From the NCBI RefSeq assembly GCF_021026315.1, contig NZ_JAJNCX010000014.1:1-64000 (forward strand): a stretch of DNA of 64,000 bases, in the 5' to 3' direction. Shown here in pieces: positions 1 through 64,000 of the stretch. The stretch's first letter is position 1. The number at the start of each line of letters is the position of its first letter. The notes below the pieces were generated by a model. That model was not told the origin of the DNA, did no database searches, and saw nothing but the letters and a program-made list of their open reading frames with translations. A program made the position numbers and the translations under genes. Origin of the DNA: Rhizobium sp. C4 (GTDB taxonomy: Bacteria > Pseudomonadota > Alphaproteobacteria > Rhizobiales > Rhizobiaceae).

Positions 1-24
1 GCGTAATCTACGCTCAAAATATAA

Positions 25-1472
<1,448 letters not shown>

Positions 1473-1503
1473 TGGAGTGCACCCCGTTTCACCGGACAGT
1501 CGG

Positions 1504-2331
1504 CTAGTTTGATTTTGCCCTGATGAACTGCCGAGGGGAAGCCATCTTGAGCGCGGAATGGGGATGGATTTCGTTATAGTCTTCGATCCATCCGTCGATG
1601 AGCCGGAGCGCCGTTGCTGCGTCCGGTAATGCTGAGATGCGGATATAGTCCCGCTTCAGGGTTTTGACGAATGCTTCCGACATGCCGTTCGACTGCGGAC
1701 TTGCCACCGGCGTGAAGCAGGGCGTCAGATTGAGCGCCTGGGCAAACAGCCTCGTGTCCCTCGCGGTGTAAGCCGAGCCATTGTCGGAGAGATGCTCGAT
1801 TGCGTGCGGGGCTCGGGTTGCGCGGAACCGCTTCTCGACCGCCTCCAGCATCATGTCGCGCACGTCAGAGCCGGAGATGCCCGCGTTGGCGACCGCCGTC
1901 CAGGCGATGATCTCGCGGTCGAAGGCGTCGATGATAAAGGCGAGACGGATGACCTCGCCATTCCAGCAGGTGAACTCCAGACCGTCCGAGCACCAGCGCA
2001 GATTCGAACGCATGACCATGACCTTGCCGTCGTGGAGGCGGCCTTTGCGAACGGCCGTGTGCTTCTCCAACAGCATGGCGTGGTTGCCCATGATGCGATG
2101 AACCCGTTTGGCGTTGACGGCAGGCTTATCGGCGGCTCGCCTTTCGCGATTGAGGAGCGCGGCGATCCGCCGATAACCATAGGTCGGCCTTTGATCCACC
2201 AGCCTGCGAATGGCGGGCAGAAGCTCTGTATCGTCGGCCTTGTGGTATGGCCCGCGCGGCTTTGATCTGCCTTTGAGCCGCTCGATGAGGTTGGAACGGG
2301 ATACGCCCAGTGTGTCGGCGACGGTCTTCAT
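1504..2331 (-). CDS. IS3-family transposase OrfB (DDE integrase)
   Basis: This 275-aa protein is the catalytic half of an IS3 transposase, cutting and joining DNA through an RNase H-fold DDE core. Residues visible are D in CSDGLEF, D in HLSDNGSAYT and E in SNGMSEAFVKTLKRDY. A HTH_21-like segment (PTYGYRRIAALLN) precedes the core. Its ATG overlaps the orfA stop (ATGA). The frame is open upstream as KKTDIAADLVAEGRFPM, so a -1 slip on the A7 run of the coding strand (2373-2379) would yield the OrfAB fusion typical of the family. Confidence 0.93.
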   Translation of the reverse strand: MKTVADTLGVSRSNLIERLKGRSKPRGPYHKADDTELLPAIRRLVDQRPTYGYRRIAALLNRERRAADKPAVNAKRVHRIMGNHAMLLEKHTAVRKGRLHDGKVMVMRSNLRWCSDGLEFTCWNGEVIRLAFIIDAFDREIIAWTAVANAGISGSDVRDMMLEAVEKRFRATRAPHAIEHLSDNGSAYTARDTRLFAQALNLTPCFTPVASPQSNGMSEAFVKTLKRDYIRISALPDAATALRLIDGWIEDYNEIHPHSALKMASPRQFIRAKSN

Positions 2332-2717
2332 CGGGAACCGTCCTTCGGCAACAAGATCGGCCGCGATATCCGTTTTTTTGAGTCTGCTTTGGATAAGGCT
2401 TCACGGAGTATTTCGACCTCCATCGTCTTGCGGCCGAGCATGCGCTCCAGTTCGCGGACACGATCCTCCAGCTTCTTCACTTCCGAATTGCCGACAACCG
2501 GCTCGTCAGAATCCACGGCTGCAGCACCTCCCTCACTCAAGAGCCTGCGCCACCGGTAAAGCAGATTGGGCGCAACGCCATGACGGCGAGCGGTGGAAGA
2601 CACCGTCTCGCCAGGTTCGAAACTCTGCTCAATGATTGTCAGCTTCTGCTCGGTTGTCCACCGTCTACGGCGAACATCACCCGTCAGCAATTCAACGTGT
2701 CGATACTCGTTAGACAT
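2328..2717 (-). CDS. IS3-family transposase OrfA (HTH protein)
   Basis: This 129-aa protein has an HTH_Tnp_1 domain (residues about 18-60: RRWTTEQKLTIIEQSF...SSTARRHGVAPNLLYRWRRL) followed by a leucine-zipper-like helix (KLEDRVRELERMLGRKTMEVEILREAL). It recognises the IS ends and is fused to OrfB by programmed -1 frameshifting at the A7 stretch near its C-terminus (inference from family behaviour plus the visible slippery run). Length and layout match IS2-group OrfA proteins. Confidence 0.92.
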   Translation of the reverse strand: MSNEYRHVELLTGDVRRRRWTTEQKLTIIEQSFEPGETVSSTARRHGVAPNLLYRWRRLLSEGGAAAVDSDEPVVGNSEVKKLEDRVRELERMLGRKTMEVEILREALSKADSKKRISRPILLPKDGSR

Positions 2718-2790
2718 AAGCCTGTCCTCAAGCCCGTGCTTGAGCCTTTCTGCTTATGCCGACTGTCCGGTCGAAATGGGGGGCAGTTCA

Positions 2791-3040
2791 CTTTCCCTTG
2801 CGGACCGCGGTCTTCATCCCTTCGCGTGTTCGATAGCGGATCTGCTCGATCATCTCCTGGCTGAGAGTTGCCCGCAGCCCCATCTCGATATCCGTGACAG
2901 GCGAGCCGCCCTGGACGGTCCAGAGTTCAATGTCGTTGAATTTGAGCCGCTTCAGAAAACCGTTTGCGTGTTCTGAGTCGCGGGAAATACGATCGACCGT
3001 CACGCAGAGGATGACGTCGACGGTAAATTGGTCGCAGCGC
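2791..3040 (-). pseudogene. Large serine recombinase, fragment of catalytic domain
   Basis: Roughly 80 residues of the resolvase catalytic domain: DVILCVTVDRISRDSEHANGF matches the conserved DRxSRD helix, and LSQEMIEQIRYRTREGM is the following long helix. The N-terminal YxRxS motif with the nucleophilic serine is absent because an IS630-type sequence abuts at about 3035-3045 (exact joint not resolvable by eye). The 3' end is cut by the IS3 element. With 58-1472 it makes one recombinase gene broken twice. Confidence 0.75.
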
Positions 3041-3890
3041 CATCGCGCGACCGGATCGGTTCGCCCGGCCAAGATGGGTGGTTATCGAAAGTGCATCCTT
3101 GAGCCGCATCGCGACTTCATTGCCGAGCGGCTCGCTCAAAATCCACATCTGACGCTGCATGGACTTAAGGCGGAACTGGCTGCACGCGGCATTACCGTCT
3201 CCCATAATACGATTTGGGAATTCCTCCGCAGCCAAGGGCTACGCTTCAAAAAAAACACTGTTTGCCCTTGAGCAGGCTCGTGCCGACGTCGCCCGCAGAA
3301 GACAGCGATGGAAGGCCCTGCAGCAGCACCTCGATCCCGACCGACTGGTCTTCATTGATGAGACCTGGATCAAGACCAACATGACACCCATCAGAGGCTG
3401 GGGGCCAAAAGGCATGCGTCTGCGGGCGTTTGCGCCGCACGGTCACTGGCGCACACTGACATTCCTCGGTGCCTTGAGAAACGACCGGCTGACAGCACCT
3501 TGCGTCTTTGACGGACCGATCAACAGTCAGTGCTTTCGCGCCTATGTCGAACAGCAGTTGGTGCCCGTCCTCAAGCCCGGCGACATCGTCATCATGGACA
3601 ATCTCGGCAGCCACAAGGCGGCTGCCATCAGAAGCGCCATCAAAGCTGCAGGCGCACGCCTCTGGTTCACGCCGCCCTATTCGCCCGACCTCAATCCCAT
3701 CGAACAGGCCTTCTCGAAGATTAAGCACTGGATGCGTCATGCGCAGAAACGCACCATTGAAGATACCTGGTGAAGATACCTGGCGGTATATCGGCGCGCT
3801 CGTTCAAACAATCCAACCAGACGAATGCGCCTACTATCTCCAAAACGCAGGATATGTTTCCGTCAAAAGGTGAAACGCTCTAGATGAAAA
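3041..3890 (+). pseudogene. IS630-family transposase remnant
   Basis: A decayed IS630/Tc1-mariner-like transposase. The N-terminal HTH is missing; sequence starts near RHRATGSVRPAKMGG. The DDE core is visible ([33 protein letters not shown]). Two lesions break it: an A8 run at 3248-3255 shifts the frame between GLRFKK and KKTLFALEQ (one base too many, or a +1 frameshift site), and a 13-bp tandem duplication (3759-3771 and 3772-3784) puts a stop after IEDTW. The remaining C-terminus (RYIGALVQTIQPDEC) follows in a third frame. The terminal repeats were not identified. Confidence 0.88.
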
Positions 3891-4256
3891 CCAGCGGGCT
3901 GTTCGCGTTTGGACGCTACAGGTCGAAACGGCCCAAACTCTTGTGACTGGCTCCGTTCAGACTTGTGACACACGACCCCGCTGGGGTCTGCAGTCACGGC
4001 GTGCGAAGCGGCAACCATTGGAATGCCATCCGCCATTCGGTGTATACAAGGCCGTCGATACGGTTGTAAGTCAAGTGGTAAAGCTCATCGGTGAGACCTC
4101 CTTCAAACAGCCCATGTCGGTAATCACCAATCTGTTCGATCGCCACGCGAAAGCTGCACAAGCAGCGCATACAATGGCACCGACATGGCAATTGTGGCCC
4201 TTGAGAGAACTCCTCGCCAGGTCAATGAGCCAAAGACATGACCAGCTTCCACGAAA
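3891..4256. other. Intergenic region, no supported gene
   Basis: This holds the 3' debris of the IS630 copy and the junction back to core chromosome. Short open frames exist on both strands, but none has a convincing start signal or a recognisable domain. I saw no second copy of the tRNA-fMet 3' end that would mark the far end of the degenerate island. Confidence 0.5.
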
Positions 4257-4286
4257 AAAGCCCGCCGGTCTGACCAGCGGGCTTTT
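4257..4286 (-). terminator. Intrinsic terminator (bidirectional-looking)
   Basis: GC-rich stem AGCCCGC/GCGGGCT with a short internal region, flanked by a T-run on the minus strand and TTTT on the plus strand. It lies about 40 bp past the stop of the small minus-strand gene at 4324-4473 and probably ends its transcript. Confidence 0.75.
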
Positions 4287-4323
4287 GTTGTTTCACGAAC
4301 CGTGCTGCGGCTCCAGCTGTGTC

Positions 4324-4473
4324 TCAGCGGGTCGAACCCGTGATGGCGCATGGATCAACGCCGTAAGCCGGTGCGCATTCGGCCTTGGAGGCAATCGCAC
4401 GGGGCGCAGTGAAGGATGCTCCCAGAATGACCAGTGCCGAGCATGCGAAGAAAATTGCGATGGATTTGCCCAT
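4324..4473 (-). CDS. Small exported protein of unknown function
   Basis: A 49-aa protein starting MGKSIAIFFACSALVILG, a clear signal peptide or single membrane segment, followed by a short mature part with two cysteines (KAECAPAYGVDPCAITG) that could form one disulfide in the periplasm. A longer upstream start is possible, but this methionine gives the cleanest signal sequence. A terminator follows. The family is not recognised; similar short secreted proteins are common in rhizobia. Confidence 0.55.
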   Translation of the reverse strand: MGKSIAIFFACSALVILGASFTAPRAIASKAECAPAYGVDPCAITGSTR

Positions 4474-4722
4474 GATGAATGTCGCCCTGTAAAACTTTTT
4501 GGCCGTCCCCGGGAGGCGGCGCATCCTTCTGAAAGGTTGCGCGTTGTCTACGCCCGGCCCGTTTTGAGATCAATAACGGAGTAACCTGAATCCGAGGTTA
4601 AGCGCGGAGTAAAAAAATCGTGGTGCATTTTAGTCACGTCGCAACCTGAAACAGAATTGGGCGTGTTTCTCAACCCGCCGCCCTTGGCAGCGAGCGGGTT
4701 GACCCTGTTGGGAAATGCAGCC

Positions 4723-5703
4723 TCAGGCGGCCTTGCCGGTGCGCGCATACTGGCCCTGCGGGCGGTAGTGCACGAGGTAGGACGGGATGATGGCAGCCAC
4801 CAGCGTCGGTGTTACGCCGAGCGCAGCGAGCGTGCGGCCTTCGGTTTCGGCGTCCTTCGACACGACATTGTCGGTCTTCAGGAGTTTGACCTGATCGGAG
4901 GTGATCGGCGGCGCGATGAAGGGGACGAGAGAGGCAACCGATCCCAGCAGCGACGCGACGGCGAAGGGCAGGGAGACCAGCGGCTTCTGCCGATCGATCT
5001 CGGCCAGCATGATCTCGAGACACTGGCGGAAGGTCAGGACTTCCGGCCCGCCGAGTTCATAGATGCGACCGGCGGCAGCCTTGCCGTCAACGAGGTTGGC
5101 GACGCCCTCCGCGATGTCGCCGACGTAAACCGGCTGGAACGCCGTCTTGCCACCGCCAATGAGCGGCAGGAAGGGGGCCGTGCGCGCCATGTTGGCGAAC
5201 TTGTTGAAGAACTGGTCTTCCGGGCCAAAGACGATCGAGGGACGCAGGATCGTCGCGTCGGGCAGGATTTCCCGGATCGCCTTTTCTGCAAGGCCCTTGG
5301 TGCGCGAATAATCGGAATTGCTGCCCGAGTTCGCGCCGATGGCCGAGAAATGAATGAGCTTGGCGCCGGCGGCGCGGGCCGCTTCTGCCACGGCGCGGGC
5401 ACCGAAATCCTGCACGGAATCGAACTTGTTGCGACCGTTTTCAAAAAGGATGCCGACGCAGTTGATGACGTAATCGGAACCCTCGACAGCGCGATCGACC
5501 GAGTTGCGGTAACGCAGGTTTGCCTGGGCGAAGGAGATCTGGCCGACATTGCCCGCCGGCTGCAGGAAGCCTGCCAGATCCGGACGGCGAACGGCAACGC
5601 GAATGCGGTAGCCGCGCTTCGCCAGTGCCCGGACGATATACCTGCCGACAAAGCCCGAGCCGCCGAAAACGGTGACGAGTTTGGTCTGGTTGGCAATTGT
5701 CAT
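4723..5703 (-). CDS. NDUFA9-like NAD(P)-binding epimerase-family protein (complex I associated)
   Basis: A 326-aa atypical short-chain dehydrogenase. The N-terminal Rossmann motif is VFGGSGFVGRYIVRAL (GxxGxxG), and a YSRTKGLAEKAI segment stands where the YxxxK active site lies. The C-terminal half is less conserved. The protein resembles the NDUFA9 subunit that binds nucleotide at the Q-module of respiratory complex I, and in alphaproteobacteria it is usually encoded away from nuo. The ATG at 5703 starts directly before the nucleotide-binding strand. It is the first clear core-chromosome gene after the tRNA-linked debris. The exact role in bacteria is inferred. Confidence 0.85.
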   Translation of the reverse strand: MTIANQTKLVTVFGGSGFVGRYIVRALAKRGYRIRVAVRRPDLAGFLQPAGNVGQISFAQANLRYRNSVDRAVEGSDYVINCVGILFENGRNKFDSVQDFGARAVAEAARAAGAKLIHFSAIGANSGSNSDYSRTKGLAEKAIREILPDATILRPSIVFGPEDQFFNKFANMARTAPFLPLIGGGKTAFQPVYVGDIAEGVANLVDGKAAAGRIYELGGPEVLTFRQCLEIMLAEIDRQKPLVSLPFAVASLLGSVASLVPFIAPPITSDQVKLLKTDNVVSKDAETEGRTLAALGVTPTLVAAIIPSYLVHYRPQGQYARTGKAA

Positions 5704-5807
5704 GTCGAGCGCTCCTGAATGTCCTGAGTTTCAAGGTCTCTTAGACCAATTCGCGCCTTCCGTGAAGGCGTGATTTTGCGGTGCACGCAGGCCCCGCAAA
5801 AGCCGGC

Positions 5808-6101
5808 TCACGCGCCTTCGACCAGCACGATTTCTCCGTCAGCGATTTCCTGGCGGATCGCGGCGGCGATCTGGTATTCCGGCGAGTGATAGCAGGCCTG
5901 CGCGGTCTCGAAACTGTCGAACTCGATGATGACGTTGCGGGCGCGGGCCGTGCCTTCGGCAGCTTCTGTCTTGCCGCCGCGGGCGAGGAAAATCGCGCCA
6001 TATTTTTCGAAGGCCACCTTCGCGGCGGAAACATATTCGTGGTAGCGCTCCTGCACCCGGATATCGACGCGTGCGATCCAGTATCCCTTGGCCATGTCCA
6101 T
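5808..6101 (-). CDS. DUF1330 family protein
   Basis: A 97-aa ferredoxin-like alpha+beta barrel protein of the DUF1330 family (GYWIARVDI...YHEYVSAAKVAFEKYGAIFLARGG...VIIEFDSFETAQACYHSPEYQIA). Members form small dimeric barrels like antibiotic monooxygenases, with no settled reaction. It lies 12 bp downstream of pyrF on the same strand, so the two are probably co-transcribed. An internal ATG two codons on (MAKGYW) is an equally good start. Confidence 0.88.
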   Translation of the reverse strand: MDMAKGYWIARVDIRVQERYHEYVSAAKVAFEKYGAIFLARGGKTEAAEGTARARNVIIEFDSFETAQACYHSPEYQIAAAIRQEIADGEIVLVEGA

Positions 6102-6113
6102 GTCTCCCTTTGC

Positions 6114-6812
6114 TTATTTCACGGATGCCATTTCGGTCAGAATGGCGCGCGCGGCTGCGCGCGGGTCTTCCGCCTTGACGATGGGGCGGGCGACGACAAG
6201 ATGGCTTGCGCCGGCGCGCAACGCATCGGCGGGCGTCATGACGCGTTTCTGGTCGCCCTTGTCGGCGCCTGCCGGGCGGATGCCGGGGGTGACGACGGCC
6301 ATGTCGGGGCCGACGATGCGGCGCACTGCGCTCGCCTCTTCCGCCGAGCAGACAATGCCGCCCATGCCGGCAATGCGGGCCTGTTCGGCGCGGCGCAGAA
6401 CCAGCGTATGCGGATCATATTCATAGCCCGCATCCATCATGTCCTGCTCGTCCATGGAGGTGAGCACGGTGACGCCGAGCAGGCAGAGGTCCGAGCCGTG
6501 GGCGGCGGCAACGGCCGCCTTCATCGCCTTCGGATAGGCATGCAGCGTCAGCATGGTCATGCCCATCTTGACGATGTTTTCGACGGCGCTCGCGACCGTG
6601 TTGTCGATGTCGAGAAGTTTCATGTCGAGGAAGACCTTGCGGCCGCTTTTGGCCAGCTCGCGGGCGAAGTCCAGTCCGCCGGCGAAGGCCAGCTGATAGC
6701 CGATCTTGTAGAAGGTGACCTCGTCATCGAGCTTTCGAACGATGGCTTCCGCCTCCCGCACGGTCGGGACATCCAGCCCGACAATCAACCGCTCGCGCAT
6801 GTCTGCAGTCAT
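6114..6812 (-). CDS. pyrF: Orotidine 5'-phosphate decarboxylase
   Basis: A 232-aa TIM-barrel enzyme making UMP from OMP, the last step of de novo pyrimidine synthesis. The N-terminus reads LIVGLDVP; the catalytic KxxxDxxxxD element is visible as [12 protein letters not shown], and the phosphate loop as [10 protein letters not shown]. Length fits the bacterial group. The ATG at 6812 is preceded by AGGGGT; the frame stays open upstream but without family similarity. DUF1330 follows closely. Confidence 0.95.
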
Positions 6813-6888
6813 GGAATACCCCTGATGATCTAGCTCCTGAGCCGTGGATTCGCATGCAGGAGGCGGGTTGGCAAGGCCAATATGCCCG

Positions 6889-9357
6889 TTATCCGCCGCT
6901 TCGGGCAACCGTGTTCGCCGTCCGCACCGGGGCAGGGTCGAAACGGAAGCCGGCCGGAACATCGCCGCCGCCGAAGGTGATATCGAAGACGCGAGCCTCG
7001 CCGGGCAGCAGGGTCGCAAGCATCTCATCGACCTCGGCATCCGGATGCAGCACATCCGCCAGAATGGTGAAGTCGCGCAGCAATGTCTTCGCCGTGATCG
7101 TCACTCGAACGCGGTCTGAAAGACGCTCTTCCCGATAATCGAATTCGGCCGGCGGATAGGCAAAATCCTTGTCCCTGGCGAAGAACCACAGCGCCTCGGC
7201 CTTGCCCATGCGGGCGCGCAGGAACTCGCGGGTCGGGTCGCCCGGTGTCACTATCTCCGGCGGCAGCGCGATTTCGGTCTTCTCGAACCTGTCGCAGAGC
7301 ACGCGCCAGAGCTTGTGGCTCGCCAGTACCTTACCCTCGACATCAAGCCGCTCGATTGTGAACGGCACGCGCCAGAACAGCGTCGTCTCGTTGACGGCAA
7401 TGGCTTTCAATGTGCCGTCGCGCTGCTGGATGGTCAGCAGGTGCGGCTGATAGGCCTGACGCAGCGCATACCAGAGCGGTTTCTTGCGCCCCGCGCCATC
7501 GATGGCCGCCCAGGACGTGACGGGCCAGCAATCGTTCAGCTGCCAGACAATTGCGCCCATGGTGACGGGACGATGCGAGCGCATATGTTCAATGCCGAGC
7601 CGGATCGCGCGGGCCTGGTTCAACTGCGTGACGAAATGCCAGTCTTCAAAATTCGCCGGCTCGGGGAACCAGCCTTCGAGCCCGCGCAACAGCTTGTCAT
7701 TGCCAAGCGTCGCCTTCTGGTGATGCAGAACGCCCGGCGAATCTGAAGCGGGCGCGTTGTCGCGCACTGCTTCCCTGATCGTCGCCAGCGTCGGCGGCGC
7801 CTGCCAGCCGAATTCGGAGCAGAAGCGGGGAATGTAGTCGCGATAGGTCTCGTAGCCGACGTCGTTCCACACGTCCCAGATATGCATGCAGCCATGGTTC
7901 GGCAGGTTGGGTGCCAGATCCATGGAGCCCGAATAGGGGCTGCCCGCCCAGTAGGGTCGCGTCGGGTCGATCTCGGCGATGACCTTCGGCAGGAGGTCGA
8001 GATAATAGCCGGCGCCCCAGGAGCGGTTACCCAGCACATCCTGCCAGCCCCAGTCGAAATAGCCCCAGATGTTTTCGTTATTGCCGTTCCAGAGGACGAG
8101 CGAGGGATGCGGCATCAGACGGGCGACGTTTTCGCGCGCCTCTGCCTCGACCTCGCTCCGCACCGGTTCGTCTTCGGGATAGGCCGAGCAGGCGAAGAGG
8201 AAATCCTGCCAGACCAGCAGACCCAGCGCATCGCAGGTCTCATAGAACTCTTGCGTCTCGTAGATGCCGCCGCCCCAGACGCGCAGGAGATTGATATTGG
8301 CATCCCGCGCCTGGCCGATCCGGGCGGCATATCGATCCGCCGTCACGCGTGGCAGGAAACAGTCGTCGGGAATCCAGTTTGCGCCGCGCACGAAGATCGG
8401 GACATCGTTGACGATGATCGTGAAGGCGGAGCCCTGCGCGTCCGCCGAAGTGTCTAGGCGGACGGAGCGGAAGCCGGTCTTCCGTGTCCAGCGATCAAGG
8501 ACTATCCCTGCCTCGTCGGTGAGCGCGATTTCAAGCTCGTAAAGCGGCTGGTCGCCGAGGCCGTGAGGCCACCAGAGTTTCGGGTTCTCGATGTCGAGCG
8601 TCAGTCGAGCCCGACCGGACCCCGCCTCCAGCGCGACGGTCGACTGCTCGCCTGCGATTGAAATCGTAAGCGCCAGCTTTTCGTCCGCTGTCTGGCCGCG
8701 AACCGCGACATCCGCCACCACGCTGCCGCGACCACCATGAAGCGTCACCTGCGGACGCACCTCGCCGAGGCGCACGGCCGCCCAGCTTTCCAGCGTCACC
8801 GGCTTCCAGATGCCCGCAGTCACCAGTGTTGGGCCCCAGTCCCAGCCGAAATTGCAGGCCATTTTGCGGACATATGGCCAGGCGCCCGGATAGTTCGCCG
8901 GGATGTCTGCGGCCGAGCCGAGGCTTTTGCGCACCTCAGCGCCATAGTCCTCGACGGGGAGGAAATCGACCTCGAGACGATTTCGGCCTTGCTGCAGAAG
9001 CGCGGTCACATCGAAACGGTAACTGCGATGCATGTTCCGCGTGCCGCCGAGTGCCTGACCGTTGAGCCGGATATCGGCCACCGTATCGAGGCCTTCGAAA
9101 GCGAGTTCGTGGTGCTCGTGGTCCTTGTCCGACCAATCGAATTCCGTGACATAGCGCCAGGTCGATCGGCCGATCCAGTCGAGTGCGATTTCGTTGACGT
9201 CGAGATAGGGGGCCGGGATGAGATGCGCTGCGAGCAGGTCGGTATGCACGGTGCCGGGAACGGTCGCGGGGATCGCTTCGGGAAGTTCGGGGGCAGTGGA
9301 GGGTGCGGAAAGACGCGTCAGCGTCCAGTTGTCCGTCAGTCTACGCTTAACAATCAT
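6889..9357 (-). CDS. Beta-mannosidase, glycoside hydrolase family 2
   Basis: An 822-aa GH2 enzyme predicted to release mannose from beta-mannosides. Order: N-terminal jelly-roll sugar-binding domain (NWTLTRL...[12 protein letters not shown]...[10 protein letters not shown]), immunoglobulin-like domain, then a TIM barrel with the acid/base [10 protein letters not shown] (NE) and the likely nucleophile glutamate in [21 protein letters not shown] is typical of the mannosidase branch. No signal peptide is seen, so it probably acts in the cytoplasm on imported oligosaccharides. MIVKRR at 9357 is chosen because GGTGACGGA precedes it. It starts 17 bp after the phosphatase-like gene. Confidence 0.9.
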
Positions 9358-9373
9358 CGATCCGTCACCGGGT

Positions 9374-9964
9374 TCATGCTGGTCCCGGCCACAGTTCCAT
9401 TTTTTGCCAGTCGCCTGCAAGCTGTCTTGTCGAGAGATCGAACATATAAAGATTGCCACCGGCACCCGGTGGCTGGTCGGCATCGCGCCCGATTGTGCGG
9501 CCGGCGAGGTGGCATTTCAGCAGTGTCCCGACGCCGCCATGGCCGATGAAGAGGATGGGCGCGCGTGGATCATGATCGGCAAGGACGCCATCCACGGCAG
9601 ACACGATCCGCGCCTGCGCATCGACGGCTCGTTCCCAGCCTCTGAAACTCTCCTCCGGATGCGCAAAGAACCAGTCGGCGGCCTTCTCGAATTCCGGAGG
9701 CGGCAGGAAGCCGGTTGCCGAGCGATCGTTTTCGCCCATGTTGGCGCGGATCTCGACCGTGCAGCCGGCCGCCTCTGCCAGAAGCGAGGCCGTCTCGACG
9801 GCCTTCACTTCGTCGCTCGAAACGATGCGACCGATGCGGCGCACCCATGGGCTCCGCGCGGTCTGGAGCGTTCTCTCCCGGCCAAGTTCCGACAATCCCC
9901 ATTCGGGAACCGGAACGGCCGGGTCGATCCGGACCTGCGGATGGGTGAGATAGACCGCAAACAT
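9374..9964 (-). CDS. Histidine phosphatase superfamily protein lacking the RHG motif
   Basis: A 196-aa protein with the phosphoglycerate-mutase fold: GLSELGRERTLQTA, SSDEVKAVETASLLAEAAG, NDRSATGF and FIGHGGVGTLLKCHL. The N-terminal catalytic RHG is replaced by LTHPQ, so the arginine is gone and only one histidine remains; the usual arginine of the second motif is a lysine. It may be inactive or a specialised rhizobial branch. The ATG at 9964 gives the normal start of the first strand. It lies between pmtA and the beta-mannosidase on the same strand, with short gaps. Confidence 0.75.
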   Translation of the reverse strand: MFAVYLTHPQVRIDPAVPVPEWGLSELGRERTLQTARSPWVRRIGRIVSSDEVKAVETASLLAEAAGCTVEIRANMGENDRSATGFLPPPEFEKAADWFFAHPEESFRGWERAVDAQARIVSAVDGVLADHDPRAPILFIGHGGVGTLLKCHLAGRTIGRDADQPPGAGGNLYMFDLSTRQLAGDWQKMELWPGPA

Positions 9965-9974
9965 CAGAGCCCGC

Positions 9975-10571
9975 TTAGGCGTTTTTCGTATAGGTCCAGA
10001 GCTGCGCGGGCGGAATGTTGCGGACGACGAAGTGCAGATGCTTGATCGTGTAGCTTTCCGGCTTTGCCGCGACCGGCGAGATCGGGCCATAGGAAATCTG
10101 CACGATGGGCCGGCCGGCGGGGATGCGCTCAAGCAGGCTTTCAACGAGCGACATGCGGCCGCTCATCGGGAAATTGAGAAGCGGAATGGCCGAGACCACG
10201 CAGTCGAACGTCTCGTTCCTCAACTCGCCCAGCGACTTGTCGAGATCGAAGGCGTCGCCATTGATGAAATGGACGCCGGGGAAGGTCGCGGTCAGGTGAT
10301 TGTAGAAGGGCGTCGAGTATTCGACCGAGACAAGCCGCTCGGCCGGGATGCGCTTGAGGATCGCCTTGGTGATCGCGCCCGTGCCAGGACCGAGCTCAAG
10401 AACCTTCAGGCCGGAATCCGGGTTGATGACGCTCGCCATCACCTTGGCGGTCACGGAGGAGGTCGGCAGGATCGCACCGACCTGTTTCGGACCCTCGATC
10501 ATGCCGCGCACGAAGCGCAGTTCACCATCGAAATGCTTGCCGATTTTCTTACGCACCAGCCCGACAACCAT
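9975..10571 (-). CDS. pmtA: Phospholipid N-methyltransferase
   Basis: A 198-aa SAM-dependent methyltransferase of the Sinorhizobium/Agrobacterium PmtA type. It methylates phosphatidylethanolamine three times to phosphatidylcholine at the inner membrane. The SAM motif is LELGPGTGAITKAIL; the start MVVGLVRKKIGKH and the stretch RFVRGMIEGPKQVGAILPTS are characteristic. The neighbouring dnaN also follows Agrobacterium gene order. It is transcribed toward the phosphatase-like gene with a 10-bp gap. Confidence 0.92.
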   Translation of the reverse strand: MVVGLVRKKIGKHFDGELRFVRGMIEGPKQVGAILPTSSVTAKVMASVINPDSGLKVLELGPGTGAITKAILKRIPAERLVSVEYSTPFYNHLTATFPGVHFINGDAFDLDKSLGELRNETFDCVVSAIPLLNFPMSGRMSLVESLLERIPAGRPIVQISYGPISPVAAKPESYTIKHLHFVVRNIPPAQLWTYTKNA

Positions 10572-10697
10572 GTTCTCTCCAATCGCGACGCAACCATGAA
10601 TGATTCACTATTGCGGCGCGATAAGACAAAAACAAGGCGCAATTGGACAAGCACACCGAAATGTGCCCCGTGTCACAATTTGACAGACAGCAAGCGC

Positions 10698-11816
10698 CTA
10701 GACGCGCATCGGCATCAGCACGTAGAGCGCGTCGTCGCCGGCGACATCGCGCACGACAGTCGGCGAGCCCGGGTCGGCGAGCAGGAAGATCGCCTCGCCG
10801 CCGGAAAGCTGTTGGGTGATGTCGAGCAGATATTTCGCGTTGAAGCCGATTTCCAGTGGATCATTGTCATAGCCGACCGGCACTTCGTCGGTTGCCGAGC
10901 CCGAATCCGGGTTGTTGACCGTCAGCGTCAGCTGGCCGTCGGCAATCGCGAGCTTCACGGCGCGGCCGCGCTCCGAGGAAATGGTCGATACGCGGTCGAC
11001 GGCGGCCTGGAAGGTCGCGCAATCGACACGCATTTCCTTGTCGTTGCCCGACGGGATGACGCGCTGGTAATCCGGGAAGGTGCCGTCAATGAGCTTGGAG
11101 GTCATGACGATCGGGCCGGTGGTGACGCGGATCTTGGCGTCCGAAATCTCGACCGAGACATCGCCATCGACGCCATCGACAAGCTTCTGCAGTTCGCCAA
11201 CCGTCTTGCGCGGAATGATGATGCCCGGCATGCCTTCCGAACCCGAGGGCGCGACAACGTCGGCGCGGGCGAGACGGTGGCCGTCGGTTGCGACAGCGCG
11301 CAGCTTCAGATCGCCGCCGGCTTCAACCGTGTGCATGAAGATGCCGTTGAGATAGTAGCGCGTTTCTTCCGTCGAGATCGCGAACTGCGTGCGGTCGATC
11401 AGCATCTTCAGGTCGGAGCCCTTGACCTTGAAGGAATGGCTGAACGTGCCGGCGTTGAGATCCGGGAAGTCGGAGACCGGCAGGCATTGCAGCGAGAACT
11501 TGGAGCGACCCGAGGCGACCGTCATGGCGCTGCCGTCGGTGGTCGTAGCCAGCATCACTTCCGCGCCGTCGGGCAGCTTGCGGACGATGTCGTAGAGAAG
11601 ATGGGCCGGAACGGTGGTGCCTCCGGCCTGTTCGACCTGGGCAGGCGTCGATTCGGTGATTTCGAGATCGAGGTCGGTCGCCTTCATTTCCAGGCTCTGG
11701 CCCTCGCCGCGCAGAAGCACGTTGGAGAGGATCGGGATCGTGTTCCGTCTTTCGACCACGCGGTGAACGTGGTTCAGCGACTTCAGAAGATTGGAACGCT
11801 CGATCGTAATGCGCAT
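10698..11816 (-). CDS. dnaN: DNA polymerase III beta subunit (sliding clamp)
   Basis: A 372-aa clamp that tethers DNA polymerase III to the template. Three repeated clamp folds are visible, starting MRITIERSNLLKSLNHVHRVVERRNTIPILSNVLL, and the C-terminus ends DALYVLMPMRV, the normal clamp end. MRIT at 11816 matches the family start; upstream in-frame codons have no similarity. It stands alone on the minus strand, divergent from rsmI across about 207 bp that should hold both promoters. Confidence 0.97.
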   Translation of the reverse strand: MRITIERSNLLKSLNHVHRVVERRNTIPILSNVLLRGEGQSLEMKATDLDLEITESTPAQVEQAGGTTVPAHLLYDIVRKLPDGAEVMLATTTDGSAMTVASGRSKFSLQCLPVSDFPDLNAGTFSHSFKVKGSDLKMLIDRTQFAISTEETRYYLNGIFMHTVEAGGDLKLRAVATDGHRLARADVVAPSGSEGMPGIIIPRKTVGELQKLVDGVDGDVSVEISDAKIRVTTGPIVMTSKLIDGTFPDYQRVIPSGNDKEMRVDCATFQAAVDRVSTISSERGRAVKLAIADGQLTLTVNNPDSGSATDEVPVGYDNDPLEIGFNAKYLLDITQQLSGGEAIFLLADPGSPTVVRDVAGDDALYVLMPMRV

Positions 11817-12023
11817 GGAACTGTTACCGTTTCTGTGGCTGTCGCGCACCCGGTGAGCGCGCGGCCCTCTTCTCGATCAGATGGCCGGTCCGGCCGATGG
11901 GACCGGCAAAATGGCAGAAACAAGCACCGGAACGCAAGCATCTAAGCGGCTGTCGCACAATTTATCTGCATCCTGCTTGCGAGCGTCCTTGCTTTCGCGC
12001 GAGACTGCCCACAAAAGGCGGGC

Positions 12024-12917
12024 ATGATGACGGAAACAAGCGCAAAAGAACGGACCTACCGGATCGGCAACACCGAATTGCCGGCGCGTCCGCTCGGTCC
12101 CGGCCTCTATCTGGTCGCAACGCCCATCGGCAATCTCGGCGATATCACGCTGCGCGCGCTCGAAACGCTGGCCGGCGCCGACGTGCTGGCCTGCGAGGAT
12201 ACGCGCGTCACCCGCGTGCTGCTCGACCGCTACGGCATCCGCAACCGTCCCTTTGCCTATCACGAACATAATGCCGATGAAGCGGGCGCAAGGCTTCTTT
12301 CCTTTCTGGAACAGGGCAAGACGGTGGCGCTGGTGTCGGATGCCGGCACGCCGCTCGTCTCCGATCCCGGCTATCGGCTTGGACAGCTTGCTATCGAGGC
12401 GGGCTACAGGGTCATTCCGATCCCCGGCGCATCCGCACCGCTTGCTGCCCTTGTGGGTGCGGGCCTGCCCAACGACGCCTTCATGTTTGCCGGCTTTCTG
12501 CCCACCAAGGACAAGGCCCGTCGCGACCGACTGGCGGAACTGAAGGATGTGCCCGCGACGCTGATCTTCTTTGAATCGCCGCATCGGATCGACGATACAC
12601 TGGCCGCTGCCGCCGATCTGCTGGGCGGCGACCGCGCCGCCGCCGTCTGCCGGGAACTGACCAAGACCTTCGAGGAGTTTCGCCGCGGGACGCTTGCCGA
12701 TCTTGCCGTTGCTTACGAGGATGCGACGGTGAAGGGCGAGATCGTTCTGGTCATCGGCCCGCCGGGCGAGAAGGTGGCGGACGAGATCGATGTGGACGCG
12801 CTACTTCTCTCGCTCGTCAACGACATGCCGGCCAGCAAGGCTGCACAGGAGGCCGCCAAACAGACCGGCCTTGCCCGACATGACCTCTATGAACGGCTGA
12901 TGGCGCTGAAGGGCTGA
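12024..12917 (+). CDS. rsmI: 16S rRNA (cytidine-1402-2'-O)-methyltransferase
   Basis: A 297-aa tetrapyrrole-methylase-fold enzyme that 2'-O-methylates C1402 of 16S rRNA with SAM. The family signature LYLVATPIGNLGDITLRALETL is intact, followed by ACEDTRVTRVLL, ALVSDAGTPLVSDPG and the C-terminal SKAAQEAAKQTGLARHDLYE helix. ATGATG gives two candidate starts three bases apart. yraN follows after four bases, so they form an operon. Confidence 0.95.
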   Translation: MMTETSAKERTYRIGNTELPARPLGPGLYLVATPIGNLGDITLRALETLAGADVLACEDTRVTRVLLDRYGIRNRPFAYHEHNADEAGARLLSFLEQGKTVALVSDAGTPLVSDPGYRLGQLAIEAGYRVIPIPGASAPLAALVGAGLPNDAFMFAGFLPTKDKARRDRLAELKDVPATLIFFESPHRIDDTLAAAADLLGGDRAAAVCRELTKTFEEFRRGTLADLAVAYEDATVKGEIVLVIGPPGEKVADEIDVDALLLSLVNDMPASKAAQEAAKQTGLARHDLYERLMALKG

Positions 12918-12921
12918 ACCG

Positions 12922-13287
12922 ATGGTGAGCGGGCCGCAGGAAAAGAAGCTTGCGGCCTATCGGCGAGGCTTTTTCGCGGAATATCTGGCCGCTCTCTTTC
13001 TGCTTCTCAAAGGCTATCACATCGTCGCCATGCGCTATCGCACGAAGGGCGGGGAGGTCGATATCGTCGCGCGCAAGGGCGACCTCGCGGTGTTTGTCGA
13101 GGTGAAGGCGCGCCGGCGTGTCGATGAGGCCATTTCCGCCGTGGGATATGCGACGCAGAGGCGGATCGAGGCGGCCAGCCTGCATTGGCTGGCGAAGCAG
13201 AAAGACGCTAAAAAACTCTCCCGCCGCTACGACATTATCGCCATTCTCCCGTGGCGGTTGCCGGTCCATTTCCCCGATGTATTCTAA
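12922..13287 (+). CDS. yraN: YraN family (UPF0102) nuclease-like protein
   Basis: A 121-aa member of UPF0102, a small restriction-endonuclease-like fold. The PD-(D/E)xK-type residues appear as GEVDIVARKGDLAVFVEVKAR. Its cellular role is unsettled. It is coupled to rsmI, the usual partner in many bacteria. Length is normal. Confidence 0.92.
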   Translation: MVSGPQEKKLAAYRRGFFAEYLAALFLLLKGYHIVAMRYRTKGGEVDIVARKGDLAVFVEVKARRRVDEAISAVGYATQRRIEAASLHWLAKQKDAKKLSRRYDIIAILPWRLPVHFPDVF

Positions 13288-13306
13288 ATGGAAGTCCTTC
13301 GATCGA

Positions 13307-13325
13307 TTGTCATATTAGTGAAATG
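13307..13325 (+). promoter_or_regulatory. Candidate Pho box upstream of ugpB
   Basis: TTGTCATATTAGTGAAATG resembles two half-sites of the PhoB box (CTGTCAT-N4-repeat); the second half is poor. ugp operons are PhoB-activated in Escherichia coli and Pho-controlled in rhizobia, which makes a site here plausible. The match is partial and unscored. Confidence 0.35.
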
Positions 13326-13400
13326 AAAAATTCATAGACCCGTCACCTGAGAGGGCTAATGCCCGCTCCAGTCCATCAACTCAATGGAAGGGGCAATCTC

Positions 13401-14720
13401 ATGATGAAGAAACTCACGCTCGCCGCGGCAGCACTGGCGCTTTCGGCGACCAGCTCGTTTGCGGCAACGCAGATCACGTGGTGGCATGCCATGGGTGGCG
13501 AGCTTGGCAAGAAGCTCGACGAAATCGTCGCCAACTACAACAAGTCGCAGGATAAGTATCAGGTCGTGGCGTCCTACAAGGGCACCTATGCCGAAACAAT
13601 GACCGCCGCGATTGCCGCCTTCCGCGCCAAGCAGCAGCCCGATATCGTCCAGGTCTTCGAAGTCGGCACCGGCACGATGATGGCCGCCAAGGGTGCCGTC
13701 TATCCGGTCTACCAGCTGATGAAGGATGCGGGCGCCCAGTTCGACCCCAAGGCCTATCTCCCGGCCGTTGTCGGCTACTACACCGACACCCAGGGCAACA
13801 TGCTTTCCATGCCCTTCAACTCCTCGACCCCGATCCTCTATTACAACAAGAACGTCTTCAAGAAGGCCGGCCTCGACCCGAACGTGGCCCCGAAGACCTG
13901 GGAAGATGTCGAATCCTTCTCCAAGAAGATCATGTCTTCGGGCGCTGCCAAGTGCGGCTTCACCACGGGCTGGATTTCCTGGATCCAGCTGGAAAACTTC
14001 TCGGCCTGGCATAACCTGCCGATCGGCACCAACGAGAACGGCTTCGGCGGTGTCGATAGCAAGCTGTCCTTCAACGGCCCGACCCAGATCAGGCATTGGG
14101 ACAATCTGAAGAAGTGGCAGGCCGAAGGCATCTTCCAGTATGGCGGTCCGGAAGGCGGCAATGACGCTGCTCCGAAGTTCTATAGCCAGGAATGCGCCAT
14201 GGTCATGAACTCGTCGGCCTCGCGCGCCGGCGTGATCAACAATGCCAAGGACTTCGAAGTCGGCTACGGCATGCTGCCCTACTATGCCGACGTGAAGGGC
14301 GCTCCGCAGAACTCCATCATCGGTGGGGCGACGCTTTGGGTTCTCAAGGGTCATGAAGCCGAAGAATACAAGGGCGTTGCCGACTTCTTCCGCTACCTCG
14401 CCTCGCCGGAAGTTCAGGCTGACTGGCACCAGTTCTCGGGCTACCTGCCGATCACGCAGGCCGCTTACGAACTTGGCCAGAAGCAGGGCTATTACGAAAA
14501 GAACCCCGGCTCTGACGTCGGCATCAAGGAAATCACGCTGAACCAGCCGACCCCGAATTCGAAGGGCCTGCGCTTCGGCAACTACGTCCAGATCCGCAAG
14601 GTGATCGACGAGGAATTCCAGGCGCTGCTCGGTGGCAAGAAGTCCGCCAAGGAAGCACTCGACTCCGTCGTCGAGCGCGGCGACAAGCTGATCGCCGAAT
14701 TCGCGGCTTCCAACAAGTAA
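13401..14720 (+). CDS. ugpB: sn-Glycerol-3-phosphate ABC transporter, substrate-binding protein
   Basis: A 439-aa periplasmic binding protein. The signal peptide MMKKLTLAAAALALSATSSFA is cleaved before ATQITWWHAMGGELG. WWHAMGG, RAKQQPDIVQVFEVGTGTMMA and GGATLWVLKG are typical of UgpB, which delivers glycerol-3-phosphate or its diesters to UgpAE. It heads the ugpBAEC operon. The in-frame start 14 codons upstream is less likely because it lacks a signal-peptide N-terminus. Confidence 0.95.
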   Translation: MMKKLTLAAAALALSATSSFAATQITWWHAMGGELGKKLDEIVANYNKSQDKYQVVASYKGTYAETMTAAIAAFRAKQQPDIVQVFEVGTGTMMAAKGAVYPVYQLMKDAGAQFDPKAYLPAVVGYYTDTQGNMLSMPFNSSTPILYYNKNVFKKAGLDPNVAPKTWEDVESFSKKIMSSGAAKCGFTTGWISWIQLENFSAWHNLPIGTNENGFGGVDSKLSFNGPTQIRHWDNLKKWQAEGIFQYGGPEGGNDAAPKFYSQECAMVMNSSASRAGVINNAKDFEVGYGMLPYYADVKGAPQNSIIGGATLWVLKGHEAEEYKGVADFFRYLASPEVQADWHQFSGYLPITQAAYELGQKQGYYEKNPGSDVGIKEITLNQPTPNSKGLRFGNYVQIRKVIDEEFQALLGGKKSAKEALDSVVERGDKLIAEFAASNK

Positions 14721-14826
14721 GACCGGCCATCAGGCCAAAGTCTTCCATAGGGCGCGCTTGCTTTCGATTTTGTCAGGGAAAAGCGGAACCCGGTTTTCCC
14801 GAAAAGACAAACGAAAACAAAATAAT

Positions 14827-14869
14827 CTAGAGCCTGTCAGGTTCAACTTGGACCTGACAGGCTCTAGAG
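14827..14869 (+). repeat. Long intergenic palindrome between ugpB and ugpA
   Basis: Near-perfect arms CTAGAGCCTGTCAGGTTCAA and its inverted partner (GACCTGACAGGCTCTAG) form a stem of about 17 bp. No T-run follows, so it is more likely an mRNA-stabilising or attenuating hairpin that raises ugpB over the permease genes. The AT-rich stretch just before it resembles intergenic repeats found widely in Rhizobiaceae (from memory, unverified). Confidence 0.65.
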
Positions 14870-14902
14870 CGAGCGCGCCTTCCCCTTGCAGCGGAAACGG
14901 CC

Positions 14903-15787
14903 ATGCAGACCAAACGCACCATCTTTTCGAGCAAGATTCTGCCCTACTGGCTGATCCTGCCCCAGCTCGCCGTGACGCTGATCTTCTTCGTCTGGCCTGC
15001 CGGTCAGGCGGTCTGGCAATCGTTCCTGCGCGAAGACGCCTTCGGCACCAGCACGGAATTCGTCGGCCTCGCCAACTATGTCGCGATCCTGCACGATCCG
15101 GGCTATCTCAATGCCATGATCGTCACCGTCGTCTTCTCGATTGCGGTTGCGACTGTCTCCATCGTTGTGGCGCTGGTTCTGGCGGTTGCCGCCAATTCGC
15201 TGCTGAAAAGTCGCAGCCTGTACACGACGCTGCTCGTCTGGCCCTATGCGGTGGCCCCGGCCGTTGCGGGCGTGCTCTTCTGGTTCATGTTCAACCCGAC
15301 CATAGGCCTCATCCCCTATCTGCTGAAGGGGATCGGTTATCACTGGGATGACCGGCTGAACGGCACGGATGCCATGATCCTGGTGGTCATCGCGGCCAGC
15401 TGGAAGCAGATTTCCTATAACTTCCTGTTCTTCCTCGCCGGCCTGCAATCAATCCCCAAGGCGCTGATCGAGGCTGCGGCCATCGATGGCGCAGGTCCGG
15501 GCAAGCGCTTCCGCGATATCGTCTTCCCGATGCTTTCGCCGACGACCTTCTTCCTGCTCGTCGTCAACGTCGTCTACACGATGTTCGACACCTTCGCCGT
15601 CATCCATGCGACGACGCAAGGCGGCCCGAACCAGTCAACCAATATCCTCGTCTACAAGGTCTTCACCGACGGCTTCATCGGGCTCGATCTCGGCTCATCC
15701 TCGGCGCAGTCGGTCGTCCTGATGGTCATCGTCATCGCGCTCACCTTCATCCAGTTCCGCTTCGTCGAGCGCAACGTGCAGTATTGA
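14903..15787 (+). CDS. ugpA: sn-Glycerol-3-phosphate ABC transporter permease UgpA
   Basis: A 294-aa inner-membrane permease with six predicted membrane segments. The EAA loop, which docks the ATPase, reads [22 protein letters not shown]. It pairs with UgpE to form the channel for glycerol-3-phosphate. It lies 8 bp before ugpE in the same operon. Confidence 0.95.
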
Positions 15788-15794
15788 GGCTGAC

Positions 15795-16643
15795 ATGGTC
15801 GAACATCGCCCCTACCTGAAACTCCTCGCCCATCTCGTCCTGATCCTGGGCGTCGTCATCGTCGCCTTCCCGGTCTATGTCGCCTTCATCGCGTCGACGC
15901 ACAAGACGACCGATTTCATCACCGGCGTAATGCCGGTCCTGCCGGGCTCGGACTTTCTCGCGACTTACAAGACGGTGCTCTTCAGCGGTCTCGCGGCTGC
16001 CGGTGCGCCGCCCATCGGCATGATGCTGGGCAACAGCCTGATCATGGCGCTCGCCATATCCCTCGGCAAGATCGTCATCTCGATCCTCTCGGCCTATGCG
16101 ATCGTCTATTTCCGCTTTCCGTTTCGCCAGCTCGCCTTCTGGATCATCTTCGTCACGTTGATGCTGCCCGTCGAGGTGCGCATCGTGCCGACCTTCAAGG
16201 TTGTCGCCGATCTTGGCATGCTCAACTCCTATGCGGGGCTTTCCATTCCGCTGATTGCCTCTGCAACGGCAACCTTCCTGTTCCGGCAATTCTTCCTGAC
16301 CGTACCGGACGAGCTGCTGGAGTCCGCGCGCGTCGATGGCGCGGGCCCGCTGAAATTCTTCAAGGATATCCTGCTGCCGCTGTCGCGCACCAATATCGCG
16401 GCACTCTTCGTCATCCTCTTCATCTACGGCTGGAACCAGTATCTGTGGCCGCTGATCGTCACCACGGACAGCGAGCATTACACCATCGTCATGGGCATCA
16501 AGCGCATGTCGGACGTTACCGATGCCGAGCCGCAATGGAACCTCGTCATGGCGGTGGCGATCCTCGCCATGCTGCCGCCCGTCCTCGTCGTCATTTTCAT
16601 GCAGCGCCTTTTCGTCAAGGGCCTGGTCGAAACGGAGAAGTAA
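15795..16643 (+). CDS. ugpE: sn-Glycerol-3-phosphate ABC transporter permease UgpE
   Basis: A 282-aa MalG-like permease with six membrane segments. Its EAA loop is [21 protein letters not shown]. It forms the heterodimeric channel with UgpA. The gene follows ugpA by 7 bp and precedes ugpC by 4 bp. Confidence 0.95.
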
Positions 16644-16647
16644 GAAC

Positions 16648-17706
16648 ATGGCTGCCATAGACATCAAGGGCGTCGGCAAGACCTATGTGGGCAATGTCAA
16701 CGCCGTCAGCGATATCTCGATTGCCATCGCCGATGGCGAGTTCATCGTTCTCGTCGGCCCGTCCGGCTGCGGAAAGTCGACGCTGCTGCGCATGGTCGCT
16801 GGGCTTGAGACCATCACCGACGGCACCGTCTCCATCGGCAACCGCGTGGTGAACCAGATCGAGCCGGCCGAGCGCGATATCGCCATGGTGTTCCAGAACT
16901 ATGCGCTCTATCCGCATATGAGCGTCTACGACAATCTCGCCTATGGCCTGCGCAATCGCGGCACGCCGAAGGCGGAGATCGATGCGCGCGTGGCGGAAGC
17001 CGCCCGCATGCTGGAGCTTCAGCCCTATCTGGAACGCAAGCCGCGCGCCCTTTCCGGCGGCCAGCGCCAGCGTGTGGCCATGGGCCGCGCCATCGTGCGC
17101 AAGCCTGCCGCCTTCCTCTTCGACGAGCCGCTGTCGAACCTTGATGCCAAGCTGCGCGTATCGATGCGCGGCGAGATCAAGCAGCTGCAGAAGCGTCTCG
17201 GCACGACCTCGATCTATGTGACCCACGACCAGCTGGAAGCCATGACGCTGGCCGACCGGCTCGTCGTGCTCAATGGCGGCCGTATCGAGCAGATCGGCGC
17301 ACCGCTGGAGGTCTATCACCGCCCGGCCTCAACCTTTGTGGCGAGCTTCATCGGCTCGCCGGCCATGAACCTCGTCAAGACCAGTGTTGCCAGCGGCGCG
17401 GTTTCGATCGGCGACGGTGAAACCGGTCTGCGGGCGAACCTGCCTAACGGTCCGGTCACGCTCGGCCTGCGGGCGGAGGACCTCCGTCTCTCGGAAAGCG
17501 GTTCCGGCATGCCGTTCGAGATCGTCTTCATCGAGGATCTGGGCGCCCAGCGCCTGCTGCACGGGAATTGCGGCGGACAGTCGGTTGTTGTGGCCGTGTC
17601 CCCGGATCTGCCGCTGCCGGGCGACATTCGCCTGACGATTGCGACCGACCGGTTGCATTTCTTTGCCGCAGAGACCGGCAAACGCATCGAGGCTGCCTCA
17701 ATCTGA
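16648..17706 (+). CDS. ugpC: sn-Glycerol-3-phosphate ABC transporter ATP-binding protein
   Basis: A 352-aa ATPase that powers UgpAE. Walker [11 protein letters not shown]-loop [16 protein letters not shown], signature [16 protein letters not shown], Walker [16 protein letters not shown] and the switch histidine in [14 protein letters not shown] are all intact. The C-terminal TOBE region ([10 protein letters not shown]) is the regulatory domain. MAAIDIKGV at 16648 is the family start; the open frame extends far upstream inside ugpE without similarity. Confidence 0.95.
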
Positions 17707-17851
17707 GACAGCCATGTGCCGAAGCGGCGCATATCGTAGAAGAATCATGTCGAAATTGCCGAAGCTCTCTAAAATGCAATCTTTCGGCGTAGGAATTTCG
17801 TGAGACTTTTCCGGCAAGGTAAGCCCCGAGTTTTATGACAAGGGGACCTTG

Positions 17852-18361
17852 ATGGCGTTTCATCTTCTGCCGATTCAGGCATTCATGGCACTGGTTGCCG
17901 GCGCGAAGCCGTTTCTGGATCTCGCCGATGTGCCGCCGCTGGTCGCGGCATCGTCCGGTGCGATGGAAATGAAGGCTGCCCCGATCGATCCCGCCTGGAT
18001 CGTTGCCGGGGCGCCGCAAGCGCGCATCGCCGAGCATTCGCAGAGCTCCGACCGTGCCGCGATGACGGCGCTGTGGGATTGCACGGCAGGTACGTTTCGC
18101 TGGTATTTTGCCTGGGACGAGACGGTCATGATCCTTGAGGGCGAAGTGCGGGTCACCGACGCGAACGGTGCGGTTCGTGTCCTGAAAGCCGGCGACATCG
18201 CCTATTTCACCGGTAATACCTGGGCGACCTGGCAGATCGACAACTATGTCCGCAAGATCGCTTTCCTGCGTCGGCCTTTCCCCCTGCCGGTCGCGCTTGC
18301 CTACCGGCTCAAGGGCAAGCTTGCCGGATTGATCAAACGCCCGTTGCGCTCGGCGCTTTGA
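17852..18361 (+). CDS. Cupin-domain protein (DUF861-like)
   Basis: A 169-aa protein with a single cupin: WDCTAGTFRWYFAWDETVMILEGEV and KAGDIAYFTGNTWATWQI are the two cupin motifs, of the type seen in ureidoglycolate-hydrolase-like (EutQ/DUF861) proteins. Metal ligands are incomplete and the substrate is unknown. The ATG at 17852 is preceded by AAGGGG. It stands 145 bp after ugpC and before gshB, probably a separate unit. Confidence 0.75.
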   Translation: MAFHLLPIQAFMALVAGAKPFLDLADVPPLVAASSGAMEMKAAPIDPAWIVAGAPQARIAEHSQSSDRAAMTALWDCTAGTFRWYFAWDETVMILEGEVRVTDANGAVRVLKAGDIAYFTGNTWATWQIDNYVRKIAFLRRPFPLPVALAYRLKGKLAGLIKRPLRSAL

Positions 18362-18457
18362 CCGCCTAAATATCCCGGGCGCAATCGTACAAGCCCGTCA
18401 ACGCATCTCCGGACCGAAAACGCTCCCGCCTTTTCCTGGAATGCTCAAGGATATCAC

Positions 18458-19402
18458 ATGGCAAAGATCAGGAATGTCGCGGTCCAGATGGACCATGTCT
18501 CGTCCATCAACATCGCGGGTGATTCCACCTTCGCCATGAGCCTGGAGGCGCAGGCCCGCGGCTATCGTCTCTTCCACTACACACCGGAGAAACTGTCGCT
18601 GCGCGACGGCAAGGTCTATGCCACCGCCGAGCCGATGGAACTGCGCGACACCAAGGGCGATCACTTCACCCTCGGCGAACCGGAGCGAATCGACCTTTCG
18701 ACCATGGATGTCGTCCTGCTTCGCCAGGACCCGCCCTTCGACATGGCCTATATCACGTCGACCCATATGCTGGAGCGCATCCACCCCAAGACGCTGGTTG
18801 TCAACGATCCGGCCTGGGTGCGCAACTCTCCGGAGAAGATCTTCGTCACCGAATTCCCGGACCTGATGCCGGCCACGCTGATCACCCGCGACGCCAATGA
18901 AATCCGCGCCTTCCGTGAAGAAATGGGCGACATCATCATCAAGCCGCTCTACGGCAATGGCGGCGCCGGCGTCTTCCATCTCAAGAAGGACGACCGCAAT
19001 CTTTCCTCGCTGCTCGAAACCTTCGGCCTGATGTTCCGCGAGCCCTTCATCGCGCAGCAATATCTGCCGGACGTGCGCAAGGGCGACAAGCGCATCATTC
19101 TCATCGACGGCAAGCCGGTGGGCGCGATCAACCGCGTGCCTGCCGAGCATGACAGCCGCTCCAACATGCATGTGGGCGGCAGAGCAGAGCACACGGAACT
19201 GACGAAGCGCGAGCAGGAAATCTGCGACCGCATCGGGCCGTCCTTGCGCGAACGCGGCTTCCTCCTCGTCGGCATCGACGTGATCGGCGATTACCTCACC
19301 GAAATCAACGTGACGTCGCCGACCGGCATCCGCGAAGTGAAGCGCTTCAGCGGTGTCGACATAGCGGCACTTCTCTGGGACGCGATCGAGGCGAAGCGCT
19401 GA
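18458..19402 (+). CDS. gshB: Glutathione synthetase
   Basis: A 314-aa ATP-grasp ligase joining glycine to gamma-glutamylcysteine. The N-terminal lid ([21 protein letters not shown]), the ATP-grasp glycine loop ([20 protein letters not shown]), [26 protein letters not shown] and the metal-binding [13 protein letters not shown] are intact. The length is normal for alphaproteobacteria. It is followed by comM. Confidence 0.96.
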
Positions 19403-19545
19403 GCGCAAACGTTCTGATTTGTTCCGCCTTTGCAACCGTATGCAACTATACGGCGTAAATGAGTCGCTTTTGTTGCATTTTTGTTCTTGTTTGATTCCGA
19501 ATTCCGTGCCAGTCTCCCTGCAACCGGTAGCTTTGGGGGCTGGCG

Positions 19546-20181
19546 ATGGTATCTCGGGTTGCAACAGTCGCATTTCATGGCATTGAAGGTCTGCCCGTAG
19601 ACGTGCAGGTGATGATCGCGCCCGGCAAGCTGGCCATGCAGATCGTCGGCCTGCCGGACAAGGCGGTGGCGGAAAGCCGGGAGAGGGTGCATGCGGCACT
19701 TCACGCGTCCGGCCTGTCCCTGCCGCCGAAACGGATCACCGTCAATCTCGCACCCGCCGACCTTCCCAAGGAAGGGTCGCATTTCGACCTAGCCATCGCG
19801 CTCGGCCTGATGGCGGCGCTCGGCGCCATCCCGGCGGATGCGCTGTCGGAATATGCGGTTGTCGGCGAACTCAACCTTGATGGCACGATTGCGCCGGTGG
19901 CCGGTGCGCTGCCGGCCGCCATTGCCGCAAACGCCATGGGCAAGGGGCTGATCTGCCCGGCCGCCAGCGGGCCCGAGGCCGCCTGGGCGGGGCCGGACAT
20001 CGACATTCTTGCGCCGCGCAGCCTGATCGGCCTTGCCAACCACTTTCGGGGGACGCAGGTGCTGACGCGGCCCGAACCGGCCGTGCGGTCGCTGCCGGTA
20101 AACCTTCCCGATCTGGCCGACATTCGCGGACAGGAAAGCGCCAAGCGGGCGCTGGAGGTCGTGGCTGCGGGTGGGCATAAT
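19546..20181 (+). pseudogene. comM: comM (YifB) 5' part, split by the integrative element
   Basis: The first 212 codons of a Mg-chelatase-like AAA+ helicase of the ComM/YifB family, which promotes branch migration during natural transformation. The N-terminal ChlI/Lon-like domain is intact (VGLPDKAVAESRERV...LDGTIAPVAGALP). The frame breaks at GGHN, just before the Walker A loop, where the island starts. Reading through the left end adds about 63 island-encoded residues to a stop at 20373. Joining 20181 to 54718 restores a 510-codon frame (GGHN-LLMIGPPGSGKS), equal to the normal ComM length. Confidence 0.95.
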
Positions 20182-20189
20182 CTCTTGAC

Positions 20190-20205
20190 ATTATGCTACA
20201 TTAAT
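20190..20205 (+). repeat. attL arm: left copy of the 16-bp terminal inverted repeat
   Basis: ATTATGCTACATTAAT is the exact inverse complement of 54702-54717. In the excised circle the two arms face each other across a spacer of 8 bp, as expected for attP of a serine integrase. The core of this half-site (TTATGCTACATTAA, 20191-20204) recurs in degenerate form at 22777, 24598 and 27353. Confidence 0.92.
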
Positions 20206-20328
20206 TGCTGTAGTTTTGATAGAGCTAGTCTCACTTATTCAAAATTCATGCTGTATGAATTTCCAGTGGGCGTAGACCATCTGGATTGCCCTATCTCAAT
20301 CAGGCTGGTGGCCGCAGATAAAAAGAAA

Positions 20329-20351
20329 GTGGCCGGGAGTATCCCGGCCAC
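20329..20351 (-). terminator. Intrinsic terminator
   Basis: A perfect 10-bp stem GTGGCCGGGA/TCCCGGCCAC with loop GTA, followed on the minus strand by a T-rich run (TTTCTTTTTAT). It lies 24 bp past the stop of the glycine-rich protein gene and also keeps its transcript from running into the split comM. Confidence 0.88.
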
Positions 20352-20375
20352 AGTGCATTTATTGTGGTGCTGATG

Positions 20376-20867
20376 TTACCAGGAACCCCATCCGCCGCCC
20401 GAAGAACCACCATCGGATGAGTTGCCGTCGGAGGAACCCGAACCAAATCCACCCCACCCGCCACCGGACGAGCTGCTGTCGGATGAGCCAGAGCCAAGGC
20501 CCCATCCGCTGCCGGACGAGCCCGCAGAGGCATCGCTCCATCCGCTAAACGAGCCGTCGGAGCCGTAGTGGCTGATACCGCCGGACAGGTTACCGCGCGA
20601 CTCGCCGACATACGAGCCATCGGAACCATAATGGCTGGTGCCGCCGGACAGGTTGCCGCGCGACCCGCCGACATACGAGCCATCGGAACCATAGTGGCTG
20701 GTGCCGCCGGACAGGTTGCCACGCGACTCGCCGACATACGAGCCATCGGAGCCATAATGGCTGGTGCCGCCGGACAGGTTGCCGCGCGACCCGCCGACAT
20801 ATGAGCCATCGGAATTGTAACTGGAGGTGTCATTGCCACCGCCGAAAATGCTGGACCAAAATCCCAT
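20376..20867 (-). CDS. Glycine/serine-rich tandem-repeat protein
   Basis: A 163-aa low-complexity protein. After MGFWSSIFGGGNDTSSYNS come four near-identical 21-residue repeats of the pattern DGSYVGxSRGNLSGGTSHYGS, then a Gly/Ser/Trp-rich tail. No signal peptide or known domain. The repeats vary mainly G to E at one site. AAGGAGAGAGAG-like purines precede the ATG, and a strong terminator follows, so it is probably expressed. The function is unknown; it could be structural, binding or aggregating. Confidence 0.7.
   Translation of the reverse strand: MGFWSSIFGGGNDTSSYNSDGSYVGGSRGNLSGGTSHYGSDGSYVGESRGNLSGGTSHYGSDGSYVGGSRGNLSGGTSHYGSDGSYVGESRGNLSGGISHYGSDGSFSGWSDASAGSSGSGWGLGSGSSDSSSSGGGWGGFGSGSSDGNSSDGGSSGGGWGSW
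20567..20818 (-). repeat. Four tandem 63-bp repeats inside the glycine-rich gene
   Basis: About four units of 63 bp, each containing GCCGCCGGACAGGTTGCCGC and ending in the YGSDGSYVG codons, with only a few substitutions between units. Being a multiple of three, gain or loss of units keeps the frame open. Confidence 0.9.
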
Positions 20868-21088
20868 CTCTCTCTCCTTGTTTAACTTGCCGTCGGGCCA
20901 ATCCCGATGACAGTGATGGGTCGGTGCTCCCGACCACGAAGAGAAAATAAATCGCGTTACCTAGCGGTTTTGACCAACCGAGCGGCGCATTTGGAACCGG
21001 AATCTGCAATCGTCGAATCATTTTGGTGGGCGGGATTTGCTGCGGCAATGTTAAGTTAGCATATCAGTAACCCAAGAGGTGAGCCGTG

Positions 21089-22393
21089 ATGCCGACTGCC
21101 ACTTTTGAGACATATCTTGCAATTGTCGTCGAGCTTGGAGATGCGCTCGCTGAAAAGAAGCGGTTGCGTGGAAATGAACGCTGGAAAGCCGCTTTGAAAA
21201 TGGTTCAGAAAGATGGCGGTAGCTGGGGTGGTTATATGAACACGCCACCTGGCTCAGTAAAACCTCTCCGTTGCGTTAGCCGAAGAATGCACGACGAGAT
21301 TAAGGCGGAGGCTTTACCGTATTTCAATATGTATCCTACGCTGAAAGACATCGTAGATCGGCTTGACGCGGCTTACATTCCTTATGCGAAAGTCTTTCGC
21401 GCGTTGGACTCGAGAAAGACGCCGTTGGTTGTGGGTGCCACACGCGGCCCTGCATATGAGCGTGCCGCCCTAGAGCGTGTTCTTTCGAACGATGGGACTT
21501 CGCTTTCCGAAGTTCGTAACGATCTCGGATACTGGTTCGACCTTGTTGATAGAGCCGCGTATCAAGACGGCCGCTTAGGGCACCGCAGGCGCGTCATGAC
21601 ATTCGGCCGTAGCCTTATAGAAACCCTCACCAAAAACCCTGAAATAATTGTCAGCGGAGATGAAAAAAGGCAGTGGCTATTGACTCATATTCTATGTCGT
21701 ACGTCCTGGCGTGCATACCTTTGGGGTGACCGCGCGATGGAGGACTATTGCGTAGGCGTGTTGCACAATCTTCTGCGGGAGTTTCCGGACTTTGTCGTGC
21801 ATTCGCGTATCCTTGCACATGTGAGTTATCACGATAAGAAATCCACCGCTCCCTTTGTAGATCTGAAGGCATACGACGCTGGTGTGAAGACATGCGTCCC
21901 GAAATTTCATCACTCTATAGGAGCAAGCCTCAATAATGCTGCTGCGTCGGTCATCGATATTGGCGGTAATTCAATCTCGATTGACGACCGATTGCACGTA
22001 CTAGGTGATAGAACAATTCGCGAGGCGCTTGATTTGGGTAGGGCCGTTGATGAAAACGAGGGCGATCTTGAGGGTGCCGCGATGTGTACAAGGCGTTACG
22101 CTGTTACGCTAGCTGAACTGGATCGCGACTACGATGGCGGCAGACGAGCAATCAGCGATATTCGAACTACGCTCCGGGCTAACAATTTTTCGGCTCCTCT
22201 GGCAGAAGTACGCCTCATTCAGGCCGAAGCAGATATCTGCGAAGCCGAATGGAAACTGGAAGGGAAAGTCAGCAGTCTAGTTGAGTGCGGGGTTTTGTTG
22301 GAAAGAGCCGCAGGAATGGCGGAACATCGTGGGTTAGCACTCTCAGAGGAGGCAAGGGCTTATCGGGAGCGAGCCAGCCAGCTCGGAAGATGA
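21089..22393 (+). CDS. Unknown 434-aa protein (module a cargo)
   Basis: No recognised domain. The sequence is mostly soluble and helical. The N-terminal third (TFETYLAIVVELGDALAEKKRLRGNERWKAA) looks alpha-helical, and the C-terminal third (ALDLGRAVDENEGDLEGAAMCTRRYAVTLAELD) has a TPR-like helical pattern. The ATG at 21089 is preceded by AGAGGTGA; a GTG one codon earlier is in frame. Its stop overlaps the ATG of the next gene (ATGA), so the two are translated together. Both lie between two att half-sites (20191 and 22777), which suggests one accessory module, possibly defence (inference from position only). Confidence 0.65.
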   Translation: MPTATFETYLAIVVELGDALAEKKRLRGNERWKAALKMVQKDGGSWGGYMNTPPGSVKPLRCVSRRMHDEIKAEALPYFNMYPTLKDIVDRLDAAYIPYAKVFRALDSRKTPLVVGATRGPAYERAALERVLSNDGTSLSEVRNDLGYWFDLVDRAAYQDGRLGHRRRVMTFGRSLIETLTKNPEIIVSGDEKRQWLLTHILCRTSWRAYLWGDRAMEDYCVGVLHNLLREFPDFVVHSRILAHVSYHDKKSTAPFVDLKAYDAGVKTCVPKFHHSIGASLNNAAASVIDIGGNSISIDDRLHVLGDRTIREALDLGRAVDENEGDLEGAAMCTRRYAVTLAELDRDYDGGRRAISDIRTTLRANNFSAPLAEVRLIQAEADICEAEWKLEGKVSSLVECGVLLERAAGMAEHRGLALSEEARAYRERASQLGR

Positions 22394-22716
22394 CAGTAAT
22401 GAATGGTCAATTCTACAAAAATGCGTTCAAAGACGCATATCGATTTTCCCGAATGAGGTTGCGGGGCATTGTTAATACTGATTTGGAGGCGTGGAAAATA
22501 TATGTAAATCGATATATGAAAATCGACAATGTAATTGGTGGTAATATATATAGGTTTGCTGAAAGTTGTGCAAACAGTAGATGTATTGCAGACGTGTTTA
22601 GCATTGAAATTAGATATGCACGAATTAGACTTACGATGGATTTGAAGAATTCAACTCACCCTGTTGATGTATTTTTGCGCGATAAAATGAATACGAGAAG
22701 GCGAGGAAGATTCTAA
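22390..22716 (+). CDS. Unknown 108-aa basic protein coupled to the 434-aa gene
   Basis: The ATG overlaps the upstream stop. The protein (MTVMNGQFYKNAFKDAYRFSRMRLRG...) is basic, AT-rich in codons compared with the core genes, and lacks membrane segments. It ends TRRRGRF. No family is recognised. Coupling argues that it works with the 434-aa product. Confidence 0.5.
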   Translation: MTVMNGQFYKNAFKDAYRFSRMRLRGIVNTDLEAWKIYVNRYMKIDNVIGGNIYRFAESCANSRCIADVFSIEIRYARIRLTMDLKNSTHPVDVFLRDKMNTRRRGRF

Positions 22717-22776
22717 ATATGTTGAGGTCGGGGCTGCTCAATCCGTCGTCATTCAGGAGGCTTAATCCTGCTGATG

Positions 22777-22790
22777 TTTTGCTACATTAA
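22777..22790 (+). repeat. Internal att-like half-site 2
   Basis: TTTTGCTACATTAA differs from the left-end core TTATGCTACATTAA at one base. The similarity extends upstream: GCTTAATCCTGCTGATG here resembles GCATAATCTCTTGACA at attL, i.e. both the comM-like side and the element side seem present. It lies in a gene-free gap (22717-22879). Confidence 0.75.
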
Positions 22791-22879
22791 TGAGCATGGA
22801 TCGCGCTGCGGCTCATTACAATAGGTCGCGCCCGAACTGTTTGCTAAATCTATGAGGGTAGGCAGAGCGTCAGCCTAGA

Positions 22880-23470
22880 CTAGGGCCTGTTCGACCGCCT
22901 TAAAGTGGTAGGAAGCATGTCGTCGATTTCTTTGTCGGAGAACATAAGTTCCTCATTGTCCTTCAAAGATTCCTGCGCCTTCTTGTACGCCTTCCCGTCC
23001 GTGAATGGTGCCGCCCGATATATTTCGTGAAGATTGGCCTGCAGCGCGTCGCGCTTTGCACGGAGGTCGTCAATTTGGACCGCCGAGTTGAGCGCGTCGG
23101 TTATCAGGCTGAGGTAAGATTCTCGCACATTCCAGATGTCGGACGCGGTTTCCCTGTGTCGTTGCGCAAGCGCACCGGGGTCTAAGTCTTTCTGATACGC
23201 GTTGTAGATCAGGCTTAGAATGGCAAGCACGACGGTCGCGTATTCCGCATACTGCAGAAGCCCAGTCTCCGCCCTGAAAACGGCCGCTACCGCGCCGCTG
23301 GCGATGAGCGCGGACAGGATGATGTTGAACCACTTCGCATACCATTGATGATCGGCAAGTCGCTCGGCCATCTTCTCGTGGATCTTGTGGGTGTAGGCGC
23401 AACGGCCATAACACTCGCGTACTTGGCTCTCGAGTTGGTATCGTGGATCAGATTGGGAAGGTTGTGCCAA
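22880..23470 (-). CDS. SLATT-domain two-TM effector (CBASS)
   Basis: A 196-aa SLATT-family protein: a charged N-terminal helix (YGRCAYTHKIHEKMAERLADHQWYAKW), two adjacent membrane helices (FNIILSALIASGAVAAVF and YAEYATVVLAILSLIYNAY), then a helical cytoplasmic tail (RHRETASDIWNVRESYLSLI). SLATT proteins are pore-type effectors that depolarise the membrane when a nucleotide second messenger is made. It starts inside the 3' end of the nucleotidyltransferase gene (23-bp overlap), so the two form one operon and almost surely one system. Confidence 0.88.
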   Translation of the reverse strand: MAQPSQSDPRYQLESQVRECYGRCAYTHKIHEKMAERLADHQWYAKWFNIILSALIASGAVAAVFRAETGLLQYAEYATVVLAILSLIYNAYQKDLDPGALAQRHRETASDIWNVRESYLSLITDALNSAVQIDDLRAKRDALQANLHEIYRAAPFTDGKAYKKAQESLKDNEELMFSDKEIDDMLPTTLRRSNRP

Positions 23471-24329
23471 AGACGGTCCTCCATTTCACGCGGCGCTGTG
23501 CGGCCTTATCGTCGGCCTGCATATTGCAGGCCTCAACGGCGATATTGTAGTCCGTGAGCGCTTTCGTCCAGAATACCCCTGACTTGTAGACGTACGAGCC
23601 GCTCCCAGGCATGCGCCAATAGGTTTTCTCTCGGTCGAGGTCGTAGAGGTACTTCAAAAAATCACGAACCAGGTAGTCATGGAAGCCGTACGACTTATCC
23701 CGGTACTCCCACTTTTCGATGAACTGGTAGGCGAGTGCGTCGATCAAGGCCCCGCTCATCGGGACGCTATTGTGGTTCTTCCACACCCGCATCATCCGAC
23801 AAAGAGCTTTGAGGTTGCCGTTGACGGCTTTATTTCGGGTCTGAACGGCATCCATCTCTGCCCGAGGATTGCACGTCCGCCAAGCGCCTCCCCCGTTCGA
23901 ATCGGCAAAGGTCCAAGAACCATCTTTGTTGGTGAAGTACGGCAGAATTTCGTACGTGATCCCGTCCGTGAACGAGATCACGACAACCTGACCATCGCCG
24001 CCGACCTTGCTAGATTTGTAGGTATTGAGGAGGGAGTTTTTTACTGCTTGAAGTAGCGCTGACTGGCCGTTGGACTGATACCCGCTATATTTGACGTATT
24101 GCGCGTAAGGGAGCTGAAAGCCGATATCGAGGTCGCTTATTCCTCTCGCGGCCGTGTCCCGACCGTAGGAGCCGACATAGAGGCTGTGAGCGGAACTCGA
24201 ATCGGTGTTCCAAAAGTCAGCGTTGAGGCGCGTAGTAATGCGTCGGTAGCGTTGGCCGATCGAGCTGATTAGCTCAGAGCCGATATTGTAGTTGTTCCGG
24301 AAGTTGTAGAATTCGTCAGCAACACTCAT
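23448..24329 (-). CDS. CD-NTase (SMODS nucleotidyltransferase) of a CBASS system
   Basis: A 293-aa polymerase-beta-fold nucleotidyltransferase. The active-site loop GSYGRDTAARGISDLDIGF gives the GS motif and the DxD pair; the third acid is probably E in GITYEILPYF. Such enzymes make cyclic oligonucleotides on phage infection and signal to the downstream effector, here SLATT. MSVADEF at 24329 is chosen because GGGAGGGGGCGAG precedes it. A start 26 codons upstream would add a spurious signal-like stretch. No Cap2/Cap3 or HORMA genes are present, so this is a minimal two-gene (type I-like) layout. Confidence 0.88.
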   Translation of the reverse strand: MSVADEFYNFRNNYNIGSELISSIGQRYRRITTRLNADFWNTDSSSAHSLYVGSYGRDTAARGISDLDIGFQLPYAQYVKYSGYQSNGQSALLQAVKNSLLNTYKSSKVGGDGQVVVISFTDGITYEILPYFTNKDGSWTFADSNGGGAWRTCNPRAEMDAVQTRNKAVNGNLKALCRMMRVWKNHNSVPMSGALIDALAYQFIEKWEYRDKSYGFHDYLVRDFLKYLYDLDREKTYWRMPGSGSYVYKSGVFWTKALTDYNIAVEACNMQADDKAAQRRVKWRTVFGTTFPI

Positions 24330-24680
24330 CTCGCCCCCTCCCATCGCGCAAATGGTAAGAGATGAAAGTATTATGCCTGCAACGCAACCCATCAGGCGAA
24401 AGTCCAACAGAAATATTTACGTGTGGTTGTTACTTGACGTCAGCGGTCCGAGGTGAGGGCTGGCGTCCAGAGCCCTTGTGATCGTGAATTGGGCGTCCCT
24501 TACACCTATCTGCTGAGCAACCGATTTGCCTCAACGGGAACTCTCAATGGCATGGCACGTCCGCTTCTGGCGCAGCGGTCGCCAGACCATATTAACATTG
24601 TGATACATTAAATACGCGTAAGGCTAGAAGGGCGGGCCATCCCATAATCAACATCCATGCGGACTAGCGGAGGCGGTAAT
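24330..24680. other. Intergenic: CBASS promoter region and att-like half-site 3
   Basis: No gene is supported here. The left part should hold the promoter of the minus-strand CBASS pair; the right part holds the half-site at 24598-24611 and then the start of a decayed transposase fragment. Confidence 0.5.
24598..24611 (+). repeat. Internal att-like half-site 3
   Basis: TTGTGATACATTAA, two differences from the left-end core. With flanks, TTAACATTGTGATACATTAA against TTGACATTATGCTACATTAA matches at 17 of 20 positions (counted by eye). It separates the CBASS pair from the radical SAM module. Confidence 0.7.
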
Positions 24681-24689
24681 AGAGCCGTC

Positions 24690-24932
24690 TGTCGGAAGCG
24701 TTGGCGACAGTTACGACAACGCTCTCGTGAAACGATCAACGGCTTCTACAAGGCCGAGGTTAACCATCTCCGGGGACCGTGGCGCAACTTCGAAGCCGTG
24801 GAGTTCGCCACGCCGGAATGGGTCGGCTGGTATAACAACGCCGCCTTCTGGAGCCTATCGTCAGCATACCGCCAGCCGATGGCCGAAGAACGATACTACG
24901 CCATGCTGGACGCAGCAGCCATGGCCGCATAA
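24690..24932 (+). pseudogene. IS3-family transposase C-terminal fragment
   Basis: The translation ETINGFYKAEVNHLRGPWRN, then FEAVEFATPEWVGWYNN and EERYYAMLD, matches the C-terminus of IS3-family OrfB proteins (KAEVIHRRGPW..., EWVDWFNNRRL...). The middle is garbled where RRLLEPIGNIPP is expected, and everything upstream of the final 80 residues is missing. A dead fragment left by an earlier insertion. Confidence 0.8.
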
Positions 24933-24994
24933 CTTAAACGAAATGGCCTCCGACAAACCCGGCGCGGTTCAGACGCTATATCCGTAATCAAGAA

Positions 24995-25030
24995 AAGGTC
25001 GACAAGGCTTATGACTTTGCCGACCTCTTT
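24995..25030 (-). terminator. Probable terminator of the radical SAM/peptide operon
   Basis: AAGGTCGACAAGG and CTTTGCCGACCTCTTT form a stem with one mismatch. On the minus strand it ends in a T-rich run (CCTTTTCTT). It lies about 90 bp beyond the stop of the peptide gene. Confidence 0.6.
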
Positions 25031-25117
25031 AACGGGCCTACTAACACATAGCAAAACCGCTTCTAACGGCTCGGCGCAGCGTTTCAAATCCCCACCTTTG
25101 GTGGAGGACGTGACTTT

Positions 25118-25306
25118 TCAAAAGCGGTAGGTCCAAGTCCATTCTACACTGCCCGCTGTCCGCGGGGCAGACATCCCCTCTGTGCCTCTTCGAAGGAGAT
25201 GCTCGGTGAAATTCACCTGCTCCGGAGTCATGCCTGACCTGTCGCCGTCGAGCTTTGCCTGAAGCGACTTCACATCATCTTCTGTGAGATTAATCTCGCG
25301 TGCCAT
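25118..25306 (-). CDS. Putative RiPP precursor peptide ending WTWTYRF
   Basis: A 62-aa peptide: an acidic helical leader (MAREINLTEDDVKSLQAKLD, then GMTPEQVNFTEHLLRRG), a Gly/Ser/Pro linker (TEGMSAPRTAGS) and the terminal VEWTWTYRF. The Shine-Dalgarno AGGGAGAC overlaps the stop codon of the radical SAM gene 11 bp upstream, so the two are translationally linked. The final seven residues place W, W and F where darobactin (WNWSKSF) has them and end YRF as dynobactin does. Those are radical-SAM-crosslinked BamA inhibitors. The likeness is by pattern only; the crosslinks and target here are inference. An alternative is an accessory protein of the maturase. Confidence 0.7.
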   Translation of the reverse strand: MAREINLTEDDVKSLQAKLDGDRSGMTPEQVNFTEHLLRRGTEGMSAPRTAGSVEWTWTYRF

Positions 25307-25317
25307 AAAAAGTCTCC

Positions 25318-26643
25318 CTATAAGATTGTGTTGCGAACATCACCGATAAGCGACCGCAAACCACAACACTCGACTTGCCCCTCCTTCCCATGCAACTGGC
25401 GAAGACGCACATCGTGCGGGCATCCGCCGCTACAGATTGCATACTCGGGGCACCCAGAAGTATGCAACTTGGCGTCGTCCACCACCTTGATGGCAGATGC
25501 CAATTTTGTTGAATCCCTCATCATTTCACCCAGTCCGATTGACTCTATGTTGCCAAACGTGAAGTCAGGATCGCCTACATACTTGTCGCAGGCGGAAACA
25601 TCTCCGTTAGGCTCGATAGTCAAGTATCGACCCATGCAGTTTTCTCTATAGATGCAAAGTCCTGTATATCCCGCTTTCACCGCGTCAACCAATGCTTGCA
25701 ATTCGCGAATGGTTATTGCGCTACGATAGTCCCTCCACCAAACATCGAATAAATCACGCAGAAAATCAGAAAATACTTTCCATGGCAGCCATGATTCGTC
25801 ACTATCCCTGATGCTGTTGCTCGGCAACGCATTGAGGAGGGCGACGGCGGGGACCTTTAAATCGACCAGATATTCGAGATAAGCTCTGGGTCCCAACTTT
25901 ATTACGCATTCATCAACCACGGCGAGCGCTCCCACCCGCAGGCCAGAGGCCTGCAACATGGATATTCCTCTCTGCACTGCAGCGGATGTGCCTTGGCCTT
26001 TCTTGTCTACCCTTCGCAAATCGTGAACTTCGGGCGGTCCATCGATACTCACTCCAATATTGACTCTGTATTTCTTGAAGAGTTCAATCCATTCTGGAGT
26101 GATCCGCGTTGCATTAGTTTGAAGTGAATTAGCTATCTTCATATTTGGGGCGGCGTACTGCTGCTGTATCCATAAAGCGCGCTCCACATACTCGATTGGC
26201 AGGAGGGTTACTTCTCCCCCATGCCAAACAAAGTCAACTTCGTCGATGTGAGGAGAAGTTAATACCTGATGACTGATATTGGCAAGCGTTTGCAGGGGCA
26301 TAACATTTCCCGCGCCCGACCGCCAAGAATGACAGTATGTGCATCGGAGATTACATAATCTTGTGGCTTTCAATATTATTACAACGTGCCTGCTGGGGGT
26401 AGAGAAAGTGCTTTTTGGACCATTCTGTATTCGGCGAACGATATCGTATTCCTCTTCAGAGAAGAGGTCTAAACCAGATCGAAATCTTAGATTCCATATG
26501 TCTATGCCATCTTCTTCTATAAGCGGCATAAAGGCTTCGGCCGATTTTCGTGGTAGAAGGGCAAGTAAAGACTCTAGTGCATCCCCTCCTTCGGGAGGGC
26601 CAGATCGAGGGGGTTCAAATACTTCTTCGGCGACAATCTTCAT
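25318..26643 (-). CDS. Radical SAM/SPASM peptide maturase
   Basis: A 441-aa enzyme. Residues about 85-110 carry the [4Fe-4S] motif CNLRCTYC, followed by WHGGEVTLL (the GGEP-type SAM motif) and IGVSIDGPPEVHD. The C-terminal SPASM region has spaced cysteines: CMGRYLTIEPNGDVSACDKYVGD, CPEYAICSGGCPHD and ECCGLRSLI, for auxiliary clusters. The layout is that of maturases that crosslink or epimerise ribosomal peptides. AGGGAGGCG precedes the ATG. The N-terminal 85 residues (LESLLALLPRKSAEAFMPLI...) may bind the leader. No transporter or protease gene is nearby. Confidence 0.9.
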   Translation of the reverse strand: MKIVAEEVFEPPRSGPPEGGDALESLLALLPRKSAEAFMPLIEEDGIDIWNLRFRSGLDLFSEEEYDIVRRIQNGPKSTFSTPSRHVVIILKATRLCNLRCTYCHSWRSGAGNVMPLQTLANISHQVLTSPHIDEVDFVWHGGEVTLLPIEYVERALWIQQQYAAPNMKIANSLQTNATRITPEWIELFKKYRVNIGVSIDGPPEVHDLRRVDKKGQGTSAAVQRGISMLQASGLRVGALAVVDECVIKLGPRAYLEYLVDLKVPAVALLNALPSNSIRDSDESWLPWKVFSDFLRDLFDVWWRDYRSAITIRELQALVDAVKAGYTGLCIYRENCMGRYLTIEPNGDVSACDKYVGDPDFTFGNIESIGLGEMMRDSTKLASAIKVVDDAKLHTSGCPEYAICSGGCPHDVRLRQLHGKEGQVECCGLRSLIGDVRNTIL

Positions 26644-26967
26644 TGTAAGCGCCTCCCTATCGACAGCAATGCTACCTCATAAATTGTAAAAATCAAGCAA
26701 GAATTGAGTAATCATGGCATCATTAGTATTTGAAGTTGCATTTTTAATCGCAAAAATATATCTTTGGATTCGACGCAGCTTGTAGATGGATATACGGGAA
26801 GAGTATTCGGGGATTCCCACAAATATACGCGAAGTATTTCTGTGAGATTATTAATTGCCTGTTTAGGGCCGACACTGGGAGGGGCATCTATAATTTGTCT
26901 CTTGAGTGTGGCCATCTTCTAGATTTGCAGTGCCTTAACAGCTAGAACCGATCAACAAGGTGAGCGC

Positions 26968-27366
26968 ATGAGCACTTTTGAGCAACCAGAGATCGTTAGT
27001 CGTGAAGATGTCGTAAAGATGGGAGGTCTGCTCCCTCTTACGGACGCAGAGATCAACAGTATTGCTGAATTGGTAGGGGTTTCGCCTAGCGAGATTACTA
27101 GGCTACCCGTGTATCGGGTCATTTCAAGCGGTGATTGGACCCCGTCCTTGAAGGATTTCTTGGCAGAGTCGATGAGTAGAATGCCCTTTGCTCACACCAA
27201 AGCTGCGATGCAGGGGTATCTTACCCTAGAAAAAGTGGAAGAGTATGCGACAGGAAAATTCACAATGCGTAATCCCGTTACTGGCGAAAGCGAAGAATTT
27301 ACACTCCTCTACCCGTACCCGAACCTTAGCTGGCGCACACAATTTGCTAAAATTCTGATACATTAA
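26968..27366 (+). CDS. Unknown 132-aa protein ending inside an att half-site
   Basis: The ATG is preceded by AAGGTGAGCGC, a good ribosome site. The protein is soluble (MSTFEQPEIVSREDVVKMGG...) without a recognised domain. The stop TAA (27364-27366) is the last triplet of half-site 4, and the final residues KILIH are encoded by it. The gene may therefore be cut short at its 3' end by a past integration. It is divergent from the radical SAM gene across an AT-rich gap of about 320 bp in which I see no other convincing gene. Confidence 0.6.
   Translation: MSTFEQPEIVSREDVVKMGGLLPLTDAEINSIAELVGVSPSEITRLPVYRVISSGDWTPSLKDFLAESMSRMPFAHTKAAMQGYLTLEKVEEYATGKFTMRNPVTGESEEFTLLYPYPNLSWRTQFAKILIH
27353..27366 (+). 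repeat. Internal att-like half-site 4
   Basis: TTCTGATACATTAA followed by TTGC, as at the left end (TTATGCTACATTAA-TTGC). Two differences in 14 bases, then four shared bases. It lies between the radical SAM module and the large mob/recombinase module. AATTTGCT just upstream matches the comM side of attR. Confidence 0.72.
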
Positions 27367-27485
27367 TTGCATCCGCTGGATGCCTTTTAGACTCTTCTTG
27401 AAATGGCGGAAATCCGCCTTCACCTTCATAACGTCGCGCACCGCAAGAGATGAACCATCTGCCTGGCGGGGCGGCGGATAATCAT

Positions 27486-28313
27486 TTAGGCGTTTTCGAC
27501 GAACTCAAGTAACTTCATTCGCACGTGAACGATGGCAGGGCCGCTGGCTTGAAGTCCGCGCATGAATGCCGCGCTCCAACTATTCGTGCCTGCGGTGATT
27601 TCTGCAATTTTTCGGTCCTTACCAATCCGAGCGATCACGGCATCCAGAGCATAGTCGTCGAGATTCACCGCGAGCGTTTCGTGGTAGGTTGCCCACAGAT
27701 TCACGGTTGAGATCATGAATTGCTTCCCGAGGACGTTCCTAAGGTGGAACTGAACGAGGCTCCTCCTCGGCTCACCTAAGTCCGGGGTAGGAACCGGACG
27801 AAATGTCGCGGCACTATAGGGGGCGTCGATTTCCACCTGCCAGACAGGCCCGTTTGCCCAGGCGTCGAAATACGGATGAATGAACCGCTCATGCTCTGCT
27901 TCTCCCCTGTAAGTCTTCCCCTTTGTGCTTGAATTGCAGTGCATGCACGCGGGCACCAAGTTTGCGCGCATGATCGAAAATTCACTGTAGGTTGTCCGCG
28001 GGAGATAGTGGTCTAAGCTGCCGATGACTGGGGAACCGCACATTGGACAGTACTTTAACTGCTTGTTATCGCGTATAGCCTTTAATTCAGGGGAATTCTT
28101 TCTCCCGTCATAAAGGTCGTATCGTCTGTGGTGAAGATCACTATCAACATAGAGGGGATCGAAGGCCCACGGATTCCCACCGACGGCTCGATATGCCGCG
28201 TATGCTGCAAGCCACTCCTGCCTACCCGGTGCGAAAATTGGATCCCGGCATAGGGCTTCAATCTCGCTGTCGTCACCATCAGCGGATGTTGGTACGGGTA
28301 AGCTGCGCATCAA
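27486..28313 (-). CDS. HNH endonuclease, PtuB-like partner of the AAA ATPase
   Basis: A 275-aa nuclease with an HNH/zinc fold at residues about 90-130: YCPMCGSPVIGSLDHYLPR, then FSIMRANLVPACMHCNSSTKG gives the CxxC pairs, DH and N residues. Its ATG overlaps the stop of the upstream ATPase gene (ATGA), the order of Septu (PtuA ATPase then PtuB HNH). In Septu the ATPase senses infection and licenses nucleic-acid cleavage. Sequence divergence from classical PtuB cannot be judged here. Confidence 0.85.
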   Translation of the reverse strand: MMRSLPVPTSADGDDSEIEALCRDPIFAPGRQEWLAAYAAYRAVGGNPWAFDPLYVDSDLHHRRYDLYDGRKNSPELKAIRDNKQLKYCPMCGSPVIGSLDHYLPRTTYSEFSIMRANLVPACMHCNSSTKGKTYRGEAEHERFIHPYFDAWANGPVWQVEIDAPYSAATFRPVPTPDLGEPRRSLVQFHLRNVLGKQFMISTVNLWATYHETLAVNLDDYALDAVIARIGKDRKIAEITAGTNSWSAAFMRGLQASGPAIVHVRMKLLEFVENA

Positions 28314-30013
28314 TTTCCTGCGTCGTTCTGTTTCAGACGTGCGGCTATTATGGAAAGACTCTCGGCATTGAGTCGGTCACCAAACCGCTCGATCACGGCG
28401 TCGATGCCCATCCCCTGGCCGACTTCATCAGCCCAAGCTTCAAGCCTGTCTTGATAGCGATGCGCCAGGTTCGTGTCGCCGAAGACAAACTGTGAAATGG
28501 TGTCGATGCTCGCGCCGAAGGTTTGCATGCGCGGCCGGACAATCTGAATATCGCGGCCGTCCATTGTTAGGACATGCACCTGATCTCGCGGGACTTCCCG
28601 GACGATATAAGCCGAATGGGTCGCTATAATCGCGACTGACCCGGTCACCTCAAGAAGGTGTTGAAGTAGCGCCATTATGTCTGAGACAAAATTCGGGTGC
28701 AGGTGGTTTTCAGGTTCATCAAGTATCAACAAAGACCCTTGTTCGATCGATGCAACGAGCTGCGCCGTAAGTCGGACCAATGAAATCTCCCCGCTGCTTA
28801 ACGCGCGAGCCTGGAGATCCTCGTCCATTATGATCGGCATCCGGTTCCAATCAATCCGCCGCAGCAAGAGCAACGTATTCTGCTCTCCAAGTCGCCGGGC
28901 CAAGGGAAAGTAGTGATGTCCCCCAATTTCCACCTCATGCGGGAGACCTTCGTCCGCCTCAGGGGCGGCCAGTGGAAGATAGATCTGATTCCAAATCCCG
29001 ATGGCTGTAAGGCCATTACGCAAGATGTCGATACGGTCGTGGTTGTTTTCTACTTGCGCGAGGCGTCGATCATCGTCGTCGCGAACGCAGGTTACCAATG
29101 ACTCTAGAAGGGTGTCAGGTCGATCCCGTTCCGCATAGTTCACGGCGAAGTGCTCGTAGTCGATCCCGAGCCAAGCTCCGATCTGTTTTGGAAACGGATC
29201 GTTTGGAACGGACGAAAAGACTAAGACACGTGATACTTCCAATGGCGGATCAAACGCAGGAGCGTTATCAGTCAGCTTATTCGGATCGGCTGTCGTCAGC
29301 GCGTCGATCATTGCCTTGAGCAACTGTGTCTTGCCCGTGCCATTTTTGCCGATCAAGACGTTGGTACGGGTCTTGAAGATCGGGTCTTCGTCGAAGTCGA
29401 TGTCCAGTTCGTACCGATTTTGCGCGCTTCTCAACTGGGCGGTGAAACGCGACCTTCCGCGCGCCGCGTCTTGGACATCGGGCGGCATCACCTGTCGGAA
29501 ATAGCGACTCCCCTGCTTCAGCGCCGAGAACGCCCCACCTGCTCGAATTATGCCGAGGTAGAAATCACGGCTTCCTATCAATTCTAGCCGTGGCTGATCT
29601 TGGTTCTCAATCCTGACGACCACCGCGTCACCAAGCCGGCGGAGACTGGCGATGGCCGCCTCGAACCCAAGTTTCGATACAATCTGCATATATTGATCGC
29701 GTTTAGGAAGGAGCGTAGCGAAGTCCGGCTGGACCTCAGCGATCGGCCGAATGTCCGCGCCACCTAGAATTTCAGCCATAGCGTCAGAGGTGCGATTGAA
29801 TCCGCGCACCATCAAACGGAAACGGAATACCGTCGGGTCACCATCTAAACTGGCGAACATCATCCTTGCCAGATAGGTGTGGCCGAAGTCGTCGAATTGC
29901 TCGGGATCGGGCAATACAGCCACATACGGTCTCGGCAATTCAGCCGCCAGCACAGCCTCTCGGCTTTTCGCGAAAACAATCGTCACTTGGGCGTCGGCTG
30001 GAATTCTAGGCAT
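28310..30013 (-). CDS. AAA/SMC-like ATPase, PtuA-like (Septu-type defence)
   Basis: A 567-aa ABC/SMC-type ATPase. About 210 N-terminal residues of unknown fold precede Walker A (VLIGKNGTGKTQLLKAM), then ABC signature LSSGEISL, Walker B SLLILDEPENHLHP and the H-loop ATHSAYIVRE. This is the layout of OLD/PtuA-like defence ATPases that toggle a partner nuclease. It is coupled to the HNH gene by a 4-bp overlap. The long N-terminal extension distinguishes it from typical PtuA and may make it a variant subtype. Confidence 0.85.
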   Translation of the reverse strand: MPRIPADAQVTIVFAKSREAVLAAELPRPYVAVLPDPEQFDDFGHTYLARMMFASLDGDPTVFRFRLMVRGFNRTSDAMAEILGGADIRPIAEVQPDFATLLPKRDQYMQIVSKLGFEAAIASLRRLGDAVVVRIENQDQPRLELIGSRDFYLGIIRAGGAFSALKQGSRYFRQVMPPDVQDAARGRSRFTAQLRSAQNRYELDIDFDEDPIFKTRTNVLIGKNGTGKTQLLKAMIDALTTADPNKLTDNAPAFDPPLEVSRVLVFSSVPNDPFPKQIGAWLGIDYEHFAVNYAERDRPDTLLESLVTCVRDDDDRRLAQVENNHDRIDILRNGLTAIGIWNQIYLPLAAPEADEGLPHEVEIGGHHYFPLARRLGEQNTLLLLRRIDWNRMPIIMDEDLQARALSSGEISLVRLTAQLVASIEQGSLLILDEPENHLHPNFVSDIMALLQHLLEVTGSVAIIATHSAYIVREVPRDQVHVLTMDGRDIQIVRPRMQTFGASIDTISQFVFGDTNLAHRYQDRLEAWADEVGQGMGIDAVIERFGDRLNAESLSIIAARLKQNDAGN

Positions 30014-30156
30014 TGCTAATCTTTGAGGTTAAGGAGCCAATAAGATGCCGCCAGGTCCGGCCGCATGGCGCTCAAGAAGGCCAACGAATTCATCCAAACC
30101 TCATGCCTCGTGGATGTTGTTAAGACCGTTGATGCGCGTTGAATTCGTGGCCAGCT

Positions 30157-30906
30157 CTAAAGGCGAGCGTGAACATTTCTCAGTGAGTGCCATTCTTGTT
30201 CTACCCGTTCTACTGCATCGCGTGCTGTTGGCATCCATCCATTCAAACTATAAAATGAGTTTTCTCGCAGCCACGTCGGCTGAATGATCTCCCACTTCCA
30301 CTTCCCTCCTTTCCTTCGTGAATTCTTATCGAAGCATATGCGCGCAAAATTTTCTTCACCATCCCAAGCTGTAAAATCTTCTTTTTTCTCCCCCGGACTT
30401 GTCTCTACCCACCGATGGTGCGGTTGGTACTTTTGTTTATTGATTTCAAGCAGTGCCACGTGCGCTCTGATCACTTTGTCAGTTGGATGGAGAATAGCGG
30501 TAGGTTCATCGCTTAAAGCAAACGCAGGCAAGGATGAATCGGGATTTTCACGGACAATACCGAACGCGACGCGGTAGTCATTCGCTTGCCAGTGGTCCGG
30601 GAAGCCTGGGGACTCATGCCCATTCTCAAAAATGGCGCGGTAAATGCCCCCTTCTTCGTCGATCCACGAGTGATCTTCGGGGCTCTGGAGCGGCTCAATG
30701 CCATCAAGCGCTGCCTTAGCGTAGACCTTTTGGCCGAGTTCGGTGATCAATAGCTTGCTCGACACACTGTCTTGTGTCGCCCAGCCGTTGTCGATTAATG
30801 ACTGCCAAGTTTTCCGACCGACTCCAAAGAAGGCTCCAAGCGGAACTTTCTTTCCCGTGGAGAGACGCGTAAGTGCGGTTACTTGTCGGCGGTCGATTTT
30901 GCGCAT
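30157..30906 (-). CDS. Unknown 249-aa protein with winged-helix-like N-terminus
   Basis: Residues 1-60 (MRKIDRRQVTALTRLSTGKK...LIDNGWATQDSVSSKLLITELGQKVYAKA) look like a small winged helix ('LxxLGxxx' turn). The rest is a mixed domain with many Trp and acidic residues and no known motif. MRKIDRR at 30906 is chosen since the region upstream overlaps the divergent gene at 30940. Only 33 bp separate the two divergent starts. It may belong with the HNH-like gene or with the Septu pair; this is not decidable. Confidence 0.55.
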   Translation of the reverse strand: MRKIDRRQVTALTRLSTGKKVPLGAFFGVGRKTWQSLIDNGWATQDSVSSKLLITELGQKVYAKAALDGIEPLQSPEDHSWIDEEGGIYRAIFENGHESPGFPDHWQANDYRVAFGIVRENPDSSLPAFALSDEPTAILHPTDKVIRAHVALLEINKQKYQPHHRWVETSPGEKKEDFTAWDGEENFARICFDKNSRRKGGKWKWEIIQPTWLRENSFYSLNGWMPTARDAVERVEQEWHSLRNVHARL

Positions 30907-30939
30907 TCGGGAAATCCTAGTCAGATATAGCTCTGTTTT

Positions 30940-31302
30940 ATGGACACAAGTGTTAGAAATGAATGTACGAAATGCGGAGGTTCGCGCTTTAACGCGTGGA
31001 ACGCCTGCATGGATTGCCGAAATATTCGCGGTCACGTTCGGAACGCGAGACTGAAAGCAAACGGCGGCAAGCATACCACTTCCGAATGGAGGGCGGTCCT
31101 TGCTGCCAGTCCAGTATGTGCTGAATGCGAGCGTCCATGGGATGCCATTCCCAAGCGGCTGGATCCACGATACAAATATTCGTGGACCAAGGGGCATAAG
31201 ACAGCGGTCTATCATGGCGGCACTGACGACATCTCGAACATTCAAGCCGAATGCTATGAGTGCAATTTCGAAAAAAATGCGGGCGCGCTTAAGCGTCCGT
31301 GA
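30940..31302 (+). CDS. Small zinc/HNH-like protein
   Basis: A 120-aa cysteine-rich protein: CTKCGG...CMDCRN near the N-terminus, then CAECERPW...GHKTAVYHGGTDDISNIQAECYECNFEKNAG, which fits the second half of an HNH motif (H...N...CxxCN..K). It could be a small nicking nuclease or a nucleic-acid-binding zinc protein. It starts 33 bp from the divergent gene at 30906. Confidence 0.65.
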   Translation: MDTSVRNECTKCGGSRFNAWNACMDCRNIRGHVRNARLKANGGKHTTSEWRAVLAASPVCAECERPWDAIPKRLDPRYKYSWTKGHKTAVYHGGTDDISNIQAECYECNFEKNAGALKRP

Positions 31303-31403
31303 GCAGCGTTCTAGAGTGTACGAAGACTTCGCCCTTCGGTCCTGCTTGGTATTGTTGAACGTTTAGATGGCGTTGGTCTGCATTGATTGAGGAGGTGGTG
31401 AAG

Positions 31404-31580
31404 GTGGGTTGGCGCACATATCAAGCTTACGAAGATGTGAACAAGCGAGCCTTTCGGACCTGGAGGGCCTCATTATCGTGGCCAGAATACCTCGCCTGGA
31501 AATGGTCTCGCTGGCGGGGCTTTTCGTTAGGTGTTCTCACAGTTGCGATTCCAGCGCTCCTGTTCATTTTCCTGCGTTAG
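31404..31580 (+). CDS. Small single-TM protein at the head of the mob operon
   Basis: 58 residues with an aromatic, basic N-terminal half (GWRTYQAYEDVNKRAFRTW, WPEYLAWKWSRWRG) and one C-terminal membrane helix (FSLGVLTVAIPALLFIFLR). The GTG at 31404 is 8 bp after GGAGG; an upstream TTG start would bury this ribosome site. It precedes the relaxase and may be a small mobilisation or exclusion protein. The family is not recognised. Confidence 0.5.
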   Translation: MGWRTYQAYEDVNKRAFRTWRASLSWPEYLAWKWSRWRGFSLGVLTVAIPALLFIFLR

Positions 31581-31628
31581 ACAAGGTTTCAGGTCTGCCC
31601 TTGGAGAGCCACACCATGAGCCTTGGCG

Positions 31629-31657
31629 AATGATGATAGTCGGTCACTATCATCATT
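31629..31657 (+). promoter_or_regulatory. Perfect 12-bp hairpin upstream of the relaxase; candidate oriT or terminator
   Basis: AATGATGATAGT and ACTATCATCATT pair perfectly around CGGTC, followed by CTTTTTGCTTTTTT. It lies 65 bp before the relaxase ATG, where MobV-type elements usually carry oriT as an inverted repeat. The T-run also makes it a good terminator for the small upstream gene. Both roles are possible. Confidence 0.6.
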
Positions 31658-31721
31658 CTTTTTGCTTTTTTCTCTTTCCGCCGGCAGGCACCATGTAGGC
31701 ATTCTCCCGAGTGCCAAATAC

Positions 31722-32873
31722 ATGGCATACCAGTTCATCCACCTCGAATGCTACAGCCGGAAAGCCGACCGCCAAGGTCGGTCATCGGACTTCATTTTAG
31801 ACGAAGCGGCGCGGCAACCGATCGCCTCTGTCCACGTAGCTGACCCGCATCCGCCGACGATCATATACGGCCTCGACATCGAAGAAGTCAGGGCGATGCA
31901 CGACACCGCAGCGGCGGCCGCGATGACCGCGGGCGCGCGGGGAAGGCTCCGGAAAATTCAGTCCCGGCAGAAGACGCTCCATACCGTCGTCGCGAGCCAT
32001 CCATACACGGTCGCGGAAGTCCGCACCAACGGGGACAAGCTCGTCGAGGTAAGGGACTGGGAACAACGGACCGTCAAATGGCTGCGGGATCAATATGGCT
32101 CCGCGCTCAAGTCTGTCATCCGCCACACCGACGAAAAGCAGCGGCATATCCATGCCTATATCGTCCCGACATCCGATCCGGAAATGAGGGCGGCCGCCTA
32201 CCACCCCGGCATCGTCGCAAAGCGAGCCGTCATGATCGCAGGACCAAGACCGGGTGAGGATGGCAAAGCTCTGAACAAAAGGTCGAACGCGGCGTACAAA
32301 GCGGCGATGCGTGAATGGCAAGACTCTTATCACGATGCCGTTGCCGTTCCGTGCGGGCTGACGCGTCTGGGTCCTGCGCGACGTCGCCTCACTCGGGAGG
32401 AGTGGAAAGCCGAACAAGCCCAGGCGAGAGCATTACAGAATGCCCTCGGTCGGGCCGCCCATATTCAGGCCAGAGGCCAAGCTTATGTCGACCGCACCAA
32501 GGCTGAGGCGGCCGCGATCCGCGCCGATGCCGAGAAGGGCCGGGTCGCGGCGGAGCGCCTGAAGGGCATTGGTGGTGCAATCCGTTCCGTTGCCGACGGC
32601 ATCCAACAGTCGCGGGTTCGCGAGCAGATCCGGCGTGAATTTGGGCGGGACCTTGCCGCAGCTCAAGCCCTTGCCGAACGGGCAAGATCCGATGCTGCGC
32701 GAGAGCGTGAGGCACGAGCGGAAGCCGAAAAGCGAACGTCCGACGCACGTCGGGCGGCACGGCATCATGCGGCAGCGGCAGCAATGGCAAGGCAGGAGGT
32801 TCGGCGTCTGTCGGACGCACTCGCGGCCGCGCTCGACGAACCCCCACCGATACCGGGAGGACCGAGACTATGA
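31722..32873 (+). CDS. MobV (Pre/Mob) family relaxase
   Basis: A 383-aa conjugative relaxase. The diagnostic third motif HTDEKQRHIHAYIVP (HxDExxxHxH) is the metal-binding triad; WLRDQYG precedes it as in plasmid Mob proteins. The C-terminal half is a long Ala/Arg/Glu-rich coiled coil. It should nick oriT and pilot the strand through a type IV secretion system supplied in trans. MAYQFIHLECYSRK at 31722 is the family-like start. The stop overlaps the next ATG (ATGA). Confidence 0.9.
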   Translation: MAYQFIHLECYSRKADRQGRSSDFILDEAARQPIASVHVADPHPPTIIYGLDIEEVRAMHDTAAAAAMTAGARGRLRKIQSRQKTLHTVVASHPYTVAEVRTNGDKLVEVRDWEQRTVKWLRDQYGSALKSVIRHTDEKQRHIHAYIVPTSDPEMRAAAYHPGIVAKRAVMIAGPRPGEDGKALNKRSNAAYKAAMREWQDSYHDAVAVPCGLTRLGPARRRLTREEWKAEQAQARALQNALGRAAHIQARGQAYVDRTKAEAAAIRADAEKGRVAAERLKGIGGAIRSVADGIQQSRVREQIRREFGRDLAAAQALAERARSDAAREREARAEAEKRTSDARRAARHHAAAAAMARQEVRRLSDALAAALDEPPPIPGGPRL

Positions 32874-33568
32874 AGTCGACAGGCGACGAACTTTTCGAAA
32901 AGAACGCCCACACGATGCTCCGCGATATCGGCATGGAGTACCTACCTATCGCGAGCGGTGCAGATCTCGATGCGGTAAGATGGAGCCTGACGCACCGCGC
33001 CTTGCCGCAAGGCCGGCGCGAGGCATGGCTTGAACAGGAAGCGCCCGAACTGCTTGCCTATCTCGAATGCATCGACAGGCACGGCGCGGCGGGATGGCGC
33101 ACCGCAAACGAGCGGGTGGAATTGGTCGCGAGCGTATTCCGACAGAATTGCGGCCTTCCGGAATGCCGGCGACCCTGGCTGCGCTACCTCTGGAACACGC
33201 TCCCAGAGATGGCGTCCATTGGACGGATGATCCTTGACCGTCAGTCCGACGAACTCTGCGAGTTCAGTCTGGCTGACAAGGCGTTCGCAGCCGAAGACGT
33301 CGCTCGATATGGCGAAAATGATGGTGGAGAAGGCAGCTCGGGAAAGGTGGGATCGGCTGGAACGGTAGCAGTTCCGAAGCCGACGCCTCGGCGGAACCTT
33401 CGCCTTCGGCAAGTCCCTGTCCTGCTGACGGTATTGGAGAGGGAAATTCTCGGGCTGAAAGATGAGAGTAAATCCGCCAAACCAAAAATTGATGGCCCGT
33501 CAGGGACCGACGGTCCCGGCGGCACTGATGGCCCTAAGGTTACTGGCAAGAAAGGCGGGCCGAAATGA
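32870..33568 (+). CDS. Unknown 232-aa protein in the mob operon
   Basis: Coupled at both ends by ATGA overlaps to the relaxase and to the DotA/TraY-like gene. The first 130 residues are helical (MKSTGDELFEKNAHTMLRDIG..., REAWLEQEAPELLAYLECIDRHG). The tail is a Gly/Pro/Lys low-complexity segment (GPSGTDGPGGTDGPKVTGKK). No known domain. Its position suggests a relaxosome accessory or coupling factor. Confidence 0.65.
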   Translation: MKSTGDELFEKNAHTMLRDIGMEYLPIASGADLDAVRWSLTHRALPQGRREAWLEQEAPELLAYLECIDRHGAAGWRTANERVELVASVFRQNCGLPECRRPWLRYLWNTLPEMASIGRMILDRQSDELCEFSLADKAFAAEDVARYGENDGGEGSSGKVGSAGTVAVPKPTPRRNLRLRQVPVLLTVLEREILGLKDESKSAKPKIDGPSGTDGPGGTDGPKVTGKKGGPK

Positions 33569-35511
33569 TTGACCTGCTAGCTGAGCCGGCCTCATCCAAC
33601 CTTGCATGGCAGTGGGTATCAGCCGTCTTGCCGGGCGACACGACTTCGCCATGGGGAAAGACCCTGGCAATCTTCACCTCGACCCTATTCACGTTGTCGG
33701 CCCTGTATCTCGGGTACGGGACTATACAGGGCATCGTCTCTTCTGCTTACTCGGGCAAAGTCCTCGGCGACCGCTGGCACCAGATATGGACACCGCTGCG
33801 GATCGTTTTCGGCCTCGGCTTACTTCTGCCGATGCCGTCGACCGGGTTTTCCGGCGTGCATTACCTGCTCCGCGACGTCGTTGCCCGCAGCGGCATCAAT
33901 CTGGCCGATGCCACATGGGAAACTTATGTTTCAACCGTCGCAAAGGATGGTGTTCCGATCGTGGCTACGTCCAAAAGCGGATCGACGGTCGCGATGATCG
34001 TCTTGAGGCATGAGGTTTGCGCAGCAGTGTACAACGCCGCTGGAAACGCTTGGGGCTGGAGGGCTGAGGTCCCCGCCGCAAATGGCGAGATTGTTGGAGA
34101 AAGGGTCTTCTGGAGCTATGGCGCGACCTGCGGGGCGTATTCGTATTCCATGCCCTCCGGTCACAGCACCTTTGCCGATTCCCGGCGCGATGCCACAGCG
34201 AAACTCGTCGTCGCGTTCCGGAAGGAAGCCGCCCGATACGCAGAGATCGCGGCACATCGGGATGGCATTTCCTCGGGCGACGGTATCAACCACGCCATTG
34301 CAGACACTACACTGTCGGCGCATCTCGTGCGTGACATTCGCGCCATGGGGGCAACTTTCGACGCGACTGTCGTGACCGCAGCCAAGGCGGTAGCCGCGTC
34401 AACGGATACAGCGTCACGCTCGAAACTGGTCGAGGCTGCGCAACAGCAGGGATTTCTGACGGCCGGAATGTACTGGCGCAATCTCAGCCAGGTTTCCGAA
34501 CTTATGACATCGTTGGTCAACGAGATGATCGAAGATACCCCGCCACGAACGGACGGCGATTTCGGCCTCGCGCTTGATCGAGCGTTCAAAATCCTCGATC
34601 TGCAGGTTTCCGGTGAGTCCGAGCGGGTGAGCATTTCTGCCAACGATTTTGCCAGCGCCGGCGACGAAAACGCGGACTTCCTGACAAAACTCCTGGCACC
34701 AGTCGCGAGATCAATGGCCGAGTGGGCGTCATCGTCCTCGAATGATATGACGGATCGAGATGCGATGGGCGCTTTGATCTCGTCTGGTCACGCCATGATT
34801 TCGACCGCCTGGGCGGCGATCGCTGCCGGAGGGATCGCAATGGTCGCCGGATCCAACTGGATTTCATCATCCGTTGGCGCGGGCGGTGCTGCCGCTTGGC
34901 TTCTTGACTGGAGCAAGTGGGTGATCGGCGGCCTCATGATCATTGGTGCGCTACGTGCTTATGTGATCCCGATCATGCCCTTCGGGTTCATTTTTATGGC
35001 AGGAATGACGGTTCTGGCGTCTTTGATGGAAGCCATGATTGCCCTTCCGCTTTGGGCGATGCGCTGGACGAAGATGGATAACGGCCACGACTTCGCAGGC
35101 GACAGCGTGAAGATGGGTCTTTTGCTAATTGTGAACATCGCATTGCGGCCGTCGCTTGCAGTGCTCGCCCTTTGCGCTGCTTATCCAGTTTTCAACGCGA
35201 CATTGGGAACATTGGACACACTTTGGCCGACGGCCTTTCTCGCTCAATCCGGAGGGCATGTCGTCGGGCTCGTCGGCTTTCTCGTTATGACCGCTATACA
35301 AGCATATCTCGTCTGGTACGCGACCATCAAAGGGTTTGGGCTGATCTGGGCCCTGCCGGACAAGGTATTGGCCTGGGTCGGCCAATCTGGGACGGGGGGC
35401 GAGGCATCTATGGCATCGGGGGCATTCGGCGGAATGATTGCTTTGGCCGGCAGAGGAACCGTGCCACGCTTGTCTTCTGGTCTCATGAAAACAGCGAGGG
35501 TGAAGAAATGA
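33565..35511 (+). CDS. DotA/TraY-like polytopic membrane protein
   Basis: A 648-aa protein resembling DotA/TraY of type IVB (IncI/Dot-Icm) secretion systems: an early membrane segment (IFTSTLFTLSALYLGYGTI), a conserved WTPLRIVFGLGLLLPMP, a long periplasmic domain with paired cysteines, and a C-terminal bundle of membrane helices (WVIGGLMIIGALRAYVIPIMPFGFIFMAG...). It is the only secretion-type component on the element; no ATPases or pilus genes are present. It is coupled to the genes on either side. Confidence 0.8.
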   Translation: MIDLLAEPASSNLAWQWVSAVLPGDTTSPWGKTLAIFTSTLFTLSALYLGYGTIQGIVSSAYSGKVLGDRWHQIWTPLRIVFGLGLLLPMPSTGFSGVHYLLRDVVARSGINLADATWETYVSTVAKDGVPIVATSKSGSTVAMIVLRHEVCAAVYNAAGNAWGWRAEVPAANGEIVGERVFWSYGATCGAYSYSMPSGHSTFADSRRDATAKLVVAFRKEAARYAEIAAHRDGISSGDGINHAIADTTLSAHLVRDIRAMGATFDATVVTAAKAVAASTDTASRSKLVEAAQQQGFLTAGMYWRNLSQVSELMTSLVNEMIEDTPPRTDGDFGLALDRAFKILDLQVSGESERVSISANDFASAGDENADFLTKLLAPVARSMAEWASSSSNDMTDRDAMGALISSGHAMISTAWAAIAAGGIAMVAGSNWISSSVGAGGAAAWLLDWSKWVIGGLMIIGALRAYVIPIMPFGFIFMAGMTVLASLMEAMIALPLWAMRWTKMDNGHDFAGDSVKMGLLLIVNIALRPSLAVLALCAAYPVFNATLGTLDTLWPTAFLAQSGGHVVGLVGFLVMTAIQAYLVWYATIKGFGLIWALPDKVLAWVGQSGTGGEASMASGAFGGMIALAGRGTVPRLSSGLMKTARVKK

Positions 35512-35693
35512 AAAAAGTTCTGATCGGCGTAGCTGTCGGGATATCGACGAGCGTTGGATGTGCGCTCCTCAGGCTACCGGACTTGTCTGCCAGCCTGACA
35601 ACCTTGACAGTCTTCGGCGGTATCTGGGCCACGCTTGCGGTCACTGCGGAATGGTTCTTCGGGCGGTGGCGGACATCATGTAGAAATACGTGA
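35508..35693 (+). CDS. Small two-TM protein, last gene of the mob operon
   Basis: 61 residues starting MKKVLIGVAVGISTSVGCAL with a second hydrophobic stretch (LTTLTVFGGIWATLAVTAEWFF). The ATG overlaps the stop of the DotA/TraY-like gene. Possibly an inner-membrane accessory of the same complex. The family is not recognised. Confidence 0.6.
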   Translation: MKKVLIGVAVGISTSVGCALLRLPDLSASLTTLTVFGGIWATLAVTAEWFFGRWRTSCRNT

Positions 35694-36300
35694 TGTCACA
35701 ACGTGTACATCAATCTGGTCAAAACCCCTGAAACGAAAAAATTACACTTCCGCCAAAATAGATGTTGACCGCGCGCTCTATCCGGACAACCATTAAATTG
35801 TCGAAGGGACGAAAGAAACTTCGACAAACTTAACCGCCGCACAGGCGGCTCTGAAGTTTAAGACATATGGAGACATATTAGTCTGTTCTACATCCCCACG
35901 AGGGTTTAGGAAGCAATCAAGGCTACAGTCTGGATTTTTCCGTTCTCGTTCCCCATTGAGGGTTGTTCACCGCCGCGGAGGCGGATTTTGGAGAGCGGCT
36001 TTTGGGCCGCTTTTCTTTTTTGTCGTAGCTTAGGTACAATCGAGTTCGCGCTCCCGTCTGCGTAAGTGGCTGAGCCTCGGGGACATTTTTGTTCATCCAC
36101 CAGGGTCGTTGTCCGCTGGAAACAGACCAGATGTAACTTGCTAATTCAGGTGAAAGTCCTCATATCTGCCGCCCTGAAAGCGGATAAGCCTCTACAGCCG
36201 TGGATCGCTTGTGCGCCAATTGCGCCGAAAGACGACTCGACTAAGGACACATCCTCTTCAGCCGCTGCTATGGTCGAACCGCTGAACACCCAGCTCCGCA
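35694..36300. other. Intergenic region with hairpins, no supported gene
   Basis: About 600 bp between the plus-strand mob operon and the convergent Hsp90-like gene. It has two CCGCC/GGCGG palindromes and the terminator at 35994-36022. Open frames here are short and lack ribosome sites. Confidence 0.55.
35994..36022 (+). terminator. Intrinsic terminator of the mob operon
   Basis: Stem AGCGGC/GCCGCT with loop TTTTGG, followed by TTTCTTTTTTG. It lies 300 bp after the last gene and points with the mob operon. Confidence 0.75.
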
Positions 36301-38631
36301 TTATTCGGAATTTGGAACCCCCGTCCTGATCAAATCCGCCTTTATTTCAAAACGCTTCCGATCTCCCGCCTTGGGTACGAAACTTGGTTGGATAGCTGGT
36401 GGCACCGGGATGTAAATCTTGTCCTTGAGAATAATTGTGGATGTCCTCTGAGACCCTCCACCCGCTTTTTCTTCTACAAATTCGGTCGTTTGCAGATCGT
36501 AGTACACGCCGAATTCACCTGAGTGGTGAATGAAGATAAACAGTACCTTTTGTCCTCCCCAGACAACCGAGGTAGAGTGTGGTTGAGTAAAAAAGTCGCC
36601 GAACTCCGCGTAGGCTTTGGGCGCGAGGGCAATGAAGCAACGATAGCCACGAAGGTCTTGTTCTGACGGCTCGATGGTTATGAGCTTGGCGGCGGCACTG
36701 GACTCGGTACGCATCATCGGAGGTTCGGCAGCCCACTGTGCCGGGACCTGCAACTCGGCGTTCAAGTTGCGTTCGTTTTCCAAGAGGTCGGGCACGACTT
36801 CGCTGACAGCAGTGGCCTTTTCCAGATACTGGACGTTTATCTGCGCCTTGAATTTCGCCCGGTCGATAAAGTCGGGAAGCGAGATACGGCCTTCGTTGTA
36901 ATCCATCCATATTGACGAAAGATCATCCCATTCGTCGCTGTCATATTCGAAGGTCTCGCGCTTTCGGCGCATTGCCTGGATAAAGGCCTCGGCCCCAACG
37001 CGAGTGCTGCTGGGCACAAGGCTTGAAATCTGCGGGAAAATCGAAGTTCGCGCAAAATCCTTGGCTAGGCTCCTGAATGCGTCGACGTGTGTGACGAATA
37101 CCTGAAGAAGAGTCGCAACACTCGGTGCCGACGGACTGAGGATTATCCTCGGCTTGCTTCCGGTGGAGCCGGTATGGAGAAGCACGGGAACCCCATGGGA
37201 TATGTCGCCGAACGCAACAGCGATATCGATGAAATAATCCTCTGAGACGATGGACTCGAGCCGAAATGCAACACCCCATTTCGTATTGTCGAGATGAATT
37301 CCTTCCTCAATATTGGAGACGGTAGGTTTGTCCGGAATGTTTTTGATTGCCGGAACTTGCGCCAAGAATCCCTCTTGGCACTGACGGCGTGGGTTGCTTC
37401 TGGAAAGCACAAGTAGCGTGGAGTCATCGGACGCGAACATCTTGATGACGCCTGGATCGGAGCCACCGTAAAACTGGACCTGTGCGCTAGATTTTTCAGA
37501 CAACTGGCGCGCTTCATGCAACGAGATATCCTCTTTACCGGAATTCTCGATTAGCAGCTTCCCCGCTAGATCATAGCGATGGTGGGACATCACCCACTGC
37601 ATGAAGGGCGTGCTTGAGTTGCATTCATCGATCAACGCCAGCCGCTCGGAGACGAAGTTTTCGATCTCTGAAAGCATTAGTTGGAGCAACCTGACGCCAT
37701 CAGAGGTGAGCGCCTCGCGACCCGCAGTTGGTTCGAGTATCTGAAGGTCCACTATACCGCCAAAATTGTACAGGGAACTCAGTGGGGCCATGGCCAATCC
37801 AAACCCGCTCCGAGCAGTTTGTATCGCGCCGTCGCCGCTCTTGATCGCAAGATGGCCAACGAGCGATCGCCCTTTCCAAACAATGTCGCGCAACACAAAC
37901 CTAACGACGGCGTTGGAGGATACCGCCATTTCATATGATCCTTGGAGCTGCGGCCCTATCTTGGCGTTCACTCCGGCCTCCTGTTGGGCGACTGGTATGC
38001 GGGGTACCGCCGTATCCAAGCCGACCTGACTGATTAGTTCGTTGTTCACGAAAATAGGAATGTCGACGAGACGAACAAACTCTCTTAGGTATTGTTTGGC
38101 ATTCGCGACGTCAATCGAACCAGGTTCGATGAGCACTGCGGTGATCTTTGTTCCGGGGCTGCCTTTGGTCTCAGCGCCGATCATTTCTACGCAGTCTTCC
38201 TTGAGAGACAAGGTGTCGCGCTCTGCCTTCGATATCGTTCTCTCGGCCGTCCGAGCGCTCTCCGTCTCGACGACCAAGGCTTTGGCAACACCGAAGTTTG
38301 CCATGGCTCCTATGCCGAATGTGCCCACCACGCCTGCAGCCCGAGCTTCGGGAGTGTTCTTGCTACTGCTTCCGGCTGTCCAAAAATGTCGCCGAAGCTC
38401 CTCGCGCGACATCCCCACCCCGTTGTCTTCGATCGTGATTTGCTCAGTCTGGACGACGACGTCGATCCGCGGATCGAACTCATCTCCTTTCTGACGCCGT
38501 TCACGGACCGCATCAAAAGCATTTTGTACATTCTCCCGTAGGAGGGCGAGTGGCGACTGATAGATTTGCTTGGCCAAGAGTTCGATGACGCGCGAGGCCT
38601 CGACGTCGAACGGGATAAACTCTGCGTCCAT
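36301..38631 (-). CDS. Hsp90-like GHKL ATPase (candidate defence protein)
   Basis: A 776-aa protein whose first 200 residues form a GHKL ATP-binding domain: LLRENVQNAFDAVRERR (N-box), IEDNGVGMSREELRRHFW (DxGxG) and GVVGTFGIGAMANFGVAKAL (GxxGxG). A middle domain resembling Hsp90/MORC-type transducers follows, then about 450 residues unlike known families. Its ATG shares one base with the stop of the upstream phosphoesterase gene, so the two form an operon. Stand-alone GHKL ATPases with nucleases or phosphoesterases recur in defence islands; the specific pairing here is not one I can name. Confidence 0.8.
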   Translation of the reverse strand: MDAEFIPFDVEASRVIELLAKQIYQSPLALLRENVQNAFDAVRERRQKGDEFDPRIDVVVQTEQITIEDNGVGMSREELRRHFWTAGSSSKNTPEARAAGVVGTFGIGAMANFGVAKALVVETESARTAERTISKAERDTLSLKEDCVEMIGAETKGSPGTKITAVLIEPGSIDVANAKQYLREFVRLVDIPIFVNNELISQVGLDTAVPRIPVAQQEAGVNAKIGPQLQGSYEMAVSSNAVVRFVLRDIVWKGRSLVGHLAIKSGDGAIQTARSGFGLAMAPLSSLYNFGGIVDLQILEPTAGREALTSDGVRLLQLMLSEIENFVSERLALIDECNSSTPFMQWVMSHHRYDLAGKLLIENSGKEDISLHEARQLSEKSSAQVQFYGGSDPGVIKMFASDDSTLLVLSRSNPRRQCQEGFLAQVPAIKNIPDKPTVSNIEEGIHLDNTKWGVAFRLESIVSEDYFIDIAVAFGDISHGVPVLLHTGSTGSKPRIILSPSAPSVATLLQVFVTHVDAFRSLAKDFARTSIFPQISSLVPSSTRVGAEAFIQAMRRKRETFEYDSDEWDDLSSIWMDYNEGRISLPDFIDRAKFKAQINVQYLEKATAVSEVVPDLLENERNLNAELQVPAQWAAEPPMMRTESSAAAKLITIEPSEQDLRGYRCFIALAPKAYAEFGDFFTQPHSTSVVWGGQKVLFIFIHHSGEFGVYYDLQTTEFVEEKAGGGSQRTSTIILKDKIYIPVPPAIQPSFVPKAGDRKRFEIKADLIRTGVPNSE

Positions 38632-40079
38632 TAAGGTTTCTCACTCATTTTCAAAAGGTTCCGACGCACCTCAAAGGTGTCACGGTAGACGGCCGGCAAC
38701 TTCCCACTGGAAAGCACTAGGTCCAACTTTGTGATATCCTTCAATTGATAAGCTGCCTCTGCCGCTCCCGCCGCTTCATCGGCATCGTCAGTCGGCCAAA
38801 AGGTGCCCCAAAGAGACTCCCAGTCTTCGCTAATCTTCAAGGCTTGCAGCAGAACCCATCTGGGGTAGGTCGCGGGCTTCGGCTTCATGTGTAGCAGTGT
38901 TGACGTCATATCGGACTTCCTCCCCTGCCGATTATGGTCGTCGACGGCCACAGTGATTGCACGGAGCTGCTTGTCCGCAGCATCGGTGATCAATCCGGCA
39001 ACGTTTAAGCGGGGTGACCAGGTGATCGGCACCATGCCGTCGACAAAGCGACCATTCCGTTTCGGTTCGAACTGATTGCCTTCCGCCATTTCTCTTACGT
39101 GCAGACTTCCAGACTCGAACGCTTGATCGAAGCGGACGATGTTGTACTGCCGATTTGTCCCCCGCGGCAAATCAGTCCAGCCGGCGCACAATGAACCCGA
39201 GCTTATTACAGACATTGTCGCGCCACCGCCTATGCTTACGGACAGGTCGGTACTTTCAGCGAGATGTTGATGTCCATGAAACCCCATCTGGAATCCCAAT
39301 CCCGCCATTTCGCGGATGTTCTCGATGCTGAGGTAGTCTTCCTTGCTTGGGGGCCCGTTGACACTGTGATGCCAGACAGCGGCGAGCAAATCGGGCTTCA
39401 GCCCATTTTTTCTAAGGTGAAGCGCGCAGCGCCCTATGACGCCTGGGGTTAGATCCGCCTCGTACCGTAGGTGGTCATTGCGGTGGGTAGTTTCGAAGCC
39501 CGCCAACAACATTCTACCGCCGAATAGCTCAAACAAATTGAAACCCCGACGCCGATCTATCGGGAGCGGCAGGGCCACGCCCGAATAAAAAGCTTCGACC
39601 GCGTCCCAATATCGCCCCAGCCGATCGGCATATGTATCGTCGTCGATGATCTTGTAGAGTTTCCGTTCAGCCCAAGACCACCTCAGCGCGCTTTCGCGGC
39701 GGCCAAGTTCTTGGCGGAGGTCTCTAGGATAGGAGACATCTGCGATCTCTTCCGACGCAGCACGGGAGGTGTTCCAGCAGATGTCGTGGTTGCCGGGTAC
39801 AACAGCGACCTTGGACCGATCACCCCCGAGCAACTCTTCGCATAAACGCTGGATCAGATCGAACGCTCCAGCGTATTGATCTCGCATCTCACGATCAAAG
39901 TTTGCCACACCAAGTCTTACGCCTTGAACGAGGTCACCGCTCACAATAAGGCCGTCTGGCCACTCGTGAGAGGCCGCGAACCGATCAATATCCGCAGCGA
40001 TGGCCGCAAGTAATGTATCGTTGTCGATGGGCTCTTGAGGTGACCGATGAAGGTCGGAAAGGTGAATCAAGGTAGGCAT
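38631..40079 (-). CDS. Calcineurin-like metallophosphoesterase (candidate defence partner)
   Basis: A 482-aa protein with all five metallophosphoesterase motifs: LIHLSDLH, VSGDLVQG, VVPGNHDICW, AVWHHSVN and GFHGHQHLAES. The catalytic domain covers about residues 1-320. A C-terminal extension of about 160 residues is not recognised. Such enzymes hydrolyse phosphodiesters in nucleotides, nucleic acids or messengers. It is the first gene of the pair with the Hsp90-like ATPase. Confidence 0.85.
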   Translation of the reverse strand: MPTLIHLSDLHRSPQEPIDNDTLLAAIAADIDRFAASHEWPDGLIVSGDLVQGVRLGVANFDREMRDQYAGAFDLIQRLCEELLGGDRSKVAVVPGNHDICWNTSRAASEEIADVSYPRDLRQELGRRESALRWSWAERKLYKIIDDDTYADRLGRYWDAVEAFYSGVALPLPIDRRRGFNLFELFGGRMLLAGFETTHRNDHLRYEADLTPGVIGRCALHLRKNGLKPDLLAAVWHHSVNGPPSKEDYLSIENIREMAGLGFQMGFHGHQHLAESTDLSVSIGGGATMSVISSGSLCAGWTDLPRGTNRQYNIVRFDQAFESGSLHVREMAEGNQFEPKRNGRFVDGMVPITWSPRLNVAGLITDAADKQLRAITVAVDDHNRQGRKSDMTSTLLHMKPKPATYPRWVLLQALKISEDWESLWGTFWPTDDADEAAGAAEAAYQLKDITKLDLVLSSGKLPAVYRDTFEVRRNLLKMSEKP

Positions 40080-40222
40080 GAAACCAGCACGTCCACGACA
40101 GGGATGCTATAATTACACAACAACTAGCAAGAGAAATTGGATTCGCCCAGCCCTTATCAGAGGCATCCACCGTTGCAAAGGCCGAATAGAAAAGCGGCAG
40201 TCAAGCCGCCAATCTTCTTGGC

Positions 40223-40486
40223 TCAAAATGCTGCATTGCGTCCGCGATGCCGTTCCCACTCTTTGACTATGGGCCAATACTCGGCGGAAAGCCTATGGGT
40301 CATGGTGACATTAACTCTGTCAAGGTAGTTCCAGGCGTCTCGCTCTGACAACGTTGTGATGCCCTCCAACGTGCCGAGGATAAGGCCGACGGAACATCTG
40401 ACAGAGGTGGCCCCGGTCAAATCCTCCGGTGCGGCTTCGCCGGTCAGGACGGCTTCAACTCTCTCTCGAACTTGTTTTTCGAACAT
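40223..40486 (-). CDS. Hypothetical 87-aa protein
   Basis: Soluble and acidic (MFEKQVRERVEAVLTGEAAPEDL...). AAGGA precedes the ATG. It is the last of a run of short minus-strand genes (about 42.1 to 40.2 kb) with similar ribosome sites, probably one transcript. No known domain. Confidence 0.5.
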   Translation of the reverse strand: MFEKQVRERVEAVLTGEAAPEDLTGATSVRCSVGLILGTLEGITTLSERDAWNYLDRVNVTMTHRLSAEYWPIVKEWERHRGRNAAF

Positions 40487-40496
40487 GGCTTTTCCT

Positions 40497-40784
40497 TCAC
40501 GCTGCGCGGTCGGTTTCTACGAGAGCGATGTAGCCCTCGAACATACCGTTCGCGAGGAGAGCGGCTTCTTCACCTGCGTAGTAATCCCCGTCCGCCTCGT
40601 AGACTCCGAAAAACCAGCGGTTACCCGGATCGTTTGCTCCGATCGAGTTTTCACGCTCGTACTTGCTCACCGGGAAATGGTCGAATTTGGTGTACCCGAT
40701 CTGTCCAACCTTCTCGATGCATTCTTCGAGCGTGGAGCCACAGACCCAGATCGCGCCTGTTGTCTCGTTGGTGAGGTATTTCAT
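40497..40784 (-). CDS. Hypothetical 95-aa protein
   Basis: MKYLTNETTGAIWVCGSTLE...; acidic, with a Trp/Phe/Tyr-rich middle (NRWFFGVYEADGDYYAGEE). AGGAAA precedes the ATG. It is 10 bp upstream of the 87-aa gene. The size and charge resemble small antirestriction or anti-defence proteins, but no family is recognised. Confidence 0.5.
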   Translation of the reverse strand: MKYLTNETTGAIWVCGSTLEECIEKVGQIGYTKFDHFPVSKYERENSIGANDPGNRWFFGVYEADGDYYAGEEAALLANGMFEGYIALVETDRAA

Positions 40785-40861
40785 TTCATTTCCTTTCCTA
40801 TGGCCGTCAAACTCGGCCTTTGTTTAAATGGTTCTGTCATTCTCGATCGACTTCAAGACGG

Positions 40862-41125
40862 TTAGATGCCGGGATTTGCCGGGTCACAACGGCCTCGCGT
40901 TTGCAGGAGGTCGTCCCAGGCCGAACATGCATGCTCGGCTCGGGCAAAAGCTTGTCCTGAACCGCAGACTATCCCCGCAGCGAGGACACGCGAATCCTGT
41001 CGCAGGTACCAGCACCATTCGTTCGCTTTGCCAGGCAGCCGCCCCACGTAGAGGGCGTAGTGTTTGCCATGCCGCCTTACTCGACACCGAGCGTAGATGT
41101 CTGTTTCACACCAAGGAAATTGCAT
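40862..41125 (-). CDS. Hypothetical 87-aa protein
   Basis: MQFPWCETDIYARCRVRRHGKHYALYVG...; cysteine- and tryptophan-containing, basic. The start at 41125 is preceded by GGGAGG, better than the in-frame ATG at 41185. No known domain. Same cluster as its neighbours. Confidence 0.5.
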   Translation of the reverse strand: MQFPWCETDIYARCRVRRHGKHYALYVGRLPGKANEWCWYLRQDSRVLAAGIVCGSGQAFARAEHACSAWDDLLQTRGRCDPANPGI

Positions 41126-41193
41126 CCTCGCCTCCCGGAAGTTCGTTGGAATGGAGGAGTTGGGGAAGCGGCCAAGCCGCCCCATTAATGCAC

Positions 41194-41517
41194 TTATGCA
41201 TCTTCGACTTCGAAGAACGCGGCGACGGTGTCAGCATCAGCATGCTGTTCGGCAAATTCGCGGGCCTCGGTGGCGTCCAACGGGCTCAGCCCCACGCCGC
41301 CAGTGCTACCGTTGTTCCCCGACGGCTGGCTCCAGCGTGTCAGTGCTCCGCCTTCCCCCGCGAGGAAAAAACGTCCACGCGTAGTAATGTAGAGAGATGT
41401 CAGCTCATACCGGAAGTCGTCGGTATAATCGCCGCTTTCGTATGTGCAGATTTCGGTTGCGGTAGCTGAATTATAAAGCTTGCCACCAATTACTTTCGAA
41501 ATTTCAATTTTGGACAT
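41194..41517 (-). CDS. Hypothetical 107-aa protein
   Basis: MSKIEISKVIGGKLYNSATATEICTYESGDYTDDFRYE...; AAGGA precedes the ATG. The fold looks beta-rich at the N-terminus (LTSLYITTRGRFFLAGEGG) with an acidic C-terminus. Proteins of this appearance occur in small-gene clusters of plasmids and phages, but I cannot name the family. Confidence 0.55.
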   Translation of the reverse strand: MSKIEISKVIGGKLYNSATATEICTYESGDYTDDFRYELTSLYITTRGRFFLAGEGGALTRWSQPSGNNGSTGGVGLSPLDATEAREFAEQHADADTVAAFFEVEDA

Positions 41518-41565
41518 GCGCCGTTCCTTTGTTTAGTTGTTGTCGTTTATGAGCGACCGTTGGCT

Positions 41566-42051
41566 CTATTCGGCCCAGGAAAGAAGGCTCTCGGCCATCT
41601 GCATGCTTGCCCGGCGGGCCGCAAGTTCAGTCGAGAACCGACGAACCATGGGCTGGTTCAAAATCAACCGACTCTCGAAAGTGCCATCAGGCTGCTCCGC
41701 GACCTCGGCATCGACACGAGCATCCAGTTCGGAGACGGAGGTTTTGACGCGCTTCAGACTTGCATCAACCCAGATCGACCCGATGGACTTTTGGGTGATT
41801 TCTGCGTCAGCCTGGTCATGCTTTTCGATCTCGGCCAGACCATATCTTTCAATCGCCCCGTTCAGATATTTCTCTGCCCAGTGCCTGATCTTGAACGTCT
41901 TGGCTTCGACTTCATTCTCGCCGACGAGATCATTGATCGTGATCTTCCAGCAGCCTCTCAGCGGGTTGACCCACAACTGCTTGCCTTCTGCGAGATTGAT
42001 GGCGATCAGCTTGCCAATGTCGGCGTTCAGTGCTTCTTCAATCAATTTCAT
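41566..42051 (-). CDS. Hypothetical 161-aa protein
   Basis: MKLIEEALNADIGKLIAINL...; no motif, acidic, soluble. AAAGGA precedes the ATG at 42051; a longer frame begins at 42120 without a better site. It is probably the first well-supported gene of the small-gene cluster. Confidence 0.5.
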   Translation of the reverse strand: MKLIEEALNADIGKLIAINLAEGKQLWVNPLRGCWKITINDLVGENEVEAKTFKIRHWAEKYLNGAIERYGLAEIEKHDQADAEITQKSIGSIWVDASLKRVKTSVSELDARVDAEVAEQPDGTFESRLILNQPMVRRFSTELAARRASMQMAESLLSWAE

Positions 42052-42202
42052 CTGGTAGTTTCCTTTCTGTTTTTGGGTGGCCGACCAAAGAGTTGGCAGG
42101 CTGTTCAACAAGTTCGCCACCTATCGCGGCAGCATTTTCCGGGCAAAGCTCCGCCCTTCACGTCCAGCGTGCTCCATTGACCTCTTTCTTTGATGCTTTG
42201 TG

Positions 42203-42436
42203 TTAGGCGGTTTTCGCGGCTGTCAGGACGGTTGCCGCAACAAAAGCAAGCTCGTGCAGATTTCTTGCCGCAGGGATTGCATGTGTACTTACGTGCATCA
42301 GCAGAGCCTCTTTCATTGCGTTGCCTTGATCAACATCGACGCGACAAACGGTGTCGGGCGTGCCACAGGACGTCAACGCGCAACACCAGAAAATTTCAGT
42401 CGATGCCGCGAGATCCGACGAAAATAGGATAGACAT
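42203..42436 (-). CDS. Doubtful 77-aa open frame
   Basis: No ribosome site is visible before the ATG, and the protein (MSILFSSDLAASTEIFW...) resembles nothing. It is kept only because it fits the orientation of the cluster and fills an otherwise empty stretch. Confidence 0.25.
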   Translation of the reverse strand: MSILFSSDLAASTEIFWCCALTSCGTPDTVCRVDVDQGNAMKEALLMHVSTHAIPAARNLHELAFVAATVLTAAKTA

Positions 42437-42772
42437 TCAGGCTAAAGCCAGGTGTTCAAAAGCCAACAAAGAGGCTCTATTTCCCACTTTGATGCACTTC
42501 TTCGTGCTAAAATGGCGCAAAAGTCTCGGCTAAAGAGTATGTTAACCAAAAGGACAACTTCAGGATCGCTGGCGATGGTAGTGCGAGCGTTTTTACATTC
42601 CGACATCCGGACGGTTGCAGGCTAAACCCGTGATGTCATGCCGTCATGATAAATCACATGACGGACTGGATTCGCGTAAATAATTGATTTAAAAAAGAAT
42701 ATCCCATATCCGTCGAAGCTCTTATCATGCGCGCCAGCGCCTCGTTCAATTCTCGTGAGAAATGGCATTAGT
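42437..42772. other. Intergenic region with a perfect 8-bp palindrome
   Basis: CCGTCATG (42641-42648) and CATGACGG (42657-42664) pair across 8 nt. The stretch is AT-richer than its surroundings and should hold the promoter of the small-gene cluster and the end of the first methyltransferase transcript. No gene is supported. Confidence 0.5.
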
Positions 42773-44176
42773 TCACGTCTCATCGCGGACATTGCACGGC
42801 GCATCTTCATCATGCAGAAGGGGCGTCATCGGAATGCTGTCTAGTCCATCGAAGTCGAACTTGCGTGTATCAGCTTCTTCAACAGGGTCCGCCATCGGTC
42901 TTCTATCCCGCCTCTTGGGCCTTTTCCTGTCTTGGCGGGCATTGAGAAATTCAGCATGGCATCGAAGCGCGGAGCGCATATCCGATTGTGCGTTCAAAGA
43001 CGAAACTTCTTTGAACTCTGCCATGCTCTCGAGCGCTGCTATCTCTTCTTCAACTTTATGGAACGTGCGCCCTTCAAGTATCCGGCGCGCCCGCCAAAGG
43101 CTGGACTTTATGTTTCGAGCACGTGTGGCGGATCTGCCGCTTTGTTTCAGCCAGTCCAAAAACTCCTCCTGATCGAACATCAGCGTTGTTCGTCCTTGTT
43201 GACGTGCCAGGATGATGCCCCCGATGATCGCGGCAGTCGCCGCGGGAACACTGTTGCCAATCATTTTCGAACACTCATCGATATTTTTTGGCCATCGCCA
43301 GTTCGATGGAAACCCCTGCATCTCTCCGTACTGTCGAAGTGTAGGATACGCCAATGACGTAGGCGGTCCTGCATCAAGCGCTTCTCTGCGTGATAGCGCT
43401 CCGGTTCCGGCGTAACTGCTGCCGGTAATTGTCGGAATTGGCTTGTCCAGCGGGACGTGTCGGGGAGAGTCAAACTGACGCCGCATGTATAGCATTTCCG
43501 CACTACCAAGATGCTGGTCTTCCGCGCGATATAGCTGCTTTAGATTCTCATCGAGGAAAAGACGTTGTTTTAAACTCCTGTCGCGCAGAACCGATTTGCT
43601 TTGATCGGAAAAGAGTGAGCGGACGGGAAGAGGCTTTTTTGATTTGCCTTGTTCGATCGCATTGACGAGAAAATCAGCGCGTTCGCCCAACCTTCCGACG
43701 ACGAAGAGACGCCGCCGCTCCTGCGGAACGCCGTAATAGGCACAGTTGATCTTGGACTCCGATATTCCGTAGCCAGCTTTGAGAAGGATTTCTCGTGCTA
43801 CGTTGTAGGCCTCAGATGTCAGAGCCTCGATAACATTCTCCATTAGAAACCATTCTGGCTTCGCCGCCGCGACGATCATAGCGAAGGTGACGGTTAGCTC
43901 GGCATTGGCGGCCTCCTCACGCTTTCCAGCGGAACTGAAGTCCTGACATGGTGGCCCGCCGCAAATCATGTCCGGCTTTAGTGCCATGATTTCCGGCAGC
44001 ACATTTGACGGTCGGCTGAGGTCAGCCACTCTGGCGACCGGAGGCAAATTCAGATTGTAGGTCTGAACAGCAATCGGCAAATGATCATAAGCGGCTACGA
44101 CAGATATGCCAGCATCGCGCAAGCCACGTGAAAGACCTCCTGCACCGCAAAAAAGTTCCACCGCGCTCATTCCCAT
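42773..44176 (-). CDS. DNA (cytosine-5) methyltransferase 1 with C-terminal extension
   Basis: A 467-aa C5-MTase. Motif I AVELFCGAGGLSRG, IV GGPPCQDFSSAGKR with the catalytic cysteine, VI WFLMENVIEA, VIII QERRRLFVVGR, and IX/X in the C-terminal half of the MTase domain (MIGNSVPAATAAIIGG). After about residue 335 comes a 120-residue extension (FLDWLKQSGRSATRARNIKSS...ALESMAEF...SDMRSALRCHAEFL) that is shared with the second MTase. No restriction enzyme gene adjoins, so it acts as an orphan or protects the island. Confidence 0.93.
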   Translation of the reverse strand: MGMSAVELFCGAGGLSRGLRDAGISVVAAYDHLPIAVQTYNLNLPPVARVADLSRPSNVLPEIMALKPDMICGGPPCQDFSSAGKREEAANAELTVTFAMIVAAAKPEWFLMENVIEALTSEAYNVAREILLKAGYGISESKINCAYYGVPQERRRLFVVGRLGERADFLVNAIEQGKSKKPLPVRSLFSDQSKSVLRDRSLKQRLFLDENLKQLYRAEDQHLGSAEMLYMRRQFDSPRHVPLDKPIPTITGSSYAGTGALSRREALDAGPPTSLAYPTLRQYGEMQGFPSNWRWPKNIDECSKMIGNSVPAATAAIIGGIILARQQGRTTLMFDQEEFLDWLKQSGRSATRARNIKSSLWRARRILEGRTFHKVEEEIAALESMAEFKEVSSLNAQSDMRSALRCHAEFLNARQDRKRPKRRDRRPMADPVEEADTRKFDFDGLDSIPMTPLLHDEDAPCNVRDET

Positions 44177-44242
44177 TTTTCAATACCTCGAAGAGTTTCG
44201 AAATTGGGCCTTTATGGAAAGGTCCGGACAACCATATTCAGT

Positions 44243-44434
44243 TCACTTGGCGGACGCGCGTTGTTGCATACCTAACTTTCGCATTGCTCGAAGGATGAGG
44301 AAGATCGCGAAAAGAAACCAAGAGCCGCCTGCTATAAGTCCGATCAGATGCGACAACTTGGCTGACAACAGGTACAGCACGAACCAACTTGTTATCGCGG
44401 CCGGAATGGTCAGTGTTTTCAGAATTAGATTCAT
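44243..44434 (-). CDS. Small two-TM protein
   Basis: 63 residues with two hydrophobic helices (TIPAAITSWFVLYLLSAKL and LIGLIAGGSWFLFAIFLIL) and a basic tail (RAMRKLGMQQRASAK). No ribosome site stronger than AGGAGAGGC upstream of the ATG. It lies between the two methyltransferases on their strand. Role unknown. Confidence 0.5.
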   Translation of the reverse strand: MNLILKTLTIPAAITSWFVLYLLSAKLSHLIGLIAGGSWFLFAIFLILRAMRKLGMQQRASAK

Positions 44435-44443
44435 AAGCCTCTC

Positions 44444-44671
44444 CTAACCGGATACGGTCCAGCCAGATGCATTCAGAGCCGCGATCAACTTCTCACGTCC
44501 ATCAGCCTCACGGGTGAACCAAAGGGTATCGGTGTGATGCAAATAGCCGACCTTCTGAAATAGCAGGACAAGTTTGCGTCCCTCGGTGGTCGTCGGAGAT
44601 CTGTCGAATGCAGGCCGAAATGAAGTTTCGAATCCGGGCTGATCGCTCCAGTCCAAGTAGATGCGTGGCAT
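44444..44671 (-). CDS. Hypothetical 75-aa protein
   Basis: MPRIYLDWSDQPGFETSFRPAFD...; ends DALNASGWTVSG-like (LIAALNASGWTVSG). An in-frame ATG at 44794 would add 41 residues, but the shorter form starts with a compact beta strand. It is 9 bp upstream of the two-TM gene. The family is not recognised. Confidence 0.45.
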   Translation of the reverse strand: MPRIYLDWSDQPGFETSFRPAFDRSPTTTEGRKLVLLFQKVGYLHHTDTLWFTREADGREKLIAALNASGWTVSG

Positions 44672-44995
44672 ATTAGAATTCTCTCTAAGTCTCGGATAAT
44701 ATGAGGTATTTGTAGCATTTCTATCTGGTGGAGCCCAGGCGAAGTTGAGGGCTGCCGCGTCGTTGGCTAGTGATTTGTTTCCAGCATTGCTCACATTTTA
44801 ATTTTTGAGCTTGTTCCCGGTTCGATCCGCGCAGGAGACGTGAAGAATCCGACCGAAGGTCGTAACCGATGTTCCCCGTCCCGATGTCTTCGAGCCACCT
44901 TTGCGCGCAACTTCAGTCACCCGGAGAGCCGGAACATGGTGTAGGACGGACGGCCGCGCCGTTGACCGAGAGAGCACAATGGTAGAACCCCGTCA

Positions 44996-46426
44996 TCACG
45001 CGGCCGCCACGTGACATGGAGTATTGCCATCTCCAGTAAGTGCCGCATCGGCCATCCGATCAGGCACACCGACCTCGGTGCTCGCTCTTTTGAAAATGTT
45101 GATGTTCCTGTCTCGTGGGTTACGTTCCGTAGCTTGTTTTTGAGCGAGGTACTCGGCGTACAGCCGTAGAGCTTGTCGAAGGTCGGACTTCGTCCCCGCC
45201 GACATGCATTGAAATTGTTCGGATGTCTCCAACGTGTGAATCTCAAGGGCAGGTTCGACAAACGTCCTTCCGCCCAGAAGTCGTCGCGCGCGATTAAGAT
45301 TGGCCTTTACATTACGGGCTACCGCACGGCTGCGGCCGCGCCCGACAAGCCATTCCAGAAAGCGCCCCTGCACGGCTGGAATGTCATTTCCCATGTGACG
45401 AGAGAGGATGATGGTTCCGACTACCTTGGACACAGGGGGCGGGACCGCGTTGGCAATCATCTGCATCTGGTGCTGGCGCGATGTCTTCGGCCATTCCCAA
45501 TTCTCCGGAAACCCCTGAATTCGGGCGATCTGCCTGAACGTCAGTTGCGCCACGGCACTGGCACACACCGGATCGCCGGGATTCGGGTTGGCGAGATAAC
45601 GCGGACCCGCCCGCTCCCAGGACGTCCGCGTGACAGTCGGAAAGGGTTCGTCGATAGAACGCACACCCCTGCCGGCCCGCACCGGGCGCGAATAGATATA
45701 ACCGTTCTGGATGAGCGCGGCATCGGCCGAATGCGCGACGTAGCCTTCTGGTAGCGGCCGACCCGACGCCGAGCGAATGGTTGGCATAAGTTCATCCGCA
45801 GACCAAACGCTGCACCTTGCGCCATTACGCGCAGGCAAAAAAACGGCATCAGGAGATTTAGCTTCGAAAAGATCCCGCAACGTCATGGGACGTTCCGCAG
45901 CAGCCGAGGCAATGGCCGATTCCAGAAAGCCATCTCGCTCACCGAGCCGTCCCACGACCAGAAGGCGACGACGGTTCTGAGGCACTCCATAATATGCGGC
46001 GTTCACCTTCGAGACCGAAAAACCGTAACCCGCGCGACGGAGGATTTGTTGAGCCTTGGTCCATGCTTCCGACTTGTGGGCGCGGACTACGTTTTCCATG
46101 ACAAACCACTCTGGACGGACCGTCGCGACGATGATCGCAAACGCTACAGTCAGGCTTGCGTTCCGCCCCTCAATCCTCTTTCCAGCCGTCGAATAATCCT
46201 GGCATGGTGGCCCGCCGAAAATGAGATCCGGCGTAAGCGCTGTAATCTCTGGCACGACAGACAGGACGTCGGCCAAGTCGGCTTGCCGAACATGGCCGCC
46301 CACATTACGGCGATATGTTTCGACCGCGGCAGTCCAAGCGTCATACGCACGGATAACGTCGATTCCCGCATCAATGAAACCGCGCGACATGCCACCCGCG
46401 CCGCAGAAAAGTTCAACTGCCCTCAA
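44996..46426 (-). CDS. DNA (cytosine-5) methyltransferase 2, paralogue of MTase 1
   Basis: A 476-aa C5-MTase with the same plan as MTase 1: AVELFCGAGGMSRG, GGPPCQDYSTAGKR, WFVMENVVRA, QNRRRLLVVGR, and a 120-residue extension FLEWLVGRGRSRAVARNVKA...SDLRQALRLYAEYLA. The target-recognition middle differs from MTase 1, so the sites may differ. The start is a TTG (46426) 8 bp after AAGGGG. A GGGTA-N4-TACCC dyad lies 75 bp upstream. An ancestral duplication followed by divergence is the simplest origin. Confidence 0.92.
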   Translation of the reverse strand: MRAVELFCGAGGMSRGFIDAGIDVIRAYDAWTAAVETYRRNVGGHVRQADLADVLSVVPEITALTPDLIFGGPPCQDYSTAGKRIEGRNASLTVAFAIIVATVRPEWFVMENVVRAHKSEAWTKAQQILRRAGYGFSVSKVNAAYYGVPQNRRRLLVVGRLGERDGFLESAIASAAAERPMTLRDLFEAKSPDAVFLPARNGARCSVWSADELMPTIRSASGRPLPEGYVAHSADAALIQNGYIYSRPVRAGRGVRSIDEPFPTVTRTSWERAGPRYLANPNPGDPVCASAVAQLTFRQIARIQGFPENWEWPKTSRQHQMQMIANAVPPPVSKVVGTIILSRHMGNDIPAVQGRFLEWLVGRGRSRAVARNVKANLNRARRLLGGRTFVEPALEIHTLETSEQFQCMSAGTKSDLRQALRLYAEYLAQKQATERNPRDRNINIFKRASTEVGVPDRMADAALTGDGNTPCHVAAA

Positions 46427-46867
46427 TCCATCGGCCCCTTCACGTATTTCTACGTGACGGAAGATGCTACCAAAGACGTTGACGGCGGCGATATACGGCA
46501 GGGTAAAACTACCCGTGCAGGAGACTTTCTGCAGTTCCCTTTTGCAGCGTCCGTTCCAGCGCCCTACAAGAAGGTAGGGTCATCTTGTCACACAAAAAGA
46601 GCGTATCGGAGCCCCGAGCATAGCGACGGTTTCCGGCGGGGCGGGAATTCGCGCATGCGATGATCGGTTCCCGAGGTTGCCGCAGGAGCATCAGTGAAGC
46701 GCCGCACGGCGGGATGCGGGACCGACAGCCTCCGACATCGCATTCCTTTTACATCTCCAGCGGGAATACGTGGAAAAGACCAGTTGCATTCTTGCCGTCA
46801 TTGTCCGGAATAGGGTTTGTTGAGCAACGACGAAAATGTTCGATTATCTGCCATATGAGAATGACGC
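46427..46867. other. Intergenic region with dyad operator, MTase 2 and LuxR promoters
   Basis: The only clear structure is the dyad at 46501-46514. The rest, toward the LuxR-type gene, has no supported open frame. Confidence 0.5.
46501..46514. promoter_or_regulatory. GGGTA-N4-TACCC dyad 1 (MTase 2 promoter side)
   Basis: GGGTAAAACTACCC, a perfect 5-bp dyad with a 4-bp spacer, 75 bp upstream of the TTG of MTase 2 and 354 bp upstream of the LuxR-type gene. It shares its sequence with dyad 2. Confidence 0.7.
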
Positions 46868-47560
46868 ATGCCCAAGCCCCTGACTTTCCGAGCTCTGTCG
46901 CAAAAGATGCTCGATAGCTGGATACAGACGGACCCAGAGCGGCCTGCGAGGCCGGAAATCATCTACGCCGGCGCTCTTGAGCATATGTCGCCGACGATGC
47001 GACTGACCGTCTATCACACGGATCCCGGCGATCCCATGGATTGGTTTCTAGAGGCGATCCGGCATATGACAATACCCGTCAGCGGCTCCGTGGATTTCCG
47101 AAAGTTCTTCGAAAGTAAGCGGATCAGGGAATTTGAAGATCAGAATTATATCCGTAGTGTGGTTTTTCCCGCCGTTCCCGAAGTCTATGCCTCAGGCCAA
47201 CACCGCATCGAATATGTCAGGACACAAGTCCACGGGAACGAGATCGGCTATCAACGGCTGCTCCTGCCGCAGAAATCAAACGGTCCTCCGAACTGGATCG
47301 TCTCCTTTGTCGAGGCGGGCTATTTGCTCAACAAGCCCGTGACTCCGTCAACGCCAGACGCCGAAGACCGAGTCATCGTCCAACTGGTGGCCGAAGGCAA
47401 CAGCGCGAAAGAGATAGCGAAGTTTCTAGACCTGTCCCATCGCACCGTAGAGCATCGCCTTGAACGGATAAAGGAGCGGTATGGCGCTCGCAATATTCCG
47501 CACCTTGTTGCGATGATCATTGGTGGTCAAGCCAGCCAGGCTGGCGACAAATCGCAGTAA
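46868..47560 (+). CDS. LuxR-family transcriptional regulator
   Basis: A 230-aa regulator. The C-terminus is a LuxR/FixJ HTH (EDRVIVQLVAEGNSAKEIAKF, LSHRTVEHRLERIKERYG). The N-terminal about 160 residues are unlike autoinducer-binding or receiver domains and may be a PAS-like sensor (YHTDPGDPMDWFLEAIRHM...). It ends directly against the convergent flagellin gene, at the same base. It is the only regulator gene in this part of the island and the best candidate to bind the four dyads nearby (inference). Confidence 0.85.
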   Translation: MPKPLTFRALSQKMLDSWIQTDPERPARPEIIYAGALEHMSPTMRLTVYHTDPGDPMDWFLEAIRHMTIPVSGSVDFRKFFESKRIREFEDQNYIRSVVFPAVPEVYASGQHRIEYVRTQVHGNEIGYQRLLLPQKSNGPPNWIVSFVEAGYLLNKPVTPSTPDAEDRVIVQLVAEGNSAKEIAKFLDLSHRTVEHRLERIKERYGARNIPHLVAMIIGGQASQAGDKSQ

Positions 47561-48664
47561 TCACTTGATGAGTTGCATGATGCTTTCGGACTTCCCGTTG
47601 GCGATCGAAAGGGACTGGATGGCCAATTGCTGCTGCGTCTGCAACGCCTTGATCCGTGTCGACGCCTGATTCATGTCGGCATCTACCAGGCGACCCACGC
47701 CCTTCGCCAAGGTATCCGTCAGCTTGCCGATGAAATCGTCTTGGTGATCGAGCCGGGTCTGGACAGCCCCCACTTTGGACATTCCTGCGACAATGTTTTC
47801 TATGCGTTTGTCCAGCTCAGATATAAGGACGTCGAATCCCACTTTAGGATCGGTGCCCCCCGTCTGAGCCCACCATTCTAGCGGTCTCAAGAGGTCCTTT
47901 AATTGGGAATCAAAGACCGAAGTTCCAAAATCGTAAGTCAACGGGAATGCCCGTCCTACATTAGGCACACCTGACGGACTAATGAACGTGTGCCCAACAA
48001 AATAGGGACCGCCGAGAAAGCCGCCTTCTGACTGACCAAACTGCGGAGATATAATCGGGCCGTTGTAATTGTAGTCGACCATGGTCGTATCTGCGAGCGA
48101 CAACGATGTTTTCTGAATGCCACCCCCAGCAGTATATCCAGTTACAAATTCTATCGTTGACGACGATGCGGATCTTCCATCTGCCTGGTGCACGAGGAGA
48201 TTTACTCCTGAGAACGACGACGACCTGATAATCGTCGAGATCTGATCGAAATGCTGAACTATTTCACGGTCAACTTTAGCCATTTCGGACTGGTCAAAAG
48301 CTGGGTCTGAGGACGGCCAGTAGGGCTGAGTGCCTATTGATTGGGTAGTCGTTGGAGTAGGAAGGTCCCTGGCACCGACCACCAGTGTCTTGATTGTTGT
48401 CAGCTCCGAACGAACCTTATCCATTCCATTGTAGGTTACATCGAGAATGCCTTTTGCGATCCCGATGCTGTCGGAAACAGTGGACAAGACCGACTTGTCA
48501 GAACGCATACTTGTCGCGATTGACCAGTATGCGGCGTTGTCGGAAGCGCTTTGCACGCGTAGGCCAGATGAAATCGTCCGCTGCGCTCCGTCGAGGGAGG
48601 CATCGACGCTCCTTAGCGTCTGCAGAGCGGCTATCGCCGAAACATTGGTTCGAATGCTCGTCAT
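47561..48664 (-). CDS. Orphan flagellin
   Basis: A 367-aa flagellin of rhizobial type. The N-terminal D0/D1 (MTSIRTNVSAIAALQTLRSVDASLDGAQRTISSGLRV, then SASDNAAYWSIATSMRSD) and the C-terminal D1/D0 (VGAVQTRLDHQDDFIGKL...QTQQQLAIQSLSIAN) are intact; the middle is variable. MTSIRTN at 48664 is the family start, with AAGG before it. No other flagellar gene is on the island. A dyad lies 107 bp upstream. It could change filament composition and with it phage receptor or antigen properties. Confidence 0.92.
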   Translation of the reverse strand: MTSIRTNVSAIAALQTLRSVDASLDGAQRTISSGLRVQSASDNAAYWSIATSMRSDKSVLSTVSDSIGIAKGILDVTYNGMDKVRSELTTIKTLVVGARDLPTPTTTQSIGTQPYWPSSDPAFDQSEMAKVDREIVQHFDQISTIIRSSSFSGVNLLVHQADGRSASSSTIEFVTGYTAGGGIQKTSLSLADTTMVDYNYNGPIISPQFGQSEGGFLGGPYFVGHTFISPSGVPNVGRAFPLTYDFGTSVFDSQLKDLLRPLEWWAQTGGTDPKVGFDVLISELDKRIENIVAGMSKVGAVQTRLDHQDDFIGKLTDTLAKGVGRLVDADMNQASTRIKALQTQQQLAIQSLSIANGKSESIMQLIK

Positions 48665-48770
48665 GCCGCCTTGGAAAGTCTGCGCCTGATTTCGTGAAAA
48701 CGCCGTTCCCCACGGTCGTCTGTCCGACTGAATATCGTTCACAGGAGGTTAACGCTGGTTGCAGGGCACC

Positions 48771-48784
48771 AGGTAAAACTACCC
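48771..48784. promoter_or_regulatory. GGGTA-N4-TACCC dyad 2 (flagellin promoter)
   Basis: AGGTAAAACTACCC, one mismatch to the full dyad, 107 bp upstream of the flagellin ATG. The 13 bases GGTAAAACTACCC are identical to dyad 1. Confidence 0.7.
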
Positions 48785-48862
48785 CGCTGAGATACTCGGG
48801 TGACTCAAACAAACCACTGAGGGACAGCTTGGCAGGATTTGCCGATGGGCGATTTCGGTAAA

Positions 48863-48876
48863 GGGTAGATTTACCC
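48863..48876. promoter_or_regulatory. GGGTA-N4-TACCC dyad 3 (secreted-protein promoter)
   Basis: GGGTAGATTTACCC, extended to AAGGGTA...TACCCTT, 101 bp upstream of the ATG at 48977. Confidence 0.72.
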
Positions 48877-48976
48877 TTCGGCTTTCGAAATCCTAAAACC
48901 TGAGCGTGCTATCAAGTGCGGCAACAGGGAAGGACGGGATGCTCTTCCTCCCGGATATCAGGACAAAGGGGAAATC

Positions 48977-49921
48977 ATGGCACGACGTGGCGCACTGTCT
49001 CTTCTCGTGATACTCGCTGCATCTTCAGCGATGGCGAAGGACTGGTCCGAGGCCGACGTGCAAGCCGCGATTTCGATGGTCAGGGCGTCGGAAACGACGG
49101 CAGTAGCGGATTGTTTGCACATTGCCGGGATGACAGCGGAGTATCGGGCCGAACAGCTCGACCTCAATGGTGACGGCATCAACGAGCTGAAAATCTACAG
49201 CACCCCGGCAAAGGTCGGCAACGGCGCAACCGTTTGTTATGGTCAGACTGGTCAAAACGTCTATCTGATGACGTCAGACGGGCAGGGCGGCTGGCGGCAG
49301 GAATTCGGCTATGATGCGCAGGACCTGGTCGTTCAGCAGGGCCGGAGCGACGGTTGGGCTGATCTCGCGATAACGGGGCCTGGCTTCTGCTTCCCGGTGT
49401 ATCGGCATTACAAGGGCGAATACGGCGTCTGGAAGGTCTGCGATGGTGCAACTCAGATATTCGCTGACGGTGCGCCCTGGATCACCAGCGGCGCAGTTCC
49501 TCGTGATGCGGGTAGCGTCGCCATTTCTGTAAAGTCCGACGCACCCACTGGCGTCCGGTTCCAAGCGCCGGAGTTTCAGCATAATGGGTCTTTTGTCACG
49601 GTGGACCACAGGATCGGCGAGATCAGATATACGCGACCGAAGAAATCGATCCGAGGTACCATCAAGTCTGGAATGCTGTTGTTTAAGGGGAAACCTTGGG
49701 ATCAATACGACCAGAACGGTCGTATCTCGGGCACGGCCTACATGTTCAAGCAGGGCTGTGCGCCTGCTCCCTATGCCGTGTCTGGAGGGTTCGCCCCCGA
49801 CTGGTCCCGGATCGTGCTGCACGGTGCTGCGCCGATCAGGAAGAAGGGTTCGTGCGACGTCGAAGGCTATTCGACCGAGAGTGCCAACGCCACGCTGGTG
49901 TTCGAGGCACTGGCGGACTGA
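48977..49921 (+). CDS. Exported protein of unknown function, 314 aa
   Basis: Signal peptide MARRGALSLLVILAASSAMA then KDWSEADVQAAISMVRASE. The mature part has four or more cysteines and a beta-rich C-terminal region (GQNVYLMTSDGQGGW). An EF-hand-like LNGDGINELKIY stretch could bind calcium. AAGGGGAAA precedes the ATG. Acts in the periplasm or outside. The family is not recognised. Confidence 0.7.
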   Translation: MARRGALSLLVILAASSAMAKDWSEADVQAAISMVRASETTAVADCLHIAGMTAEYRAEQLDLNGDGINELKIYSTPAKVGNGATVCYGQTGQNVYLMTSDGQGGWRQEFGYDAQDLVVQQGRSDGWADLAITGPGFCFPVYRHYKGEYGVWKVCDGATQIFADGAPWITSGAVPRDAGSVAISVKSDAPTGVRFQAPEFQHNGSFVTVDHRIGEIRYTRPKKSIRGTIKSGMLLFKGKPWDQYDQNGRISGTAYMFKQGCAPAPYAVSGGFAPDWSRIVLHGAAPIRKKGSCDVEGYSTESANATLVFEALAD

Positions 49922-50232
49922 ACATACCGCATCGACTTGTTCACCCTGCTAGGCCTCTTGATGCACCAGATCAGCTCCGACCTGGTCTGCCGAACGCAGG
50001 GGAAGGCAGCGCCGTCATAGGGTCGTCGTCCGATTGCTGACATCGTAGAGAGTCAGGGATACAAATTGCCACTGTTGGAACGAACGGGCCTGATTTCGCC
50101 CTCAGTAAACACCATACACCGTGACGAAACGTGACGGCCATAAGCCCTCTGGGTCTCATCTTCCTTTCTCGGCTATGGAAGCATCTTCCACGGTCACCTG
50201 AGCTCGAAGCCAGACCCCTCATGAGGGGCAGC
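49922..50232. other. Intergenic region with direct-repeat copy 1
   Basis: Between the convergent secreted-protein genes. It contains the first 38-bp direct repeat (50101-50138) and no supported gene. Confidence 0.5.
50101..50138 (+). repeat. 38-bp direct repeat, copy 1
   Basis: Contains AAACACCATACACCGTGACG and then AAACGTGAC; identical to 51201-51238 except for two bases. The second part has the small dyad ACGAAACGT. Confidence 0.88.
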
Positions 50233-50976
50233 TCACAGTTTTGGTGGAGGGGGCGCGTTGTTCATATTCTTGGTTCGAACGCCCTCAATTCTTCTGTTCG
50301 CTTCGCTGTTGTCCAATTCAGCCTCTCGAACGAGATTGAGTCGATTGATGATTGCGCTATCAACGTCGGTGGCGAGCCCGGTTTCGTCACCTTCGATGTG
50401 AAGTTCAATATACAATCCGCAAACTGCAGAAAGTTGCTTTCCTTCAGTGACCGTCTGAGCATCCAGCCCAACAGGAAACGCGCTTCCGCGAATACAGCCG
50501 AGTTGGCCAGTTAGTTTTTCTGCGGGGCCGTCCAGAGAGTTGAATTTCCAGACTGCCCATATGTTTTTCCGATCGTTGCCAACGTATGAGACGTTGCCAT
50601 ATTTTTGGATTGCCGCCTGATAAACCGCTTCCACAGATGGGCGTTGCGAGGGCTTTATCTTCAAATCGCGTCTGATCGCGAACAATTTGTTGCCGCTGCC
50701 AAGGCCAGTGAAGGCAAACTCCATCCGCTCGTGTTCCATGTCGTCGGGATGACTGAGTTCATTGTAGAGGGTCCTGCCGTTGGCGACCCATGTGGAGCCG
50801 TCCGGTAGCTTCCACTGCGTGAACTGATATTCGCCCTGCGGTCTGAACTCTTTATATTTCGCAATTATTTGACCCGCGCTCATGCCAATCGTCATATCGG
50901 CGATACCAAAGTCTGTTGCTTGCGCTAACGAGGCCAAAGCGCAGAACGAGGCCGAAACCAAAAGTGTGTTTCTCAA
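50233..50976 (-). CDS. Exported protein of unknown function, 247 aa
   Basis: Signal peptide (MRNTLLVSASFCALASLAQA) before TDFGIADMTIGMSAGQIIAKY. The protein has two cysteines and ends in NNAPPPPKL. The start is a TTG 8 bp after AGGAG. The GMSAGQIIAKY stretch looks like a short SH3-less 'SmpA/BamE-like' start, but this is weak. A dyad lies 101 bp upstream; direct repeats lie on both sides. Confidence 0.65.
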   Translation of the reverse strand: MRNTLLVSASFCALASLAQATDFGIADMTIGMSAGQIIAKYKEFRPQGEYQFTQWKLPDGSTWVANGRTLYNELSHPDDMEHERMEFAFTGLGSGNKLFAIRRDLKIKPSQRPSVEAVYQAAIQKYGNVSYVGNDRKNIWAVWKFNSLDGPAEKLTGQLGCIRGSAFPVGLDAQTVTEGKQLSAVCGLYIELHIEGDETGLATDVDSAIINRLNLVREAELDNSEANRRIEGVRTKNMNNAPPPPKL

Positions 50977-51076
50977 ATTCGCTACTCCTATGCGCGGGCG
51001 GGATGGTTACTGGTGGCCACCGAGTGCCCTCTTTGAAAGCATGCGGCTTGGCGTTTTAGATTTTGAGAATTCATCT

Positions 51077-51090
51077 GGGTACAAATACCC
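51077..51090. promoter_or_regulatory. GGGTA-N4-TACCC dyad 4 (second secreted-protein promoter)
   Basis: GGGTACAAATACCC, a perfect dyad, 101 bp upstream of the TTG start at 50976. Confidence 0.7.
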
Positions 51091-51200
51091 GCACGATCGA
51101 ATATGGCTCACGAAGTGACCAAACCTCGAAGCTCCGTGGTTGCCAAGTGACGATCAGGGAACAAAGAGGAAAGGGCGAGGCAGAGAGCGGGGATCCTTCG

Positions 51201-51238
51201 CTCGGTAAACACCATACACCGTGACGAAACGTGACCGC
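51201..51238 (+). repeat. 38-bp direct repeat, copy 2
   Basis: Second copy, exactly 1100 bp after copy 1 and 24 bp beyond the stop of the primase gene. Being next to the replication gene, the pair could be iteron- or origin-like, or simply the scar of a duplication. Confidence 0.88.
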
Positions 51239-51261
51239 CGTTCCGGTATCCACCTTCCGAC

Positions 51262-52734
51262 TTATCTTGAAGACGCTCTTGCTTCGCGCATGGCCTTGGA
51301 AATCTGCCCTGTCGAAACACCGAAATGGTGTGCGAGATCGGCGCGTGTCATGCCGTCCTTCGCGGACAGATAAAGGCATTTCTGGCCGAGCTCCAGACGT
51401 GTCGCCTTTAGCTCGTCGCGATCCTTCGCGCCTTGGCTACGCCTCCGGTCGGCCTGGCGTTCCGCGCCGCGTTCACGTCGCCGATCTTCGTCGATGAGCA
51501 CGCGCAGGCCCGCGCCGCGCATTTCATCGGGCTCGATTTGCAGCCATTCCACGATGGTCTGTGCTTTCATACGATACCGTGGATCGACCTCGCGCCCGCG
51601 AAACTCGATAGTCTTGCCTTCGACGGCCATGGAGGCGCGCTTCAGTACCGCGGACATCCGGGCTTTCGTTTCCGGGTCCGACCAACCTGCGGCCTGTGCT
51701 GCCAGGGTCCTGATTTCGGCCTCGGTCACCGCCACGCAGTCCGTCCACGCGAGCGCGTTGGCGGCGACAAAAAGCCAGGCGTCTCGTTGCCCTGCGGGCA
51801 ATGCGCCGCGTTCCGGATCGCGATGATGGCGCAATCTTTGCAGATCTTGGAAAACAGTCGACCAATATGTAGCGCCCGAGAGTTGCTGCGAGGTCCTGCG
51901 GCGTGTTCCGTTATCCGCCGCGTCTCGCGTCGCACGGGCTGCCTGCAAGCTCCGAAGTTCGGCCTGCGTGAATGGTAGGACGTCATCCGCCAGATTACCG
52001 AACTCATGCCTGTCCGGAGCTACAGGTGAGCCTTTCCACCAGACCAGCCTGACCGTCCGGCTGTGCCACTCGGCTCTGCTGTTGGTGCTGCCAACAAGCC
52101 GGAATACGCGGGCGGCATCAAGCGCCCGTTTATCCGCTCCGAAACCCTTTAGCGCTTCCGCCAGATGGCGTTGAACGGCACTCCAGCGTGGCAGAACCCT
52201 GAACGGAAGCAGCTCGGTCAGCCAGACGCATACGAGCCCACGACCAGTCGCGAGAATGTAGGATGGCAACGGCAATGGACGCTCGCCGCCGTTTTCGAGC
52301 GTATCAATGACGGCTGCCGCAACGGCCTCCGGATCTCTGTACTGCCACCGCGCGCGCGTGTGATAATCAAGGTCCACATAGCAGGCTCCGAGCGCGCTGA
52401 GGTCGGCGACGTTGCGCCAGCGGTTGAATGTCTGCTGGCTAACATAGACATCCTCGCCGCATTTGTATTGGAGCGCTTCTTCCGCGCGTAATATCGCGTC
52501 AGCGGCGGGAACGGTCCATTCCCGCCAGTGTTTCTTACCGTCGAACACGCGCTGCGCGAACGAGACCACGCCCTTCCGCAAGCCGCCGCCAGAGTTGGTC
52601 GGGTGCAGGTTAGCAACATGCTGACGCGGACCAAACCCCTCATGTTCCGAAGGAGCAGCAATCCAAAATTGTTGACGGGATGGGTCGAGCGAGACTTCTG
52701 GGTTGGCTGGCTGATATGCCAGCCGGGCGCTCAC
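51262..52734 (-). CDS. AEP-type primase / replication protein
   Basis: A 490-aa protein with a primase-polymerase-like core: ACYVDLDYH supplies the DxD metal ligands, and ARVFRLVGSTNSR resembles the RxxGT(x)N motif of AEP primases. A central helical PriCT-like part follows (DAWLFVAANALAWTDCV), and the C-terminus ends in an HTH (TRADLAHHFGVSTGQISKAMREA). It probably primes or initiates replication of the excised circle. The start is a GTG (52734) with a weak ribosome site, so the N-terminus is uncertain. Confidence 0.75.
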   Translation of the reverse strand: MSARLAYQPANPEVSLDPSRQQFWIAAPSEHEGFGPRQHVANLHPTNSGGGLRKGVVSFAQRVFDGKKHWREWTVPAADAILRAEEALQYKCGEDVYVSQQTFNRWRNVADLSALGACYVDLDYHTRARWQYRDPEAVAAAVIDTLENGGERPLPLPSYILATGRGLVCVWLTELLPFRVLPRWSAVQRHLAEALKGFGADKRALDAARVFRLVGSTNSRAEWHSRTVRLVWWKGSPVAPDRHEFGNLADDVLPFTQAELRSLQAARATRDAADNGTRRRTSQQLSGATYWSTVFQDLQRLRHHRDPERGALPAGQRDAWLFVAANALAWTDCVAVTEAEIRTLAAQAAGWSDPETKARMSAVLKRASMAVEGKTIEFRGREVDPRYRMKAQTIVEWLQIEPDEMRGAGLRVLIDEDRRRERGAERQADRRRSQGAKDRDELKATRLELGQKCLYLSAKDGMTRADLAHHFGVSTGQISKAMREARASSR

Positions 52735-52800
52735 TCAGCACGCAATGGGGGCTTTACAGGGATTCCGCCGACAGCGATCATACGCAGACACTCCAAAGAA

Positions 52801-52840
52801 AGCCGCGGCAGGGTTCCAGCCCTTCGACCCGCGGCTTTTT
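52801..52840 (-). terminator. Intrinsic terminator between recombinase and primase genes
   Basis: AGCCGCGG (52801-52808) pairs with CCGCGGCT (52829-52836), followed on the plus strand by TTTTT and on the minus strand by CTTTCTTT. It lies about 85 bp past the recombinase stop and would stop its transcript before the primase gene. Confidence 0.78.
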
Positions 52841-52923
52841 GATGGTCTGTCGAGACTACAGGGGTGTCAAGCGCCGAAAATCTTCCGTTCCAAAAGCCGC
52901 GTCTCTTTTCTCCTTGTGCCTAA

Positions 52924-54675
52924 TTAGGAAGCGGTGAGTCTGCGATTTGTAGCCAAAACGATCTTGCGACCTTCTGGCCCTACTAATTCTCCCCCCTTGT
53001 CCTGGAAGAAGGCATTTCGCTCATCTTCGCTCGGGTTCTTTTTCAGTAGGAAAGCCAGTCGAGATTGAACGATCGCATCTACTGTCCTGATATCGGGCCT
53101 GTAGGCAAAAGAGCCCTCTTTCGGGATTACGATTTCCCAGACCTTGTTGCCGATCGGTAGAACCATAATAGCCCCGCGCTCGGGGTCACACTTAATGTGG
53201 TCCACGATCCGACGAATAAGAGATGAGAGGCGAATTCGAAGCTCCAACCGCTCATTACCTTCAAGCTTAAAGAGACTTGACGACAGACGGAGTATTTCAT
53301 CTAGGCGGGCTGCGTCGCCAGGGTCGCTTTCTTGAGTTCGCAGTTCAGCGTCCGCGATCTTCAGTTCTTCCTTCTTATTTTTTATATCTCTGGCCGTTTC
53401 CATGAAGCGGGCTATTGCCTGCTCATCCTCGGTTTCGGCGAGCCTCATCAAGATTTTGTTCCTTCGATTTAGGTCTTCCAATTCTGCTCTGATGGCTTGG
53501 ACCTTTAGCGACGGGTCATTGTCACCTTCGAAATAGCTTTCGAAGGCTTTCGTTTTGAACGAAGTGAGACATAAAAGGAGTGCCTCTTCCAGTTTATCCA
53601 CTCGCCAGGCACGCTTGTTCTCGCATCCGGCATTTCGCCGGTTCGATGAACACACTAGATAAATGTTGCCTTTGGGAGGCCTTCCTTTGTTGACGAGATG
53701 CATGGAGCCTTGACACACAGAACACTTTGCAAGCCCTCGAAGAAGGTGTGCGCCTTTGTCCCCGCGCCGACCTGCTGACTGTCGCCGGCGTTCATTCACC
53801 GCAGTTTGGGCACGCCAAAAGGTTTCGTTGTCCACTATTTGCGGATAGTAGTCTTTTATCGGATCTCCATCAGGCTTCCTGTTACGCGCTTTGTGTGTTC
53901 CTGAATGTGGCTGATATTCGCCCAGAACCGCGCGGTTCTGCACGATCTTTGCAACGCTTGAAGTCTGCCACCCCGTCGAAGGTCGTTTCCGTCGCTCTCC
54001 GGCCCTGAACGAGGGGATACCGTCACCGTTTAGGCGAGTGACAATTTCTCTTCGACCAAAACCCTGAATGGTTTCTCGGAAAATGCGCTGCACGATCTCC
54101 ATTCGATCGTCACGTACAACGAACTCATTACCAATGACTTGGAGCCATTCTGGGCACCTATGTGTTAAGGGCTTTCCGCCATTTCGGGCCGCCGTCTTCT
54201 TCTGTCGCCAGGCCTCGCCGACCCGCTCACTCTTTATGCGACTTTCATCGTGGGCTCTTGCCATGACTGCCAACGAGATAACTAGAGGTGTCCAATCTTG
54301 TCGGAGACGGGCCTCGGAATACTCCTGGCCATCGCTGAGCGTTACAACAATGACTCCAGCTTGAATAAGCGCGAAAAGTTGTCCGGCTGCGTCCAGCACG
54401 GTTTCCCGTGATAACCGATCAAGGCTTTCCACGATGAGATACGAGCCGCGTTCTATTCTGCCGTTCTCTACCATTTGCAAGAACGACCGAAGTGATCCCG
54501 TTGTGCGGTTGGCCCCTTGAAACGCGCTGACCCCCAGGTCTCGAATAGAATCATCCAAGAGAATGCCCCGCTCATTCGCCCAAGCTTCGGCTTTTGCCGT
54601 TTGGCGACGTAGGGAATCCCCTTGTGCTTGTTCTGGTGTGGAGAAGCGAATGTATGAGTAGGCCTTGATCATCAT
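52924..54675 (-). CDS. Large serine recombinase (integrase of the island)
   Basis: A 583-aa integrase. N-terminal resolvase domain AYSYIRFSTPEQAQGDSLRRQ with the nucleophilic serine in RFS, and LIVESLDRLSRETV. Then a recombinase domain (GEYQPHSG) and zinc ribbon (CSVCQGSMHLV...CSSNRRNAGCENK), and a coiled-coil motif. Length is normal for phage-type large serine integrases. It lies 26 bp inside the right end, so its promoter would span the attachment site and change on excision. ATGATG offers two starts. Confidence 0.95.
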   Translation of the reverse strand: MMIKAYSYIRFSTPEQAQGDSLRRQTAKAEAWANERGILLDDSIRDLGVSAFQGANRTTGSLRSFLQMVENGRIERGSYLIVESLDRLSRETVLDAAGQLFALIQAGVIVVTLSDGQEYSEARLRQDWTPLVISLAVMARAHDESRIKSERVGEAWRQKKTAARNGGKPLTHRCPEWLQVIGNEFVVRDDRMEIVQRIFRETIQGFGRREIVTRLNGDGIPSFRAGERRKRPSTGWQTSSVAKIVQNRAVLGEYQPHSGTHKARNRKPDGDPIKDYYPQIVDNETFWRAQTAVNERRRQSAGRRGDKGAHLLRGLAKCSVCQGSMHLVNKGRPPKGNIYLVCSSNRRNAGCENKRAWRVDKLEEALLLCLTSFKTKAFESYFEGDNDPSLKVQAIRAELEDLNRRNKILMRLAETEDEQAIARFMETARDIKNKKEELKIADAELRTQESDPGDAARLDEILRLSSSLFKLEGNERLELRIRLSSLIRRIVDHIKCDPERGAIMVLPIGNKVWEIVIPKEGSFAYRPDIRTVDAIVQSRLAFLLKKNPSEDERNAFFQDKGGELVGPEGRKIVLATNRRLTAS

Positions 54676-54701
54676 AAAAATCCGGTATCACAAAAGCGTC
54701 C

Positions 54702-54717
54702 ATTAATGTAGCATAAT
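54702..54717 (-). repeat. attR arm: right copy of the 16-bp terminal inverted repeat
   Basis: ATTAATGTAGCATAAT, the inverse complement of 20190-20205. Its last seven bases GCATAAT are also the last seven bases of the comM 5' part, and probably include the crossover point. The bases after it (TTGCTCATGATCGG) resume comM. Confidence 0.92.
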
Positions 54718-55614
54718 TTGCTCATGATCGGCCCTCCAGGCTCCGGCAAGTCGATGCTGGCGCAGCGCCTGCCGTCGATCCTGCCGCCGCTGTCAGCAGC
54801 CGAACTTCTCGAAGTGTCGATGATCCATTCGGTCGCCGGGCAGTTGTCGGGCGGCAAGCTCTCTGATCGCCGCCCCTTCCGGTCGCCACATCATTCGGCC
54901 ACCATGGCCTCATTGATCGGCGGAGGTTTGCGGGCAAAGCCAGGCGAGGTGTCGATGGCCCATCACGGCGTGCTTTTTCTCGACGAACTGCCGGAGTTTT
55001 CGGCCCAGGCGCTCGATGCGCTGCGCCAGCCGCTGGAGACGGGCGAATGCGTGATTGCGCGCGCCAACCACCGTGTTTCCTATCCCGCCAATATCCAGCT
55101 GATCGCAGCGATGAACCCCTGCCGCTGCGGCATGGCGGGCGAACCGGGCCACACCTGCGCGCGGGGTCCCCGATGCGCTGCCGACTATCAGGCCCGCATT
55201 TCCGGACCGTTGATGGACCGGATTGACATTCGCATCGATGTGCCAGCCGTCAGCGCTGCCGATCTCCTGATCCCGGCGGCCTCCGAGCGGAGCGCCGATG
55301 TTGCCCGCCGCGTGGCTGCCGCGCGCGAGATCCAGCGCGCGCGCTTTCTCGAATTCGGCGCGGCCCGGGTCCGCACCAATGCGCAATGCTCGACGGCGAT
55401 GATCGAGAAGATTGCCGAGCCGGATCGCGGCGGGATGACGCTTCTGCAGGACGCGGCGGAGAAGCTGAAATTCTCAGCCCGCGGCTATCACCGGATTCTG
55501 AAGGTTGCCCGCACCATTGCCGATCTCGACGGGCAGCGGGCGATCGGACGTATCCACATTGCCGAAGCCATTTCCTACCGGATCGCCGGGGAGCGGCTGA
55601 TCGCGGCGGCGTGA
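54718..55614 (+). pseudogene. comM: comM (YifB) 3' part
   Basis: The AAA+ and C-terminal Mg-chelatase parts of ComM: LLMIGPPGSGKSMLAQRLP (Walker A), GVLFLDELPEFSAQALDALRQPLE (Walker B), AAMNPCRCG and GPLMDRIDI (sensor/arginine finger region). It lacks a native promoter and the N-terminal 212 codons. It joins the 5' part in frame if the island leaves. Confidence 0.95.
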
Positions 55615-55686
55615 GAGGCGGCAGCATCTGCAGTCGACTGCGGAAGCCCGTATGGAACGCTGCGAGACCCCTCTGGTCTTCCCGGC

Positions 55687-56478
55687 TCAGGTGGGGCTGC
55701 GCAGCATCACATGCAGCGCGTTGCCGATCTCTTCCTCGACCGCGCGGCTGACAGCCTTGCGGTTGCTGGATGTGGAAAACGGGATCGGCTCGCAGAAGGT
55801 CACTTCCGCCTCCAGCGAGCCCATCGTGAGAACGCGCGAAAGGTGTGGCATCAGTTCCGTATCGCCGGGCCAGGCGGCGATCGCGCGGTGAAAGCGGCCC
55901 AGCGGCAGGCCGTGGGCACGCGTGTAGGCCACCGCGACCGGCTGGATCAGCACGACGCCCTCGGGTGCCGCAGGCAGTGCGGCGGAGGCTGCGCCGAAAA
56001 GCGATGTCTTGACGGGGAGAAGCCGGTTGCCGTCCGAGGTCGTGCCTTCGGGAAAGAGAACCACGATTTCGCCGTCCGCCAGCCTCGCACCGATCTCGTT
56101 CACCTGGTCGCCGGTCTTCCGGCGCTCCTCGCGTTCAATGAAGATCGTCGCCTGCAGGCGCGCCAACGTATTGAAAACGGGCCAGCTCCGCACTTCGGAT
56201 TTGGCGATGAAGACGACGTCGGCGACGGCGCTCAGCACGAGGATGTCGAGCCAGGATGCGTGATTGGCCGCGATCATCAGCGGGCGTCCGGATGCCGCCG
56301 CCCCGTTGACATGGATCCGGAGACCCAACATCCGACAGGCAATGCGATGCCAGATGCCGGGCAGTCTGCGGCGCAGTCGCCAGTCGAAGCGGAGGCCCAG
56401 GATCTGGAGGGGTGCAAGGAGAAGCGTCATGATCACGACGACGGTCAGAAGCGCCGCAATCCGAAGCCTCACGATCAC
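55687..56478 (-). CDS. olsA: 1-acyl-glycerol-3-phosphate/lyso-ornithine lipid acyltransferase (OlsA-like)
   Basis: A 263-aa PlsC-family acyltransferase at the inner membrane. N-terminal membrane helix (LRIAALLTVVVIMTLLLAPLQIL), catalytic NHASWLD (HX4D) and FPEGTTSDG. Gene order with rimI, tsaB and trpS is like that around olsA in Agrobacterium and Sinorhizobium, where the product acylates lyso-ornithine lipid; substrate here is inferred. It overlaps rimI by 4 bp. Confidence 0.82.
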   Translation of the reverse strand: MIVRLRIAALLTVVVIMTLLLAPLQILGLRFDWRLRRRLPGIWHRIACRMLGLRIHVNGAAASGRPLMIAANHASWLDILVLSAVADVVFIAKSEVRSWPVFNTLARLQATIFIEREERRKTGDQVNEIGARLADGEIVVLFPEGTTSDGNRLLPVKTSLFGAASAALPAAPEGVVLIQPVAVAYTRAHGLPLGRFHRAIAAWPGDTELMPHLSRVLTMGSLEAEVTFCEPIPFSTSSNRKAVSRAVEEEIGNALHVMLRSPT

Positions 56479-56999
56479 GGCTTGGCGCTCCTCGCCGGGC
56501 GTGAGACATTGAGATCCAGCCTCATCACATGCGCCGCGGTCTTCTTTCCGTCCGGACCGGCATAGTAGGCAGGGCGTTCGGCAACCTTCTGGAAGCCGAG
56601 CTTCGCATAGAGAGCGCGGGCCGCTGCATTCGTCTCGTCAACCTCAAGGAAGACCGTGGTCGCATCGCGCGCGACGACATCTGCCAGAGCTGCCCGCATG
56701 AGCCGCCAGCCGAGGCCCTGCCGCGCCATGCGTGCGTTGACGCCGATCGAGAGGATTTCCGCTTCGCCTGCTGCCGTGCGGGCAAGCACAAACCCGCCGA
56801 CACCATCGGCTGGGGCTAGGCCGGATTGAAGCGCGACAAAGCCGGAAACGGTGTTCTGGCCGAGAAGATCGTGAAATTCGCCGTCGCTCCAGCCGCGCGA
56901 GAAGCGTTCGCCATGAATGACGGATGCGGCGCGGCAATGCGCCATTTCCATCGGCAGAACGTCGAATTCCAGTTTCTTTGAGAAGAACTTCTCCAGCAT
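56475..56999 (-). CDS. rimI: Ribosomal protein S18-alanine N-acetyltransferase
   Basis: A 174-aa GNAT acetyltransferase. The acetyl-CoA motif reads ILSIGVNARMARQGLGWRLM and FLEVDETNAAARALYAKLGFQKVAERPAYY. The ATG at 56999 lies 4 bp after the tsaB stop; the longer upstream frame runs into tsaB without similarity. Usual partner of tsaB. Confidence 0.9.
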   Translation of the reverse strand: MLEKFFSKKLEFDVLPMEMAHCRAASVIHGERFSRGWSDGEFHDLLGQNTVSGFVALQSGLAPADGVGGFVLARTAAGEAEILSIGVNARMARQGLGWRLMRAALADVVARDATTVFLEVDETNAAARALYAKLGFQKVAERPAYYAGPDGKKTAAHVMRLDLNVSRPARSAKP

Positions 57000-57003
57000 G
57001 CCC

Positions 57004-57660
57004 TTATGCTCTGCGCTCAATCGCAAAACCCATCTGGGGCTTTGCATCAGGTCCGCGCAAATATAGCGGCGCGGGCTTGCCCGGACCCTTCGGCCGGCGC
57101 GCTGCAATCCGCGCAACGGTTTCAATGTCGAAATGGTCAGCCTCCGCTAACCCATCGGCCAGCGCTGCCTGTCCCGAACCGACGAGTTTTGCCGCCCTGG
57201 ATGCGACAACGCTCCGCGCCTCCTCCAGAAGCAAGGCCTGCGGCTCCGCCGTCGCCTGACCGGTCTCGTCGAAGGGCTGGAGATAGACTTCGCCGCGCTT
57301 CGCGTCGATGGCCGCGATGATCGCGCCGGTTTCACCGGCTCTCCGCGCGGTCTCGGCGAGTACTTCAAGGGTTGTCACCCCGATGGCGGGAATGCCGAGC
57401 GCCAGCGCAAGGCCGCGGGCTGCGGCGACGCCAACGCGAATGCCCGTGAAGGAGCCCGGCCCGATGGTGACGCCGATGCGGCTGAGATCGGCGGGCTTCA
57501 GCGCCGCCTGCCGCATGACGTCATCGATCATCGCCGCCAGCCGTTCGGCGTGGCCCTTGCCGAGCGTTTCCTGTGCGTGTGCCAACACTGTGTCCGCGGC
57601 GTCGTCATAGACAGCCACGGAACAATCCACGCCGGCAGTATCGATGGCGAGAACGATCAT
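57004..57660 (-). CDS. tsaB: tRNA t6A threonylcarbamoyl synthesis protein TsaB
   Basis: A 218-aa actin-like ASKHA protein. MIVLAIDTAGVDCSVAVYD at the start, GHAERLAAMID and GVTIGPGSFTGIRVGVAAARGLA are diagnostic. It acts with TsaD/TsaE to make t6A37 in tRNAs reading ANN codons. It is followed directly by rimI. Confidence 0.95.
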   Translation of the reverse strand: MIVLAIDTAGVDCSVAVYDDAADTVLAHAQETLGKGHAERLAAMIDDVMRQAALKPADLSRIGVTIGPGSFTGIRVGVAAARGLALALGIPAIGVTTLEVLAETARRAGETGAIIAAIDAKRGEVYLQPFDETGQATAEPQALLLEEARSVVASRAAKLVGSGQAALADGLAEADHFDIETVARIAARRPKGPGKPAPLYLRGPDAKPQMGFAIERRA

Positions 57661-57669
57661 GCTGGAGGC

Positions 57670-58233
57670 TTAGACCGCCTCGACTTCCTGTACTTCCGGG
57701 ATGAAATGGCGCAGCAGGTTCTGCACGCCATGCTTCAGCGTCGCCGTCGAGGACGGGCAGCCGGCACAGGAGCCCTTCATGTTGAGGAAGACCTTGCCAT
57801 CGCGGAAACCGCGGAAGGTGATGTCGCCGCCGTCCTGGGCAACGGCCGGCCGGACGCGGGTTTCGAGCAGTTCCTTGATCGTCTTGACGATGATCTCGTC
57901 GCCCTCGTTGTAGAATTCGCCGGACGGATCGGTCGCTTCAGCCGTGCTGGCACCGCCCATGACAGGCGCGCCGGACATGAAATGCTCCATGATCGAGCCG
58001 AGGATGGCGGGCTTCAGATGCGCCCATTCCTGGTCTTCCTTCGTGACGGTGACGAAATCGTAGCCGAAGAAGACGCCGGTGACGCCGGGGATGCCGAACA
58101 GGCGCGATGCGAGCGGCGAGGCTGCGGCCTCGTCGGCGCTGCGGAAATCCGCCGTTCCCTCCTGCAGAACCACCTTGCCGGGCAGGAACTTCAGCGTTGC
58201 GGGGTTCGGGGTTGCTTCGGTCTGGATAAACAT
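57670..58233 (-). CDS. NifU-family Fe-S scaffold (NfuA-type)
   Basis: A 187-aa protein with an N-terminal Nfu_N domain (MFIQTEATPNPATLKFLPGK...IPGVTGVFFGYDFVTVTK) and a C-terminal NifU domain with the cluster-binding CAGCPSS. It delivers iron-sulfur clusters to client enzymes. Upstream of tsaB by 9 bp and likely co-transcribed. Confidence 0.94.
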   Translation of the reverse strand: MFIQTEATPNPATLKFLPGKVVLQEGTADFRSADEAAASPLASRLFGIPGVTGVFFGYDFVTVTKEDQEWAHLKPAILGSIMEHFMSGAPVMGGASTAEATDPSGEFYNEGDEIIVKTIKELLETRVRPAVAQDGGDITFRGFRDGKVFLNMKGSCAGCPSSTATLKHGVQNLLRHFIPEVQEVEAV

Positions 58234-58411
58234 GCCGGTCTCCGTGGCCGCCGTCGCGGCGCGATCTTTGTGTTTCGCAATCCCGGGCGACAGGCGCCCG
58301 TGGCGCGGAATTGCTTTTTAGAATGCTTCCAAAATAGGCCGATCACGAAGGGTGATCAAGCCCGCGAAGCGGTCAAAAACCCTTATAGCGAAAAAAACTT
58401 TTCTCAGAAAC

Positions 58412-58903
58412 TCAAGAAAGCGCTTCGATCTCTTCGTCGCCGAGCGCATCGGGAATAACCGTCACCGGGATAGGGAAGGCGGCGGAGCGTCCGGCCACGG
58501 AGGACACGAGCGGACCGGGGCCTTCCTTGGTGGAGCCGGATGCGAGAACGAGGATGGCGATGTCGCGGTCTTCCTCGATCAGCGCGTGGATCTGCTCGAC
58601 CGGCTGCCCCTCGCGGATCACGAGTTCCGGTTCAATTCCCACCTTCTCGCGGATGAATTGCGCGGTCTTGGCGAGTGCGGAATTGGCCTCTTCCATCGCC
58701 TCTTCGCGCATGATGTCGCCGACGCCCAGCCATTGCTGGAAATCCTGCGGAGGCACGATAAAGATGAGAACAACGCCCCCGCCCGTGTTGCGGGCGCGGT
58801 AGCCTGCATAAAGTACGGCCCGGCTGCATTCGGGCGTCTGGTCCACCACGGCCATGAATTTGCGGCGGTGACCTTCGAGGCGGGATAGGCGTCTTGAAAC
58901 CAT
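58412..58903 (-). CDS. Universal stress protein (UspA family)
   Basis: A 163-aa single-domain UspA: FMAVVDQTPECSRAVLYAGYRA, then DIAILVLASGSTKEGPG (the ATP-binding GxxGSxG-like stretch is degenerate) and FPIPVTVIPD. Cytoplasmic; role in stress is inferred from family. Separated from nifU by 178 bp. Confidence 0.9.
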   Translation of the reverse strand: MVSRRLSRLEGHRRKFMAVVDQTPECSRAVLYAGYRARNTGGGVVLIFIVPPQDFQQWLGVGDIMREEAMEEANSALAKTAQFIREKVGIEPELVIREGQPVEQIHALIEEDRDIAILVLASGSTKEGPGPLVSSVAGRSAAFPIPVTVIPDALGDEEIEALS

Positions 58904-58984
58904 GGCCGGACAATGCCATTTGCGCGCCCGCCCCGCAAGCCATCAATGCTGCGGGGCGGGGCTGTTAACCGGATCGTTGGCGTC

Positions 58985-60046
58985 TCAGAGGAAACCGACG
59001 ATGTCGCGAACTTCTGCCATCGTGACGGCAGCGCGGGCGCCGGCACGCTCGCCGCCGTCCTTCAGGATCGCGTCGATATGGTCGGTGGCTGCCATCAGGC
59101 GGCGCATTTCGGCGTTGATCGGGGCAAGAACCGCGACGGCCAGATCGGCAAGCGCCGGCTTGAAGGTCGAGAATTGCTGGCCGCCGAACTCCGTCAGCAC
59201 GTCCGCCTTCGACCTGTCCGAAAGGGCCGCATAGATGCCAACGAGATTGTCGGCTTCCGGGCGTCCGGCAAGACCGCCCGTTTCGCTCGGCAAGCCGTCC
59301 GGATCGGTCTTGGCCTTCTTGATCTTCTTCGCGATCGTTTCCGAATCGTCCATCAGGTTGATGCGCGACAGATCGGACGGGTCGGACTTCGACATTTTCT
59401 TGGTGCCGTCGCGCAGGCTCATGACACGCGGCGCCGGACCGTCGATCAGCGGCTCCACCATCGGAAAATAGGCATGAACCGGCTCGTCGCCGACCTTGAT
59501 GTCGATGCCCTTGCCGGTCTTGCGGATCTGCGCGGTGAAGTCGAGGTTGAACTTCTGGGCGATATCGCGGGTGAGTTCCAGATGCTGCTTCTGGTCGTCG
59601 CCGACCGGCACATGGGTGGCGCGATAAAGCAGAATGTCGGCAGCCATCAGGCTCGGATAGGCGAGCAGGCCCAGCGACGCCTTTTCCGCGTCCTTGCCGG
59701 CCTTGTCCTTGAACTGCGTCATGCGGTTCATCCAGCCCATGCGCGCCACGCAGTTGAAGATCCAGGCCAGTTCAGCATGTGCTGCGACCTTGGACTGGTT
59801 GAAGACGATATGCTTCGTCGGGTCGATGCCCGAGGCGATGAAGGCGGCGGCGATCGAGCGCGTCTGCTCCTTCAGGTCGTCGTGGACAAGCTGCGCGGTC
59901 AGCGCATGCATGTCGACGACGCAATAGATGCAGTCGTGCTTTTCCTGCAGCGCCACGAACTTGCGGATCGCGCCGAGATAGTTGCCGAGATGCAGATTGC
60001 CGGTGGGCTGGACGCCGGAAAAGACGAGCGGCTGGAACTGGTTCAT
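58985..60046 (-). CDS. trpS: Tryptophanyl-tRNA synthetase
   Basis: A 353-aa class I synthetase. HIGH-like signature [27 protein letters not shown] (KMSKS), and [10 protein letters not shown], all intact. Normal length. It lies 98 bp after murJ on the same strand. Confidence 0.97.
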
Positions 60047-60144
60047 GTTTGTCCTCTCATGCGGGCGGTTGGAAGGCCCGCGTCTGGCCGTGTTTGGGCA
60101 AGAGCCCGTTCAATGTCGCGAAATAACGCGCAAGGCGCGTCCGA

Positions 60145-61734
60145 TCAAGCCGGGTCGTCCGGAATTGGAGGTGCCGCCTTGCCGCGGCGCTTCATGTTGC
60201 GCCGGATCATGCCGAGATCGGCCCCGCCAATGGCGAAGACGATGATCAGATAAAGCAGGAATGAGGCAAAGACGATCGGCAAAAGCACGGCGGCCTGGGT
60301 CAGCGCATGGCTTCCCGAGCGCAGGTAGTCGGCAAAATAGGCAGCCATGTAATGCGCCGCGACGGCCATGATAACCGAGGCAATCGCCATGCGGATGGCG
60401 CGGGTCACCAGGCTGCGCTCGATATTGAGATGGCCGCGACGCTGAAGCGTGGTGAACAGCATGATGGTCGAAAGCCAGCCGGCGGTCGTTTCGGCAATGG
60501 CGATCCCCCGCTCGGCGAAGAAGGGGAAGAGCGAAATGGCAAGCACGCTGTTCACCACGACAGAGATCATGGTGAAGCGCATGGGTGTCTTGGTGTCCTC
60601 GCGCGCGAAGAAACCGGGGGTCAGCGCCTTGTTGAGCACGAAGCCCGGCAGGCCGAAGCCGAACAGCGTCAGCACGGCGGCAACCGTGGCCGTCGCTTCC
60701 GAGTGGAACGCGCCGCGCTCGTAGACGAGCCGGATGATTTCGTCGGAAAGCGCGAAGATGCCGGCCGCCGCCGGCAGCGTCAGGAAGAGCACGAATTCGA
60801 TCGAGCGGTTTTGCAGGCTTTCAGCCTCGACCATGTGCTTGCTTTTCAGCGCACGGGCCAGTTCCGGCAGGAGAACGACGCCGACGGCAACACCGACGAC
60901 GCCGAGCGGCAACTGATAGATCCGGTCCGCATATTGCAGCGAGGCGATCGCGCCTTCCTTCATCGAGGCGACGGCCTGACCGATGATCAGGTTGATCTGC
61001 GTCACGCCGCCGATAACCGCAGCGGGTAGAGCCAGCGCCAGCAGGCGCTTGACCTTCGGCGTCAGATGCGGGCGGCGAAAGGCGATCGACATGCCGGCAT
61101 GGCGCACGCCCACATAGAGGACCAGCATCTGCAGGATGCCGGCGACCAGAACCGCGTAGGAAAGATAGTATGCAATGGTAACGCCATCGGCCTTGATCCA
61201 GATGCCGTAGGCAAGGGCTGCGATCATCGCCACATTGAAGAAGATCGGCGCGATTGCCGCGGCGAGATAGTGGTGCAGCGAATTCAGCATGCCCGACAGC
61301 ATCGCGGTCAGCGACATGCAGGCAAGATAGGGGAACATGATCACCGCAAGCCGCACGGTGATATCGTATTTGTCGCCCTCGAAGCCCGGCGCGATGATCG
61401 TGCGCATGAGAAGCGGCATGGCGAGTTCCATGACGACGGTCAGCGCGAGAAGCACGGTGAAGAGAACGCCGAAGACCTCTTCGGAGAAGCGCTTGGCGCC
61501 GTCGATGCCGCCCGCCTCGATCTCCTTGGCGAAGAGCGGCACGAAGGCGGCATTGAACGCGCCTTCCGCAAAGAGCCTGCGGAAAAGGTTCGGCAGCTTG
61601 AAGGCGGCGTAGAAGGCTTCCGCCATCGGTCCCGTGCCGAGTGCGGCGGCCATCATCGTCTCACGGGCAAAGCCCATCAGGCGGCTGCCGAGCGTTCCAC
61701 CGCCCACCGTCACGAATTTCTTGAAAAGGCTCAT
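60145..61734 (-). CDS. murJ: Lipid II flippase MurJ
   Basis: A 529-aa MOP-superfamily membrane protein with about 14 helices that flips lipid II for peptidoglycan synthesis. Starts [30 protein letters not shown] and carries [16 protein letters not shown]. The ATG overlaps the glnD stop (ATGA). Full length. Confidence 0.96.
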
Positions 61735-64000
61735 GCTCCAGGTCTCGTCTTCTTGACACCGCGGATCGGCGCCGGCGCGATGATGCCCGAGGGCATGCCG
61801 CTGCGGGCCTCATCCTCCTGCTCGGCCAGAACCGCCTTCACGCGGGCCGTGATATTGGCCTGCCTGTTCTCGTTGGTGACCTTCTGCCCCACGAGGTCGG
61901 TCACGTAGAACGTATCGATGACCTTTTCGCCGAAGGTGGTGATGTGGGCTGAGGCGATGTCGAGCGAGAGATCGGAGAGAACCGAGGTGATCTCGTAAAG
62001 CAGGCCGGGCCTGTCGAGGCATTCCAGTTCCAGCACGGTGAACTTGTTGGAGAGCGCGTTGGAAACCGTCACGGCAGGCGCGATCGTGAAAGTCGTATTC
62101 CGCTTCTTGCCCTTGTGGCGGATCGCGATGACTTCGGGAACACGCTTCTGGCCGGCCAGAACGTCCTCGATCAGCTTGCCGATCGAGGTGGCGCGGCGGA
62201 TCTCGTCCTCGTCGTTCTTGAACTCGCGGTTGATCATGATCGTATCAAGCGCGCGGCCGTCGGCGGTTGTGAAGATGTTGGCGTCGGCGATGTTGGCGCC
62301 CGCCGCCGCACAAGAGCCGGTGATGATGGCGAGCAGGCGCGGATGGTCGGGCGCCAGAACCGTGATCTCGGTGATCGAGTGGAAGGAGCGGGTGCGCACC
62401 ATGGTCGCAAGCGCCTTGCCGGCCTTGTCGGCATCGCGGATGAAGCCGGCATGGCGGATCTGGTCTTCCAGCGAGACGCTGAGCAGATAGGGCTCGTAAT
62501 GGAGCTTGGAATAGGTCTTGCGATCCTTCTGGCTCCAGCCGTCCAGCGCTTCCGCCAGCCTGATACGGGCGGCGGCGGCGCGTTCCTTGCGGGACACTTC
62601 CGAAAAGCCTCCGGTCAGTTGCAGCTCGGTCTCGTAATAGAGAGTGCGCAACAGCTGGCCCTTCCAGCCGTTCCACACGCCGGGACCGACGGCGCGGATA
62701 TCGGCAACCGTCAGGATCAGCAGCAGACGCAGGCGCTCGAGCGACTGCGCGCGCTCGGCAAAGTCCTGGATGGTCTTGCGGTCGTTCAGGTCGCGCGTCT
62801 GCGCCACCATCGACATGGTCAGATGTTCCTCGATCAGCCAGGCGACAAGTTCGGTCTGCTTCACCGTCATGCCGAGACGCGGGCAGAGCTTGCGGGCGAC
62901 CTTGGCCCCGGCGGTTGAATGGTCTTCGGGGCGTCCCTTGGCGACGTCGTGGAGGAGGGCGGCCACATAGATGACCTGACGATCCTCGATCGACGGAAAC
63001 AGCGACACGGCGAGCGGATTGATATCCTTGTCGCGCCCGGCCTCGATCGAGGCGACGATTTCGACCGTGCGCAGCAGATGCTCGTCCACCGTATAGTGGT
63101 GATACATGTTGAACTGCATCATCGAGACGATCTTGCCGAACTCGGGCAGGAAGCGCCCAAGCACGCCCGCCTCGTTCATGCGCCGGAGCGTCATGGCCGG
63201 GTTCTTGTGCGAGGTCAGGATCGACAGGAAGATCGCATTGGCGGCCTCGTTGTCGCGCAGACCATTGTCGATCAGCGACAGCGAGCGGGTAATCCGGCTC
63301 AGCGCGTCCGGGTGATATTCCAGCTCCTTCATTTCCGCCACATGGAAGAAGCGGATGAGGTTGACCGGATCTTCCTTGAAGACATCGGGGCTTGAAAGCG
63401 CGATGCGGCCGCGATCCTCGACGAATTGCGGCGAGCCGGCGATCTTGCGCGGCCGGTTGGCAAAGCGGCTGATGACGTTGGTGAGGCCCGGCGCGTCCTT
63501 GGCCTGCTGCTCTTCCAGCGTGGCGCAGAGAATGCGCGTCAGATCACCGACATTCTTCGCCATCCAGAAATAATGCTTCATGAAGCGCTCGACAGCCGTC
63601 AGGCCGGGGCGGTCATGATAGTCCAGCCGGCGGGCGATATCCGACTGGATATCGAAGGACAGGCGCTCCTCGCTTTTTCCGGTCAGGAAATGCATGTGGC
63701 AGCGCACGGCCCAGAGAAAGTCGTCGCATTTTTCGAACAGGCGGAATTCCGAGCGCGACAGCACCCCGAGCTTCACCAGATCCTCTGTATCGCGCACGCG
63801 ATAGTAATATTTGGAAATCCAGAACAGCGTGTGCAGGTCGCGCAACCCGCCCTTGCCTTCCTTCACATTCGGCTCGACCAGATAGCGCGTGTCGCCGCTC
63901 TTGCGGTGGCGCTCATCGCGCTCGGCAAGCTTGGCGGCAATGAACTGCGGCCCGGAATTGCGCACCACTTCGTTGTCGAAGCGGGTTTCCAGTTCCGTGA
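61731..64000 (-). CDS. glnD: Bifunctional uridylyltransferase/uridylyl-removing enzyme GlnD (5' part outside the window)
   Basis: About 756 residues seen; the N-terminal nucleotidyltransferase signature lies beyond the right edge. Visible are the GlnD core ([24 protein letters not shown]), the HD domain ([17 protein letters not shown]) and two C-terminal ACT domains ([20 protein letters not shown] and [20 protein letters not shown]). It uridylylates PII proteins according to glutamine level. The frame is open through 64000. murJ is coupled downstream. Confidence 0.96.

Follow-up and report, generated by a model that had tools for sequence, protein, structure and literature searches.

Gene content of the locus

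The window (the whole stretch of DNA analyzed here, 64,000 nucleotides) carries on its reverse strand a gene for a radical SAM/SPASM peptide maturase, followed directly by a gene for a small peptide. This cassette resides in an integrative element. The features are as follows.

25318..26643, reverse strand: radical SAM/SPASM peptide maturase (NCBIfam DarW/DarE scores, trees, and alignment with Vibrio crassostreae DarE)
25314..25318, reverse strand: Shine-Dalgarno sequence GGGAG of the peptide gene, starting within the maturase stop codon (sequence)
25118..25306, reverse strand: precursor peptide ORF, 62 aa, leader plus C-terminal core without a tail (ORF call and sequence)
25121..25141, reverse strand: core WTWTYRF, with the stop codon at 25118-25120
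20190..54717, no strand assigned: integrative element carrying the cassette, 34.5 kb, inserted in comM (yifB)
52924..54675, reverse strand: large serine recombinase, likely the element integrase (Pfam Resolvase, Recombinase, and Zn_ribbon_recom), at the right end

The maturase ORF encodes 441 aa and starts with an ATG preceded by GGGAGG. Its cysteines lie in the motif CNLRCTYC (C97, C101, and C104) and in the C-terminal part (C330, C336, C352, C398, C404, C408, C426, and C427), as the initial annotation had described. All of them are invariant in a 5-row alignment that includes V. crassostreae DarE, with which the maturase shares 34% identity. Two Pfam domains scored above their cut-offs (Radical_SAM, PF04055, 60.9 bits; SPASM, PF13186, 28.0 bits), which assigns the enzyme to the radical SAM/SPASM proteins.

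At this locus the enzyme comes first and the peptide second; none of the dar and cluster IV loci we have seen shows this order, and in cluster IV the peptide gene lies ahead of the enzyme. The precursor (MAREINLTEDDVKSLQAKLDGDRSGMTPEQVNFTEHLLRRGTEGMSAPRTAGSVEWTWTYRF) ends in SVE-WTWTYRF, and its gene begins 11 bp after the maturase stop codon. Coordinates and sequence agree with the earlier description of this ORF and of its Shine-Dalgarno sequence on the enzyme stop codon. The leader had been called acidic, which is correct only in a mild sense (10 D/E against 7 K/R, counted by eye). Given the 11-bp gap, enzyme and precursor would be co-transcribed; scans for promoters and terminators yielded nothing beyond shuffled sequence. 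A 132-aa ORF divergent from the maturase (26968-27366, forward strand) had no NCBIfam, Pfam, or PADLOC match.

An integrative element in comM

The ends of the element are marked by 16-bp inverted repeats (20190-20205 and 54702-54717). Its insertion splits comM into a front part (19546-20189) and a rear part (54718-55614), and these flanks match side by side in all five sister genomes compared. The G+C content is 0.54 over 20210-47000 versus 0.61 on either side; that of the maturase gene is 0.49. Flanking sequence matches records of Rhizobium, Sinorhizobium, and Shinella, in keeping with a Rhizobiaceae-like host. Besides the cassette, the element carries two C5 cytosine methylases and, as odd cargo, a flagellin gene (47561-48742, reverse strand) adjoined by a LuxR-type regulator (46868-47560).

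The cassette is flanked by genes of two systems: (i) a CBASS pair consisting of a SMODS cyclase and a SLATT_4 two-TM effector (22880-24407); and (ii) the paired genes PDC-M01B and PDC-M01A (27486-30013), a candidate defence system that also matches PtuA (Septu), though less strongly. Pfam scanning of the 26 larger element ORFs revealed neither an exporter nor an acetyltransferase, no obvious immunity gene, and no MacB, FtsX, or HlyD match that could represent DarBCD. The sole ABC_tran match (28 bits) falls inside the AAA_21 ATPase PDC-M01A and marks no transporter. The previously noted lack of an exporter and of a tail behind the core agrees with the ORFs scanned. Neither is unusual, because the cluster IV BGC is described without DarBCD (Guo et al. 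2022, PMC9055067), cluster IV peptides end in WTFRF, and V. crassostreae DarA is tail-less as well.

The location between CBASS and PDC-M01 genes, with no exporter among the ORFs scanned, would suit a defence or signaling peptide used within the island instead of an exported antibiotic. We regard this as very improbable, since the core resembles BamA ligands and, to our knowledge, no defence system uses such a peptide.

Just downstream of the peptide gene lies an IS3-family transposase fragment (24660-24976; at most 89% identity to rhizobial plasmid copies). Recent cargo left beside such a fragment might be decayed or silent and yield no product, and the finding that, of the genomes searched, one alone carries the cassette would fit such a remnant. 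This is nonetheless improbable, as the enzyme is complete, none of its cysteines is missing, and each of the two genes is preceded by a good Shine-Dalgarno site.

The core peptide and its leader

The core WTWTYRF is identical to that of darobactin B (WNWTKRF) at five of seven positions, namely W1, W3, T4, R6, and F7, with the changes N2T and K5Y. Owing to T2 and Y5, it does not match the core of darobactins proper, WNWx(K/R)xF. Its last five residues, WTYRF, match the cluster IV pattern WT(F/Y)RF. Precursor cores seen in our sample were WNWSKSF, WNWSKGF, WNWSKAF, WNWTKRF, WNWSFRF, and WTFRF; Y5 occurred in none of them, the closest being F5 in WNWSFRF. The precursor with this core (L044:2087-2320, from a genome in the family of G1052) looks like a further darobactin variant. 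Since its enzyme passes the DarE cut-off (719.6 bits), an aromatic residue at position 5 followed by R6-F7 does occur beside a DarE. The L044 and window peptides share W-x-W-S/T-F/Y-R-F and are both tail-less, but in L044 three exporter genes of the darBCD type separate the peptide gene from the enzyme gene. Among native variants, S2 is reported for darobactin E (WSWSKSF) and R5 for darobactin D (WNWSRSF) (PMC8694152), and position 2 is reported as variable with activity retained (PMC10726357).

The window contains the pattern W-x-W-x-x-x-F-stop (TAA/TGA) a single time, versus 0.02 expected from shuffles. In the 5.2-Mb genome the pattern occurs twice, as does the reversed pattern used as a control; the second genomic site is found where another contig begins and closes an unrelated frame. 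As the genome count equals that of the control, the motif alone proves nothing, and the weight rests on its position beside a DarE-like enzyme. Six darobactin-type cores were also compared with the tails of stop-to-stop ORFs of at least 25 residues. Among 1394 window tails, one agreed at five of seven positions (the peptide itself) and two at four. Control loci, from which the window, three window copies, and 25 loci with or likely with DarA were left out, gave 3625 tails (not all independent, because the loci partly overlap); none agreed at five positions and 13 at four, and copies of the cluster IV peptide make up six of the 13. A single match to the exact WTWTYRF-stop DNA in viral contigs lay in a frame full of stops and was considered noise.

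No NCBIfam model matched the precursor even at E 10, including NF038004, on which V. crassostreae DarA reaches 67.9 bits. With a 13-row profile of known precursors, the window peptide took 6th place among 1106 window ORFs, at 3.1 bits and E 6.1; with a WNW-only profile it was not among the best 12. The latter is a weak test: the cluster IV peptide is likewise not among the best 12 in its own locus (L057), so leaders differ widely across the family. Judged by this weak test, kinship of the leader to DarA leaders was not detected.

Family assignment of the maturase

Among NCBIfam models, the maturase scored best with DarW (386 bits) and DarE (346 bits), followed by a sulfatase maturase (212 bits), DynA (178 bits), AmcB (139 bits), and GrrM (139 bits). 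It lies under every NCBIfam equivalog cut-off, including those of DarW (NF041300, 650 bits), DarE (650 bits), and DynA (NF041298, 450 bits). For reference, V. crassostreae DarE reached 760 bits on the DarE model and 521 on the DarW model, and the enzymes of loci L044, L057, L043, and L041 reached 705-746 and 420-521 bits, respectively. As the maturase falls below both cut-offs, we place it outside both named families. No sequence above the DarW cut-off was met in the 385 class, 398 phylum, 295 E. coli-like-family, and 12 G1597-genus genomes searched. At E 1e-5, no DarE was found among PDB sequences, the best match being the anaerobic sulfatase maturase 4k37. An AlphaFold model from the 5-row alignment had a mean pLDDT of 50.2 and was kept out of the reading.

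Phylogenetic position

Daropeptide loci were sampled from 9 of 295 genomes of the E. coli-like family (rpoB 91%) and from 7 of 12 genomes of the G1597 genus. This genus seems to be Photorhabdus: the P. khanii row of PMC8694152 has the same DarA as G1597. The tree includes 14 synthases, i.e. nine from the E. coli-like family, that of V. crassostreae, and four from the G1597 genus (out of nine matches there, one was a duplicate of the set and four were left out). A precursor with W-x-W or WTFRF lies near the enzyme in all 14 loci: ten have WNW(S/T)K, L044 has WNWSFRF, and three have WTFRF. As further rows, we used three sulfatase maturases and the enzymes of the nearest other loci, namely L005 (order genome), L007 (class genome), and L008 (Cupriavidus megaplasmid); the trees are without GrrM, XyeB, YhhB, and DarW rows.

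In this tree, the window enzyme is sister to the 14 synthases with support 99/97, at the end of a branch of length 1.63. The placement was retained (97/95) when DynA was added and L007 removed. A first tree of 16 rows had grouped the enzyme with V. crassostreae DarE (99/95). The enzymes of L005 and L007 fall outside the synthase clade according to trees and AU tests, and L008, L005, and L007 as sister in place of the window enzyme were rejected (AU p 0.030, 0.003, and 0.002, respectively). A clade of the window enzyme with L008 was rejected as well (AU p 0.032). These values are to be read with long branches in mind, some p being barely below 0.05 and the tested groups partly named after tree inspection.

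Residue patterns were also compared. Sixty residues are shared by all 14 synthases but by none of the three sulfatase maturases; the window enzyme has 31 of them, L008 and L005 have 21 each, and L007 has 17. When 36 signature residues were defined without cluster IV, the cluster IV enzymes had 27 and the window enzyme 9. With residues of L005, L007, and L008 also excluded, the window enzyme had 8 of 26. By these sequence comparisons, the window enzyme is related to the daropeptide synthases yet far more divergent than cluster IV. Given its scores below the DarE and DarW cut-offs, we regard it as a separate deep lineage and not as a darobactin synthase proper.

The initial annotation had proposed a darobactin/dynobactin-like system. 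The darobactin half is supported: no other NCBIfam model comes near the DarW and DarE scores, even if these stay under the cut-offs, and in the trees the sampled synthases are the sister group of the enzyme. The dynobactin half is not: the NCBIfam score is distant (178 bits against a cut-off of 450), and a clade with DynA was rejected (AU p 0.023). Locus L061, which holds DynA, contains a small ORF ending in SYRF; the YRF that it has in common with the window core is no more than a resemblance. Dynobactin contains a His-Trp link, whereas the window core has no His. The cassette is thus best described, from its enzyme and core, as daropeptide-like but neither darobactin proper nor dynobactin.

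A triceptide-like cyclophane would also be conceivable, with C-C links between Trp and C-beta alone and no oxygen, so that the enzyme would be kin to daropeptide synthases by descent but not by chemistry. The deep branch, a score below the DarE cut-off, and the weaker matches to GrrM, AmcB, YhhB, and XyeB, which NCBIfam describes as cyclophane-forming, point in this direction. We consider it unlikely, since these four families reach at most 139 bits versus 346-386 for DarE and DarW, and the W-x-W unit, in which DarE places its oxygen bridge, is still present in the core.

Distribution

Close homologues of the enzyme were not found in genome searches from genus to phylum at the thresholds used; the genome draws for these ranks overlap. 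The enzyme occurred in one of six genomes of its genus (E ≤ 1e-20) and in one of 394 family genomes (E ≤ 1e-40), in both cases its own genome alone. In 397 order genomes (E ≤ 1e-40) the sole other match was L005. With the DarW model, the sole other match in 385 class genomes (E ≤ 1e-60) was L007, whose enzyme reaches 240 bits, and there was none in 398 phylum genomes (E ≤ 1e-55). A single-protein search of genome contigs gave two distant matches.

Relatives of the maturase in viral contigs are 22-28% identical, and the single-protein query gave none there; those in phage records are below 31% identical among the ten matches listed. The precursor had no match in viral contigs or plasmids. Among the openly licensed papers listed, we found no alphaproteobacterial daropeptide, nor any mention of WTWTYRF or DarW.

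Predicted product

Daropeptides have been characterized by (i) a DarE-type enzyme; (ii) a W-x-(W/F/Y) core at or near the C-terminus of a precursor encoded beside the enzyme; and (iii) an aromatic-aliphatic ether crosslink (Guo et al. 2022, PMC9055067). At the window locus, a core of this kind, WTWTYRF, is present at the C-terminus of a peptide encoded beside the enzyme gene. The genes, the kinship of the enzyme, and the similarity of the core are the observed part of our best explanation: the locus is probably a minimal daropeptide-type RiPP cassette, whose chemistry, processing, and BamA target we infer.

Compared with the DarA-DarE system of darobactin B (Photorhabdus; NF038004 and NF038005), the host is alphaproteobacterial and no DarBCD was seen. 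The product is most likely a peptide that contains a Trp ether and, as its second link, a wholly aromatic Trp-Tyr bridge. A W1-W3 ether and a W3-Y5 bridge are suggested because the core consists of two stacked W-x-aromatic units and the spacing W3-x-Y5 equals that of the cluster IV ether. In the proposed sequence of events, the leader would dock on the enzyme. SAM-derived radicals would then oxidize W3 at C-beta, where a water oxygen would be added and bridged to the indole of W1, giving a Trp-O-Trp ether. The W3-Y5 link would follow, either as a C-C bond, corresponding to W3-K5 in darobactin, or as a second ether, as from Trp to the Phe two residues on in cluster IV. Housekeeping proteases may release WTWTYRF, and the rigid strand, its terminal F with a free carboxylate, might act on the BamA lateral gate of rival Gram-negative bacteria. 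For WTWTYRF, the calculated [M+H]+ is 1059.505 without modification, 1057.489 with one C-C link, 1073.484 with one ether, 1071.468 with an ether and a C-C link, and 1087.463 with two ethers.

The spacing of the core aromatics, at positions -1, -3, -5, and -7, is reminiscent of the C-terminal signal by which BamA recognizes outer-membrane proteins. Darobactin B is reported to bind BamA mainly via its backbone (PMC8694152). Guo et al. (2022, PMC9055067) report that the two links need no enzyme other than DarE, that the ether is formed first and takes its oxygen from water, and that E. coli lysate frees the darobactin core; the radical mechanism of DarE is their proposal. The W-x-F ether of cluster IV, from Trp to Phe two residues on, was assigned by MS/MS in the same study.

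The resemblance to cluster IV of Photorhabdus raises another reading, namely a monocycle with the core WTYRF and a single W3-Y5 Trp-O-Tyr ether, W1 belonging to the leader side. In both systems W-T-Y/F-R-F closes the peptide with nothing behind it, the ending in three cluster IV loci being SQWTFRF, and neither system shows DarBCD, as described for cluster IV in PMC9055067. However, a clade of the window enzyme with cluster IV and L044 was rejected (AU p 0.0004), and with it a YRF/FRF ending inherited in common with cluster IV, and the GNAT acetyltransferase gene adjoining the cluster IV enzyme is absent from the 26 element ORFs scanned. A monocycle would also leave T2-W3 and the presence of W1 at its darobactin position unexplained. 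We give it a small chance, and keep the doubly linked peptide as the preferred product.

Going further, the doubly linked peptide may possibly represent a novel BamA-directed scaffold, i.e. a fused all-aromatic bicycle (Trp-O-Trp plus Trp-Tyr) made by a synthase basal to all those sampled and serving as a weapon in an alphaproteobacterial mobile defence island; we advance this tentatively.

Relevance for the daropeptide family

Darobactin, a peptide antibiotic, is lethal to Gram-negative bacteria, and daropeptides are recent leads against these organisms. The hosts named in PMC9055067 and PMC8694152 (Photorhabdus, Yersinia, Vibrio, and Pseudoalteromonas) are all Gammaproteobacteria; those of cluster II are given as diverse genera in PMC9055067. 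Judged by its place in the trees, the window lineage branches before all sampled synthases and comes from another class, with Tyr where darobactins carry Lys or Arg. Such a deep lineage could shed light on the evolution of the ether and C-C reactions, and the cassette would test whether the second link takes an aromatic partner. Y5 would moreover offer an uncharged position 5. The peptide sequence is new and may yield a differently bridged molecule. The defence genes in the comM element suggest that such cassettes travel alongside immunity genes.

Other candidate loci

Near the enzymes of L005, L007, and L008, the nearest others, we found no convincing precursor. The W-x-aromatic tails there belong to short stop-to-stop stretches and were taken as chance; examples are WNWHRR (L008, 837-926), at a distance of about 4 kb from the enzyme, and NQWTFT (L005, 1617-1781), inside the enzyme gene. 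In L005, the ORF at 933-1415 (160 aa), which includes the Trp-rich segment WSRSWINVSVWTREWHN, directly precedes the DarE-related SPASM enzyme, and the two possibly form an unknown RiPP locus. The same is possible for L008, where, within 4266-7394, the DarW-related SPASM enzyme (318 bits) is preceded by two leader-like small ORFs and followed by a 419-aa ORF that by eye resembles a glycosyltransferase.
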